Shown here piece after piece: positions 1 to 64,000 of a stretch of DNA of 64,000 bases. The notes beneath the pieces are model-generated. The model did not search any database and was not told the origin of the DNA. It worked only from the letters and a program-made list of their open reading frames with translations. Numbering within the stretch: the stretch's first letter is position 1; every line of letters starts with the position of its first letter. Both the position numbers and the translations under genes were made by a program. Source of the stretch: Bolinopsis microptera (taxonomy: Eukaryota; Ctenophora; Tentaculata; Lobata; Bolinopsidae); NCBI RefSeq assembly GCF_026151205.1, contig NC_087081.1, positions 3,169,246 through 3,233,245 of the forward strand, given 5' to 3'.

Positions 1-101
1 GCAACAGTATTTCTAGTTATAGGGGGGGGGTGTCATGTCCGTCTATGTCCGCCTATGTCCTGTCCTTTTTGGATTCTATGAGACAACGGACGTGTTTTTT
101 G

Positions 102-256
102 GGACATTGGCGGACACGGACGGACATTGGCGGACTCGGACGGACATTGGCGGACTCGGACGGACATTGGCGGACTCGGACGGACATTGGCGGACCCGGA
201 CGGACATGGATGGACATTGGTGGACATTAGCGGACATTGGTGGACATTAGCGGACA
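102..256. repeat. 20-bp tandem array (GGACATTGGCGGACTCGGAC)
   Basis: Roughly eight head-to-tail copies of a 20-bp unit made of two related 10-mers, each holding CGGAC or GGACA. The last copies degenerate to TGGACATTAGCGGACATTGG. The open frames across it on both strands only reflect the periodicity and are not genes. Confidence 0.9.
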
Positions 257-261
257 AACAT

Positions 262-1740
262 TTTGAGGACTGAAGAGTACTGAAGAGTACTGAGGAGGAT
301 GGCTGAGAAGGATGGCTGAGGAGGATGGCTGAGGAGGATGACTGAGGAGGATGACTGAGGAGGATGACTGAGAGGGAGGAGAAGGATCAGGAAGACCCAG
401 GAGGAGGAGGAGGAGGAGGACCCAAAAGGAGGACCTAGGAGGAGGAGGAGAACTGAGGAGGATGACTCAGGAGGAGGAGGACTCAGGGGGAGGACTGAGG
501 AGGACTGAGAAGGAGGAGGACTGAGGAGGATGGCTGAGGAGGATGGCTGAGGAGGATGACTGAGAGGGAGGAGGAGGAGGAAGAGGAGGAAGAGGAGGAA
601 GAGGACTGAGGAGGAGGAGGAGAAGGACTGAGGAGGAGAAGGAGGACCCAGGAGGAGGAGGACCCAGGAGGAGGGGTCCAGGAGGAGGACCCAGGAAAAG
701 GCCCCAGGAGGAGGAGGAGGACCGGGGAGGAGGAGAACTGTTGAGGACTGATGAGGAGGACTGAGGACGAGGAGGAAGAGTAGGAGGAGGACTGAGGAGG
801 GGAGGAGGAAGAGGACTGGGGAGGATCAGGAAGACCCAGGAGGACCCAGGAGGAGGAGGACCCAGGAGGACCCAGGAGGAGGAGGAGGACTGAGGAGGAC
901 TGAGGAGGAGGACTGACGATGACTGAGAAGGAGGAGGACTGAGGAGTACTGAGAAGGATGGCTGAGGAGGATGGCTGGGGAGGATGGCTGAGGAGGATGA
1001 CTGAGGAGGATGACTGAGAGGGAGGAGGACTCAGGAGGAGGACTCAGAAGGAAGAGGAGGAGGACTCAGGAGGAGGACTTAGGAGAAATGAGAAGGAGGA
1101 CTGAGGAGAACTGAGGAGGAGGAGGAGGATCAGGAGGAGGACTGAATAGGAGGAGGAGAAGGAGGGGGACTGGGAGAGGACTGGGGAGGAGGAGGACTGA
1201 TGAGAAGGATGAGGAGGAGGACCCAGGAGGAGGAGGACTGAGGACCGAGGAGGAAGAGGAGGAGGATGAAGAGGAGGAGGAGGACCCAGGAGGAGGAGGA
1301 CTGAGGAGGAGGACTGAGGAGGAGGACTGAGGAGGACTGAGGAGGATGGCTGAGGAGGATGACTGAGAGGGAAGAGGAGGAGGAGGAGGAGGACTGAGGA
1401 GGACTGAGAAGGAGGAGGAGGACTGAATAGGAGGAGGAGGAGGGGGACTGGGGGAGGACTGAGGAGGAGGATGGAGGACTGAGGAGAAGGATGAGGAGGA
1501 GGACTAAGGAGGACTGAGGACTGAGGAGGAAGAGGAGAAGGATGAAGAGGAGGAGGAGGACCCAGGAGGAGGACCCAGGAGGAGGACTCAGGAGGAGGAG
1601 GAGGACTGGGGAGGAGGAGGACTGATGAGGAGGACTGAGGACGAGGAGGAGGAGTAGGAGGAGGACTGAGGAGGGGAGGAGGAAGAGGACTGAGGAAGAT
1701 CAGGAAGACCCAGGGGGAGGAGGAGGAAAAGTAGGAGGAG
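262..1740. repeat. 1.5-kb homopurine (GGA-rich) low-complexity tract
   Basis: The plus strand is almost all G and A, built from GGAGGA, GACTGAGGAGGA and GGATGGCTGA, with short CCCAGGA interruptions. A GAGGAGGACTGATGAGGAGG-type module recurs near 730-760 and 1612-1640. No reading frame with a recognisable protein is present. Such purine-pyrimidine tracts can adopt triplex or quadruplex structures and are prone to copy-number change and assembly collapse; that is general knowledge, not shown here. Confidence 0.9.
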
Positions 1741-1760
1741 GAAGCATCTAAATGTTATTT

Positions 1761-1985
1761 CCATTTTTGTCCGTTTTTGTCCGTTTTTGTCCATTTTTGT
1801 CCGTTTTTGTCCGCTCTATTTTTTGTCCGTTTTGAAAATATAGGGTACCGAACGGACAAAAAAACATGATCCCCCTATAACAGCAAAAATTGAACATTTT
1901 ATTAAGCAATTTAGGTGTCCATATGTCCGCCTATGTCTGCCTATGTCCGCCTATGTCCGCCTATGTCCGCCTATGTCCTGTCCTT
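1761..1985. repeat. Two 10-bp arrays: TTTTTGTCCG and CCTATGTCCG
   Basis: At 1761-1822 the unit is TTTTTGTCCG (about six copies). At 1914-1975 it is CCTATGTCCG (about six copies). A spacer holding the inverted end motif (1863-1877) separates them. The second array runs into a copy of the sequence found near 50-83, which shares TCCTTTTTGGATTCTATGAG with the left end. Confidence 0.85.
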
Positions 1986-2050
1986 TTTGGATTCTATGAG
2001 AGAAGCGGACATAGACGGACGTGACACCCCCCCCCCCCCCCCCCCCCCCC

Positions 2051-2318
2051 GTTATAAAACTCAGCATGTCATTAAAAGGCACAATCACTGCGTCATCCGT
2101 GATGTCATCATGATCTCCAAACCAATCCATCCTTTAATGTATGTCAGAGAATATTGCAAGTGTTCAGTTGGCAACTATCATTCTTAGCCTTTACATATAT
2201 AAAGTCATAACCTTGACTAAAATAGTGACATTACAGCGGTTGTCATTGGTTACCAAAGCTATCCCGCCTCTTAAGCCCTACTTGTCACAGTGTTACTTTC
2301 TCTAAACTCACTAATACG
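2051..2318. other. Single-copy-looking spacer
   Basis: About 270 bases between the satellite block and the foldback element. No open frame, RNA gene or repeat was recognised. Confidence 0.6.
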
Positions 2319-2848
2319 TTAAGGGGGCCGGGGGGGGTCTTTATGAAATTTCTCTCAAAATTGATTTTATAGTTGTTTCTAATAGAGGGGAGTGATATCT
2401 ATCTGCTACTTTTGGTCCCATGGAAAAATATTGTTCCTAGACGAAATTATTGGCGGTCAAAGGTCAGCGCTCATGTGTAATTGTATTGCGCGAGCGATTT
2501 TCAATCGCGCGCCCTGAAAATCGAGTCTAAAAATCTATCTTCTCCTACATTTTTTGAGCAATCACCTTGAAACTTTCAGGATATGTTCTAAGGAGCATTT
2601 AGAAACTTCAAAAAATGTAGGAGAAGATAGATTTTTAGACTCGATTTTCAGGGCGCACGATTGAAAATCGCTCGCGCAATACAATTACACATGAGCGCTG
2701 ACCTTTGACCGCCAATAATTTCGTCTAGGAACAATATTTTTCCATGGGACCAAAAGTAGCAGATAGATATCACTCCCCTCTATTAGAAACAACTATAAAA
2801 TCAATTTCGAGAGAAATTTCATAAAGACCCCCCCCCCTGCCCCCTTAA
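2319..2848. mobile_element. TTAA-ended foldback (long-TIR) element
   Basis: Two arms of about 240 bases (2319-2557 and 2608-2848) are near-perfect reverse complements, separated by a loop of about 50 bases. Both outer ends read TTAAGGGGGC inward, so TTAA is either the target duplication, as in piggyBac- and Kolobok-type elements, or part of the inverted repeat. The few differences are in the G-runs and single positions such as GCGCGC versus GCGCAC. There is no room for a transposase, so this is a non-autonomous MITE/foldback. The near identity of the arms suggests a young insertion or ongoing gene conversion. Confidence 0.9.
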
Positions 2849-4608
2849 ATAACTCCTAGTGAACCCTGAATCTAGGTTTACATTAGTGATGCATTGTTCA
2901 ATAACCAGATCCTAGAGCAGCACTTTTTACTATCGCTAGTGTTTAAGTCATCATGTGTCAATGTCATGATGCTGCTTTACTTAAGGAGATATTAGCCAGG
3001 GGTTCCATGCGTGAAACTAGAGGTAGTGCTGATTGTCATTGTAATTAGAAGATGAACATATTGTAAACTCCCTGTTTACGTTAGTATTCACTGTACTCCA
3101 GTTATCACATTACACAACATGTTTACCTTCAGTTATATGCAGCATCATGAAGTGACTTTGACAAGTAACTTTAACACGTGACTTTGAGACTAGTTACTTT
3201 ACCGTGAGGGACATCATGACAATATTATGACACCTGCCTTGATTTAAACAGAACCTTCTCTCTTATGAGACACTTCTGTGACATTTCCAGGTTATTAATA
3301 AAACATTACCAGTTGTCAAGTGTTTAATTAAGTCATTTGTGACACCCTGCTGACAGACATTCAGAGATAGAGGTATAAATCATGTGTAAAAACATTGGAC
3401 AGCATAAGATCATCAGAACGCGTAATGTCTCGCTGTATTGACATCATTGTATTTCATTTAACCTGTACACTAACCAGTATGTAATGATATCATCATATTT
3501 CATATAATAAACTCTCTGATTTACACTGTACAGAGTAGCTATAAGTCCTTGGATGCGCCCAATAACATAATTTAGCAACTAATTTCAGATATAAGCGACT
3601 AAATATAATGCACTTAGCATTATTACTTTACTTGTACGGAATCTGGCTTTCAGCCAGCTAGAATTTAGCGTTTTACAGCAAAACATTAAGCTCAAAGATT
3701 TGAGATGACTCTGCACTGTTCACTGACTGCAAACCTCCCGTGTGATTATGAGGATCAAAAACATCAAGCAGAGTAAAGCAGGCGCAGCTGACATTACAAG
3801 TACATTATAGTTATGTAATTCCTACAATATACAGATGTCTAGACGAACATTTGGAACTGAACTTGTTGTCCACTTTACATAGCACTCAATTTCTTCTCTC
3901 AAGCCATTTAAATTAGTTTAAGTCCAACATTTTATGACAGGAAATTTCGTTAAAAGTTTCGAAAAACGTCACAGGCTAATGTATAAAATGTAAATACATT
4001 TTTTCCTGTACAGTGTACATAAATTTTATATATAATAAATTTGAAATGTATGCTGCAAGAGCACACTATACACGCAATGTGTATATTAATATATTTCCTG
4101 TATAATACTTGTCACATTGTTTCACATAGTCTCACGACGAATGGGGAAATGTCCAGCACACATTTTACACATTCTACACAATCTATATATTCTACAAATT
4201 TTACATATTCTACACATTTTATATATTCTACACATTTACATATATTTATTAACCATGCCATATATAATAAATTCACGGAATCCTAAATAAAGGTAATGTA
4301 AAAACTAAAAATAATTTTTTCTGTACTATGTCAAAGTATATTTAAGTCGCTTTAAGTTAGAAACATGTCCAGAAAAAGTATAATTTCTTTAGTGAGCTAT
4401 GTGTTGGGCAATGTGTGAGTGATAAGTACTTATTTGGCTTTCAATGTATTTGTACTCCTCAGCCTCAGTTTTAGACCATAGCGAGTGAAAAGAAAGCAAT
4501 AAAACTATCCTTTAATTAAACCTTAAGCTAAGAAGTAATTCTTGCATAAAAAGTCAGTATAATTAACTTTTTGATGCAGAATGAGATAATTGTACTCAAT
4601 GAACTCAC
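2849..4608. other. AT-rich non-coding stretch, no gene recognised
   Basis: No frame resembles a known protein on either strand. If the PTB gene to the right continues leftwards, this is intron. I looked here for the next PTB exon on the minus strand and found none. 4150-4245 is rich in TACACATTTTA-like steps. Confidence 0.5.
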
Positions 4609-4972
4609 GTTTTTCTTATCTTTGATGAGTTTTGCCACAGCAACAGAGCATACTTTGACTCCTCTGGCTTCCTTGACCTCTTCATAGCCCAAATACTGTA
4701 AAATACAGCATGTGAGTAGTGCAACAACATCTCCTGGTCTCATTTATTGAGTATAAACTGTTGACTTATCAAATTTGTCTGCTTTTGTCATAGCACATGA
4801 TGGACTTTGACAAGGAAATTAAATAAAACATTCAGGTTTGCTATTATTACAATTGACTTACCTTCACACAAAATGAGGCCCCAGATTTGGCAACTAAATC
4901 TTTGTCAGCTTCAAAATGTTGCTGAGAAACACCATTCTTCTGTTGTCCAATATTTTTCTTTATCTTCTTCAT
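4609..4972 (-). CDS. PTB-domain protein, first two coding exons (Numb/Dab type), partial
   Basis: Exon 1 is 4862-4972 (ATG at 4972, 37 codons, donor GTAAGT). Exon 2 is 4609-4695 (29 codons, acceptor TATTTTACAG, donor GTGAGT). Both junctions are phase 0. Together they read a short basic N-terminus followed by HFEADKDLVAKSGASFCVK and YLGYEEVKEARGVKVC, then AVAKLIKDKKN. This matches the first strand and first helix of phosphotyrosine-binding domains; by eye the closest is Numb (VKYLG, EV, RG, C, AV), with Dab and LDLRAP1-type adaptors as alternatives. Such adaptors bind NPxY tails in endocytosis and cell-fate signalling. The rest of the PTB domain was not found to the left, so the gene either leaves the window or is interrupted. 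It is head to head with the ORF starting at 5111, only about 140 bases away. Confidence 0.72.
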
Positions 4973-5110
4973 ATCTTAACTAAGTTATTTGCAATATTTA
5001 TTTGTATAATCTTTTAGCTTGTGTGTTGATAACAGTTGCTCTCTTATCAGTAAAATCGTTTAATTACACTGCGCTCACTGTGTAGCCTTGTAATACAAGT
5101 TAAGTACATC

Positions 5111-5989
5111 ATGGACGATATGGAATTATTAGAGCGTGTGTCAGCTCGCTCTGTGTATTTGACTGAAACGCATCAGGATTTCCAGTCTTGGATTACAGAA
5201 CTTGAAGAAGCCTCAAACTGTGATGAATCAGAGTTCTCAGCAGAACAATTTGAAAAACCAGGGAAACCGACTAAGAAAGTTATGTCAAATTTATTGTACA
5301 GTGTGTACAGGCATATGAAACAATTTGTAGGAGAAGCTGTCAAAATGAAAGAAGATGTGGAGGAGTTGAAGAACTCTCTTATTCGATCTCAAAATTTGGT
5401 GATTAAACTGCAGAGTGAACTTCTTGAGGGCAAATCAAAGCAGTTGGAATCTGTTCAGACCACCGTTAAATCTGCCGTTCAGGAAAGTGTACAAGCTGAG
5501 ATCAGGTCATACAGTAAAGCTGTTTCGAAGGTCCCGCCGGAAACTGCACTGACAGAACAGAGCTTGAAAAAGGTAGTTCAGAGTGCTGTATCGAAAGAGG
5601 ACCGCAGTAGGAATTTGGTCGTGTTAGGTTTCATGGAGACAGATGATGAGAAACTATCCGATAAAGTAAACGAACTGTTTGAACAAATCGAAGTAAAACC
5701 ACGCTATGAAGCTGTCAGGATTGGAAGGAGATTAGCCGACAAGACCAGACCTGTCAAAATATCGGTCTCAAATACCAACAATGTCCACGAGATATTATTG
5801 AAATCGAAAAAACTGAAACTGAGTCAGCACCACAAAACAATTTTCATTTCTCCGGATCGGTCACCTGAGGAGCAAACCAAACACCATCTGCTGGTATTGG
5901 AAATGAAACAGAAGGCAAAGGACGATTTGAATAGACGCTATTATATTAGAAGTGGTATTATTTGTTGTGAGGACAAGATCCTAGACTAA
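5111..5989 (+). CDS. LINE ORF1-like protein, intact, without ORF2
   Basis: A 292-codon frame with a good start context (A at -3, G at +4). Residues about 60-140 form a charged helical/coiled-coil stretch. Residues about 160-290 read SRNLVVLGFMETDD, RIGRR, RPVKISVSN, ILLKSKKLK, IFISPDRSPEE and RRYYIRSGIICCEDK. This is the usual layout of non-LTR retrotransposon ORF1 proteins, an RRM-like RNA-binding core after a coiled coil. No endonuclease or reverse transcriptase follows. About 130 bases downstream, TTTCATTTCATTTCA looks like a LINE/SINE-type 3' tail. It could be an ORF1-only retrocopy (compare HAL1 elements) or a co-opted ORF1. The absence of stops argues for youth or selection. Confidence 0.75.
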   Translation: MDDMELLERVSARSVYLTETHQDFQSWITELEEASNCDESEFSAEQFEKPGKPTKKVMSNLLYSVYRHMKQFVGEAVKMKEDVEELKNSLIRSQNLVIKLQSELLEGKSKQLESVQTTVKSAVQESVQAEIRSYSKAVSKVPPETALTEQSLKKVVQSAVSKEDRSRNLVVLGFMETDDEKLSDKVNELFEQIEVKPRYEAVRIGRRLADKTRPVKISVSNTNNVHEILLKSKKLKLSQHHKTIFISPDRSPEEQTKHHLLVLEMKQKAKDDLNRRYYIRSGIICCEDKILD

Positions 5990-6150
5990 TTTAAATTATT
6001 TACGACATTGTCATATTCATTTTCACGCTTGTCTTTTTCACTCACCCTTTAGAGCCGCTCTGACATGGTTAGTAGCTGGCACTTGTGCCGGCAGCTAACC
6101 ATATGGGCGGGATATAAGCACATTATTTCATTTCATTTCATATTTGCGAT
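5990..6150 (+). other. Putative 3' untranslated tail of the ORF1 element
   Basis: A short segment with a possible hairpin (GGTTAGTAGCTGGC with GCCGGCAGCTAACC at 6066-6102), followed by a pentameric TTTCA repeat. Such hairpin-plus-microsatellite ends are common on CR1/L2-type LINEs. The boundary is inferred. Confidence 0.4.
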
Positions 6151-6346
6151 ATTAAATGTTCACAATACAAACAAATACATATCAAAGAATTCTAACATTT
6201 ACTTTACATTGCATTGGCATGAATATATGTATGAAATTTCTGTTTAACTGACATTTTTTTGTTCAACTGATCCTGCTTAAAGAATATTATATATAATATG
6301 GCACTGGAATTCTGATATCCTTGTACAATCCTGATGCAGCTGATGA

Positions 6347-6354
6347 CTGATATC
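6347..6354. repeat. Target-site duplication of element A, left copy
   Basis: CTGATATC, repeated exactly at 11929-11936 directly outside the right end of the element. Confidence 0.9.
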
Positions 6355-7109
6355 TAGGGACTACCGGTGGGTGATGAATAATTGAGAATCCAACAGGATC
6401 TTGTTCTCTTCATTGTGCTGATTCCGGGAAGCATTCGTTTTACGCTCTAATCCTATTAAAAATCGAGATATCGGTCATTGAAAAATGAGTAATTATAGGC
6501 CTGTCAAAGATTGCAGCCCAATTAAGAGCTGATCAGTTGCAGCTACTTGTGCCATATAAGGGATAACTGAAGTCACGTGACCGCCAATCCTATCACGTGA
6601 CCTTGATTCGTAAATCCTTGGTCACGTGATCACATTCGTAACGTGTCGAATGCTGACTAGGATATCTCGTGACGTCACCAGAGCTCAAGCTTCCTGACCA
6701 GGCCTTATATGGAATAATATAGTGTATCACGTGTAATTGGATCCAATTAAGATGAGCTGCGCAATTATCGCAGCATCTCGATCTGGTATCACCTTTTGAA
6801 ACCCAGCAGGCAGCTGGGCCAGAGGTTTATAAAATAGAAGGATTTTTTGTTGATGAAAATCGAAGCGAAAATCATGTAACCCTATGTTTCCGAGGACGCC
6901 GAACACGATAAAACTGGTTATAATTATCATACTCAAGGGCAAATTGCTTTAAAATGCACTTGAATGTCATCAAGGATGGTAAATGCGTTTTGGGGAGACT
7001 ACGCGTAGGTACTACGCATACGTATTTCCCGATGATAAATTACGTATTTCAAATTAAGTTGCAGTAACGCGCGAAGATCTATATATAAATATTACGTTAC
7101 AGTATATGG

Positions 7110-7187
7110 AATCGTGGCCTAATTGGTTAATACGCTAGCTCCATATCAGCAGATTGCGAGTTCGAGACTCGGATGTGATCATTTTTT
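7110..7187 (+). tRNA. tRNA-like sequence with pol III boxes (pseudogene or SINE head)
   Basis: An A-box-like TGGCCTAATTGG (7115-7126) and a B-box-like AGTTCGAGACT (7159-7169) are spaced as in a tRNA. The segment AATATGG-free core ATCAGCAGATTGCGAGTTCG resembles arginine-type tRNAs. A run of six T (7182-7187) follows as a possible pol III terminator. The acceptor stem ends do not pair convincingly and the anticodon stem is weak, so this is not a functional tRNA as read. Confidence 0.5.
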
Positions 7188-7413
7188 CCCATACTTTTTG
7201 GCAATTATGAATAACTAATGAATAACTAAAAATACCTCTGTTATGTAATATAACAAGCAAGGTGAAATGAAATCGTCATCCGGCTGAAAAATTTATTATA
7301 GCCGTTTTAAAAGTTTATTATAGCCGTTTTTTCTTTCCAGGCTGGATTCCTAGTCACTTTTTAAACTTATGCCACTGGGAAGTCCGTGTTAATCCGGTAA
7401 CCGGTTTCAAAAT

Positions 7414-7635
7414 TCAAGCAAGAGAGACTTGTGATCTTAGTCTGCGAATATTGTAATAGATAAAAATGCACTGGAACTGGGTCTCGGTTGAAAGTCTATT
7501 CCTCGAGGGAGGCATAACTGCTTTATAACCTGAGAAGCTCTGCTCTGCAGCAGACTGACTGATTGGTTGGTTCAGCATAAGAATAGCAAGTCGCTGCAGC
7601 GTTTTCATTCGAGCACCGTGAAGTCTCCAAAACGA
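7414..7635 (-). pseudogene. hAT transposase C-terminal dimerisation domain, remnant
   Basis: The frame reads FWRLHGARMKTLQRLAILML, then SAAEQSFSGYKAVMPPSRNR and LSTETQFQCIFIYYNIRRL. This is the pattern of the hAT family C-terminal dimerisation region: a tryptophan, a leucine-rich helix, a serine/alanine-rich turn before an E-x-x-F-S motif, then RNRLS. A stop lies just upstream and the catalytic core is absent, so it is a fragment. It identifies the surrounding 883-bp element as hAT-derived. Confidence 0.8.
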
Positions 7636-8329
7636 CTGTCAGTATTGCTATATTAATATACCACTGGGCCAGCGACGCACGCGCAAATATCACTAATCTG
7701 TAATCACGTATTTCGAAAGAGATACGCGCGTATTTTGGAAAATTTTACCATCAAAGAATTTAAGCGCCAAATTTTGCCGTATTTCACGTATTTCTTAGAA
7801 TTTTTGAATACGGCGTATTTACAGGCGATTTTTTGACGTATTTACCATCGATGAATGTCATAGATGTTATTATAAGCTAAGCGCCTGAGCGGCTTATTGG
7901 GTGGCACCAGTCTCTCTGCCGAATCTCAGTAATTGTAAATGTAAACAACGACGCTACTAATTCTCAACTAATAATCGGGCTTATGAAGGAAAGATCTCAA
8001 GTTCAGAAGACGAAAGAAATTTATTCAAATATTTGCTTAAGATTAACGAATACGGATTTCAACCAATATCGAAAAGGACTACCAAGGATTGTATCGGGAC
8101 TTCTACAAGCGGCATTTCAAGTCTTTATAACGGTTTAAGGATGAACTTACGGTATTTAAGGATTGTGCTAGGGCTACTTACGGATAAGTTGACGCTCCTG
8201 TTATGAGAATGGTCCCCTTCCGTTGTACACTACTCATTACCTTCTGCCTCAAATTTAAAGTTAACCTTACCTTTAACATTAAACTTTTTCCTATCATAAT
8301 ATGTAGTTAATATTACCTTGTATCTTACA

Positions 8330-8785
8330 ATTTGAGTTACCATTAACTTGTGCCTTATATCTGGAGTTAACGTTACATTATACCTTATATCTGGAGTTAA
8401 CGTTACATTATACATTACTTATTCTAGAGTTAACATTAGCTTGTGCCTTACATCTAGAGTTAACAATTAACATTAACTTGTGCCTTACATTTAGAGTTAA
8501 TGTTACATTATACCTTATATCTGGAGTTAAAGTTACATTATACCTTACATCTAGTGTTATTGTTAACGTTACATTATACCTTTCATCTAGAGTTATAACG
8601 TTACATTATACCGTACATCTTGAGTTAACGTTACATTATACCGTACATCTTGAGTTAACGTTACATTATACCTTTCATCTAGAGTTAACGTTACATTATA
8701 CCTTTCATCTAGACTCTAGAGTTAACGTTACATTATACCTTACATCTAGAGTTAACGTTACATTATACATTCATGTTATTTTCTT
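8330..8785. repeat. Tandem array, about 31 bp per unit, in the left arm of element A
   Basis: Head-to-tail copies of a unit containing GTTAACGTTACATTATACC and ATCTAGA. Copies differ slightly (ATCTTGA, ATCTGGA). The 106-aa open frame across it is periodic (LYLTSRVNVT-like) and is not considered a gene. The inverted counterpart is at 9080-9490. Confidence 0.88.
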
Positions 8786-8789
8786 ACCT

Positions 8790-9079
8790 TTCTTTTGACG
8801 TATTACCAAGAAATCGCTGGACCTCGTTAGTCGATAAGGATCCAGTTAGTGACGAGCTATGAAGTTATTATTCGACCTCTTTAATGCTGATTCTGTCAGC
8901 GAAGAGTTGTGAAGAAATTAATCAAGACCTCGTTTATATCCTCGTTCAACAAATATACTCATCTGGTAACCAAATCCCTTATATGACCTTCTTCTGAGGA
9001 TCCGAAAACCAAGTCTACCCATATCAGAACCTACTGACTTCATTAAACCAATCAATAAAAAGAAGAAGAACTCTGGATA
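8790..9079. other. Loop region of palindromic element A
   Basis: About 290 bases without an inverted partner, ending in an A/G-rich run (AAAAAGAAGAAGAAC). No coding frame was recognised. Confidence 0.5.
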
Positions 9080-9490
9080 CAATGTAAGGTATAATGTAAT
9101 GTTACAGTTAACTCTGAAGTAAGGTATACGATAATTTTAACTTTACATGTGGCGTGGAAGGTAATGTTAACTCACGAATCACGATGTAAGGTATAATGTA
9201 ACGTTAACGGTATAATGTAACGTTAACTCAAGATGTACGGTTTAATGTAATGTTAACTCTAGATGTAATGTATAATGGAACGTTAACTCCATATATAAGG
9301 TATTTAATGTAACATTAACTCTAAATGTAAGGCACAAGTAAATGGTAACTCTAATTGTAAGATACAAGGTAATATTAACTACATATGCTAAGTAAAAGGT
9401 AAGGTTAACTCTAATTGTAAGATACAAGGTAATATTAACTACATAAGATAGGTAAAAGGTAAGGTTAACTTTAAATTTGAGGCAGAAGGT
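9080..9490. repeat. Inverted counterpart of the 31-bp array
   Basis: The same units as at 8330-8785 in reverse orientation (GGTATAATGTAACGTTAAC). The array length differs from the left arm, as expected of unequal exchange after the palindrome formed. Confidence 0.85.
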
Positions 9491-9522
9491 AATGAGTAGT
9501 GTACAACGGAAGGGGACCATTC

Positions 9523-10958
9523 GGTTCTTTTGCGATAGTCAAAACGCGACAACTAGCGCTGGATGGCGACAACTAGCGCTATCCAGCGCTAGTTGTCGCC
9601 ATCCAGCGCTAGTTGTCGCTATCCAGCGCTGGATAACGCTGGCCAGCGCAAAATATATATGTTCGATAATTGTCGCTATCCAGCGCTAGTTGTCGCCATC
9701 CAGCGCTAGTTGTCGCCATCCAGCGCTAGTTGTCGCTATCCAGCGCTAGTTGTCGCTGGCTATGCGACACTGTCGCACGCGATAGTTTGCGATGGCCAGC
9801 GCAACTGGCCATCGCAGAAAACAGTTCGATAACTAGCGCTGGATGGCGACAACTAGCGCTGGATAGCGACAACTAGCGCTGGATAGCGACAACTAGCGCT
9901 GGCCAGCGCTGGCCAGCGCTGGCCATCGATATCCAGCGCACAATTTTTGCGCTATTACTCGTCAGCTAGCGCTGGCCAGCGCTAGCCAGCGCTAGTTGTC
10001 GCTATCCAGCGCTATCCAGCGCTAGCCAGCGCTAGCCAGCGCTAGCCAGCGTTAGCCAGCGCTAGCCAGCGGTAACCAGCGCTAGCCAGCGCAATGTTAT
10101 GTATCAAAATCATATACTTGGATGATGATTAATCACTTTACACTTGACTGTCACGTGCCTTTTTAATCCATTCTCTGACTCTAGCTGGTTCTGAACGACT
10201 TTTCGAAACCCCAACCCTCTAAGTCTAATTTGATCCCAACCCTAACCCTAACCCAATCTTTAACAAAAACATATGCTGAAACCCTAACAATAACGAGAAA
10301 TTAGACTAACTTCCTTATACGGTCATATCACGTGATCGATACATGTACAGTTTTTCGCCAATGGCAATATCTCGTCAGGAGAGCATTTTAACCCTATGTC
10401 ATGGGCCCATAGAGGTTGATTCGGAATTAGCGTCCGAAAATACATCGATTGAAGTTGGACACAACCATCGGGGGCCCTTTTAGAACAATCTCGAAGGTCG
10501 ACTGTAGAGTGATTTAGCACGCTCGATATTAGTATTACTCGTCAGCCAGCGCTGGCCAGCGCAATATAGTTGCGATATTACTCGTCAGCTAGCGCTGGCC
10601 AGCGCTGGCCAGCGCTGGCTAGCGCTGGTTAGCGCTGGCTAGCGCTGGTTAGCGCTGGTTAGCGCTGGTTAGCGCTGGCTAGCGCTGGTTAGCGCTAGCT
10701 GACGAGTAATAGCGCAAAAATTTTGCGCTGGATATCGATGGCCAGCGCTGGCCAGCGCTAGTTGTCGCTATCCAGCGCTAGTTGTCGCCATCCAGCGCTA
10801 GTTGTCGCTATCCAGCGCTGGATAGCGACAATTATCGAACATATATATTTTGCGCTGGCCAGTGTTATCCAGCGCTGGATGGCGACAACTAGCGCTGGAT
10901 AGCGCTAGTTGTCGCCATCCAGCGCTAGTTGTTGCGTTTTGACTATCGCAAAAGAACC
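9523..10958. mobile_element. Element C1: AGCGCT-array transposon nested in element A
   Basis: The ends are GGTTCTTTTGCGATAGTCAA and its inverse, flanked by a perfect 8-bp duplication GACCATTC (9515-9522 and 10959-10966). The subterminal regions (about 9540-10090 and 10530-10940) consist of dozens of AGCGCT palindromes in 20-bp modules such as CTAGTTGTCGCTATCCAGCG and GCTAGCCAGC. The centre (about 10090-10530) is ordinary sequence and matches 61830-62030. No transposase was seen. A second member lies at 59805-62751. The 8-bp duplication suggests a hAT-type mechanism. Confidence 0.9.
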
Positions 10959-11936
10959 GACCATTCTCATAACAGGAGCGTCAACTTATCCGTAAGTAGC
11001 CCTAGCACAATCCTTAAATACCGTTAGTTCATCCTTAAACCGTTATAAAGACTTGAAATGCCGCTTGTAGAAGTCCCGATACAATCCTTGGTAGTTCTTT
11101 TCGATATTGGTTGAAATCCGTATTCGTTAATCTTAAGCAAATATTTGAATAAATTTCTTTCGTCTTCTGAACTTGAGATCTTTCCTTCATAAGCCTGATT
11201 ATTAGTTGAGAACTAGTATAGCGTCGTTGTTTACATTTACAATTACTGAGATTCGGCAGAGAGACTGGTGCCACCCAATAAGCCGCTCAGGCGCTTAGCT
11301 TATAATAACATCTATGACATTCAAGTGCATTTTAAAGCAATTTGCCCTTGAGTATGATAATTATAACCAGTTTTATCGTGTTCGGCGTCCTCGGAAACAT
11401 AGGGTTACGTGATTTTCGCTTCGATTTTCATTAACAAAAAATCCTTCTATTTTAAAATCTCTGGCCCAGCTGCCTGCTGGGTTTCAAAAGGTGATACCAG
11501 ATCGAGATGCTGCGATAATTGCGCAGCTCATCTTAATTGGATCCAATTACACGTGATACACTATATTATTCCATATAAGGCCTGGTCAGGAAGCTTGAGC
11601 TCTGGTGACGTCACGAGATATCCTAGTCAGCATTCGACACGTTACGAATGTGATCACGTGACCAAGGATTTACGAATCAAGGTCACGTGATAGGATTGGC
11701 GGTCACGTGACTTCAGTTATCCCTTATATGGCACAAGTAGCTGCAACTGATCAGCTCTTAATTGGGCTGCAATCATTGACAGGCCTATAATTACTCATTT
11801 TTCAATGACGGATATCTCGATTTTTAATAGGACTAGAGCGTAAAACGAATGCTTCCCGGAATCAGCACAATGAAGAGAACAAGATCCTGTTGGATTCTCA
11901 ATTATTCATCACCCACCGGTAGTCCCTACTGATATC

Positions 11937-14900
11937 ATCTCAATATATCGCATTTTTGATTTCCATGGTCAACAACTGTAGAGGCAACATGAAACATTGA
12001 ATTTTCGAAATCCTACAGAATCCTGTCATGGGACATTTCAAAGGCCATCTTTATTATTAAGACCATTCTAATTTTGCTGAAAGTACCATTCACCAGGATT
12101 ATAAAGCTTATGGGTGAGTGCTTTGCCTGACTTATGTTCACCTAAGGGTTTTTAAATCAGTTAAACAAAGTTATCAATTTTATGCCAATTAAGAAGGGCC
12201 CGAATCTTACTTGGGTACCTCATCAGTACATCTCTACAGTGTAGTGTACTGTAAACATAATACTTTACTCGACTGTAGTAACCTTTTTCTTTTCGCCTAA
12301 TTTGCATGTAGGTGGTTGTACATACAGACATAATCTTTCGAATTATAATACATATGGTGGTCACATTAGATCCCTGTGACTTATAACGAAATGAAATTAT
12401 ATGGGTGCTGGCACACAAGTTAAATTGTCGGTAAACCGAAATGATAACAATAATTATAAAAGTGATGCTCAGTTTTTGAGTGACGGATTGATCAACATCC
12501 AAAGAAGGATGTATATAGGACTCATGAAGAAAATATATAGAATTTTCCAGGCAATAAACACGGACACTGGTCAACCACCTTATAGACTTAATAAATCTTT
12601 ATTCCACTGGGAAGTATTAATGAATTATTTATAGATAATGTATTAGATTTTATTAATTAATAAAATTTAATTTGATAAATTATCAATGTTGATGGAAAAA
12701 TATATTTATTTAAATTAATTTTTTATTTAGTGCAATGATATTTTGGAGACACTTGTGATGATGTTATGTCATAATCTTTGCTTATTTACTTACTTACTTA
12801 CTATCTGCAGCATTAAATCGCCTCTACTAAGCAATTGCTTAAAACAATAGGTCGTAAAACTGGGATAAGAAAAGAGAAACTGGCGTTTAGCAACGACTGA
12901 AAGCAGTGGAATATCCGGATCGGAACATTATTTATTAGTGTCGCATTGTTGTAATAATATCTTGTCGCAATAAATTATTTTAATGCAGTCACTCAGATAA
13001 GTTTATACCAGGACACTTTAACAAAGACACATACTCTGCCCAAAATAAGGGGCCATAATTGTTTGAGTTATGTAACCGTATAGAATTATTATTGTCGCAA
13101 TAAATGGGAACACTACAAATGTTGCGTTACCCTAGAATAATCATTGAAAGCAGTGAATAGCCCGAAAAGGTACAATATACCAATTCTATTCCATTGGAAT
13201 AACTAAATATGTTGCGAGTGTAGCATGGGATAAATCCTAAGGGGGAAGCCCTACATAGAATGAATGACATCTGGAAATCCAAACTTTCAAATAACCTTAA
13301 GATTACTTGTCATACGTTGTATGACCCGCCGCGCATACGTTGTATCTACTCACCAGTGATTTAAGCTTATATTGGAACCTTTGCATGGTATAACACAGAA
13401 AGGCCAACCGAGACAAAGCTATTTCATAATTATATATGTTACTGAGCTAGGGAAGTTGGGACAATCTAGCTCTGAAGAGGAACTGCGAACCCTGATGCGG
13501 GACAGGAATGTATGGAGCTGGAGAGGGTTTTCTGGCGTAAATTGGACTTACTCTCCTTCGAAGCTCGGCGTGGCCCACTGGCGCGAGAAGCATCATTGGA
13601 TGCACGGCGCGGCCCAGTTAAGTATTCAATGCAAATGTAATAGTATAACGCATTAAACGGGATTAATACCAATTTACTCAAAAATACAGTTAATCGAAAC
13701 GAAATATGTTATTTTAAAATTTTTTTAAACCATGCGCGCGTTTTCCTCCGCGCGCATTTAAAAAATTCTCCCCAAATTTAAGATATACTGAAAATATTTT
13801 TTAGGTTTACAACCTACCAGGACGCGCGCCGAGTTGAACTAATATATGGAACAGATATTTTACGAGTATCACCCGTGGAAAAATATTGCTCTAACCACAA
13901 ACCAGAGCCCTCTCGCTTGCAGTAGCGCGTCACGCAGTACGCGTAGACACATGCAACATGGCTATGTGAAGAAAAATATGTTATATATAACAAATGCTAA
14001 AGTGCAATTAACATTTCCACAGAGCGCACACTTCAGCGACCAGCCTCCGCATTACTTTTACTGGGCCTTTGCTCGCATTACCGCGGCAAAACTTCACAAA
14101 TCTAAATAAAATTGTTTGCAATATAATTCATATTTTGCTCAAATCACAAACCAAAACTCTTTTTTCCTATTTTGCAGTTTAGTAGCGCGCCCGCCGCGTC
14201 AAAAATATTGTGATGAAACTGTTGTCGAAACACGCTGCAACCTTTTTTGGTCGCGCGCGAAGGGCGCGGTGGCCGGCCGACGTGCACGCGCCATTTGCTG
14301 TTTGCAGAATGCTAGCAGTGAGCAGTTATCTGTTAACAGCAGTTTGCAGCAGTCAGCAGCAGTTATGAGTTAGCAGCAGTTTCCTTGAATTGCACTTTAG
14401 TCTTCCTGTGACGAGAAAAGTATGCAACATGTAGCATGAAAACTGGTGTGAGAAATTTATTTTTTAAGTTGATATGTCCAAATTTGTTTTCAGAGGAACA
14501 TACCGAACAGCAATAAATTGCATTGTTTTAAATAAAAATATCGAAGGACGAGCTGCCAAATGCTGAGCACCGCCCTGTAACGAGCTAGATGTGAAACGCT
14601 TTATTATATTATATTATAAAAGAGAAAGTGTGTAAAGTTGTTTGAAAAGGGTGAAGACAGACATGATGAATTATTGATCATGATTTTCTCAGATGGAAAT
14701 GTTTTTAATTAATGACTGATGAGTATGAAAATAATTTTCGTCTTTCGATTTTGACTAGCCAAACTATTATATTAGGTGTTTATAATGTTTCAAAATTTTG
14801 TTTTTATTTTGATAGGAAATTTCAGTATTTGATTCAAAAATTCTGTTTTGTAGATTTAAACTTTAGGTTCTAAAATTAGACTATATATATGTATATGTGA

Positions 14901-15307
14901 ATCACATAACAATAGAAATAACTGAAATAGTTTTAGTTGGAACTAATAGTAATAGGATAATCATTACATGTTGAATGTAAATTTAATTAATGTCAATGAT
15001 TAATTAAATATGTACTAATAAACTACTCGAATAAGCTAAGTTAATAAAGAAACACTTTTCCAAATAACCCTCGATAATTTCCACACCTCTACAGTTACTG
15101 GCGACATCTTTGTTATCACGTGGTGAATTGAAAGAAAATAGCCATTTCACCTCCAACCAGATCCAGAGATCGTACTGTGCATACAACTGGGAGTTGAGAG
15201 TATCCATAACGTAATGATTTCCTGAAAATTGGACTGGTATTTCAATTATTCGTTGATAAAGGTTTTGTATAGCTTTATAAATATAAACTGTTGATGATAT
15301 ATATAAT
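11937..15307. other. Long stretch with no recognised gene
   Basis: Frames of up to 137 codons exist (for example 12161-12574 minus) but resemble no protein I know and have AT-driven composition. 13730-14300 is locally GC-richer, with GCGCGC and GCGCGCC clusters, and 14290-14385 is CAGCAGTT-rich. TGTCGCAATAAAT recurs at 12963 and 13093. A short exon-like frame at 15004-15207 (minus) has no supporting homology. Confidence 0.5.
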
Positions 15308-15627
15308 GATAGACAATTGATAGGTAATTGACAGGTATTTGACAGGTAATTGACAGGTAATTGAAATGTTATTGACAGGTATTTGTCAGGTAATTGACAG
15401 TTAATTGAAAGATAATTGACAGGTAATTGACAGGTATTTGACAGGTAATTTACAGGTAATTGATAGATATTTGACAGGTAATTTACAGGTAATTTACAGG
15501 TAATTTACAGGTAATTGATAGGTTATTGACAGGTATTTGACAGGTAATTTACAGGTAATTTACAGGTAATTTACAGGTAATTGACAAGTAATTGACAGGT
15601 AATTGACAGGTAATTGACAGGTAATTG
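15308..15627. repeat. 11-bp tandem array (AATTGACAGGT)
   Basis: About 29 imperfect copies of AATTGACAGGT, with variants TATTTGACAGG and AATTTACAGGT. It lies downstream of the receptor pseudogene's 3' end. No coding function is implied. Confidence 0.92.
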
Positions 15628-15831
15628 ATTCTTAAGCAGCTGTCAAGTTCTTAATCATGAATTAAATCAATAACTGATATTTAAAATTGATACATAGGAC
15701 GTGCAACATTATGGTATGAACTAAATAGCATGACTTCGAACTGTGTTTAGTGAAGCCTTAATTCAGCATATCTGAAAGTTTTGTCAATCTGTAAAAGCTC
15801 ACCTTGTCATCATTACTTTCTATACTTCCAT

Positions 15832-17496
15832 CTACATCGGTGTTTCTATAATTACATCCTCGGCAGTTACAATAGCTTGTGGCGATCCCTCCTGGATATC
15901 ACCTTCCGTCTCCACAGTAACAACTTCCGTCTTTACTGCATAACTAAGAAGTTCTAAGATATGTGACACCATTTGAACATCTACCAGCAAAACTTTTGAC
16001 AATCTCACTAAAATATTCTCTCAAACTGTTGTCGTACAGTAGGGGGTTGATGACAGAATTGAGGGGTAAAACTATCATCGCAAAAGTGACGTACCAATCT
16101 GTTGCATCGATTGACCTGAGATTGTGGAGCCCACTGATGATTATGAATGGAACCCAACAAGCAAAATCTGTTGCTATAATGAACGCAATCCTGTTCTGCA
16201 TTTTGCCGACAGCCCCCGAATTGTTGTTTTGCCCAGAACTACTGGATGATTGCCGAGCTTGTAGTCTGGATTATAGAACATGCCCTGTACAAAGTAGTCC
16301 TCTAAAGCGGGGAACAAAGGTATAATCGCTACTGATAGCGAAACAGTAACGATTCCAATTACAATCCAAACCGTTTTAGTAACAACTTCTCTTTTATTGA
16401 CACGGATTGGAACGCTTAGAGAACCGCTCAAAATGTGTCCCATCCGGATCAGGCTTAAAACAGCCATAGAAAATAAAGAGAGTTGTGATCCCGTAGTACT
16501 GATTACTCCAAGAACAGAACATGTGGTTCCTGATAACCAATCTGCTTGCCTTACACAATAATTCTTTCCGTGAACAAAACTGTCAAATACTGACAGTACG
16601 ATCATGTAGACTCCAATGAGAAAATCTCCAAATCCGATTAAACAGACAAGTACTCTAGTGCTGAACATACTTTCTGTTGTGGATTCTTTAATGGAACTTC
16701 CAACTTTGGTCACCATGATGACATTAAAAATGGATGCTAAAAGGCCCATCAGCCAACAATTAAGTTTCAACACCCAATCGTCTAAAATTTCCTTACCACA
16801 TGACTGATTGCATTCATCTGATAAATCAAAACAGTCAAATCTACCATCACAGTTCTGGGAATGAGATATTAGTTGCTCTTTCACATTTGTCCGGTTCTTC
16901 GTATTCTCACAGACTAAATGGTTGGTACACATCTGCTCATCTGACCTGTCACCACAGTCATCGACTAGATCACAAACTTGACTATACTTTATACATTTGG
17001 CATTTTCACATTGGAAAATGTTGTTCTCATATTCAGCTTCATTAGACCTTGTCACAAGAGTCAAAGAATTGTTAGCGAGAGTGTAGACTCGATCAGGATA
17101 CTGACCAGGACATGAATCATAGTTTAGAAAAGTGTTCTGAAGAGGACAAGTCGAGTTTACACATAAATCCATGCAACTTAAGAAGACATAATATTCGCCA
17201 AATAGACCTGTACAGTCCACTTTGGAATTTGGGACGTTGAGCATTATCTTGACACCAAAAGCATTTCCTGCTGGACTCTCAAACTCCCTAATATGACAAG
17301 CTGAATTGTATTCAGATTTCTTTATTGATTGACACAAATCTCGCCCAGCACATGTTTTGATAACAGCTGTTGTATCGATAGTTGGGAAATCTCTTGAAAT
17401 CGTACAGATCTCATTTTCGACTTCACAAGAGTTTACACCATCACAAAGAAGATCAAACTCAACATAACTTTTCTTTGAATCTCCAGGACACAGCAA
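15832..17496 (-). pseudogene. LDLa and 7TM part of the receptor pseudogene
   Basis: LDLa signatures include CIKYSQVCDLVDDCGDRSDE and NCDGRFDCFDLSDEC (about 16800-17010). TM1 is about 16690-16770, TM2 holds FGDFLIGVYM, TM3 runs SQLSLFSMAVLSLIRMGHI (R in the DRY/ERW position), and TM4 is WIVIGIVTVSLSVAIIPLF. After EDYFVQGMFYNPDY the frame runs on for about 25 unrelated residues and stops at 16174. Another frame picks up a Ser/Gln/Asn-rich loop, then TM6 (DFACWVPF) and TM7 (LPLNSVINPLLY), ending at 15944. TM5 is not encoded anywhere between them. Beyond the 15944 stop a different frame runs to 15832 (KTEVVTVETEGDIQ, ending at TAG) and looks like an acidic C-tail, but this is ambiguous. Leucine-rich repeats, usual in LGR/RXFP, are absent. 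Confidence 0.82.
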
Positions 17497-17564
17497 AACG
17501 TCCTGACAGGTTTTGTTTCCTACGATTAGTCGATCAGTACCTCCATCTTTCTCTCCACAGTGTG

Positions 17565-18470
17565 TCAGCTCAATGTTCCTTTTTCATCTTCTCCATTCAG
17601 ACAATCAGATTGGTTATCCGATAACCAACTGACAGGAATCTCCATACTTCTATCAGGATTAAAACTACGTTCACAATTGAAGTAACCCACCGTTGTAAGT
17701 TGGCATATGTCAAGGGTCTCATCACTGCTATCTTCACAATCACTAATACCATCACAAAGTTTGTGTTTATGAACAACACATGATGTATCATGCTCAGATG
17801 GTAAAATACATTCACTATCTAGGTTATCATCACATAGATTTGCTGGGTTTTCTACCAAGGGACTATCACAAACCACGTACTTTGATACACTTGACCTATA
17901 ACCATTGATCAAACAGTAACCACCCACTCTGTACACATCAGTGCAGTTTGTTTGGTCTAGATAACCGTAACAATACGGAGATACGTATGAACTGAGATCG
18001 AACACAGCACACCTAGTGTAGCTGAATATGGGGACCAGACTCTCCTCTCCATCCCAGTATTTCTTACCGAAATGAAGACAGGTCTCAAGCGTGGTGTTCT
18101 CAACATCAGTACAGTTCATCTCATCCTCCTTGTTTAAACAACTATAGTATCCGTTACAAACAAATTCAACTGGCACATACCCTCCAATTAAATCTTCAGT
18201 ATCACAGTAAACTCCGTATACGTGACCACCACACACAGCCTCATCCTCACAAAACATCGAGTCACACTTGTCGTTACAACCATCTACTATGTTGCTGCTG
18301 TCATACCGTGACATATTAGTGTTATCACCCCAATCATTTTCAGAATCGACAAAAGTTTGTACACTTAAATTTGTATCATTCTTTAAATGACCTCCACAAA
18401 GGTAATTGCTATCTCCTGTTATTTTCGTGTTGAACCCACACGCCTGATAAAAGTTCGGGTCATTAACACA
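17565..18470 (-). pseudogene. Cys-rich and LDLa-like ectodomain segment, left of transposon B
   Basis: This is the part of the last exon between transposon B and the frameshift. In frame it starts with FLCVNDPNFYQACGFN, then runs through Cys-rich units to CNGYYSCLNKEDEMNC and KLCDGISDCEDSSDETLDIC, the latter a good LDLa calcium-cage motif. The frame stops at 17565. Shifting by one base at the five-T run 17580-17584 (A-run on the coding strand) continues into the 7TM-containing frame without a further stop. That fits a single-base homopolymer indel, either genuine or a sequencing error. Confidence 0.8.
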
Positions 18471-18478
18471 CAGGAAAG
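18471..18478. repeat. Target-site duplication of element B, left copy
   Basis: CAGGAAAG, repeated exactly at 22350-22357. On the coding strand it is CTTTCCTG, inside the receptor exon. Confidence 0.92.
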
Positions 18479-19149
18479 TAGGGACTACGGGTGGAAGATG
18501 AATAATTGATATTCCAACAGCATCTTGTTCCCTGCATTGTGCTGATTCCGGGAAGCATTCTGTTTACGCTCTCATCATTCTGTAGGATGAGATATCGTTC
18601 ATTTAAAATTGGGTAATTATAGGCCTGTCAAGGATTGCAGCCTAATTAAGAGCTGATCAATTGCAGCTAGTTGTGCCATATAAGGGATAACTGAGGTCAC
18701 GTGACATTCAGTCCTATCACGTGACCGCTAATCCTATCACGTGACCTTGATTCGTAAAGCCTCGGGCACGTGATCACATTCGTAACGTGTCGTATGCCGA
18801 CTAGGAGATTTTGTGACGTCACCAGAGCTGAAGCTACTTGATCAGGCCTTATATGGAATAATATCGTGTATCGGGTGTAATTGGACCTAATTAGAGCAGC
18901 TGAGCGCTCAATTATAGCAGCATCTGGTACCACCTTCTGAAACCCTGCAGACAGCTGGCCCAAAGAATCGAAATTAGAAGGATTATTTATTGATGGAAAT
19001 CGAAGCGGAAACCTTGTAACCCTATGTTTTCGATGACGCCGAACAAGATTAAACAGGTTATAATTGTCCTACTCTCGTGTAAATTGCTCTAAAACGTGAT
19101 TGAAATTTTAATGATGCTATCAATTGTAATACAGTTTTTACATTAAGCT

Positions 19150-19558
19150 TGTAGGGATCCCAGATATTGGTCGGTTTAAAGTTAACGGTATTTGGTTCCA
19201 AGTTCAAACCGTTTTATGTTCAGTGTCAATAGCCATTGCGACCTCAAGCAATTATTTGGCTCATTAGTTAAACCGTTTTTAAGCTTAATTAAGCAACGCC
19301 ACGCACTGATTAGATATTTCAGATATACCGTTAGTATTGCCTCGCAAGCAATCCGCCCATATAAATAGTTAGAGTTTTGGAGTAAAGTTATCCCACATTT
19401 TCACTATTCCCTTTAGTCGGTCTTGTTTATACGTGTTGTTCTATTCCCTAATATACCCTTTTGTTCTAACGTTGTTATCCTCCTTGTTTCTCTTTGTTTG
19501 ATCCTTCTCAAAGTAAAGAACGCAAAGTAAATTCAAGTAGGAACACGGCAAACCTACA
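19150..19558 (+). repeat. Gypsy-type 5' LTR, 409 bp
   Basis: Starts TGTAGGGATC and ends AACCTACA, giving the TG..CA boundaries with a 5-base inverted terminus (TGTAG/CTACA). CATATAAATAG at about 19358-19368 is a plausible TATA box for the U3/R boundary. A primer-binding-site-like TGGCGCGAACGGTAGG follows two bases after the end. No 3' LTR was found. Confidence 0.78.
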
Positions 19559-19560
19559 AG

Positions 19561-19578
19561 TGGCGCGAACGGTAGGAT
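19561..19578 (+). other. Primer binding site of the Gypsy fragment
   Basis: TGGCGCGAACGGTAGGAT starts with TGG, the complement of a tRNA CCA end, two bases after the LTR. The primer tRNA was not identified. Confidence 0.6.
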
Positions 19579-19590
19579 CTATTCATCATC

Positions 19591-20574
19591 ATGGGAGAAC
19601 GAACCTTCGCAAACCAAGAAGAACTCGAAGCATATGTCGCAGAAAGGATTAAAGCACAGTCGGACAAGGACAACCAAGGCAAGGTACCCTACCTGCCCAC
19701 ACGAAAGCCAGAGCGGTTCAACCCAGCTCTGTCCACATTCTCTGATTGGATCCTTGGATGGGAATCATACATGACGCTGCTCCACCTGCCCAAAGGAGTC
19801 CTGGGAGTCCTCAAAACCTTCCTGGAGACGGATGCACTAAAACTCATCAGCTCGAGACAGTTCTCAGATGAGGAAGAGACAAACTGGGAAGAAACAGTTA
19901 AGCCGACGTTGATGGCCATACTAGACTCAGACAGAGTCATAGACAAAGAGGCCCTGAAGAGCAAATTCCTGAAGACTGCTCAACAACTATCCGAAGACAT
20001 CGCTACTTTCGGAAGCAGGGTTAAAAGAGCGTACTTTGAGGCGTACGGGGCTGCGGCCAACGAAGATCTATTGAAGCTCGTGTTCCAGAATGGACTGCGG
20101 AACAGGAATCTTGTACTACAGCTTTCAATGTGGCAAATGGATTTGACCGATACGCCAAGGACATTTACCGAGGTCCTGACAAGAGCCCAGAAAATCGAGT
20201 CGGCCATGGGAGTCAGCACAGCATTGGAGATCAACGATCAAACACACGACATTCTCGCTATCAACAGGCATACACCAGAACCTCCTCGAACTAGGGCTGA
20301 ATTCCCAGCTGAACGACGCAGCTTCTATCCTCACCACCAGCAACAAGCAAGAGCGCCTATGAACTTCAGACCTGAGCACACTCGAGGTATAGATGCAGGA
20401 CAAAGCGGACCATCACGATATAGGCACCAGGAGACACGGACTTGTTTCTATTGCAACAGAGTTGGTCATATAGTAAGGGACTGCAGGACAAAGCAGAGGG
20501 ACCAGTACAGAGACAGGAACCAGAATCAACACGGAGGTTCTTCATCCCACAACAACCCGGCTTCGGAAAACTAA
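19591..20574 (+). CDS. Gypsy-type Gag protein, intact frame
   Basis: A 327-codon frame. Residues about 30-210 are a capsid-like helical region (PERFNPALSTFSDWILGWES, with later FLKTAQQLSEDIATFGSRVK). Residues about 284-297 hold a CCHC zinc knuckle, CFYCNRVGHIVRDC. The C-terminus is polar and basic. Gag assembles the particle that packages retrotransposon RNA. The frame is complete, but the element has only LTR, gag and a piece of protease, so it is defective. The protease frame overlaps the gag end in the -1 frame, as is common in such elements. Confidence 0.86.
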   Translation: MGERTFANQEELEAYVAERIKAQSDKDNQGKVPYLPTRKPERFNPALSTFSDWILGWESYMTLLHLPKGVLGVLKTFLETDALKLISSRQFSDEEETNWEETVKPTLMAILDSDRVIDKEALKSKFLKTAQQLSEDIATFGSRVKRAYFEAYGAAANEDLLKLVFQNGLRNRNLVLQLSMWQMDLTDTPRTFTEVLTRAQKIESAMGVSTALEINDQTHDILAINRHTPEPPRTRAEFPAERRSFYPHHQQQARAPMNFRPEHTRGIDAGQSGPSRYRHQETRTCFYCNRVGHIVRDCRTKQRDQYRDRNQNQHGGSSSHNNPASEN

Positions 20575-20795
20575 TAAGGCCCTCCCACGACAAAAGGGGG
20601 AGGGCCCCTGATAGTATATACCTTTGTCAAGGAGACGTGTACATAGAAGCCCAAGTCGGTAGCCGGCCTTCCGAGTTTATGTTGATTGACACAGGCTCCT
20701 CTCAAAACCTCATTTCATCAGAACACCTAAAAGACCTAGGAATTGAACAGAGAAACCTCAACAAGTGCACGGCGAACCTTGCCGGAGTCACAGGT
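20500..20795 (+). pseudogene. Gypsy-type protease fragment, truncated
   Basis: The frame, -1 relative to gag, reads GDVYIEAQVGS and then LIDTGSSQNLIS, the aspartic-protease active-site motif DTG in retropepsin context (about 20678-20716). It breaks off near 20795, where sequence of a different LINE on the minus strand begins. Reverse transcriptase, RNase H and integrase are absent. Confidence 0.78.
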
Positions 20796-20796
20796 A

Positions 20797-21140
20797 CTAA
20801 AAAAAGTATTTAGTCGAGCGCTCCCCCTCCTCTGTCCATTTCACACGTGATCTGGTAATTGCACCTCTCACCTCCTGATCTATAATATGATTTAAATCCA
20901 ACTCTGCTTCAAATAATTTCTTCTGTAGTATCGTACAGTTTACTAGATTCGAATCGTTTTTACAGTCTTCAATATCTTTTTTTAACTTTTCTTTTTTCAC
21001 TGTGATTTCTTTTTTTTTTCTTTTTACCAAAGGTCATTCCAAACTGTTTTATTTTGATTTTTATAACGCATGGTTTTCCTTGTGGCTCAAAAGAAAACGA
21101 AGGATGTCCTTGTTTGTCGGAGGACTGTGACATGGAAGGC
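20797..21140 (-). pseudogene. L1/Tx1-type LINE ORF2 fragment
   Basis: The minus-strand frame reads KKKKEITVKKEKLKKDIEDC, then GAITRSRVKWTEEGERSTKY. This matches the linker just upstream of the reverse transcriptase in L1-clade ORF2 proteins (GAxIRSRAxWxEEGExxxKYF). Neither endonuclease nor reverse transcriptase core is present. It abuts the truncated Gypsy protease, so the two were joined by deletion or by insertion followed by deletion. Confidence 0.72.
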
Positions 21141-21678
21141 TGTCACACGTTCCATCAATAAAATCTGACAACTTCATTGCAATATTGAGAAAACTATTTG
21201 AGAAATGATCACTATTCATATAGCGGTGTTACATTGATTTTAGTTACGTTGCAATTTTACTCGACTCTTATCAGTTCACTTCTTATCAGTGCGATCGCAG
21301 TAAGTTTTACTGTGTGCAACAGTTACATAACTGTAACTGTATAATACACATAACATTAACTCTGTAATGCACTTCAAACTGCAGTATAAAGAGTACGCAC
21401 TTCGCACAAATGACAAGAAGGTAATGGTAATACGATTTTTGGTATTAATATCTTAATATTAATAACACGGCTTGTTCGATTCAAGCCCGTTCAATGTGGT
21501 CAATACCTGATGTGCGGATCACAGGCTTCGTTATTTACAATAACTGAGATTAGGCAGATATAGCGGTTCCAGTCGTTACCTGGGGACCCCAGGCTGTAAT
21601 ATTCATAAAAATTGAAGCTGCGGCGGAATGACAATCTGGGATGAGTGCGGCCCAGGAATGCCAGCCGTTACGCCGCTC
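21141..21678. other. Unidentified interior of element B
   Basis: No coding frame. 21555-21678 contains pieces of the short dispersed repeat (CTGGGGACCCCAGGC, GGCGGAATGACA, CGCCGCTCAGC) seen at several other places in the window. Confidence 0.55.
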
Positions 21679-22349
21679 AGCTTAATGTAAAAACTGTATT
21701 ACAATTGATAGCATCATTAAAATTTCAATCACGTTTTAGAGCAATTTACACGAGAGTAGGACAATTATAACCTGTTTAATCTTGTTCGGCGTCATCGAAA
21801 ACATAGGGTTACAAGGTTTCCGCTTCGATTTCCATCAATAAATAATCCTTCTAATTTCGATTCTTTGGGCCAGCTGTCTGCAGGGTTTCAGAAGGTGGTA
21901 CCAGATGCTGCTATAATTGAGCGCTCAGCTGCTCTAATTAGGTCCAATTACACCCGATACACGATATTATTCCATATAAGGCCTGATCAAGTAGCTTCAG
22001 CTCTGGTGACGTCACAAAATCTCCTAGTCGGCATACGACACGTTACGAATGTGATCACGTGCCCGAGGCTTTACGAATCAAGGTCACGTGATAGGATTAG
22101 CGGTCACGTGATAGGACTGAATGTCACGTGACCTCAGTTATCCCTTATATGGCACAACTAGCTGCAATTGATCAGCTCTTAATTAGGCTGCAATCCTTGA
22201 CAGGCCTATAATTACCCAATTTTAAATGAACGATATCTCATCCTACAGAATGATGAGAGCGTAAACAGAATGCTTCCCGGAATCAGCACAATGAAGGGAA
22301 CAAGATGCTGTTGGAATATCAATTATTCATCTTCCACCCGTAGTCCCTA

Positions 22350-22522
22350 CAGGAAAGAGACACTGGCTAGTGTGTAAATCTCACGTTTTATACCTTCAAC
22401 TAATCTGTTCTGTTGCACATAGGTTACGTTGGAATACGGGCACATGTGAAAGTACTCTTTTTTACTGTCATCAAAACACAGATTCTTCAGGAATCCCCCA
22501 ATATTTGTTACTGTGCAACTAA
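22350..22522 (-). pseudogene. 5' part of the last receptor exon, right of transposon B
   Basis: In frame it reads NIGGFLKNLCFDDSKKEYFH and on to REIYTLASVSFL, where the transposon begins. Without the transposon and one copy of the 8-bp duplication the frame passes directly into FLCVNDPNFYQACGF at 18470. Acceptor choices CCAG (exon start 22522) or CACAG (22510) fit the phase-1 end of the upstream exon. Confidence 0.75.
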
Positions 22523-22732
22523 CTGGTGTTTGGATCCTTTCACTTCTCCTCGACACACCCTGGATGATATGTTTTGTCAATATCTTTGTTATAAAAATAA
22601 TAATCTATTTTTTGTTTAATATTGATGTAAAGAATATAAACCAGGGACCATCAATGTCTTAACATATTCACCCTAAATAAATCTTGATCAGTTCGATATC
22701 GCTTACTCCTCAATTATTCAGTTAAACTAAAC

Positions 22733-22887
22733 CTGCATGACTGAAGCAGTGTAGCCAAATAGTGTCTCCATATCGACAGTTGTTACTCATGATCATAACA
22801 ACACAAACTGATATGTCAGTGTCATCCTTTTTACAGCTCACGTCATCCATTGTAGTTGGAACCTCAGTTTGATCTTGCCAGTAATTC
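22733..22887 (-). CDS. Receptor exon: C-terminal half of the second SRCR-like domain
   Basis: Acceptor ATTCAG, donor GTTTAG, 155 nt. It reads NYWQDQTEVPTTMDDVSCKK, then VVMIMSNNCRYGDTIWLHC. The spacing of cysteines and DVSC..C..C..WLHC matches the homologous exon at 24402-24562. The junction with 23027-23267 gives a shared glutamate codon. Confidence 0.78.
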
Positions 22888-23026
22888 CTGAATTATTAAA
22901 CAGATGCGTGAAGACTAAACAATATTCAAAATATGTAATGACTCGAAAAGATACCAAAATGAAACAAGGTTTCCATTCCAACAGTAATGTAAGTTTATAT
23001 ACCAACTAAAACTCAGTGTCACTCAC

Positions 23027-23267
23027 TCAGGAAGGTATTTCATGCTTCTAGAGTAACTCCCCCAATATGAGAAGTGATGCCCGATAGACCGACAGAAAAG
23101 CTGTGCTGAATGCCAGTTAAACTCGTGTTTACAAACAGCTCCTTTTTTCTCTTCCCCAGTTTGCTTGTTAATGACTGTTGCCATCAAAAGACCTTGGCTA
23201 TCATTTACCACCTCTGTTCTGTTTACCATGTTTACTAGAGTTGCACCCCCAAATTCCCACACACGCT
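23027..23267 (-). CDS. Receptor exon: N-terminal half of the second SRCR-like domain
   Basis: Acceptor TTTCAG, donor GTGAGT. It reads RVWEFGGATLVNMV, then GAVCKHEFNWHSAQLFCRSI. The F/W-x-x-x-A-x-x-x-C-R pattern is that of SRCR domains (compare ..A..VCRQLG). It pairs with the exon at 22733-22887. Confidence 0.78.
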
Positions 23268-23836
23268 CTGAAATTATCATAGAAACACTAACAGTTGGTG
23301 GACGTTCGTTTTTACGACAATATAAAATCCTAAAAAAGGTAACATCACTACTTTGAAAGTTTGAACCGCAGAAACCTTATACTATTATGTATAATGGTCC
23401 ACTGATTTTTGGGTATAGACTTTGAGTACCTCAATCGTGTCTTGTGAAATCCTCAGTGACCTTGTAAGATGGTCATTCAAGAAAAATTCAGTCGAACAGC
23501 GAAATTTGGGTCACGGAAAGCTGAAATTCGAATATGTCCTACAGGTAGGACATATTCAAAATTTTCATTGCATCAAAGTTTTCTCCGGATTTACTGCTTC
23601 CAGTACCTTGTTGGCGACTTGTGTCACTCTCACTGACCTCACTGATTGGTCACTGGTCAAAATTTCAATCAAAACCACGAAATTTCGGCCAAGAATATTA
23701 TGATGATTTTCCGTTTATCAAAGCTTTCTTTGGGAATAAAAATTTGAGAACCTCAATACTCAATAGTTAACATGACCTCGTAGAACACTGCTGTTCATTG
23801 TACATCAGTTAATTTAAAAGTTATCCAACTACTAAC
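23268..23836. other. Intron of the receptor gene
   Basis: Donor GTTAGT at 23836 and acceptor TTTCAG ending at 23268. No other feature was recognised, apart from a short palindrome at 23541-23560 (TCCTACAGGTAGGA). Confidence 0.6.
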
Positions 23837-24271
23837 CTATATAGAACGCATCTGACGCAGTGTCCCAATAAGAGTCGAACTCTATACTGCTCACTCTTCG
23901 TCTCCAATAAGTTTCCCAGGTATCAGCGTAGTTAGGGTGATCGCACGTGTCAGTGGATAATGTTATGTTAAGAACCAGCTTTCCGTTACAATAGATAACA
24001 ATTCTGTAACCCCGTCTTTCGATTACCCAGTGTTTATCAGCTTCTACTGATAAACTTTCAGGGAAGAGGGCCCTTCCGTCCTGACAATGCGGCAGTCGAT
24101 ACTCCACAGTGGAAGAGAAGTAGATCACAATACCCCCTGCCCCATTCTCTTCATTGTCGTACTCGTAGAACGATATCATTGTCATGTCTCCACTGCCCAC
24201 TAAACTGTTTGTTTTCAGGTGTAGGTATGATGTCTCAAGGTCAGCATGGATATATTTGTCACGTACTACAG
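23837..24271 (-). CDS. Receptor exon: conserved lectin-like extracellular domain
   Basis: It reads RDKYIHADLETSYLHLKTNS, GSGDMTMISFYEYDNEENGA, GIVIYFSSTVEYRLPHCQDG and, near the end, WETYWRRRVSSIEFDSYWD. This resembles a domain that recurs in cnidarian, placozoan and amphioxus extracellular proteins (beta-rich, with conserved HC..FP, ADKHW and YCN positions) and has been compared with Methyltransf_FA/lectin-like folds; that assignment is from memory. The exact acceptor is uncertain: ATCAACAG is the best-looking AG but breaks the frame, whereas GGAAAG (24271) or CTGTAG (24265) keep it. Confidence 0.65.
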
Positions 24272-24401
24272 CTTTCCAATATCTGTTGATTAATTAAAAG
24301 GGTCGTGATCTTTCTAAACAATAAGATTTAATCTTCACGCTGCAATGTCAAGGGTTCAGACAAATTCCACAGGAGAATTGGAATTTAGACGAATAGATTA
24401 C

Positions 24402-24562
24402 CTGTTCTGTTGGTACAATTTAGCCACACGCTTTGATCACTACTGCAACTGTGTGCTGATATCTTGACATAACATTCGGATTTTCCATCATTAAGGTCCT
24501 TGTCTTTGCAGCTTACAGCACCTAAAATCATTGAGGTGTTGGTATTTTGTTTTAACAACGTC
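24402..24562 (-). CDS. Receptor exon: C-terminal half of the first SRCR-like domain
   Basis: Acceptor ATAATTCAG (24563 side), donor GTAATC, 161 nt. It reads TLLKQNTNTSMILGAVSCKD, then SAHSCSSDQSVWLNC, matching the exon at 22733-22887 in length, phase and cysteines. The duplicated exon pairs indicate duplication of a whole SRCR-like unit. Confidence 0.76.
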
Positions 24563-24627
24563 CTGAATTATTTTCATAAAATCATCAGAGCATGGCTTTT
24601 TGACATAACGTGTTTCAATCAATTATA

Positions 24628-25875
24628 CAGGGTGTTTCAACACTCGTGTCCAAATTATTTGAGATTATAATTTTTATATTTTATAAAGGAGCAAATTAAA
24701 TGAAATCGGTTTGGAAATGCTTGTTAGGTTTTACATTTTAGTCTGAATTAAACAATTGTTGGCGCGCGGTGCTGAAATGTTCAAGTACATTGTTAATTTC
24801 ACCATGTACGCATCCCGCTAGGGACAAATTGATAGCATTGTATTATTATTTTGAGTTAGTATTACTATTTTGCAAAGACCCGTGTCAGGTTGCATAAACA
24901 ATAAACATATTATGGTTACATAGAAAATAGAAATATACACGATTTTCAAATTCAATATAGAATTATATCAACTGGGCGGCGCTCGGCCTGTCTCTCCGCC
25001 ATATCTGCATGCTTATATAAACCGCAAAGACTGGGGTCCCCAGGTGGTATGGAATATGATAAAATACTTCATCCCGGATCGGGAAATTGAGCGGCCATCC
25101 ACAAAAGAAAAGCGGCCGCATTTCTTGTTATATTTTATAAAGGAGCAAATTAAATGAAATCGGTTTGGAAATGCTTGTTAGGTTTTACATTTTAGTTATT
25201 TCTTGAAAAATCGTGTAAAAAGCCATTTTTTCACAATTTTGCAATCTTTCGAAATTTTCTTCGAAAAATTTAAAATTTAGCCCTATCAAACGAGAAGAGA
25301 ATAGATATCGTCAAGCTTCTCTGTGTCAACGGAAGCAGTTGGACGGCTGCTAGGAGTGCACTTTCGAATAAATACGGAAAATCAGGCAGGACAGTTCATC
25401 CCAAGACTATTCAACGACATGGGTGAAGAAATTTGAGAATGAGACTGTGGAGTGTGGAAGGTCCAAAGACCAGGGTGAAGGTGACTGTTTGGATAGGTCT
25501 CGGTAACCATGGTGTCTTCGGATCTCACTTTTTCGAGAATGAAGATGAGAAGGCAGACACGATAAGGACAGCTTCAGATCAAGTCCCAAAAAAGTAGAGC
25601 AGCCGAAAAACAACATCAGAAGGGAAGCTAAAAAGTTAAAACTTGACATGGTAAAACGTGCAATAGACAATATGATTTGAGGGTTCCAAACCTGTTATGC
25701 CTGAAGGGAGCTTGGTTTGGAAAGTTTATGAAATATTTGGGTTATTTTTGATATGTATTTTGAAATGTAATAATTTATCTATAATTTAAAACAAAAATCG
25801 AACTGTTTTACCTATTTGTTAGATTTTAAGGGCCATTCAAAATTTGGAATAATATAATTTATTTAAAACACCCTG
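24628..25875 (+). mobile_element. Mariner-like element, degenerate, with internal insertion
   Basis: The ends CAGGGTGTTT and AAACACCCTG are flanked by TA on both sides. Inside is a decayed IS630/mariner-type transposase. A 67-base segment (ATATTTTATAAAGGAGCAAA onward) occurs twice, at about 24675-24742 and 25130-25196, on either side of about 388 bases that include a copy of the short dispersed repeat (24965-25045). The whole lies in an intron of the receptor gene. Confidence 0.8.
25310..25600 (+). pseudogene. Mariner-type transposase remnant
   Basis: A helix-turn-helix part reads LCVNGSSWTAARSALSNKYG and PKTIQRH. In other frames follow KKFENETVE and then VTVWIGLGNHGVFGSHFFEN, the beta-strand before the second catalytic aspartate region in IS630/mariner proteins. 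Frame changes and the missing middle show it is dead. Confidence 0.72.
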
Positions 25876-25915
25876 TATTTAAAATAATTATTTAAGTATA
25901 CCAAGAAAAACTCAC

Positions 25916-26150
25916 TCAGAAATGAGGTGCAATTCGTTTGGCTTACTGTCCCACTCTCCCTGTTCGTTTCCAAGGTAACCACAAAAGGTATTTGCTGTGT
26001 ACCAGTTAAAGTTCCCAAGACACACTGTCCTGTTCACTCTTTCTCTGCTTTTCTTATTGATCAAGTTTAAAACAAGCAACCCTTCATCTTTTAAACGAAC
26101 ACCAGTTCCGTACACCTCATTGATTAGGATAGCTCCATGAAACTGCCAAT
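25916..26150 (-). CDS. Receptor exon: N-terminal half of the first SRCR-like domain
   Basis: Acceptor ATCTCAG, donor GTGAGT. It reads WQFHGAILINEVYGTGVRLK, then FNWYTANTFCGYLGNEQGEW, the SRCR pattern as in the second copy. The upstream part of the gene, including start codon and signal peptide, was not found. Confidence 0.75.
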
Positions 26151-26209
26151 CTGAGATAATGAATTACAGATAGTGAACCAGGTAATCTGTGCTATTCAAT
26201 GTAAGTTTA

Positions 26210-27088
26210 CCTTACTCGGGATTATTATAACCGGGATAAAGTGGTGGGTTTTGGAAGATTCCGCCATATTTTTCCCGGTCAAAAATTTTACCAGTCATAA
26301 AAAAACCCGCCGACTCAGATTATGGGGTTCCAAGGGGGTGGTGATCATCATATTTTACCTGAAGTCTCATATGTGCTAGAGAAGACTTTTGAAGCAGTGG
26401 ATGGAGGGCTGTAACTTTATTGGCGGTTGCTACCATAATTTCGTTATAAAAATCACAATTTGGTTATAGAAATCAGATTTCAGGGTGGACCGTGATTCTC
26501 ACTTTTCTTGCCCATGAAGTGAGTAAACTGTGCCACTATTTCATGCAGGTCCACGGTGGATTGATTCCTGGAACAGTTGAAGATGCAAAGCCAAGACGTT
26601 CCCCAATACCAAGCGGTGGGCAGGAAATTAAGCTCCGGCTGACCTTCAGAGCAGTAGCCCCATTAGCGGACAAAATGAAAGTCTTGTTAAGACAACAATT
26701 CAACTTCGAATTTGACGGTCAGCAGCAGGGGGATATCAATAATGATAATGGAGGGGACATTAGCGATAATGAGAATGAGAATACGCTTTAATGAAGATTT
26801 GACTTATCATTGCTATAGATTTATTTTCCTTTAAATACTAGACGTGTCTTTTTTTCTATTTCTGAGTAATATCAGTAACTGTAAATTGAAATAACTTCTT
26901 TAACAAGTAACAAAAACAGAAATTTCGGTTGAAAATTTGTTGACCTTTGAAAAAAAACTTGAAAGGTCGGCCACCGGTAAATACATGACCGGGATAATTT
27001 GGCGGGTTTTGGGAAATAGTGTCATATTTTTCCCGGTTATTAATTTTCCCAGTCATAAATTAACCCGCTATAATATTCCCGAGTAAGG
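26210..27088. mobile_element. TA-flanked element, CCTTACTCGGGA family, with internal frame
   Basis: The inverted ends CCTTACTCGGGA are flanked by TA on both sides. The terminal 90 bases at each end are themselves quasi-palindromic (GGTGGGTTTTGG, CCGCCATATTTTTCCCGG and their complements). A 99-codon frame lies in the middle. A short relative is at 44211-44442. The superfamily was not identified; the TA duplication fits Tc1/mariner/pogo. Confidence 0.82.
26492..26791 (+). CDS. Hypothetical frame inside the TA element
   Basis: 99 codons, MILTFLAHEVSKLCHYFMQV, then a basic and polar part (VEDAKPRRSPIPSGGQEIKL), ending in an acidic Asn/Asp/Glu tail and a stop. A possible splice acceptor TTTCATGCAG (26549) precedes GTCCACGG, so it may be a last exon. 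I recognise no family. It could be a captured host exon or part of the element's original gene. Confidence 0.35.
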   Translation: MILTFLAHEVSKLCHYFMQVHGGLIPGTVEDAKPRRSPIPSGGQEIKLRLTFRAVAPLADKMKVLLRQQFNFEFDGQQQGDINNDNGGDISDNENENTL

Positions 27089-27234
27089 TACACATTATTT
27101 TTGATTTAGCTCCGAAAGTTGGTCTGCTTGTAAGATAAATCGTACTTAAGAGAGTCACAAAAACAAGATTTAACCTTTTATTTTTAAGTAGTTAGATCTT
27201 TTTGACTGACCCTGGTGCTCCTCCACAATTTTAC

Positions 27235-27284
27235 CTTCTTCTCTGTCCTCAGCTCTAACCCCACAATTAAGCACCGTCATTAAA
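27235..27284 (-). CDS. Possible short 5' exon of the receptor gene
   Basis: Acceptor TTTTCCTGTTTGCAG, 50 nt, donor GTAAAA. It reads LMTVLNCGVRAEDREE and ends in phase 1, compatible with the exon at 26150. There is no homology support. Confidence 0.3.
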
Positions 27285-27681
27285 CTGCAAACAGGAAAAG
27301 CTAATTAATTAATTGTTTTAATTAGTATTGACCAATATAAAAGATTTAATGCAAGACACAACTCTTGCTGCAATATTGCTTACATAGTTCTGATTTGATA
27401 CTGTTAATATCAAGAATCCAGAAACGATAAACGAATCACTCCTTTAAATTTTAGGTAAAACTAAATGGTTCTCAGTTCTCACCCTATCAACCATGGAATC
27501 AAATTACACCTCATTTCGTCACCGATAAAACTAAAAAGTGTGTAATTGTATTGATTCTCCTCAGCGTTTCTCCTCGATCGTAAAACAAAATAGCCTTGCT
27601 ATAATAATACCTGTACGTTAAAGTTAAAACGAGACTCGATCAAATAGTGAACAAATGAACTGATTTTCGTAGTTTTCATTA

Positions 27682-27980
27682 TATTAATCTAAAGACAAAG
27701 GATACGAACGATTGGAAGCAAAATTGTTAATAGCTTGTCGATTATTCGAATTTTCACATTAATCTAAAGACAAAGGACACGTACGATTGGAAGCAGAATG
27801 ATTAATAGTTTGTCAATGGATCGAATTTTCAAATTAATCTAATGACAAAGGATACGAACGATTTGAAGAAAAATGGTTAATAGCTTGTCGATTGATCGAA
27901 TTTTAAAATTAATCTAAAGACAAAGGACACGTACGATTGGAAACAGAACGGTTAATAGTTTGTCAATGGATCTAATTTTC
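27682..27980. repeat. 75-bp tandem array, four copies in an alternating pattern
   Basis: ATTAATCTAAAGACAAAGGA recurs at 27682, 27758, 27833 (one change) and 27908. Copies 1 and 3 (GGATACGAACG) resemble each other, as do 2 and 4 (GGACACGTACG), so the true unit is a dimer of about 150 bp. Confidence 0.88.
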
Positions 27981-27985
27981 ACATA

Positions 27986-28365
27986 CCTTAGTTCCAAAAA
28001 ATTTGTGATCTATTATATTGAGCTCAATATATACGAGCCCGAAAAATTTGGGCGAAAAATTTGGAATCATTTGGGCGACCAAATGATTCCAAGGCATAAT
28101 TCCTTCGAAAAATGAACGATTTTCCTCTAAAACTTCAATTAGATCTATCAAACTAAGCGCCACATACACTCGGGGAACAAGGAAGGGTGTACAGAATTGG
28201 ATATGAGGAGAAAACCATTTTTCCACGGATCTTAGGGTGAAATGTCAAATACCAAAATTTAGGTTAGCAAAAATTTTAGTCGACGAAAAAGATTTTAACA
28301 ATTAATTTGTGTGCAAAAAATTTGGGCGACAAATTTTTCGTTGCCCAAATTTTTGGGGAATAAGG
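27986..28365. mobile_element. 380-bp TA-flanked MITE
   Basis: The ends CCTTAGTTCCAAAAAATTTG and CAAATTTTTGGGGAATAAGG are imperfect inverses, with TA outside both. TTTGGGCGA motifs repeat in both orientations inside (28045-28080 and 28320-28350). No transposase. Confidence 0.7.
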
Positions 28366-28970
28366 TAATCAAAGACGAAGTCAAGGAGAATGATTATAAT
28401 TTGAAATTGCATGGTCATAAATGTCTATCTTCCAGATGGTATCTAATATATATTTCACTCAGTCAAATTGCAAATAGACTGCTTGTGATGGGACAAACAA
28501 TATGAGTTGTTATTGACTGAATATGCTAGATCGTTGTTGCATTTAAATTTAATACTGATACACATAACAAGAACGTATTTCGAGTCTGTGTCAAAACATA
28601 GTACAAACACATGGACAAATTATCACTCTAATGCAACCTAATTATATTAGATATATATATGGATAGACATCTTTGAGCTCATAGCAGGTTAATCAGAATG
28701 GGCCGGTATCCGAAATCATAATTAGCAAATATATAATACAATATAAGGTAGCAATAAACAAATAATAAACAAATAATAAACAAACAATATATACCGATTA
28801 ACACTGATATACCACTACTGCAGTGGGCAGTGGCAGTATACGATGATTACTAATAGGACAAAATATCAAACCGGGACAGTTCTTTTGTTAGTCAGTGCAA
28901 GTCTAGTTTACTATTGTAGGTTTTAACAGCTACTAAAGCCGTAGTACATACATATTACATTGCTGGGCGG
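28366..28970. other. No feature recognised
   Basis: AT-rich, with an ATAATAAACAAATAATAAAC run near 28757-28790. No gene seen. Confidence 0.5.
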
Positions 28971-29816
28971 CGCTCAGCTTGTCATTCCGCGAATCTCTAT
29001 TCATACAGGGTGGGCCAAAAGTCAGTACCCATACGTTGGCCTTTATAGCTCAGTCACTCAGTGCCCAATTTAAATACTTCTTTCTTGTATGACTTACTAC
29101 CACCACTGGTTCGAGGAATTTGTCAACTCGAAAAATATTCGCGTTCATTTTTTTCAAATGAGGTTCATTTTCCCATTTATTTGATAGTTTGGATAGTCAG
29201 ATCAAGCTAAATGTTATTGAATTGTGTTTGGCCATTCGAATTACGTTTGTCCTGAAAGAATTCGAACTGTAGCTTCTCAGATGACCGAGATATGAAGCAT
29301 AACGAGTTTATTCATTACGTGTGATCAGGTGATTGGTTTACCTAATCACGTGATAAGGTGACCCCGTTAACTACCCCGTTAAACATTATGGGAATTGTTA
29401 AGGGTGCCCAATTAAGGTGTCGTGTCACAGTGTCACATAATCACCCAGTCAATTTTGTTAACGAGATACAGAAAATGCTTGATAACTTCGTCATTTCTAA
29501 TTCGTTTTGCCTCATGTTTTCAGATCATATGCAACATTTGATAATCTACCGTCTCTGAAAAAATTAGGCGTTCAGCATGTCCAGAGCAAACAATATAGGT
29601 GTTTTAATATTGAATGGGCGTGGTCTAAAATATTCGAATTTTCTAATTTTGGCGACGGAATCCTCGAACCAGTAAGTACAGTATGCCATCTGCAAAGCAA
29701 CATCTCTCAAATATAAAACACGGCGGAGCTATTAAGGCCAACGTATGGGTACTGACTTTTGGCCCACCCTGTATGTTTATGAACATGATAGCCTGCATGG
29801 GGTCCGGCCCAGGTGA
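28971..29816. repeat. Short dispersed repeat split by a mariner-like MITE
   Basis: 28971-29005 (GGGCGGCGCTCAGCTTGTCA, then CGCGAATCTCTATT) and 29772-29816 (TGTTTATGAACATGATAGCC, then GGGGTCC) join to give the uninterrupted copy seen at 42049-42125. Confidence 0.8.
29006..29771. mobile_element. 766-bp mariner-like MITE
   Basis: Terminal repeats of about 36 bases begin CAGGGTGGGCCAAAAGTCAG at both ends, flanked by TA. The interior shows no intact frame. The insertion sits within a short dispersed repeat, so its target is known to the base. Confidence 0.88.
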
Positions 29817-32800
29817 AACCAACGTTACGATGAAAACTGCGATCAAATGCCGCGCATTTATTATACAGGCGTACGTTTATAAACGTATATATATAAATAT
29901 TAATATATTGCATATTTAATTGTTGCTCAGCAACTCACCCACGGTCAATTATTACTGCTTTTCATACAAGTTACAACAAAATCTTCATGTTATGTATTCT
30001 GGGTTTGGATGCAGGATATTACCCGCTTAAAATATTTCCAACGCGTTACATAATACTCAATAAATGTGATAGATTTGTAGTGTTGTAATTAGTTTAATTA
30101 GTTTATAATATTTCCAATACATATTGTTTATTTGTACGGGTATCACCCGTTGAAAGTTTGTATAGCTATTTGTAACTATAAGGATCTTCAATCGATAGTC
30201 TTTATAGTAGTAACAGTAATATTGAGACTGTGAGTGTGATCATCTCGTGATTTAGTCTATTCAGGTGCCTTCTAGGAACATGATTACGAAGAACAAGAAT
30301 CAGTCCTTTTGGAACACAAGGAAGTGCCACGTGTTGTTACAAATATAAACAGTCTTTCATTAAGTCAAGTAACGCGAAGTAACGCTATAAGCTGCTAAGT
30401 AAAGCTTTGAACTGCTTTACTGGGCGGCGCTCAGGTAATGAAGTGCTCTGTGCTACTCTTACTCGAACATCCTTTTAAACTCTTGTCTGGGTTAATTTGA
30501 TAGGTAACGAGAAAATAATTTCATAGTCGAAACCTGTATTCTTGCAAGCTCCAGACTGTCTGGAGTCCAGACAGTAGAAGTTTGAGTTCAAGGCATTTAC
30601 AACTACAGCCTCCAAACCTTTATGAACCACCTAAACGTAAACACTAAAGAGAAAAAGGGCTGCATGAAGATCGTTGAAATTAGCATGAGGGCATCGTACA
30701 CCATCTATCTGTCCAGAAACACTATTGTATGGACAGATGATTGGGAGTTAGTCTAATGATTGGGACTTATACTAACCATGAAAGTGATATTGCTGTGTCG
30801 TTGAAAGACCGTACTACCAGTCAAAGATGTACCTCATCACGCGACGACAAGCAGTTATGCTTGTAGGTGAATACTGAATATGCACTTATATAGTTGAAGT
30901 TGATCTACTGTATAATACTCCATTCAAAATAAATCTAAGATGACGTTAATACTTATATAATGTACTTAACATCTGCAATCTGCATCCATATTGGTTAGCT
31001 GTAATCAAAAAGTTACGCTTTCATCCCCCGATTCAAAATATTTAATACTATTACTATGAAGTAGCTATTGAATGGTGAAAATTCTAATATGGTGAGCAAC
31101 GAAAGCAATGTTACTATGACAATTCAAACCAATAACGTTAACCTGCAATCAATACAAGAGATCACAAAAAAAAACTTCCACATGTTACATGAGTCAGCAA
31201 GGATAGGATTCCTTGACAGGAGGACAACATCTGATCGGACAAGTACTAAACCGTAAAGTCTGTGATTTCTGCACCATCATCAAACAGCTAGAGGAAACTG
31301 GTTGATCTGCTGTGGAGGCAGAACCAAATTGAAGGAACATAAAAAATAACATGCCAAGAAATTGCACTGTGCTTTGCTCAACTTGATTGGAGAGTACGTG
31401 TTCTATAACCGAAGATCCAGTTCTTTCACGGTCAACTACTATAGGTAACGTTACGGCACTGCATACCATGATGTGTCTAGTTAATAACTAAGTAATGTTC
31501 GGTAGATATTATGTAGTACTTGAACAGAGTGTAAAACGTGTGTACATCACCATTTTCTGTGATATATAATACCATTTGATGTATCTGTATTCAGTGTGTG
31601 TAATTTTAATTTAGTATTTTAACTAGTGTAGAATTATTTATAATTGTATACTATTTATAGTATACAATTATACGAATGTTTATAAACATTCGTACCAATT
31701 TTAGCCTGAATATGGCGTTGTCTCTTCAAACCGGATATTATCCAACTATCATTATTAACAAAGTAATCTAATACCCCCTTCCCATCTTCGTAACGGTAAT
31801 CAGTTTTGTCTGTATCCAGAGTACACGCTGCAAGGAAGGTGTTTCGTAGTAAGTGGTTAGTGGTCTCTCTCTGTTCTGGTCAACAGTTTCTGGCCTCCTA
31901 CTTAAAGAGTTCGTGCCCACAGAGTGCAACTCCCGCTAGCTGCACGCCAGGATTCCCAAATTACATACGAAATCATAAACAAATAAATATCAACGCAACA
32001 GACCTCTGGAGTCTTGAAGCTGTCGCTGCCTGTCTTAGAGCAAACCCACTTCCGTTGTAACGGTCAAAAGTGGTACAATGATGGTTCATATAGATGTTCA
32101 CTTAAGGTCACGTGAGTGCCTTCTCCTGGCACTTTATGCATTTAATTATTATAACTGTTGAGAACATAATATGCCTCCACATAACTACGCGAATGTACCA
32201 GTTTTATTACAGATGAATGTTAAATTGAATGTCATTAAAAATAAAGATAACAACCTTTTTAGAATTTAATGAATTATTATAGCAGCATACATGACATAAT
32301 ATTAATAAGATTTGCTTGCAGAAAGTAAATTTCGAATTATAAGCTGTTACGGCAAGGATAATATTTATCTGCTTGATACCTTACAATCATAAAATCCATT
32401 GCATTTTTAAACGCACTTTTGACCGTTGAATCGATTAAAAGTGGTTTAAAGTGATTTAAAATAAATTTTCATGGTAAAATTTGCCATATCTGCTAAAATA
32501 AACCTAAATTTGATGTTTTTTTTTCCAAATTTTTAACAATATTGCATATAGATTTGTCAGTATTTTTGTAAAGCTGGTTTTTGAATGAATTATAACGGTC
32601 ATACATGTATCAAATGAACCGGAAAATATTTGTATTCTATTTGTCTCAATTTTTCCTTCCGGGAAGTACCCACTTGATATACTTTATCGAAGTTTTATTT
32701 TGTTCACTCCACAGGTGTTTTAGATTATGATTTGTTAGGCCGCAAAAAATATAACAGAAAAGTGGCCTCCTTTCCGAAACAGCTTCTTTCTACTACAGTA

Positions 32801-33015
32801 AGCATTAGGGTTACTATAGCAACCCTACTCCCTAGTAAGCATTCATATGGCAATTTCATATAATCTCAACAGCACAAACGATTAAAAACGATTATGTACA
32901 CAAAGTTCCCAAATAGGTAAGTACTTAAGTGTAATGTTTAAAAAGTTCAATTAAAATTTCAGTATTTCTATCCAATATTCATATTGACTTATCATCATTA
33001 AAAAACACTTAAGTC
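29817..33015. other. Long stretch without a recognised gene
   Basis: Only short frames without similarity were seen. 30419-30440 holds a truncated copy of the GGGCGGCGCTCAG repeat. Two adjacent palindromes lie at 31640-31693. A promoter or exon was not recognised on either strand. Confidence 0.5.
31640..31693. repeat. Two adjacent perfect or near-perfect palindromes
   Basis: 31640-31671 has 14-base arms (ATAATTGTATACTA) around TTTA. 31672-31693 is ACGAATGTTTATAAACATTC plus GT, a perfect 22-base palindrome. Each could form a hairpin or cruciform. Confidence 0.75.
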
Positions 33016-34011
33016 CAGAGGCACATATTAGGTGCGGTAAAAAAATCGAAATTATGCAGTACCGCACCCGACTATAAAGGTAAAATGTGCGGTAAGTTGC
33101 GGTAAATTTTTACCAATTATGCGGCAAATGTGCGGCGATTTTTTCGAAATTTGTGCGGGAATTGTGCGGTTTTCTTTTGCATTTTCTCAAGGACTTTGGA
33201 AATTCTAAACGTATAACCGCCGCTCTTATCAAAAATAGGTCTGTTTATGTGTTACTGAGGGTGTAGTTCTTTACTAAGACCATGATTGAACCTATATTGA
33301 GATTCAGTTATCTGAGAACAGTGACTTAGAGTAATCAGATGATGTGGTGAAGTTACGAATGATAACTGATAAACTATAATCAAAGTATGGTAACGACGAG
33401 GGTTTCATAACGGCCTGGATCACGGTCCCGAAAGGGCCTGGGTAACGGTCCCGAAAGGGCCTGGGTCACGGTCCCAAAAGGGCCTGGGTCACGGTCCCGA
33501 AAGGGCCTGTGTCACGTGGTAACTGGGTCACGTGGCCTAGGCATGAGTTCCAAAAGGGCCTGGGTCCCGGTCCCGAAAGGGCCTGGGTCAGGGTCCCGAA
33601 AGGGCCTGTGTCACGTGGTAACTGGGTCACGTGGCCTAGGTATGAGTTCCAAAAGGGCCTGGGTCACGGTCCCGAAAGGGCCTGAATCACGGTCCTAAAA
33701 GGGCCTGGGTCAGGGTCCCGAAAGGGCCTGAGTCACGGTCCTAAAAGGGCCTGGGTCAGGGTCCCGAAAGGGCCTGAGTCACGGTCCTAAAAGGGCCCGA
33801 CTATAACATATTTTGGTTTTTACACTCGAAAATCTTAACGCGAAAATTTCAAAATTATGCGAAATTACGCGGAAAATGCTAGATTATGCGGAAACATGCA
33901 GAAAATTACAAAATGTGCGGACATGTGCGGAAAACAATAAATTATGCGGACACGTGCGGAAAACGGTAAATTGTGCGATCCCGCACCCATCGCACCTAAT
34001 ATGTGCCTCTG
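33016..34011. mobile_element. 996-bp non-autonomous hAT-like element with internal minisatellite
   Basis: The ends CAGAGGCACATATTAGGTGC and their inverse are flanked by a perfect 8-bp duplication CTTAAGTC (33008-33015 and 34012-34019). The CAGAGGC terminus is typical of hAT elements. Subterminal regions are full of TGCGG motifs (GTGCGGTAA, ATGCGGAAA) in opposite orientations. The middle is a GC-rich minisatellite. No transposase. Confidence 0.9.
33412..33797. repeat. GC-rich minisatellite, about 24 bp per unit
   Basis: Units of GTCACGGTCCCGAAAGGGCC with GTCAGGGTCCCGAAAGGGCC variants, partly as longer blocks that include TCACGTGGTAACTGGGTCAC. Every unit holds the near-palindrome GGTCCCGAAAGGGCC. 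Confidence 0.9.
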
Positions 34012-34875
34012 CTTAAGTCTAACAGTCTAGACTTGTTCGTCCGTGTTTATAATGCACCTTTCTATTGCTTTTAAGCTTAAACTTCGGCGGTTAAATTGCT
34101 AACTATGTTACATCTCTGTTCCTTGCCGTAAGGTCTTTCAACTTTCAAGCAAATTTTACTTCTCATTTCTACGAGAATGTGCTCTTGGAGTCGGGCGGTT
34201 CCTGGGGTAACATTTCTCAGTCCTTGCGAGAATTGAGAAGATCACTTATGTCACGGTGCACCCGGGATGACGGAGATTTCTCTGTCTCGGTTTGTAGTTC
34301 GTTTCGGGACTTTTACACCAGGGCACTGAGCCGCTCCTCGGAGTGCAGTTTCTTCTGTGGGCTGTCTGCAGCGCTGTTCTGGGATGGTACGACATTTGGT
34401 CTTCTCAGATTTTACACCACGACGTGTTACCCCCGCGATATCTTCACCATAAACCTCAACCATATCCCTATGTTCATTCCTCACCCTGAACCTACTGCAC
34501 TGACCCTTTACGCTAACCCTGACCCGTGAATTGTTATTGTGGGGTAAACCTTCGTGGGGTAAAATGTTCGTTCCTCGTTCTAGGCGCTAGGACGAACCTG
34601 AAACAGATCAAATTAATTTACAATCCCACCATATACAAAGTTTAAAATTACTCCAGTTTTAATAAGTGGAATTATTGTTAAGTTGTTATGTGATGTGAGC
34701 CATTCGACAGTCACTTTATTTAATTAGTATCAGAAATTTCTGCATGAAAGGCAGAGTGCTTCAATAGGACAGACTAAAGGTAATTAATACAGATTCAGGC
34801 TCCCTATTTCTATTATTCAAACTGAATAATTCGAGACTTATGCACTTGATCAAACCTTTAAACCCCCAATCTCCA
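34012..34875. other. Intergenic, no gene recognised
   Basis: Frames at 34179-34529 (plus) and 34251-34484 (minus) overlap in a GC-richer island. Neither resembles a known protein. It may be a decayed repeat. Confidence 0.45.
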
Positions 34876-35020
34876 GATAAGGTGATAAAATATAGAGATT
34901 AGATAAGGACTAACCTTTAGATAAGGATTAGATAAGGAGAGATTAGATAAGGAGAGATTAGATAAGGATTAGATAAGGAGAGATTAGATAAGGACTAACC
35001 TTTAGATAAGGTGAGAGTAG
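34876..35020. repeat. TTAGATAAGG tandem array at the 3' end of the receptor gene
   Basis: Copies of TTAGATAAGGAGAGA and TTAGATAAGGACTAACC. The array reaches into the coding exon: the last codons (LTLSKG) and the stop at 34995-34997 lie in repeat units. Confidence 0.82.
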
Positions 35021-37565
35021 ATCTAAGATACTGTCTCAGACTCGTACCCCTTGTCACCAGGATCATGGGCTTCATCACTGAGTTAAGGAAGACACTTACA
35101 TTCCCGGTGAAGTACACCAGGTAGTACTCGTGCTTAAAGAACCTGACGCTCGGGTTATAGAACAGAAGTGTAAGCTCGGTGATGAAATAGAGGCAACTGA
35201 AGAGAAGTGAGGAGACGGTGAGCTGGAGAACTGTAACTGTGATTGTCCTTTTTTGTCCTTGTGTGGCTCTGTTTGTTGTCTTCCTGAGCAGGGATATGCA
35301 GATAAACACAGCACAGACGACGGTTATAACAGCAGGAAGAACGAACGGGATCCCGAGGAGGATCACGTAAGATAACTCCTGGGTGATCTGCGGGTACACC
35401 TTCCACAGGAACTCGTTCCCTGTTTGAGCGTTAATCACGAGGAAGACAACACTAAACATGTAGTCCTTGACCCTCTCCGACCCGGACTCTATCACCACGA
35501 TCTCGTTCACCACTAGAGCTACCCAGATAGCCGGGTACACCCAGAGCACCGCTTTAATGAGCGTGTTGTTAACCTGGTAGACAGGGAACAACACGTTGAT
35601 AGCTCGAGTTATACACAGGACCAGGTTGTATAGGTTCTCCGTGCGGGAGGCGATGGCGAAGATGAACGCTTCAAATGGGACTAGGAGCCGGAGGGGGTGG
35701 ATGGAGTAGTTGATAGACGCGGCCAGGATCCCACCGTGCAGTATAGCACACCTGAAATAGTTCTCAGGGTTATTTATTGTTCGTCACTTTAGAACAATTT
35801 CGCTATAAGGAAGAGAGCGATTGATACCACTGTTGAAATAAAAGTATCATTCATTTATTAAGCTCAGATGCGTTCCAAATCCTCTCTAATCCCCAAAAAG
35901 GTTTACGGAGTTTATATGTGAACATGCAGTTCTAAAGAAATGTATTGCCCTGAAATCCACCTCAATATGATCACTTGGGTCAAAGCCTAAACTGGGTTTA
36001 ATCAAAATATTGATTTAAAGCAAGAACATGTGTGATAATAATTAATAGAAACTTATGAATTAATTTAATATCTTGCATTATAGCATCATGAACACCTTAA
36101 TGCTTAGCATTATAACTGGAATATTAATATTCCAAACCACAGCTTGCTCAGTATTAGTAGTCATAGTATATTATGCTAAAGATGATTTAGAGTTAAAATG
36201 GTACCCTGTAGAGTGTAGACTTAGAGTATTGCATTTTAAATTTAATGCCACACCTTGAATTGGTCCTAACATTAGGTGTTATCAACTTAAGCCCAGCTAT
36301 CAATGATTATACTAATTTTGGTGACCTGCTACCTGCAGCTTTGCATTCGAAGCGAATTTAATTCGAATAATACGTTTAAAGGTTTAATGCGAACTTAACA
36401 GCAGTGCCTGCAGTTTTGCAGAGGCTGGTTGATAAAATTTGAGACAGTATTTAACGAGCAAAACTGGTGAAGCAGACTACTGTAGTCTGCTTACTACAGT
36501 AAACTTTTGTTAATTTTGAAGTTTAAATCTCGGCCATTTCCAATAAACCCCATTATGAATGAATTTGAATTAAATACTTAAGTTTAGCGCTGATGATGTA
36601 TTGATAAATAATTCGATCTGATTAGCAATCACGTGTTTCTTGAGAATTGGGAATTGTCATTAACAAAAGTTTACTATCAGAGTATCGTGAAAAATTGTTT
36701 AAAAATGCCACAGGGAGGTAAAACCGCCAAAATATCGAATATTTCTGGAAAATTGGATTACTGACTTTCCTTTCAACATGATCCCTGCATAAACCTGATT
36801 TTGAACAACTTACAAAATTAAGTGATGAGAGATTATGTCAATTTTCGAATTTTGGCTATCATACTTTCTGAACCTACTCTTAGTCTGATATATAAACAAT
36901 AAAATAACCAAAAAATGAATCATTACTAAGTAATTAACTTACATGCCGAGAGAGCAGTCGAGAACAGCATTGTAACGGTAAATAATGTGCTGGATATTAC
37001 TGTTCTTGTTGCGGTAGAATAGGAAAATGAACGCGTTCATACACACACTGAAAATGGAAAAAATGTAAATTATATTTTAACGTTATATTATAACGTTACG
37101 ACACTAATGGGCCTAGCAGAGTTACTGCTTTTTCCTGTGCCAACAAACGATCTTACCACTGCAGCCTTTTAAAAGTAAAAGTCTTGGTACGAAGATTCTG
37201 AATGAAGCTACCATCCCTTTGTATAATTATAATCCAGCAATAAAACCGGAAACTGACTATAAATTTATGAAAATAAATAAATAAATAAATAAATAAATAA
37301 AATAAAATAAAATTATTAATTTAATTGGAAGTCCCACGACAATTAATTCGCAAAGTCTGCACTCTGCTGTACTGTATTTCCGAATCAGTAATATATCATG
37401 AAATATATATCGAATATTAAATATTGCTAAATATTACCTGATTACTCCGATAACAGATACTAGGAGGATGATGACGACATTGAACCTCTCATCAGTAAGG
37501 TAAGTGCTCAGTGTACTCGTAGTGTTGGGAATCTGTGTGGACTGCAAAGTTATCGGGTCATTCAT
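34995..37565 (-). CDS. Rhodopsin-like G-protein-coupled receptor, three exons, 329 aa
   Basis: Exons in order: 37438-37565 (ATG at 37565), 36943-37047 and 34995-35751 (stop TAG). Donors are GTAATA and GTAAGT, acceptors TTTTCAG and ATTTCAG, and the phases join without a stop. The N-terminus (about 28 aa) has an N-glycosylation site (NTTS). TM1 is VVIILLVSVIGVISVCMNAF, TM2 contains NAVLDCSL (conserved D), and TM3 ends in LCITRAINVLFPVYQ (R kept, DRY changed to TRA). TM4 is LWVYPAIWVALVV, TM5 holds LGIPFVLPAVITVVC, TM6 is LQLTVSSLLFSCLYFITEL and TM7 is LNSVMKPMILV (NPxxY altered to KPMIL). No cysteine is seen at the TM3 start or in extracellular loop 2. It is a plasma-membrane receptor with unknown ligand. 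All seven helices are present. Confidence 0.88.
35752..36942 (-). other. Intron 2 of the three-exon receptor
   Basis: Donor GTAAGT at 36942, acceptor ATTTCAG at 35752. No inserted gene was recognised; the 61-codon frame on the plus strand at 36073 is not supported. Confidence 0.75.
37048..37437 (-). other. Intron 1 of the three-exon receptor
   Basis: Donor GTAATA, acceptor TTTTCAG. It holds an AAAT microsatellite at about 37265-37312. Confidence 0.75.
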
Positions 37566-39212
37566 CTTGAACCTACACAAGATTATTGGTCAGATTTAGA
37601 ATAAATATTTTAAAATGTTTTATTTCTTCAAACCCGGTAACTTAAGGATAAATGAAATAAATTGAAATGGTAATTGTATATAAACCTAGAGTGGGAGAAT
37701 TTTGTCCAAACGCAACTCTTGCAAGAATTTTCGAATATGTCAGTCAGAAAATCAATTTTTTAAATCTGCAGCAAAAGGACACAAAGTATATTGTGTCCGG
37801 TAAAAGCAGATTGCAGCAGTGAGCAGTGACAGATCACAGATGACTAAAGAATAACGAAAATTTAGTCTATGACTTTATAATATTTCTGATCCACTGTACA
37901 CTCTTGATCCTATTAAAACTAAAAGCGACTTGAAACTAAAACTATAGGGTCTAGACATTGATCAAGATCGCCCAATCCAAGCAGGCTATATGTCTCGCTG
38001 ACCTGCAAAAAAGTCAGCACTTCCTTGTAAGGATATCAGGCGATCATTAAATATTTGTAAGTAGCCATTCAGGCCCTGCGGCCTGCACGGCTACTTACAA
38101 ATATCTAATGATCAATTGCAGGACCTTGAAGATATCGATTGTCAGAATAATCTTAAGAAAACTCAAAACGCAATCGTCATTTCAAAATTGAACTTTGAGA
38201 TTGCTTCGGTTCAACATTTATTTTCAGCTCAATCTGAAAAATGCAATCGCTTTCTTTGGGCCCGTGTTATAAACTTATAACTATCCAATCAACCAAACCA
38301 CAAGCCGTGTACCGCGTACGGATCAACGAGTTTTTATAACTGTTCCTTGGTCCCAGCACTTGATCACATGATCAGGTTATGCGCCGCGTGAGAGGATTAA
38401 TATTAAAAACAAAGACATATGCACCGCGTTACTACACAATTAAACTGCAAGCAATAAGAAATTAATAGAATGTAAGTCTATAGATTTGATTCGTGGTTGT
38501 AACAAACTTTAAGTTTTCCCATATCGGATGCAACTGGCAAGAGTGTTGCGGTGTCCATAGGCATCTTCCGATTAAAATACAGGGACTGCTATAAGCATAA
38601 GATCCCCAAAGTTACTTCGTGTAACTTTAATTTTGAATTGAGTGGGGAACTTAAATAAACTCGAGATAATTTCATGGTATCTTTAAAGCGCAAGAGTGTG
38701 AGGCTGTGCCACTTTGCAAACCAACAAGTTTTTAGCCGCAATATAGTGGGATAAGAATAAAAAGCAAAACCACTGAAATATTAGTATTACCATTTTACCA
38801 TTGCTATTATAATAGACTGATCCATACCAATACAACAAGTTTTGCACCAAGGCCAGAGCCCAGAACCAGTTTTATGTGGCGCTATTTATATCTTATTAAG
38901 TGTTTTTAAATGATTTTACTCTCATTTATGTAGGTTGATATATTTATAAGTTTATAAGTTGATAGTTTATAGGAAAAAAAAAATTCCCCAGCTTCTCAGC
39001 AATTGTGGCCACTTATTTCCATAAGGAATGTTAATCAATTATCCTTCACAGTTTTTGGATTACCACAGAGCCACATAGATCTGGAGGGGGATTAATTAAA
39101 TCATATAACTATAAGTGATACGAAAATTAGACGATCATATCTCCTTAAAAATGGTCCCGGAAACCAACCTGCACATTTTCAAACTGGATTGAGACAAACG
39201 TCTTTAACATTA
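37566..39212. other. Upstream region of the receptor, no gene recognised
   Basis: Contains the hairpin at 38042-38113. No clear TATA element or other exon was seen. Confidence 0.45.
38042..38113. repeat. 72-nt hairpin with two stacked stems
   Basis: The outer arms GATCATTAAATATTTGTAAG plus TAGCC pair with their inverse at 38089-38113 with one mismatch. An inner stem CAGGCC/GGCCTG closes a 4-base loop. It is of pre-miRNA size, but nothing proves transcription; it may also be a tiny foldback repeat. Confidence 0.6.
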
Positions 39213-39650
39213 ACAAGAATTGCGCCCGTTGTTTCGTTTCGGCGGACGTTATAGATTTCCATTCACTATAACTATAAATATAGGCTCCAATCAGCTCACT
39301 TCATAATAATAATATTGATACACATCAGTATACACTATACTACGCATGCCACGTACAAATTGGGCTCATTAGTATTTAGTATAACCTAATACTATACATT
39401 ACATAGTATACATTAAAATACACTCGCGCCGCTCATTCATTGACAGGCTATAGCTATATATACATCACATCTCCGCAAGCAATACTCGCGCGCTGCACTG
39501 CGCGCTAGTTGACATGGTTACTAACGGAAGTACGTACAGACGACATATTTAAACCCACATACCATGTTCTCCAAAATCCACGTTTTTCTGCCTAAACGTC
39601 CATTCGTAACCTTTCACTATTGCCTTTTTACAAAAGGGTGAACGGAAAAA
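39213..39650. repeat. Dispersed 0.44-kb repeat, copy 1
   Basis: TAACAAGAATTGCGCCCGTT through AAAAGGGTGAACGGAAAAAA is repeated in the same orientation at 57587-58017, with small indels. Internal parts include GCGCGCTGCACTGCGCGCTA. No coding capacity. Family unknown. Confidence 0.88.
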
Positions 39651-39946
39651 ATTGTGCACAGAAGTTCATACTATCATGTTAAGGGAAAAATACCCCTGTA
39701 CAGGGCCGGTCACTGCAAAGTGAGAACAATTCTATAATTTTGGTGAGTGCACAATTTAGAAACCAAGGACCTGCTTGAGTTGACACGTTATATACACCGC
39801 CTCGTGATATTCTATTAGCCAACCCGGCTGATCCCCCACCCCTCTCCCTATCCCACCCACTGCACCTTCCATTATATTATTATAATAATAATAATATATT
39901 ATTAATATGACTAGTAGTGCACCGTCCTTCCCGAAAACCATTTTGA

Positions 39947-41192
39947 GTGTCCCTGAGTACCCCTTCTATAGCCGGCTGGATCCTATTAAGCACCATTCTA
40001 TTTAGAGTCTTAGCTACAAGTGAAGTCAAAGATGGTGAAGTCAAAGATTGTTTTCGGGAAGAACGGTCTACTACTAGTCATATCTTGGCACTCAGAAGGA
40101 TTTTAGAGGGGGCTAGACAGAAAAATTTACCGGCAGCTATGGTGTTTGTCGATTTTAAAAAGGCCTTTGATTCACTTCACCGGGGAATTTTGATGCAAAT
40201 ACTAAAGGCCTATGGAATACCGGACAGTATTGTAGATATCATTAATCTACTCTATGTAAACACGAAGGGCAAAGTTATAACACCAGATGGGGACACCGAG
40301 CTATTTGATATCCTGGCAGGAGTTCTTCAAGCCTCGAGGACATACGTTAGCACCATACTTGTTCATTATAGCCCTTGACTATTGCATGAGACAAGCCTTA
40401 AGCAAGCACCCTGAAATAGGATTTACCATTAAGCCTTATCGGAGTAGGACAGTCAAGGCGGAGAAGATATCAGACACTGGTTTTGCAGATGACATTGCTC
40501 TGATAGCAGATACTGTAAAGGAGGCAGAGACACTGATGCTAGAGGTAGAAAGGGTTGCTGCTACAGTGGGACTTAAAATGATTGAAGGGAAAACCAAATT
40601 CATTACTCAGAACATCGAGAACCCTGATACCATCAAGTCCCTGGGTAACAACACAATAGAGCACGTGGAAGACTTTACCTATCTTGGTTCTAGAATCAGA
40701 GACAGTGAGAGTGATATCAGGGTGAGGAAAGGAAGAGCATGGGGAGCATGACTGGGGAAAGTCTATCGAGACCAGAGTGTTCACAGCACTAGTCGGGTCG
40801 GTGCTTTTATACGGTTCCGAGACTTGGACTATGACGAAAAGGCTAGAGAAGATGGTTAATGGTTGCTATACACGAATGTTAAGAATGGCCCTTAACATCA
40901 ATCAATATCGAGACCATGTCAGCAACCACAGCCTGTATGGTCCAAGATAACCCAACGAAGACTCAGACTTGCAGGTCATGCTCACCGACATCCGGAGCTG
41001 ACACTGAACAAACTGATCCTCTGGAAGCCGAGTCATGGGCACACTAGCAGGGGGCGACCTTACTTAACACTACCAGATAACCTAAAAGCAAATACTGGGC
41101 TGAAATCAGTAGATGAGATAGCTAGACTGATGGAGGACAGAAAGTTGTGGAGAACTGTTGTCAGTGGATCTCGGGAATACTACCCGCCTTAA
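39947..41192 (+). pseudogene. RTE-type LINE reverse transcriptase, 5'-truncated and frameshifted
   Basis: It reads FREERSTTSHILALRRILEG, then AMVFVDFKKAFDSLHRGIL (RT motif A), GIPDSIVDIINLLY and FDILAGVLQ. The frame changes near 40335-40350 and resumes at LAPYLFIIALDYCMRQAL, then SDTGFADDIALIADTVKEAE (FADD catalytic motif) and HVEDFTYLGSRI. After 40751 further pieces read SVLLYGSETWTMTKRLEKMV, RRLRLAGHAHRHPEL and RKLWRTVVSGSREYYPP before TAA at 41192, the usual C-terminal part of RTE/BovB-like proteins. At least three frame breaks make it inactive. The endonuclease part is missing. Confidence 0.85.
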
Positions 41193-42048
41193 GTCAAGTC
41201 AGTCATTATTAATATACTATACTAAGTTTGTTCAAGTTCGCACATTACACTATAATAACTATAAGTGCTAATAAACACTACACACGGTATTACGCGGCTC
41301 TGCTATATCACAGTGCTGTGTGATATTATCACAGTACCCCCTGCCAAGTTAACTAGAATCGTGCAGTGCTACAGTGCTTCAACCTCAGGAATTAGCCTTT
41401 GTGTGTGTCTTGATGTGTAGCTTAGTTAGACTCGTGGTTCTTACTTAGTGCTGGGATCTATAAGTTTCTTTCTTTCAGATACCAAGTTTAAGTACCTATA
41501 TAAGATTAGATGTAGAACCTTAACATGATAATAGTGATGTTGTTGATCCGTTTGAAGCTTTCTTTAGTTTTCATATTTCAGACGGCAGGACGGCTGTTTA
41601 CAAAATCTCCCAAACTTGAACAGAGCCTAAAAATATTTAAAAAGGTGGTCATGTTAACTGCTGCTAACTCATGTGCGAATTCAAACAGAGCATCAAAGAA
41701 GTGGTCATATCTGAACCATTTCTCAATAAAATTGTAAATTACAGTCATTACAAGTGGCGGATTATAATAATCTTCATTTAAAGACACGACCAGCATTTCA
41801 CTAAATTAGGTAATGCCAATGGTACTTAATCAGAGTCAATAACGGGCCAGCAGAGGCTAAATAGTTGACGTTCTCACGCGTTAATGCCTAAAATGCGAGT
41901 ATGCGATCACGCGTTCATTTTCTAATTCTATTTCTAGAGCTTTACAAATAGACACAGCCTCTCTAAAAAGAAAAGAAAAGTGTTGCCTTCTTTACTGCTC
42001 CACAATCAACCAACTGAATAACTATTTAACAGTCATGGTATTTATTAC
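41193..42048. other. No gene recognised
   Basis: Past the LINE end the sequence is AT-rich with only short unsupported frames. Confidence 0.45.
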
Positions 42049-42125
42049 TGGCCGCGCTCAGCCTGTCATTCCGCCGAATCTCTATTATGTTTATGAACAT
42101 AATAGCCTGGGGTCCCCATGTAAGG
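42049..42125. repeat. Short dispersed repeat, uninterrupted copy
   Basis: About 77 bases: GGCCGCGCTCAGCCTGTCAT, then CCGCCGAATCTCTATT, an internal palindrome TATGTTTATGAACATA, and CCTGGGGTCCCCATG. Other copies or pieces are at 24965-25045, 28971-29816 (split), 30419, 63177-63255 and, in part, in the interiors of elements A and B. Confidence 0.78.
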
Positions 42126-42294
42126 TATTTAACGTGCTTTTAGAAACAGGTGAGAACAAGGTACAGAACTGCATTAATTAAAAGCTACTATAGCAGCTCT
42201 ACCTACTGTTTATTCATTAAAAGCAAACCATTAAATACGGGTACTTTAATGTCCACTTTTCGGGATGGAATAAAAACTCCAGCTTCTATCCCGG

Positions 42295-42688
42295 TACCTC
42301 CCTGCCTCCCTGCTTCCCTGCCTCCCTGCCTCCCTGCCTCCCTGCCTCCCTGCTTCCCTGCCTCCCTGCCTCCCTGCCTCCCTGCCTCCCTGCTTCCCTG
42401 CCTCCCTGCCTCCCTGCCTCCCTGCCTCCCTGCCTCCCTGCCTCCCTGCCTCCCTGCCTCCCTGCCTCCCTGCCTCCCTGCCTCCCTGCCTCCCTGCCTC
42501 CCTGCCTCCCTGCCTCCCTGCCTCCCTGCCTCCCTGCCTCCCTGCCTCCCTGCCTCCCTGCCTCCCTGCCTCCCTGCCTCCCTGCCTCCCTGCCTCCCTG
42601 CCTCCCTGCCTTCCTGCCTCCCTGCCTCCCTGCCTCCCTGCCCCCTGCCTCCCTGCCTCCCTGCCTCCCTGCCTCACTGCCTCCCTGC
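42295..42688. repeat. 8-bp minisatellite CCTCCCTG, about 49 copies
   Basis: Very regular CCTCCCTG units with rare CTTCCCTG variants. Because eight bases shift the frame with every copy, the array is open in several frames (PPCLPAS on plus, GREAGRQG on minus). These long frames are artefacts of the repeat. Confidence 0.95.
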
Positions 42689-42716
42689 CACTTATATTTT
42701 ACCTAACAAAAATTAG

Positions 42717-44210
42717 CTAATTCTCATCATTCTATTTGAAAAAGTACTCTTTTACTTTAGCCGCGGGCAAATATAATCCTTTTTTATCTAAAAATCTGAT
42801 CACAATTGCTTAGTTTTTCTGAAATGATGATTTCAAAAAGGATATTTGTTGGAAATTGGTGATTGATAAAGCAATAATAACGAAACTATTTGTCATGATG
42901 ATGCACGAGGACATGACTTGATTACGGCTTAATCACTTAATGATGTAAGCGATTGAGAGACATGCACTATGGATACCACCCACTGCGGTTGCTCGGTGCT
43001 TTATCACTGATGAATTTACACATGATAGTAATAGTACATGTAAAATAGTCATGGTCACTTCAATACTTGCATCGTCTGAAGAACATTTCATCTTCGCCGG
43101 ATCTTTGTGGTCGTGTTGGAACGTAAAGAAATATCTTTTATTTCCAACATTTCCCGCAAAAAAACCAAAAAGATTACCGACAGTTCAGAATGCACCTTTC
43201 ATGACACCTGAAGTTGTAACTTGTTGGCAATATAAATACTTGAATCTCAAGCAAGAGTCTGCAAGTCCAGACAGAACGGATCAAGTGGTGCATGGCACAT
43301 GCCACCCACTTCATGGTGCCCCGGGGAGCCTAAGTAAGATTTAATTGATCACGTGACTTGCTTTAGGTCACGTGACTTGCGCGCGTCTTAAGAATTATTA
43401 CCATGTGATGGAATTATCGATTGTTTGATTAGTGCAGTTGTTGTTTTTCTGATTAGGTAATAGTTTTAGTCTATCACGTTTGTTGATACGTTTTGGTTTT
43501 CTTCCCATAACTTTTTTTCCTCAATTTTCTAAGAAATATTACAAATTTTGGTCCAAGTTATTGATTAGTGTGTTTTCCATTAAGAAAACCACCTCTATCA
43601 TATAGTCAGATCCATCTCAATCATTTAAATCCGAGAAACTCAATATTTATGATTACCACCTACAGTCCTCACTCCTCTCTTCCTAAGTTCCTAGTATCTG
43701 AAGCTTCTCAAAGAATCTGTAAAGCATCTCATATAATACCCCATCATAAAGATATAAAGAGGTTTCACTGTATTTATACTCCCTGATTGAGCAATATAAG
43801 ATCAAAGAGTTGCTTTAGGCTCAGACATCAGCTCCTGAGTTAACTAAAGTTGGTATTCATTATTTCCAATATGCTAAAATATTCGTAAAGAGCCGTTAAT
43901 TTATATACTTATAGTCTCGCATTTAAGCTTACGTATTTCGTTACTATCCGAAAAGCTTATAAAACTGTATGTCTATTGTCTACGTTACGTAATGTCTGTT
44001 GATTATAATTTCCTGTCTATACTAAATACGTTTTCTTCCTTTATTTTTGCCATCGATTCACTGGACTTACCAGGGGAGAAGAAGTTTAGAAGTAGACCTT
44101 AAATTAATCTATTGATCTCGCTGGTTAGTGGTTATGCATTCATGTAAACGAAATCTATTTATTGATGATATTTTTTATCTGTTCTGTCTCCGTAATTTAC
44201 TTTTAGCTTA
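42717..44210. other. No gene recognised
   Basis: Contains two CACGTG sites at 43350-43372 (GATCACGTGACTTG, GGTCACGTGACTTG). The 97-codon frame at 43051-43344 has no recognisable domain. Confidence 0.45.
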
Positions 44211-44442
44211 CCTTACTCGGGATTCGGGAATATTATAGCGGGTTAATTTATGACTGGGAAAATTAATGACCGGAAAAAATATGGCGGAATTTTCCAAAAC
44301 CCACCAAGCATCAAAATGTATTATTACTAGTTTACCTTACTCGGGAATAGTATAGCGGTTTAATTTATGACTGGGAAAATTAATGACCGGGAAAAATATG
44401 GCGGAATTCACTTTATCCCAGTCATAATATTCCCGAGTAAGG
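44211..44442. mobile_element. TA-flanked MITE, CCTTACTCGGGA family
   Basis: Inverted ends CCTTACTCGGGA with TA outside. A second left end (44335) follows inside, so one copy has inserted into or duplicated within another. Terminal sequence matches the larger element at 26210-27088. Confidence 0.82.
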
Positions 44443-46567
44443 TATGACAAGAGATATTGGCAGAAATTACAATGAAGTTTTGACATTTAGTTATTTGTTT
44501 TATAAAAATATTAGATTTGGGTGTTGTTTTTAGTTATCCCTTCTTTAGAACTTTTAATTAATATAAAGATATGACTTCGTCAAATAACCTAATGTCCCAT
44601 TTTAAGCTATTCAATGAAGGTAATCAGCCTAATCTTGACCACTATTCTAACTTCTACTATAGTATCAAGTGAGTACCAAGAATTTATTAAATAAACTGAC
44701 ACTTATAAAGTTATAAAAATGTAATTAATTGATTAATTAATAAATCTACAACAACTTAATGATTTTAAAAATCTATCCAACATTCGGAGCATTCCTGTTC
44801 ACGGGAAAGTTGTGAAATTGTAAAGCTATGATCAGTCTCGCCTTCGCGTCACTTTCTCGCTTTAACCCCAATCTGATCGCCTGACTGCCAGATCTATATA
44901 TTAACTTAGCCATGTAACTTGACTTGTGATTAAAAATGGTGCTAGGCAATTTTCAATTTTGATTTAAAAAGGGATGATCTATTTCGGACAAGAGTTAAAT
45001 AAATTAAACTGCCTGGTCGACTCTTTAGCAAGGATTCCTGCTAATAAAGTAATACTCTAATACTCTAATAGAACGTACAATTTTCAATTTTGTTCTGCAA
45101 GTCAACCAATATTGTAGCAACTTATATTATTTTCACTTTACATATATAACCCTTGTAACCACCTTGCTATATCTCAGAGGCAGGCAGAGCATCCGCATGC
45201 TATTCTTTCGTGGACCATCTAGGTCCAGTCTCTCTTAAAAACAGAAACAAAACAAAAACTTGTATTTGGTAATTTCATTACGATTTCAGAACACACTAAA
45301 GGGGAAAGAAATGTGATTAAATCAGATCATTTTATAATCAAGACAGTGTGGTACTTTTCCAAATTTAATATCAAAATTTTACTAAAAAACCAGCGAGTAA
45401 CGAAACACTAGTTAAGTCTACTTCAGTGACCTTCAAAAATATAATTATGAAAAATGTAATAATCGGACGATTATACACAGGGATATGATTTTTAACTTTC
45501 ATCACAAAACGATCAACACAATCATATTTTAAAAAAAATGATACAATCACAACCCAAAGAGTGAAGCAACGATATAAGCAGTAGCTGCACTGTATAGTGC
45601 TGAATATATAAAGATCTCCTGAAATCATTTCTTTAGAGATTTTGTAGTCACAATCACATATTATAAGTATAACATCATGCTTGGAACTGATTATATACTC
45701 TCGGCCCCAAAACCAATGTTATAACTAATATATATATTATTAAAATGTACTACCACGCGCGCAGGGAGCTTATATTCTGATGTTAGTTGTAGTTTTATAG
45801 GCCGTGTATCTGTTTATATAATTATAACATGTTGCTTGAACCAAAAACTAATTCTGTTTCCTCTGAAAGAATTTAATCTGAAAGTTCGTCCATGTTATTT
45901 AGTTATAGATGTAGAACAAGTCCAAATTAATAAACACGTAAAAAGTCAATGATAAGAAATACTGTAAGGTATTCGCAAAAATTAAGTGACATGATAACAA
46001 TATAACGTTGATATGGAAATTTAGTGCCTCAAAAGGGACATTTTAAAAATGTCTCGTTGGGAAATAACGTATGCTGTCCAAAATAGCAAAGCCAAGGGAG
46101 TAGTTTATAAAGCATGCACACTGCGCAGACTATTGCCGTAGATTGGGGTCTGCAATTACTGAATTAGTATTTCTTCATCGTATTACTATAAGTATTAGGT
46201 GATATTTTAATAGAGGATAGAGGTTCCTCCATACCAGCTTACTTATTGATTGATTTCTGCACAGTAAACAATGGATCAGCCACTTATAGTTATAGTTCAA
46301 GTTGTACTGTGCCACCCACTTTCCAAAGAGCAAGCTGGTAAGTGGTAATGGTATAGTGGTATTGCTATTCATTGTGGATATTTGTTATATAACTGGTTAG
46401 AATTTTGCCAAAACTCAGATATGGGGATGAAAATGTCACGTGTGGTGTCTGGATAATGGCATTGCGATGGCAAATTCATTTTCTGTGCACCTGAGCGGTC
46501 GAAAGGACGTTGAACGTCAGCTATAATATAATATTTTAAGTTTGACAATGGTTGCAAAATAGAACTA
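44443..46567. other. No gene recognised
   Basis: AT-rich with scattered short frames; no repeat structure beyond simple sequence was seen. Confidence 0.45.
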
Positions 46568-47990
46568 CAAGTGCGACAAACTTAATTTTAAAACTGATCC
46601 TCATTGGTTGGAAAAGTCCGTCTCGCATTTTCTAAGACAGTGCTCAGCTATTGCTCAACTTAAATGGAAATTATTTTCAGAAATATTACCTCTCTGTCAA
46701 CAGGTCAACGATATCTTCGACAACCAACATAATTATATCATTGTAAACTTTGCAGTTTGCAACCTACACCGAGCGTGTTAATATTGTGTCCGAATCACTG
46801 GATCAGACCGGAGTAACCTAAAACTTATTTCGTTCGGCTGCATGGTTCTCTTCTTATGGGCTCAACTTCTCTCCAAAATTAAAAAAGCAAAAGAAAAACA
46901 AGGACTAATTTAACAGTTAACTTAACACAAATAAATCAATGGAAACAAAAATTGATCCTATCCGTGACTGATCTTTGAACTGTATAGTTCTCTAACTTCT
47001 CTAACCGAATATCGCAGAACTTGACATATGAACTGCGTTATAACGCACCTCGCTATAACACGAACCTCCTTACATAACGCGGTTTTTTGGGCAAAATGTG
47101 AAGGAAAAATAGGACACAACCTTAAAATTGCATGGATTGATGCTCTACAAAGCTCCTCCTAAGAGAACATTAAGTGCAAATGCAATATGTGCATCAAAAA
47201 CTGATCAAACTTTGTAATAACGCAGACCCCGCTATAGCGCGTTATATTGGTATAATTATAAACTCTTTCCTCCCTCAAATATGTGCGTTAAATTGCGAGG
47301 AAATAAAGAGTCGAGTATGGATGCTGATTGCTACTTCATAGTAAGTTAATATCCAACCCATGACCTAAAAGGGATCTGCTAGACTTACTGCACGTGTTAT
47401 TCTGCAATTGCAAAAATTTGCAATTCCGAGAAACTATATATCTGTCGGTTGCCACCTATAAGTATAAGTATTTAGCATTATCATTAAATGGTGGCCTGCA
47501 GTTCATGGTTGGTTTCAAAGCACCCACTGAACCTCAAAACTTAATTTTAAACTGATCCTCATTGGTTGGAAAAGTCCGTCTCGCATTTTCTAGGACAGTG
47601 CTCAGCTATTGCTCAACTTATATGGAAATTAAGTTGAGTGCAAAGGAAGCTGCGTCCACCGTTGCACTCGAGTATGTGCACCAAAAACTGACCTAAGATC
47701 AAACTTTGTTATAACGCGGCCGATCCCGCTATAACGCGTTGTATTGGTATAATTATAAACTCTTTCTTCCCTCGAATATGTGCGTTAAATTTCGAGGAAA
47801 TAAAGACTCGAGTATGGATCTGCTGATTGCTTACTTCACGTGTTTTTCGGCAATTGCAAAAAGTTGCAATTCCGAGAAACTATAAATCTGTCGGTTGCCA
47901 CCTTATAGTATTTAGCAATATTATTAAATGGTGGCCTGGAGTTGGTTGGTTTCAAAGCACCCACTGAACCTCAAAAGGAAGCTGCGTCCA
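46568..47990. repeat. Duplicated block, unit about 490 bp
   Basis: AACTGATCCTCATTGGTTGG recurs at about 46592 and 47553. The stretch from GCTATAGCGCGTTATATTGG (47232) to CCCACTGAACCTCAAAA (47537) recurs from about 47730 to 47976, with substitutions and small indels. The CGCTATAACGCG-type motifs resemble the ends of pogo/Tigger-like MITEs, but no clean element boundary was found. Confidence 0.7.
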
Positions 47991-48887
47991 CCGTTGCACC
48001 TAACGTATAATGGCGTTCCTCAAATCTAGGGTAATGATATAAAGGCACATATCCTAATATCGTTACCACATCTTACAATGGTGACCAACTGGTAGTTGCA
48101 CAATTTTGGAATGGTATGGGACCCAATTAAGACATATCAATAGATCTTACCCTACTCTCAAGATAGACCTGCAGACGGGGATATTACAGTGATAGCATTT
48201 ACAAATAAATACGCGTCTCGTATATAATTGTGTGGGCAACTCCGAACATAATGGCATCTTTATCATACCCGGGTCCCGGCTGAACGATAAAATCTAAACG
48301 TAAAAATGATGGTCACGTCGTCAAGAAATGATTGCTTGAAAACCGGGAACACCGTGCAATTTAGTTATAGATAATGGCAGAGTGCAACTTGTATTTTACC
48401 CACGAGCGAGTTAAGTATTTGGGGGCGTCAGTAAATTCACCTGTCTAGACGTTCACATGAGCGATGTGAGTGGGTGCAGTGAGTATGATCATAGACCTTC
48501 CAGTGACAAACTTAAATGGTTATAATAGGTTCATGACCGACTGCACGATTTAATGATTATATATACGCGGGTCAGCAGGTGGGCGTTAATCTAATATCTT
48601 CTTCTGATTGGTCGGCGTCGACAGTAAGCCTTCCTTACGGTGGTTTTCACAACGCGTCCCCATTTCCCCAACTCCTGCTGCTGGAGAGAGAGACTTCCAA
48701 ATTATATACCATAAATATATTAAACATATATATCGACAACATACTCCGAGAGTCGTGAAGTTCTGTTACCACTGCCCCTGGTGCAACCCCGCTGGGTTAA
48801 CGACGGAGAGACAGGGACTTCCAGGGGAGGTCATGGCCTGCTACATGCAACTCGTAGGAGTATGCAATCTTCCTGTAATGTCACAGT

Positions 48888-49440
48888 AGACCGCTCCTCT
48901 ATCGGTTTTTTGAGAGGCCGATCCAAAACCAAATCCTGGAGTTACACAGGACATGGAAGCCTGTGAACGTGTTAAATCCTGGGGTTACACGAGACGCGCG
49001 GTAGCCTGTGAGCCTGTGAACGTGTTAAATCCAGGGGTTACACGAGACGTGGTAGCCTGTGAGCGTGTAGACCGCTCCTCTATCGTTGTTTTGAGTGTCC
49101 GATACAAAACCAAATCCTAGGGTACACAAGACGTGGAAGCCTGTGAGCGTGTTAGAGTCTGTTAGCGTCCTGGGGTTACACGAGACGTGGTAGCCTGTGA
49201 GCGTGTAGACCGCTCCTCTATCGTTGTTTTGAGTGTCCGATCCAAAACCAAATCCTAGGGTACACAAGACGTGGAAGCCTGTGAGCGTGTTAGAGTCTGT
49301 TAGCGTCCTTGGGTTACAAGAGACGTGGTAGCCTGAGAGCGTGTAGACCGCTCCTCTATCGTTGTTTTGAGCGTCCGATACAAAACCAAATCCTGGCGTT
49401 ACACTAGACGAGTAGACGTTCATGAAGCCTGTGAGCGTGT
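48888..49440. repeat. 138-bp tandem array (plus a diverged first unit)
   Basis: CCGCTCCTCTATCG recurs at 48891, 49072, 49210 and 49348. The last three are 138 bases apart, the first 181. Because 138 is a multiple of three, the minus strand reads a 46-residue repeat (LGFGFVSDTQNNDRGAVYTL at its start). No signal peptide, splice sites or homology support translation. Confidence 0.85.
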
Positions 49441-50818
49441 TTATAGTTTCCTGCGGAAGGTGTTATTATCCTGCGGACGGCGTTAGTTGCCTGTGGGAAG
49501 AGCGGTTATGCTGCGGTTCTAAGGTTAGTAGAGGCTCTTAGAGCCTTTCCTTTGTTGTAGAGATGACTAGTCCCTTCCTTTGCTTAGGTTAGAAACACCC
49601 ATGCACCTCCCGTTCGAGCCACCCACCCCACACCGTGTGGAGGTTCAGTGAGGTTTTCGTGGGGCGTGAATCTAACATCATGATTAGCATCACTAGTATG
49701 AGCTACCACTTTACTAGTATAGTATGTTGTTTGTGGCAATCCTCAAACTGCTAAATGCTTCGGCCAGAATCACCACCAATTCTAAATTATGTAAAAATAG
49801 GCTGTTATATAATCTACTGATTTGTATGTTTGTTTGTTTATAGAACCCGCGTCCTCAATCTCGCGTCGTATACAGATGGCACACATCAAGGGTATCGATT
49901 AAGTTTTTTGAGCTTTCTGTAAAACTGCAGTTATAATTGTACTAAAATATTTATATTAGTAATTTTGATCGATATCAAAATATTGGTACTTACACTCACA
50001 TTTTACGGGCACACTGAGTGCGACAATCCTTCATTCAATTTTATGAGCATAGTAGGATCCGTGTGACAAATATCTGTTGTAAAGGAGTATACGCAAACTG
50101 CTAAATGCTTCAAGCTATGGTTCTTTGACTCGCACCATATTTGTACTGTTTTATACCAGAGAAGAGAGGTCATTGTAGATCCTGATGGAAACGGAATCCA
50201 CCTAACAGTACTGTCCAAGAGAGAGATAGCTCGCTCTCTTGCTACCTGTGTCAAAGAATTTATGGGGCGCAGCTACTTAATTCGAAAACACTGGCCGCTA
50301 AGACGGGAGTATGTTTCTTCATTGGGCAGACCTTAGAACAGCAATACAATCTACAAACATACTACATCGAAAATTTGGACATAATTATTAATCTACTAAG
50401 AATCGTACAGTATACGAACCATGTCTTATCTGCACCAGCTTGCGGCTAATCGAAATCTTATCTTTACTAAGTTGAACCACGTAATCAGACCACTAAGTAC
50501 ATACACTTACAAGTTACAAATACAGAATACAAGTCACATTCACATCTCACATACTTCAATTAACTTTTTAAACTTATTCCCACAGAACAACACATAACTG
50601 AATCGATTTCTCTAGTTAGGAGCTGAAGTTAGGGACCCGGACAGAGTGTTCACAAAACCTCGCACGTTTTCTCACTCTTCCCTGGCCCCATTTTCTTGGC
50701 TCACTCATCTGGAGTAGATACTTTCAGTGACTGTTTTTCCGTGTACTTTATTATATATTAATATACAGTAGCAAACCTGTATCTACATTTAAACAAGAGT
50801 ATCATTTACAGCCAAAAA
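49441..50818. other. Upstream of the CR1-type LINE, no gene recognised
   Basis: May include the LINE 5' untranslated region from roughly 50590 on. ACTGCTAAATGCTTC occurs at 49749 and 50097. Confidence 0.45.
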
Positions 50819-53800
50819 ATGGTAGTTATCCGAAGTAGTAAAAATAGCTGTAAGGCCTGTACAAAGCGCCTAGTCTCACACAAGATAAGCATCACTTGTA
50901 GTATTTGTTATATGACATATCACCCAAAATGTGCTCACCTAACACCTAGCGACATAACTGAACTTACTGGAGAATGGTCTTGCTACAGCTGCATTTCAGA
51001 AATTCTTCCAGTGGGCGCCGTCATGCCTCTATTACCATCACGGCCTATACAAATCCCAGTCTCAAATAAACGAGAAAAATGTCACACTTGCACAAAAATT
51101 GGGAATATAAGACAAATGACCAAGTGTTGCTACTGTGACAACCTATCCCACACAAGATGTTCTGCTGGCTCAACAGGCTGCAAAGAATGCTTGAGAAAAA
51201 TTTTCCCAGCATATGATGTCTCCATTAGACAGCTTCACATGATAAATTTCAGTAACACTATTAGGTTTAACCCCTTTAATCGCGACCACCTATCAAATCA
51301 AATAGGTGATCGTGATGATACTGATGCTGATTTGAATCCATGGGAAACAACGTCTAGTCTTCTAAATAACTGCAAATATTATACCGCGAAAGCGATAAAA
51401 AATACGAAGGAGTATGAATTAAAAGTTTTCTCGCTAAACGTTAGGTCACTTAATGGGACCATTGAAGAATTTCGGGAGAATATAGATCAATACACAAAAT
51501 ACGACGTTCTCTGCTGACTGCTTCAATGAAACAAATTGTAACACGGAATGTTTGCCTTTTCAGGGAGAGGAGCTCGAACTATACTAGACGGTTTCTATCC
51601 ACCGTATGATCAGACTCCCGCAAGAGCGTCAAATCGTGGTGGAGGATTAGTCATATATGTTAACAAAAAACTATGTGAATTATCTGACATAAACGTTAAG
51701 AGCGCTCTATGTTGCCACGATAATCCTAAGATAGGAGAATTCTTGGTTGCAGAACTTACCTTGAAAGGGCACAAAAACGCGTTAATCTGTAATATATATC
51801 GCTCTCCAAGTGGGGATTTGAATGGTTTCCTCCGTAACTTAGCAAGACATCGAAACAAAAATATCATACTGGCCGGTGATACTAACATAGACCTACTTGA
51901 TTACGGGAGAATAGACTCTGTTACTAAGAGTAAGTATGTGGACACTCTAGCAGAGCATGGTTTCGCTCCTGTGATATCAAGACCAACTAGAGTCACAGAT
52001 CACAGTGCGACTATCATTGACCATATTTTCGTCAATAATTGCCACGCTGTTACAAAATCGGGAGTAATTTCTGAATCAATCTCTGACCACTTGGCAACTT
52101 TTGTCACAATTATGGTTGATCAGAATAGGCTCAGTTGTTAACTTCAAGAAGATACCACAGAAACATCTTCTCGAGTAATAAACGATGACAGTATCAAAAA
52201 GTTCGAGAACGACATTTCTGCGGTAGACTGGAACTTGGTTAATAACTATGATTCTGTAGATGAAAAATTTGAGGCTTTCGATAAAAAATATAGTGAACTA
52301 TACGACAGAAATTTCCCAATTAAGGCAAAAAAGAGTAAACCAGGCCGCCGTAAAAACACAAAGCCGTGGATCCAAGAATGGTTACGGTGCGCGTGTGATC
52401 GCAAAAATAAATTTTATGAAGATTTTGTCACAAACCCGACCACTGAAAATGATATTAGGTACAAGAAAATGAAGAAATTTGTGAATAAACACGTGGATAA
52501 GGCCAAAAACAAATATTACAACGCGTACTTTACAAAATATTCTAGCGACAGCAGAAAACAATGGCAAATGGTTAATAACTTGTTTATGTTAAACAGAAAG
52601 AAAAAAGGCAAAATTAAGATAAACAAAATTAACTATAATGGGAGCGAGATAACAGATTCTCAGCAAATTGCGAATAGCTTCAATGACTATTTCTGCAATA
52701 TAGCTGAGACTCTTAAGAGAGAAAATGGTCTCGTATGCTCTGAGGGCCGGACTATCGTAACAGAAACTCAAGATAGCAAATGCCAGCGGAGCATGAATCT
52801 AGAAGATTCGTCCGCATCAGAAATAATTGAAATAGTTAAGGGTTTGAAGATTAAGTCGACTTCTGATATGAGTATACTTCCCCTGAAAAAAGTGAGCAAT
52901 ATACTTGCACCAGTGCTTAGCTGCCTAGTCTCTGCGTCTCTACATCAGGGGAAGTTAAAAGTTTCCACATAAATTGAAAATCGCGAAAGTAATTCCACTT
53001 CACAAAGGTGGGTCACGTGCTGAAGTTTCAAACTATCGACCTATCTCACTACTCTCATGTTTCTCAAAAATCTTTGAAAAAATTATGCAAGCGCGACTAT
53101 TAGATCACTTAAAGACAGAGAAAATCCTATTTGACTCTCAATACGGATTTCGGGCTGGGCAGAGCTGCGAACATGCTTTACTAGAAGCCCAAAACCATAT
53201 TCACAGGGCACTAGAAAAAAAGCAGGTCACAGCACTGCTTCTATTGGACTACAGCAAGGCCTTTGACATGGTTGACAGCAGTATTCTTCTGAGAAAACTT
53301 GAGCACTATGGAGTTCGGGGGTTGGCTTTATCTTGGTTTGACTCATATCTAACCGATAGAGAGCAATACGTGAGCGTCAACAACTGCAAGTCCTCTCACC
53401 TCAAACTTAACTACGGAGTACCACAGGGCTCCATTCTCGGACCAATTCTGTTCATAATTTACATCAACGACCTTCCTCAGATTAGTAGTTTAGCTAAACA
53501 TATTTATTTCGCTGACGACGCAAACCTAATAATAAGTACAGATACATTTGAACAACTTAATGCAATGGTGAATGAGATTCTGACTTTGATAATTGATTGG
53601 GCTACTAATAACGGGCTTAAATTAAATGCTAGCAAAACTAAATATATGATCTTTACAAATAAGAAAACTGAGGATATAGAAATCTACATGGGAGATGAAC
53701 GACTAAAGCAAAGTTATCACGAAAAGTTTCTTGGCGTGATCATTGATACCAAGCTAAATTGGGCCCACCACATTAGACATTTAGCCACTAAAGTATCTAG

Positions 53801-54440
53801 AAATGCGGGCATTCTCTACAAACTCAAAGGCTCAGTACCTAACAAAGCACTCAAGTTGATATACAACAGCTTTGTTCAGTCTCACTTGTACTACTGCTGC
53901 ACAGTTTGGGGAACAAGATCGCTAAACTCCATTAAAAGAGTCTTCTCGGCCCAGAAAAAGGGCATTCGCGCTGCAGATAACCAATACCACCGCTATTTTT
54001 ATGACAAAGATCTGAATAGCACACCTTCACACATAAAGGAAATTTTCAATAAACTAGAAGTATTAGCTTTACCGAACGTGATAGCTAAATGTATATTATG
54101 CTTAATGCACAAAGTTTATTCTAACACTGCACCACCAAATATTATAAGAATGTTCACTGTTTCAAACTTAAACGCACCTAGAAGAGAACCTGAGTTCTTT
54201 GCAGTACCATTTAACCGTTTATGTAATTCAGACAAGAGCATTTCTTACATTGGGCCTAAGTTATATAACAAAACAGTCAACATTATTAACAAGGACATAA
54301 AATACGTCACCACTTGCCTACAAGACAAATTCCTAAATTCATTCAAGTCTACAGTCAGCAAGCATGTGCTTACTGCACAAGCACTTAACCCGGATGACAA
54401 GGACTGGAACAACTCAAATTTCGTATTTTTAGAAATTTAA
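50819..54440 (+). pseudogene. CR1/L2-type LINE: zinc fingers, endonuclease and reverse transcriptase
   Basis: 50819-51410 encodes two PHD/RING-like Cys/His clusters (CKACTKRLVSHKISITCSIC, then CHTC, CCYC, HTRC). ELKVFSLNVRSL (from about 51415) starts an APE-type endonuclease, continuing with GGGLVIYV, LAGDTNIDLLDYG and SDHLATFVTI. Stops occur at 51513-51546 (paired frame changes), 52139-52141 and 52970-52972. The reverse transcriptase from 52974 is clean: SNYRPISLLSCFSKIFEKIM, LLLDYSKAFDMVD, YGVPQGSILGPILFIIYIND, YFADDANLI, KFLGVIIDTKLNW, YYCCTVWG. Order and motifs fit the CR1/L2/Jockey group, in which ORF1 or the N-terminus often has such fingers. It is nearly complete and recently inactive. 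Confidence 0.9.
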
Positions 54441-54829
54441 ATAATTTGGTACAACATACGTTGATCATAATAACGAGCAACAAAACTTTAACCTCATAAC
54501 GAAATATGACTATCTTCGAGCATTTTTTTTACAATGCTATCGATACCGCGCAATTTCACTGTCATTTACAACTTTTAAAAGATAAAAATATCACCGCGCA
54601 TTCTTCAGACCCTGTGTCGCTGTTCTAAATTTATGTCAAGAGATAAGAGTTATTCAAAAATGTTTAATAGTACTATTTAAATTTGCTAATAGCATAATCA
54701 TACTTTATACATTATTAATATTTTATACATTGTGTGCATATATTTATATTTGATTGTAATTAAAGATTTTAAGGCGTTAGTGCCGAGTAATGCCTTCGGG
54801 TAGTGCTCCTCAATCAATCAATCAATCAA
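54441..54829 (+). other. 3' untranslated region and TCAA tail of the CR1-type LINE
   Basis: It ends in GGCGTTAGTGCCGAGTAATG, then GCCTTCGGGTAGTGC and a TCAA microsatellite (54810-54829). Short tandem repeats instead of poly(A) are typical of CR1/L2 3' ends. Confidence 0.7.
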
Positions 54830-54981
54830 ACGCGGGTAGTGTTCACTTTTCTGATATCGACTGCGTGTCCTAGTCCTACATACTTTAAAATTGCAAATTG
54901 ATCCCAAAGTTTTACACTATGTACTGGGATTTTACAAACAGAGTGACTAATTAAATAAATAAATTCACTATATTCTTGATA

Positions 54982-55259
54982 CAGTAAAACCCCGATTTAA
55001 CGCGCCCTGATTTAACGCAAACCCCGATTTACCGCGGCAATTTCCTTTCTCCCAAATAGGGCTTAACATACACAGGAGGGGCAAAGTGCAAAGAAACTGC
55101 TGCTCACTGCTGCTCACTGCTGCTCACTGCTGCTCACTGCTGCTCACAGTGAGCAAGCAAAACCCCGATTTACCGCAAACCCCGATTTACCGCAAACCCC
55201 GATTTACCGCGGCTATTTCCTTTCCCAAAACTCCGCAGTAATTAATCGGCGTTTTACTG
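54982..55259. mobile_element. 278-bp pogo/Tigger-like MITE
   Basis: The ends CAGTAAAACCCCGATTTAAC and CGGCGTTTTACTG are flanked by TA. The CAGT-AAAAC-C-C-GATT(T/A)A-CG pattern is that of pogo-type elements. Internally ACCCCGATTTACCGC is repeated and a 10-bp array TGCTCACTGC (about five copies, 55098-55145) ends in an inverted GCAGTGAGCA-like unit. Confidence 0.82.
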
Positions 55260-57586
55260 TAAAACTATAATTTAGTAATATAAAATGATGTAATCTTTCG
55301 AAATGTCAATTTATTACCTGGTTGCTTTGATTTACTCTGAACTAAATGTGAATAATGCTGCAATTTTTAATTGCTCAAATACCTATGAATTATAATTTTC
55401 TAGCAATAAATCCCAATTTTTAAATCGACAATTCTTCGCAATTTTTTTCCCTGATAAAGACTAAAAGAAATGAGTATCATCTAATGACACTATCAACTTA
55501 TTTCAAAATTATATGCTTTGCTACTGCAGTTACCTTGGTTCAATTTTACTGCAAAGCAATTACGATGGCAATGTAACTATGTACTTTCCTTCAAACCACC
55601 CAAAACTTACTACTTTACCAGCTAACCAACCCATTATAAACAATAAGAATAGTCACTAGAAGATAGTTAGAGGTTGGTAAGATTGAGGGTAACCAATCAT
55701 GGTGACCCTCGAAGTTTAGCACCCTAAAAGTATTGATTTTTGTCAGCAAAAGTTAAAGATTTTACTACAAAGCAAAGTCGATTGCATTGTAAACTTTTAA
55801 CTGCTTTCCTTCAAAGCACCTTTAACCAGCAAATCAACCAATCACAAACAAAGTGAGATATCCCGAGAAATTCTATAACAGCTTTATAATTGTAAAAATT
55901 CAATTCTCGGCTAAGATTATTTTTTCTTGTAGCTTAAAAGCAGCCCTGTGCTAAAATGCTCCCATAACTGAACACGTTGACGAATACAAACGCTCTAAAG
56001 GTGTTAATATATGAGCGTATTAGAGGTGAAAAATCATTTTGGATGAGACTTTTTATAAGTGGATGAGTGATACGACAGGTTTTTATATCTGATTACCCAG
56101 CTTGCTGAACTACTATCTAACTTCTTTTAAATTAAGTCTCAGTGTGAGCTGTGGACAGGGCACAGAGGAAATTTATTTTCTTCGAAATTAAATTTCCACT
56201 ATAGCAAGGTTTAATGCATAATTATTAGCGTAACTCATTACAAATTAATTAAGTAGCACCTTCCTGAATAGTTTCAAGTTGATTTGATAAACCTACAAAA
56301 AGTTTATACGCAAAAACACGCAGTTTTTCTAGTTTTTTGCAATTTTGACCGTGACAATCTTACTTTATATAAAGCGAGACGATATATATCCGTACCATTT
56401 TACTGACACCACGGCATCAACTTTAACACGACTTTTCGCAAAAACCGTGAAACTTTTTTGACTGGGTCAAATGTATAAATAGTCTTCAAATCAGCATGAA
56501 AAAATAAAAAAATAGGCCAAGAAATAAAAATGTTAGTGCCAAAAATTTGGACCCCCAAGTGTTGTCAAAAACGCGAATTAAATAGGTAATAATTTATTTA
56601 GTCTCTCGAGTCTTGACACCACTTATATTATTAAGGGTTAGACGGGTTCCTGCTAGTTCACTAAATACATATGTAATACCGATTACACCATCGTTTTTAA
56701 CGCGTTAAAATGATCTAGCAACCAGTTCATATTAAAAATGTCCAAAACAGTTCCCTATTAATCTTATGTGAGCAGTTTTTGATAAATTTAGACGTGAATC
56801 GCTTAATTAAATCTTTAGACTACTTTAAATTGATTCAGCGGTAAAGAATACTTTTTTAAAAACAACAACAACATATGGGTTTTATTATTTTAATGTTCGA
56901 GCAGATATTCCCAAATAATCCCCGTAACAGGCTGTGGTTACCCGGCCCAGAAATTGAAGCTGCATTTTGGCAAACCAATATTACAGTAACAATAGGTAGT
57001 GCGCCATCGACAGTGAGCCGCGCGTGCCGACTGTAGGATGTTTTTTTAGCGCTAATTTCGGCCAGCACAATTTTCTTCAAACAAATAGATATTAGGTATC
57101 CTTCCCGACCTCTGATTGCAACAAAAATTGGTAAGCTTATCTCATAGACTTACAAGGAAAGTGTCCGAAAAGTTTAAAGCATATCCAACCATCAGACATT
57201 ATGTTACAGCTAAAAGCAGCGTATTTTGCCCCATTTTGATCACTACATCAACTCCGATATCCACCAAATTTTTCGGACAGTCGTGAAAGCCCTATTGGAA
57301 GGTCGTCGCCAATTTTCAGAATGATCTCATTCAAGGAACTGAAGATATATACAAATAATACGACAAAAATCAACGAATTTGGTCAAATTTGGTCAAATTA
57401 CGCAGCTAATTTTGCTCCAAAAGCCGCGCACCATCGAATATGGCACCTAGGCGAAACTCACTGATCTTTCCAAAAAGGTATGACAATTATTTGGTATTGT
57501 GAAAATTCTCACAGTCTCTAGAAAACAATGGTACAACAAATTTTTAAATCCGAGCAAGTTTATTTTTATGGTGCACCCCCTAGTAA
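55260..57586. other. No gene recognised
   Basis: AT-rich, short unsupported frames only. TACTGCAAAGCAATTACGATGGC and related pieces near 55545 and 55775 (GCAAAGTCGATTGCATTGTA) suggest faint repeats. Confidence 0.45.
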
Positions 57587-58017
57587 CAAGAATTGCGCCC
57601 GTTGTTTCGTTTTGGCGGACGCTAGATTTCCATTCACTATAACTATAAATATAATCCAATCAGCTCACTTCATAATAATAATATTGATACACATCAGTAC
57701 ACTATACTACGCATGCCACCTACATAAATTGGGCTTATTACCTAATACTATATAGTATATACTACATATTATACATTAAAATACAGTCGCGCCGCGCATT
57801 CATTGACAGGCTAGCTATATACATCATATCTCCGCAAGCAATACTCGCGCGCTGCACTGCACGCTAGTTGACATGGTTACTAACGGAAGTACGTACCGAC
57901 GACATATTTTAACCCACCTACAACGTTCTCCAAAATCCACGTTTTTCTGCAAAAACGTCCATTCGTAACCTTTCACTATTGCCTTTTTATAAATAAAAAG
58001 GGTGAACGGAAAAAATT
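57587..58017. repeat. Dispersed 0.44-kb repeat, copy 2
   Basis: Same orientation and boundaries as 39213-39650. Differences include loss of short AT-rich pieces. A ATAAATAAAAAGGG expansion precedes the right end. Confidence 0.88.
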
Positions 58018-59804
58018 AGAAGCGCATAGTATCCTACGTAAGTTTATGGGACTATATATACAGGGTGTACCACAGAAAGTGTGACTTTTTTGAGAAATGA
58101 TACAAAATATTATGAAGGAGCAGTTGCTAAAATCTCTTCATCACATTGTGTCACTACGTGTCGAATTTATGCATACCAAATTTCAACTTCAAGTCCCTAT
58201 TAATTTTTGATTTCTCACAAATCGCTATTTTGTTATGTTTTCTAGCCGTTGAAAAACAAAATAAAGTTTAGCAATGCTTGGGAGAATGATCATCCCCGCT
58301 GCCGGCTGCAGCAAGTGAAGCTTATGAATTTAATGATGGTAAAATGGTGATCTTTACTCGTGTTATCAGTTGTTGATAAGTTGATAGTTATACTATTAAT
58401 GCTTCTATCGATGTTACCAGACATATACCAGTTTCCTGGAAAATGGGGATTCATCAAGTTTAATAAATGGTATCATTTTATTTTGTCAACTCAGTAAAGA
58501 GAACCGCAAGTTTAATAGCACCAGCTATGAACTTAATGTCAATGATAAGATTATAGAATTCGCTTGGGGTCCACTATTATAATAGTGCACTGATCTCAAA
58601 CAGGGGGTTGGGATTTATTTTGATTATATTAGTATTTCTATCGAATATATTTTACTAAACGGATTTTTGACCGTAGAAACGAATGAAAGTGGTCAGGTAT
58701 AAAGATTGGATTGATTTTAATGTGTATTTTAATTAACTTAGTCTCACTTTGTGACTTCAACTACAGTGCCGGGCCAGGAGGGGACATGCACAAATTTTAA
58801 ACTTTACTTATAGTCCACTCTCCCGGTAATATGTTGCAATCTGACCGGAAATGGCGATACTGTTATAGTTAATTAATAGTATTATTATTGTTAATAGTAT
58901 TATTATAATTAATAGTATTATTATTACTAATAAGAAGGTATTAATAATACTTGATAAGGACCTGAGAATCCCAAGAAACCATGATAATATATTTGCTGTA
59001 CGAGGGCTATGCTGATGAGGACTCAACGAAATGAAAGAAAGCTTTGGCAATCTGATATATCTCAGCAAGGCTAATATTAATAATATTAACAAATCAATAG
59101 TTATACAGCTTGGCATGCACCCCAGCTCATATCACCGCCCCACCATTTCATTGATGATAGAAATTAGAAATTAGAACGATCATTACAAAATTACATGTGT
59201 CTGATATAGTCTGACAAACCAATAACCTAGCCCATATAATAATAAATACGTTATTTATAATATATTACACAGTGTGCAGAATGCAGATAAACGTATTGAG
59301 TATGATATGATGATCCTTGCCGTTTTCCATATTCAGCTTTATAGACAATTTTGAAATTGTAACCAGATAACAAATAATATGATACAAATTTGATTTTGGG
59401 GAAAAAGTCCCAAACAACTCCTAGCTACAGAGTTCATTCAGATTTTTACAATTTCTTTGCGAGGACTTGAGAATGAAAGTGATATTTCTGAATGGAACTA
59501 TATTGATTTATGAGTGACTAATCGAAATCGGACAGCAAAAGCTATAGGATTCTGGGGCAAAATTTGTAGTGTTCCCGTTGATATTGATATTATTATTATT
59601 CATTATTATAATACTATTAGTCACAGGAGGGGCTAAGTACTTACTACTTAACTACTATCGAGCTTCTGTATGGTCGATTGTATTAGAAATCGGAAATAGA
59701 GATCGTTGACAGGGTCACCGCGAGTAGGTGCAATCGATATCTCAACTAAAGTAATTAATTACAAATTATCTCACCTAAAGTAATTAATTAATTAATTAAA
59801 AACC
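58018..59804. other. No gene recognised
   Basis: ACAGGGTGTACCACAGAAAG at 58058 looks like a mariner-type left end preceded by TA, but no matching right end was found. 58860-58945 is a TTATTATTGTTAATAGTA-type simple repeat. Confidence 0.45.
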
Positions 59805-62751
59805 GGTTCTTTTGCGATAGTCAAAACGCGACAACTAGCGCTGGATGGCGACAACTAGCGCTATCCAGCGCTAGTTGTCGCCATCCAGCGCTAGTTGTCG
59901 CTATCCAGCGCTGGATAACGCTGGCCAGCGCAAAATATATTTGTTCGATAATTGTCGCTATCCAGCGCTAGTTGTCGCCATCCAGCGCTAGTTGTCGCCA
60001 TCCAGCGCTAGTTGTCGCTATCCAGCGCTAGTTGTCGCTGGCTATGCGACACTGTCGCACGCGATAGTTTGCGATGGCCAGCGCAACTAGATTGGCCATC
60101 GCAGAAAACAGAAAAAACCCAAAAAATTATTGTTTTTATAAAATTATTCTTCAAAAAAGCACAAACTTCAATAGCGAATATCTTTATGAAGGAGCAAGGT
60201 AGGAAAACTTTCCGGTAGATTTTCAGAATGCTTGAACAATTATCTAAGGTGAAAATGTCCTCAGATTTTGAATAAAATTACTCCTTAATGCTTTAAAATC
60301 GATTTGAAAAGTTGTTATTTTGTCAAAAATCAAGTTTTAAAAACACTTAAATTGATGACGTCATCAAGTGATGATGATGACGATAAATTATTTTTCGATA
60401 TAATGTAAACTAAAGTATAAAAAATTATCTTCAAAACCTGTGGTTCGAAATGACTGTATCTTTTATACTTTTGAATCTACGGACACTTAAATGTAGGCTA
60501 CAATTTACTGCAAAAGCGTCTATACATATATACATATATATATATATAGCTTCACGACAATCTGTTGTAAAACAGGGGTTCCAGAAAACCCACTTCCCGA
60601 TACTCCTGCAACATGAAATTTTTTTTACAGTCGATTTGGACAAGGTCTAGACGCTCTGCAAAGTTTCAGATCTCTAACTCAATTTTAACATGGTTTTTAA
60701 GGCACCTGAATATGGCGATTTTTGGTTTTTTACCTAATTTCGTATAACATGCTGGCGCGTATTTTGCGCAAATTTCTTAAAAACCTCCACATAACTATTT
60801 CTTATTCCTGTCATCATTAACATTGAATTAGAATGTTTTGAACTTAAATATACCTGCTGAACTACTTTCGATGAGTCTTAATGCCTGGAAAACAATAAAG
60901 GGGATATAATAGTATAGGGGGTACATAGTGTTGTGAATATAAGGGCAACGGTTATGCTTGCCAGCATTGTGATATATCTTCACGACAATCTGTTGTAAAA
61001 CAGGGGTTCCAGAAAACCCACTTCCCGATACTCCTGAAACATGAAATTTTTTTCACTGTCGATTTGGACAAGGTCTAGACGCCCTGCAAAGTTTCAGATC
61101 TCTAACTCAATTTTAACATGGTTTTTAAGGCACCTGAATATGGCGATTTTGGGTTTTTTACCTAATTTCGTATAACATGCTGGCGCGAATTTTGCGAAAA
61201 TTTCTTAAAAACCTCCATATAACTATTTCTTATTCCTGTCATCTTTAACATTGAATTAGAATGTTTTGAACTTAAATGTACCTGCTGAACTACTTTCGAA
61301 AGAGTTTTAATGCCTGGAAAACAATAAAGGGGATATAATAGTATAGGGGGTAAATAGTATTGTGAATATAAGGGCGACGGTAATGCTTGCCAGCATTGTG
61401 ATATATAGCTTCACGACAATCTGTTGTAAAACAGGGGTTCCAGAAAACCCACTTCCCGATACTCCTGCAACATGAAATTTTTTTTACAGTCGATTTGGAC
61501 AAGGTCTAGACGCTCTGCAAAGTTTCAGATCTCTAACTCGATTTTAACATGGTTTTTAAGGCACCTGAATATGGCGATTTTGGGTTTTTTACCTTATTTC
61601 GTATAACATGCTGGCGCGTATTTTGCGCAAATTTCTTAAAAACCTCCACATAACTATTTCTTATTCCTGTCATCTTTAACATTGAATTAGAATGTTTTGA
61701 ACTTAAATATACCTGCTGAACTACTTTCGATGAGTCTTAATGCCTGGAAAACAATAAAGGGGATATAATAGTATAGGGGGTACATAGTGTTGTGAATATA
61801 AGGGCAACGGTTATGCTTGCCAGCATTGTGATATCACGTGATCGATACAGTTTTTCGACAATATCTCGTCAGGATCAGAGCATTTTAACCCTATGTCATG
61901 GGGGTTGATTCGGAATTAGCGTTCGAAAATACATTGCATCGATTGAAGTTGGTTACAACCATCGGGGGCCCTTTTAGAACAATCTCGAAGATCGACTGTA
62001 GAGTGATTTAGCACGCTCGATATTAGTACTACTCGTCAGTCAGCGCTGGCCAGCGCAATATAGTTGCGATATTACTCGTCAGCTAGCGCTGGCCAGCGCT
62101 AGCTGACGAGTAATAGCGCAAAAATTTTGCGCTGGATATCGATGGCCAGCGCTGGCCAGCGCTGGCTATCGCTTAGCGCTGGCCAGCGCTAGTTGTCGCT
62201 ATCCAGCGCTATTTTTCGCGACAATTATCGAAAATTTATCGAAAATTTATCAAAAATTGATATTTTGCGCTGGTTAGCGCTGGTTAGCGCTGGATAGTGC
62301 TGGCTAGCGCTGGATAGCGCTGGATAGCAACAACTAGCGCTGGCCAGCGCTAGTTGTCGCCATCCAGCGCTAGTTGTCGCTATCCAGCGCTGGCCAGCGC
62401 TAGGTAGTTATCGAACTGTTTTCTGCGATGGCCAGCGCTAGTTATCGAACTGTTTTCTGCGATGGCCAGTTGCGCTGGCCATCGCAAACTATCGCGTGCG
62501 ACAGTGTCGCATAGCCAGCGACAACTAGCGCTGGATAGCGACAACTAGCGCTGGATGGCGACAACTTGCGCTGGATAGCGACAACTAGCGCTGGATAGCG
62601 ACAATTATCGAACAAATATATTTTGCGCTGGCCAGCGTTATCCAGCGCTGGATAGCGACAACTAGCGCTGGATGGCGACAACTAGCGCTGGATAGCGCTA
62701 GTTGTCGCCATCCAGCGCTAGTTGTCGCGTTTTGACTATCGCAAAAGAACC
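59805..62751. mobile_element. Element C2: long member of the AGCGCT-array family
   Basis: The ends GGTTCTTTTGCGATAGTCAA match C1, and the flanks TAAAAACC (59797-59804) and TAAAAACA (62752-62759) are an 8-bp duplication with one difference. Subterminal AGCGCT arrays lie at 59835-60085 and 62040-62735. 61830-62030 matches the core of C1 (10321-10550), including ATCACGTGATCGATAC and CCATCGGGGGCCC. The additional interior holds three 430-bp tandem units. No transposase was recognised. Confidence 0.9.
60553..61835. repeat. Three tandem 430-bp units inside element C2
   Basis: CACGACAATCTGTTGTAAAA recurs at 60553, 60981 and 61412, spacings 428 and 431. Units differ by few substitutions (TGCAACATGAAA/TGAAACATGAAA, GCGCAAATTTC/GCGAAAATTTC). 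The first unit is preceded by a TATATACATATA microsatellite. No coding function is evident. Confidence 0.92.
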
Positions 62752-64000
62752 TAAAAACATACAGCAATTAATTACGAATTAAGAGGACGTGCTGCGTGGA
62801 ATATGCAGTATTCCCCTTCATAACACGCTTTTGTACAACGCGTTTACTGCATAATTTATAATATTACTAGCGGTTTTTCGGAAAAATGTTTCATCCCCTT
62901 TTACTTGGAGTCAACATTTTCAATTTGTATCCTTATTAGTTTGAACGAAATAGCGTTCTGGCATTTTATTCACTTCGTTCAAAATATGATGTTATTTTAG
63001 CTTTAAGATCATGATTAATTGTCAATTATGTCTCTTGTCATCTCTGCAATGCAAATAGCTCCTATGTTAGAGCTGATTTTAAAGCGACTAATCAGTGACC
63101 CTCTGTACAACGCAGTTATTTTACGATAAATCTATCATCCCAAAAACTGCGTTGTAAAGATCAGAGGGAGATATTACTGGGTGGCGCTCAGTCTGTCATT
63201 CCGCCGAATCTATATTGTTTTATATGAACATAATAGTCGGGGATCCCCAGGTAGAGGCCAGAGGGAGATACTGTATGCAGTATGTCAACTCATGCAAGGA
63301 AATGTTAATTTAAGCAATCACAAGCTATGAATAAATAAACCCTGTAAATTCTGCAGGTGTTAAGAGACTGTACTGCATGGATTTAATCTAAGAAAAAAGT
63401 AATTTATATTTGAGGGAGTAAAGTTATAACTATTGTATTTGTAAGGCTTAATTGCATAATATTGATTATTATCAACTACTAAATTAACACTGAGGAGAAA
63501 TAAACAATATTGCTCGCATTTCTGTGGAATTTTATCGTTTGAAACAATTCACTAATTTTGAAAAATTAATATTTCTCTGGAAGCAAATATTTGTCGCGCT
63601 TGCCAAAACGTTTGAAGAGCATACTGCATAGAGATCGAATGAATGAATAAGGTATTTATTGGACTTGAAAATGAGTCTGGGAACTTAGGACATTGACTGG
63701 GAAAATAAATGTTAAATCGACGTAAATATTGAAAAAACTCACTTCCAATACCAGAGCGTGGCTTTTTAAACAGGCATCTAATATTTTGTTTATTCTCACG
63801 ACTTCCATATTCACTTATTACTATTCAAGTATCTAGGGTATTTATATGTTATGAATATCTTTAAGATGAGAGCGATTGCTTTACTTCCTTTTGCTTTGGT
63901 TGTAAATCTGTAAATGTAATTGACTTGACGTCACACTGCATGGTAACTCCTTCATTTACATTTAACAAGCAGTTTGACAAGGCCCATTAAACAACCAAAC
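62752..64000. other. Right end of the window, no gene recognised
   Basis: GTACAACGCG and TGTACAACGCAG motifs at 62830 and 63108 resemble MITE ends. The region from 63260 on is AT-rich without supported frames. Confidence 0.45.
63177..63255. repeat. Short dispersed repeat, another copy
   Basis: GGGTGGCGCTCAGTCTGTCA, then CCGCCGAATCTATATT, TATATGAACATAATAG and GGGGATCCCCAGGTA. It aligns along its whole length with 42049-42125. Confidence 0.78.

Follow-up and report, generated by a model that had tools for sequence, protein, structure and literature searches.

Long, modular inverted repeats and 8-bp target-site duplications are features of the TU elements of sea urchins and of foldback elements. 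For the Ac/Ds system of maize (hAT), the available part of one report describes Ds2 and Ds-del copies with 8-bp duplications, TAGGGA ends, internal deletions derived from the parent element and foreign filler DNA (PMC3260210). Galileo, a member of the P superfamily in Drosophila, is depicted in the accessible sections of PMC4168063 as having long and variable inverted repeats, 7- or 8-bp duplications and copies devoid of transposase, one copy having arms that contain tandem repeats, and other transposons being lodged inside arms. Introners with target duplications, in families with median lengths of 30-654 nt, are described in what is available of PMC9860276.

Here, we analyse a 64,000-nucleotide stretch of contig NC_087081.1 of the ctenophore Bolinopsis microptera (the window; 38.8% G+C), in which a receptor exon is split by a 3,871-bp element at 18479-22349. 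In the account that we consider highly probable, this element would be a non-autonomous cut-and-paste transposon in an exon of an LDLa-receptor gene and a rearranged relative of a longer family member (L027), and the receptor copy would be a recent pseudogene with three lesions. All genome-wide searches covered a single assembly (264.65 Mb, 232 contigs).

Results

Insertion of the element in a receptor exon

The borders of the element and the adjoining parts of the exon are as follows.

17571-18473, minus strand: middle part of the receptor exon, with LDLa domain, 59% identical to paralogue L045
18471-18478, no strand: left copy of the target-site duplication, CAGGAAAG, 8 bp (sequence comparison and family duplications)
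18479-19149, plus strand: left terminal inverted repeat, 671 bp
21679-22349, minus strand: right terminal inverted repeat, 671 bp, pairing with the left arm
22350-22357, no strand: right copy of the target-site duplication, CAGGAAAG, 8 bp (same evidence)
22358-22532, minus strand: upstream part of the receptor exon (SCTVTNIGGFLKNLCFD...ASVS), placed by open frame and paralogue comparison, without a Pfam match

A preliminary description of this locus had reported a base-exact insertion with an 8-bp duplication, a minus-strand frame that resumes in phase once the element and one duplication are removed, and 671-bp terminal repeats that are almost identical; all three claims were borne out. The same eight bases lie at 18471-18478 and 22350-22357, and deletion in silico of the element with one of these copies leaves a single open minus-strand frame, ...IYTLASVSFL/CVNDPNFYQACGF... 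The arms, terminal inverted repeats as in cut-and-paste DNA transposons, differ at one position only (18534) over 671 bp, and the left arm contains three 20-bp tandem sub-repeats with CACGTG at 18697-18756. The outer end of the right arm places a TAG in frame directly after the upstream half of the receptor (the first triplet of the element on the receptor strand), and within 31 nt of this side every reading frame of the arm is closed by a stop.

A paralogue with a continuous exon and an empty-site allele had been proposed as checks on the insertion. A query of 197 nt made of the joined flanks, with the joint near base 97, gave nine candidate places, all of which were scored. Two are the separate pieces of the window locus; the seven others each span the joint with a single unbroken match (70-77% identity), the shortest of which extends beyond it by just 8 nt. 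The exon is therefore continuous in paralogues. Neither the exon query (middle part; 129 of 409 candidates scored) nor the joined-flank query found an empty site or a second allele of the window receptor copy in the one assembly searched. These sequence comparisons support insertion of a transposon, in phase, within a receptor coding exon.

The transposon family

With up to 3 mismatches allowed, the terminal 42 bp of the element have 112 genomic matches (60 forward and 52 reverse), at least 56 of them exact, counted among the matches listed; the reversed 42-bp end, used as a control, has none. As paired copies we took 23 pairs of ends that face each other over no more than 12 kb, each with at least one exact end, leaving out single ends and pairs with variant ends only (e.g. 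C3:165131 and C5:11499635); the interiors of the single-ended stretches L049-L052 were mapped, and these stretches do not enter the paired-copy counts. Target-site duplications are an exact 8 bp in 16 copies and an exact 9 bp in 5, so that 21 of the 23 carry the duplication of set length that marks a cut-and-paste DNA transposon. Of the two copies without a clean duplication, one shares 7 bases. As a control, left and right flanks from different copies were paired, and 0 of 506 such pairs share 8 or 9 bp.

For 44 of the 46 arms, the arm of another copy lies within 0-4 differences over the first 480 bp; the other two belong to L017 and L021, whose right arms lack an intact stretch of this length. 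The left arm of the window element is one difference away from L022, which equals its distance from its own right arm. Arm identity therefore reflects the recency of the family and not the age of the window insertion. The preliminary description had taken the near-identity of the terminal repeats as a sign of a recent event, a reasoning that belongs to LTRs and is misapplied here: the identity of inverted repeats does not date insertions as that of LTRs does, and we rejected it as a clock. The near-identical copies elsewhere, rather than the identity of the element's own arms, are what suggests recent activity of the family.

Interiors were mapped against the 8.9-kb copy L027 (matches of at least 60 bp, up to 14 per copy). 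Leaving L027 aside, 20 of the 22 remaining paired copies (the window's included) share interior blocks with it among the matches listed; six (L009, L015, L018, L019, L022 and L026) are deletion derivatives in which two blocks of L027 meet, with anything from an overlap of 2 nt to a gap of 3 nt, and L011 and L024 have just ~126 bp in common with its interior. Three paired copies (L016, one on C2 and one on C3) exceed L027 in length and contain other material. In the ctenophore literature covered here we found no description of this transposon; the main text of PMC11797021 does not mention transposable elements or DNA transposons by these terms, and that of PMC10232365, according to which Iso-Seq and RNA-seq served to annotate this species, has no word on transposons or transposition.

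A related transposon, presumably the one labelled "A" in the preliminary description, lies at 6355-11928; it has ends TAGGGACTACCGG and an 8-bp duplication, CTGATATC, on both sides. Its arms are 81-90% like those of the studied element in parts, and further repeats are nested inside it.

Make-up of the interior

Between its arms, the window element consists of the following pieces.

19150-20801, plus strand: 5' piece of an LTR retrotransposon, 3' part absent, 98.7% identical to a 6.4-kb element at C10:2317151-2323564
19150-19559, plus strand: 5' LTR of this piece, 410 bp, its edge abutting the 671-bp repeat
19591-20574, plus strand: gag-like open reading frame of this piece, with a CCHC zinc knuckle
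20800-21068, minus strand: 269-bp scrap of a different dispersed repeat, found at 99% in at least 7 other places (40 of 411 candidates scored)
21067-21678, plus strand: the transposon family's own interior, running inward from the right arm (interior bases 1918-2529)

Interior bases 1-1652 correspond, at 96-99% identity, to the 5' portion of LTR retrotransposons in at least 5 other places (40 of 411 candidates scored), and the piece includes the start of an aspartic protease, with a Pfam match below cutoff. In the reference retrotransposon on C10 the 410-bp LTRs are 99.5% alike; the window piece starts at the edge of the 5' LTR, and this edge falls exactly at base 671 of the element, where the arm ends. 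The joint between arm and LTR occurs once in the genome with up to 3 mismatches allowed. The scrap, which we take to be LINE-like from its motif, corresponds to interior bases 1651-1919 and overlaps its neighbour by 2 bp at each joint.

Candidate transposase pieces

L027 contains minus-strand, exon-like frames with relatives elsewhere in the genome; from their motifs and their position inside the element we presume that these frames and their relatives are transposase-like. An intact transposase was not found, and the putative exon-like pieces of L027 reach no Pfam cutoff. Eleven short L027 pieces searched against Pfam (E up to 1) gave three chance-level matches, with E of 0.17-0.18 and below cutoff, and pieces of two relatives, L053 (one piece) and L056 (two pieces), gave none at E up to 10; hAT, MULE transposase and P-element transposase domains had no match in any of these pieces. 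Searches of solved structures with the transposase-like pieces returned nothing, and a predicted fold of the C-terminal piece of L056 (pLDDT 36) was discarded. The order of the motifs DGT, CLLH, HARW and VER in these pieces presumably recalls hAT. The TAGGGA ends and the 8-bp duplication likewise recall hAT elements by analogy, and the long arms recall Galileo. In L056, at 1237-3390, a frame that by eye encodes a LINE-like reverse transcriptase passes straight into transposase-like sequence, a further chimera within this transposon group.

The receptor copy and its lesions

The remaining parts of the receptor copy, downstream of the element, are listed below.

17563-17583, minus strand: frame change, the second disabling lesion (paralogue alignments)
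16255-17583, minus strand: later part of the receptor exon, with LDLa domain, 73% identical to L045
16202-16258, minus strand: net deletion of 358-367 bp with frame change, the third disabling lesion (paralogue alignments)
15953-16201, minus strand: last transmembrane part of the receptor exon, in a different frame, 81% identical to L045

Both the middle and the later part contain an LDLa domain (PF00057) that scores above the Pfam cutoff. No seven-transmembrane Pfam model has a match in the receptor parts, and that region was judged by eye and by paralogy, the first helices being placed by eye in the later part (16255-17583). With four blocks at 59-81% identity to L045, the window copy is by sequence a member of the genome's family of LDLa-domain receptors. 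The middle part has at least 130 matches, the window copy included (129 of 409 candidates scored), many of them in open frames of more than 1,000 codons; among the scored candidates the only near-identical match is the window copy itself, all others being at 67% or less. More generally, the region at 16174-18482 opens on a receptor family that is very large genome-wide, with many open frames beyond 1,000 codons, and we found no description of large LDLa-receptor families in the accessible parts of the ctenophore literature. Upstream of the exon, minus-strand open stretches at 23026-23298 (SRCR-like by eye) and 23832-24200 are possibly ectodomain exons of the same gene.

Three paralogues chosen from the 130 matches (L045, L046 and L047, with open frames of 1,107, 1,060 and 1,055 codons) were aligned in full. 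In nucleotide alignments, the window copy has exactly two frame-changing gaps against each of them. At the protein level the smaller lesion shifts the reading frame between 17583 and 17571; in nucleotides it is 1 nt missing at 17575 relative to L045, and 2 nt extra at 17568 relative to L046 and L047. The larger, at 16258, lacks 358 nt relative to L045, and 349 nt, with 9 more nearby, relative to L046 and L047; between 16255 and 16201, ~140 codons of L045 are reduced to 53 nt. The small frame change (17568-17575) could be a base error in the lone assembly, whereas the ~360-bp deletion could not. With the element, the window copy thus has three lesions and no intact reading frame.

The four blocks nevertheless contain no stop in 878 codons, and over the 858 codons compared, changes at the three codon positions number 79/55/115 on the window branch, as against 67/59/111 on that of the intact L045. 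Since stops are absent and the codon-position changes are like those of L045, the window copy was constrained until recently. From these comparisons it appears to have become a pseudogene recently, with the transposon and the two frame-changing lesions each disabling it separately.

Other repeats in the window include a LINE-like region that has several long open frames and, by eye, a reverse transcriptase (50819-54440); inverted copies of 323 bp, 99% alike and 52.6 kb apart, inside larger repeat clusters (9520-9842 and 62432-62754); and an array with 8-bp spacing that is open for more than 140 codons on both strands (42217-42677).

Discussion

The history that we propose begins with a non-autonomous cut-and-paste DNA transposon entering the long exon of one member of the LDLa-receptor family, which would have created the 8-bp duplication and put an immediate stop codon in the receptor. 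The element itself would be a rearranged relative of the 8.9-kb member L027: its left arm may have received an LTR retrotransposon at base 671, after which an internal deletion may have removed the rest of the retrotransposon together with ~6.9 kb of backbone relative to L027, the gap being patched with a scrap of another repeat through faulty repair. The duplication, the arms, the continuity in paralogues, the composition of the interior and the other lesions are observed directly; the cut-and-paste movement, the entry of the retrotransposon, its later loss in part through imperfect repair of a gap, and whatever sequence these events followed are inferred. A retrotransposon insertion followed by a patched internal deletion would be the simplest history, comparable to that of Ds2 with its filler as far as the available part of PMC3260210 describes it.

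The preliminary description held that the allele should be null unless the element is excised or skipped. The interruption of the exon is as claimed; the role given to excision has to be abandoned. It is improbable that the transposon is the sole cause of the loss, such that excision, or an individual free of the element, would yield a working receptor. The halves of the exon do join in frame and most of the exon is stop-free and under normal constraint, but the same exon carries the frame change and the frame-changing ~360-bp deletion, and the current assembly contradicts such a reading. We rejected restoration by excision because the frameshift near 17575 (17568-17575) and the deletion near 16258 would remain. 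These two lesions also make it quite possible, just short of an even chance, that the receptor copy was already dead and that the transposon landed harmlessly. This is a statement about order and is compatible with the three-lesion pseudogene that we favour; one assembly, however, gives no order, and the constraint on the window branch says only that all of the lesions are fairly recent.

It is very improbable that the element acts as an intron in the manner of introners, being removed by splicing with joint expression of the two halves of the exon. At 6 nt inside the element end there is a fair acceptor (13 of 17 pyrimidines), and nine donors and eight acceptors near the ends form 72 GT/AG pairs, five of which give an open in-frame join, the best being stop-free and length-neutral. 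Its donor, however, is weak, matching the consensus at just 5 of 9 places. Shuffled ends yield a mean of 6.8 open in-frame pairs and reach five or more in 144 of 300 shuffles, so the five observed are at chance level, and on this ground we rejected the introner reading; the earlier statement that no splice sites would remove the element exactly stands. Moreover, the downstream receptor lesions would persist after splicing, and the element measures 3.9 kb, against family medians of 30-654 nt in the accessible text of PMC9860276. Scarcely credible, finally, is an assembly artefact that fused unrelated pieces: long near-identical repeats are difficult to assemble, but the duplication is exact, the exon continues on either side of the element, and the same kind of duplication flanks 20 other paired copies. 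We thus retain the insertion of a non-autonomous transposon into a receptor copy that bears two further lesions.

In a receptor family of this size, the insertion of a transposon in one of the genes is nothing out of the ordinary. The locus provides a base-exact case of a transposon with retroelement filler in a ctenophore, and a lesson for calls of this kind, namely that a gene whose halves join in frame around an insertion need not be functional in other respects. Better subjects for study may be the recently active transposon family, with its putative transposase pieces below the Pfam cutoff, and the very large LDLa-receptor family, of which at least the window copy is recently dead. We also entertain, as a speculation that is rather unlikely to hold in full, that the family represents an undescribed superfamily of animal DNA transposons, recently active in this ctenophore, which acquires pieces of retroelements when gaps are repaired faultily and thins out an LDLa-receptor family with fast turnover. 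Arms of up to ~0.9 kb ending in TAGGGACTAC, the 8- and 9-bp duplications and a transposase without a Pfam match are what this doubtful idea would rest on.

Among described systems, the TU and foldback elements, by their general description, share the long modular arms and 8-bp duplications of the window family. The likeness to introners lies in a DNA transposon with duplications inside an exon, as presented in the available text of PMC9860276, and the window element departs from them in its length and its weak donor. In common with Ds2 and Ds-del, as far as these are covered in the portion of the maize report cited above, the window family has 8-bp duplications, TAGGGA ends, internal deletions and foreign filler; unlike Ac/Ds, it has arms of 671 to ~916 bp instead of 11 bp, 9-bp duplications as well, and transposase-like pieces without a hAT Pfam domain. 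From Galileo it differs in duplications of 8 or 9 bp and in pieces without a P-element Pfam domain, whereas its long and variable inverted repeats, a copy whose arms carry tandem repeats, the copies without transposase and the transposons inserted in arms all find their counterparts in Galileo as portrayed in the accessible sections of its description.
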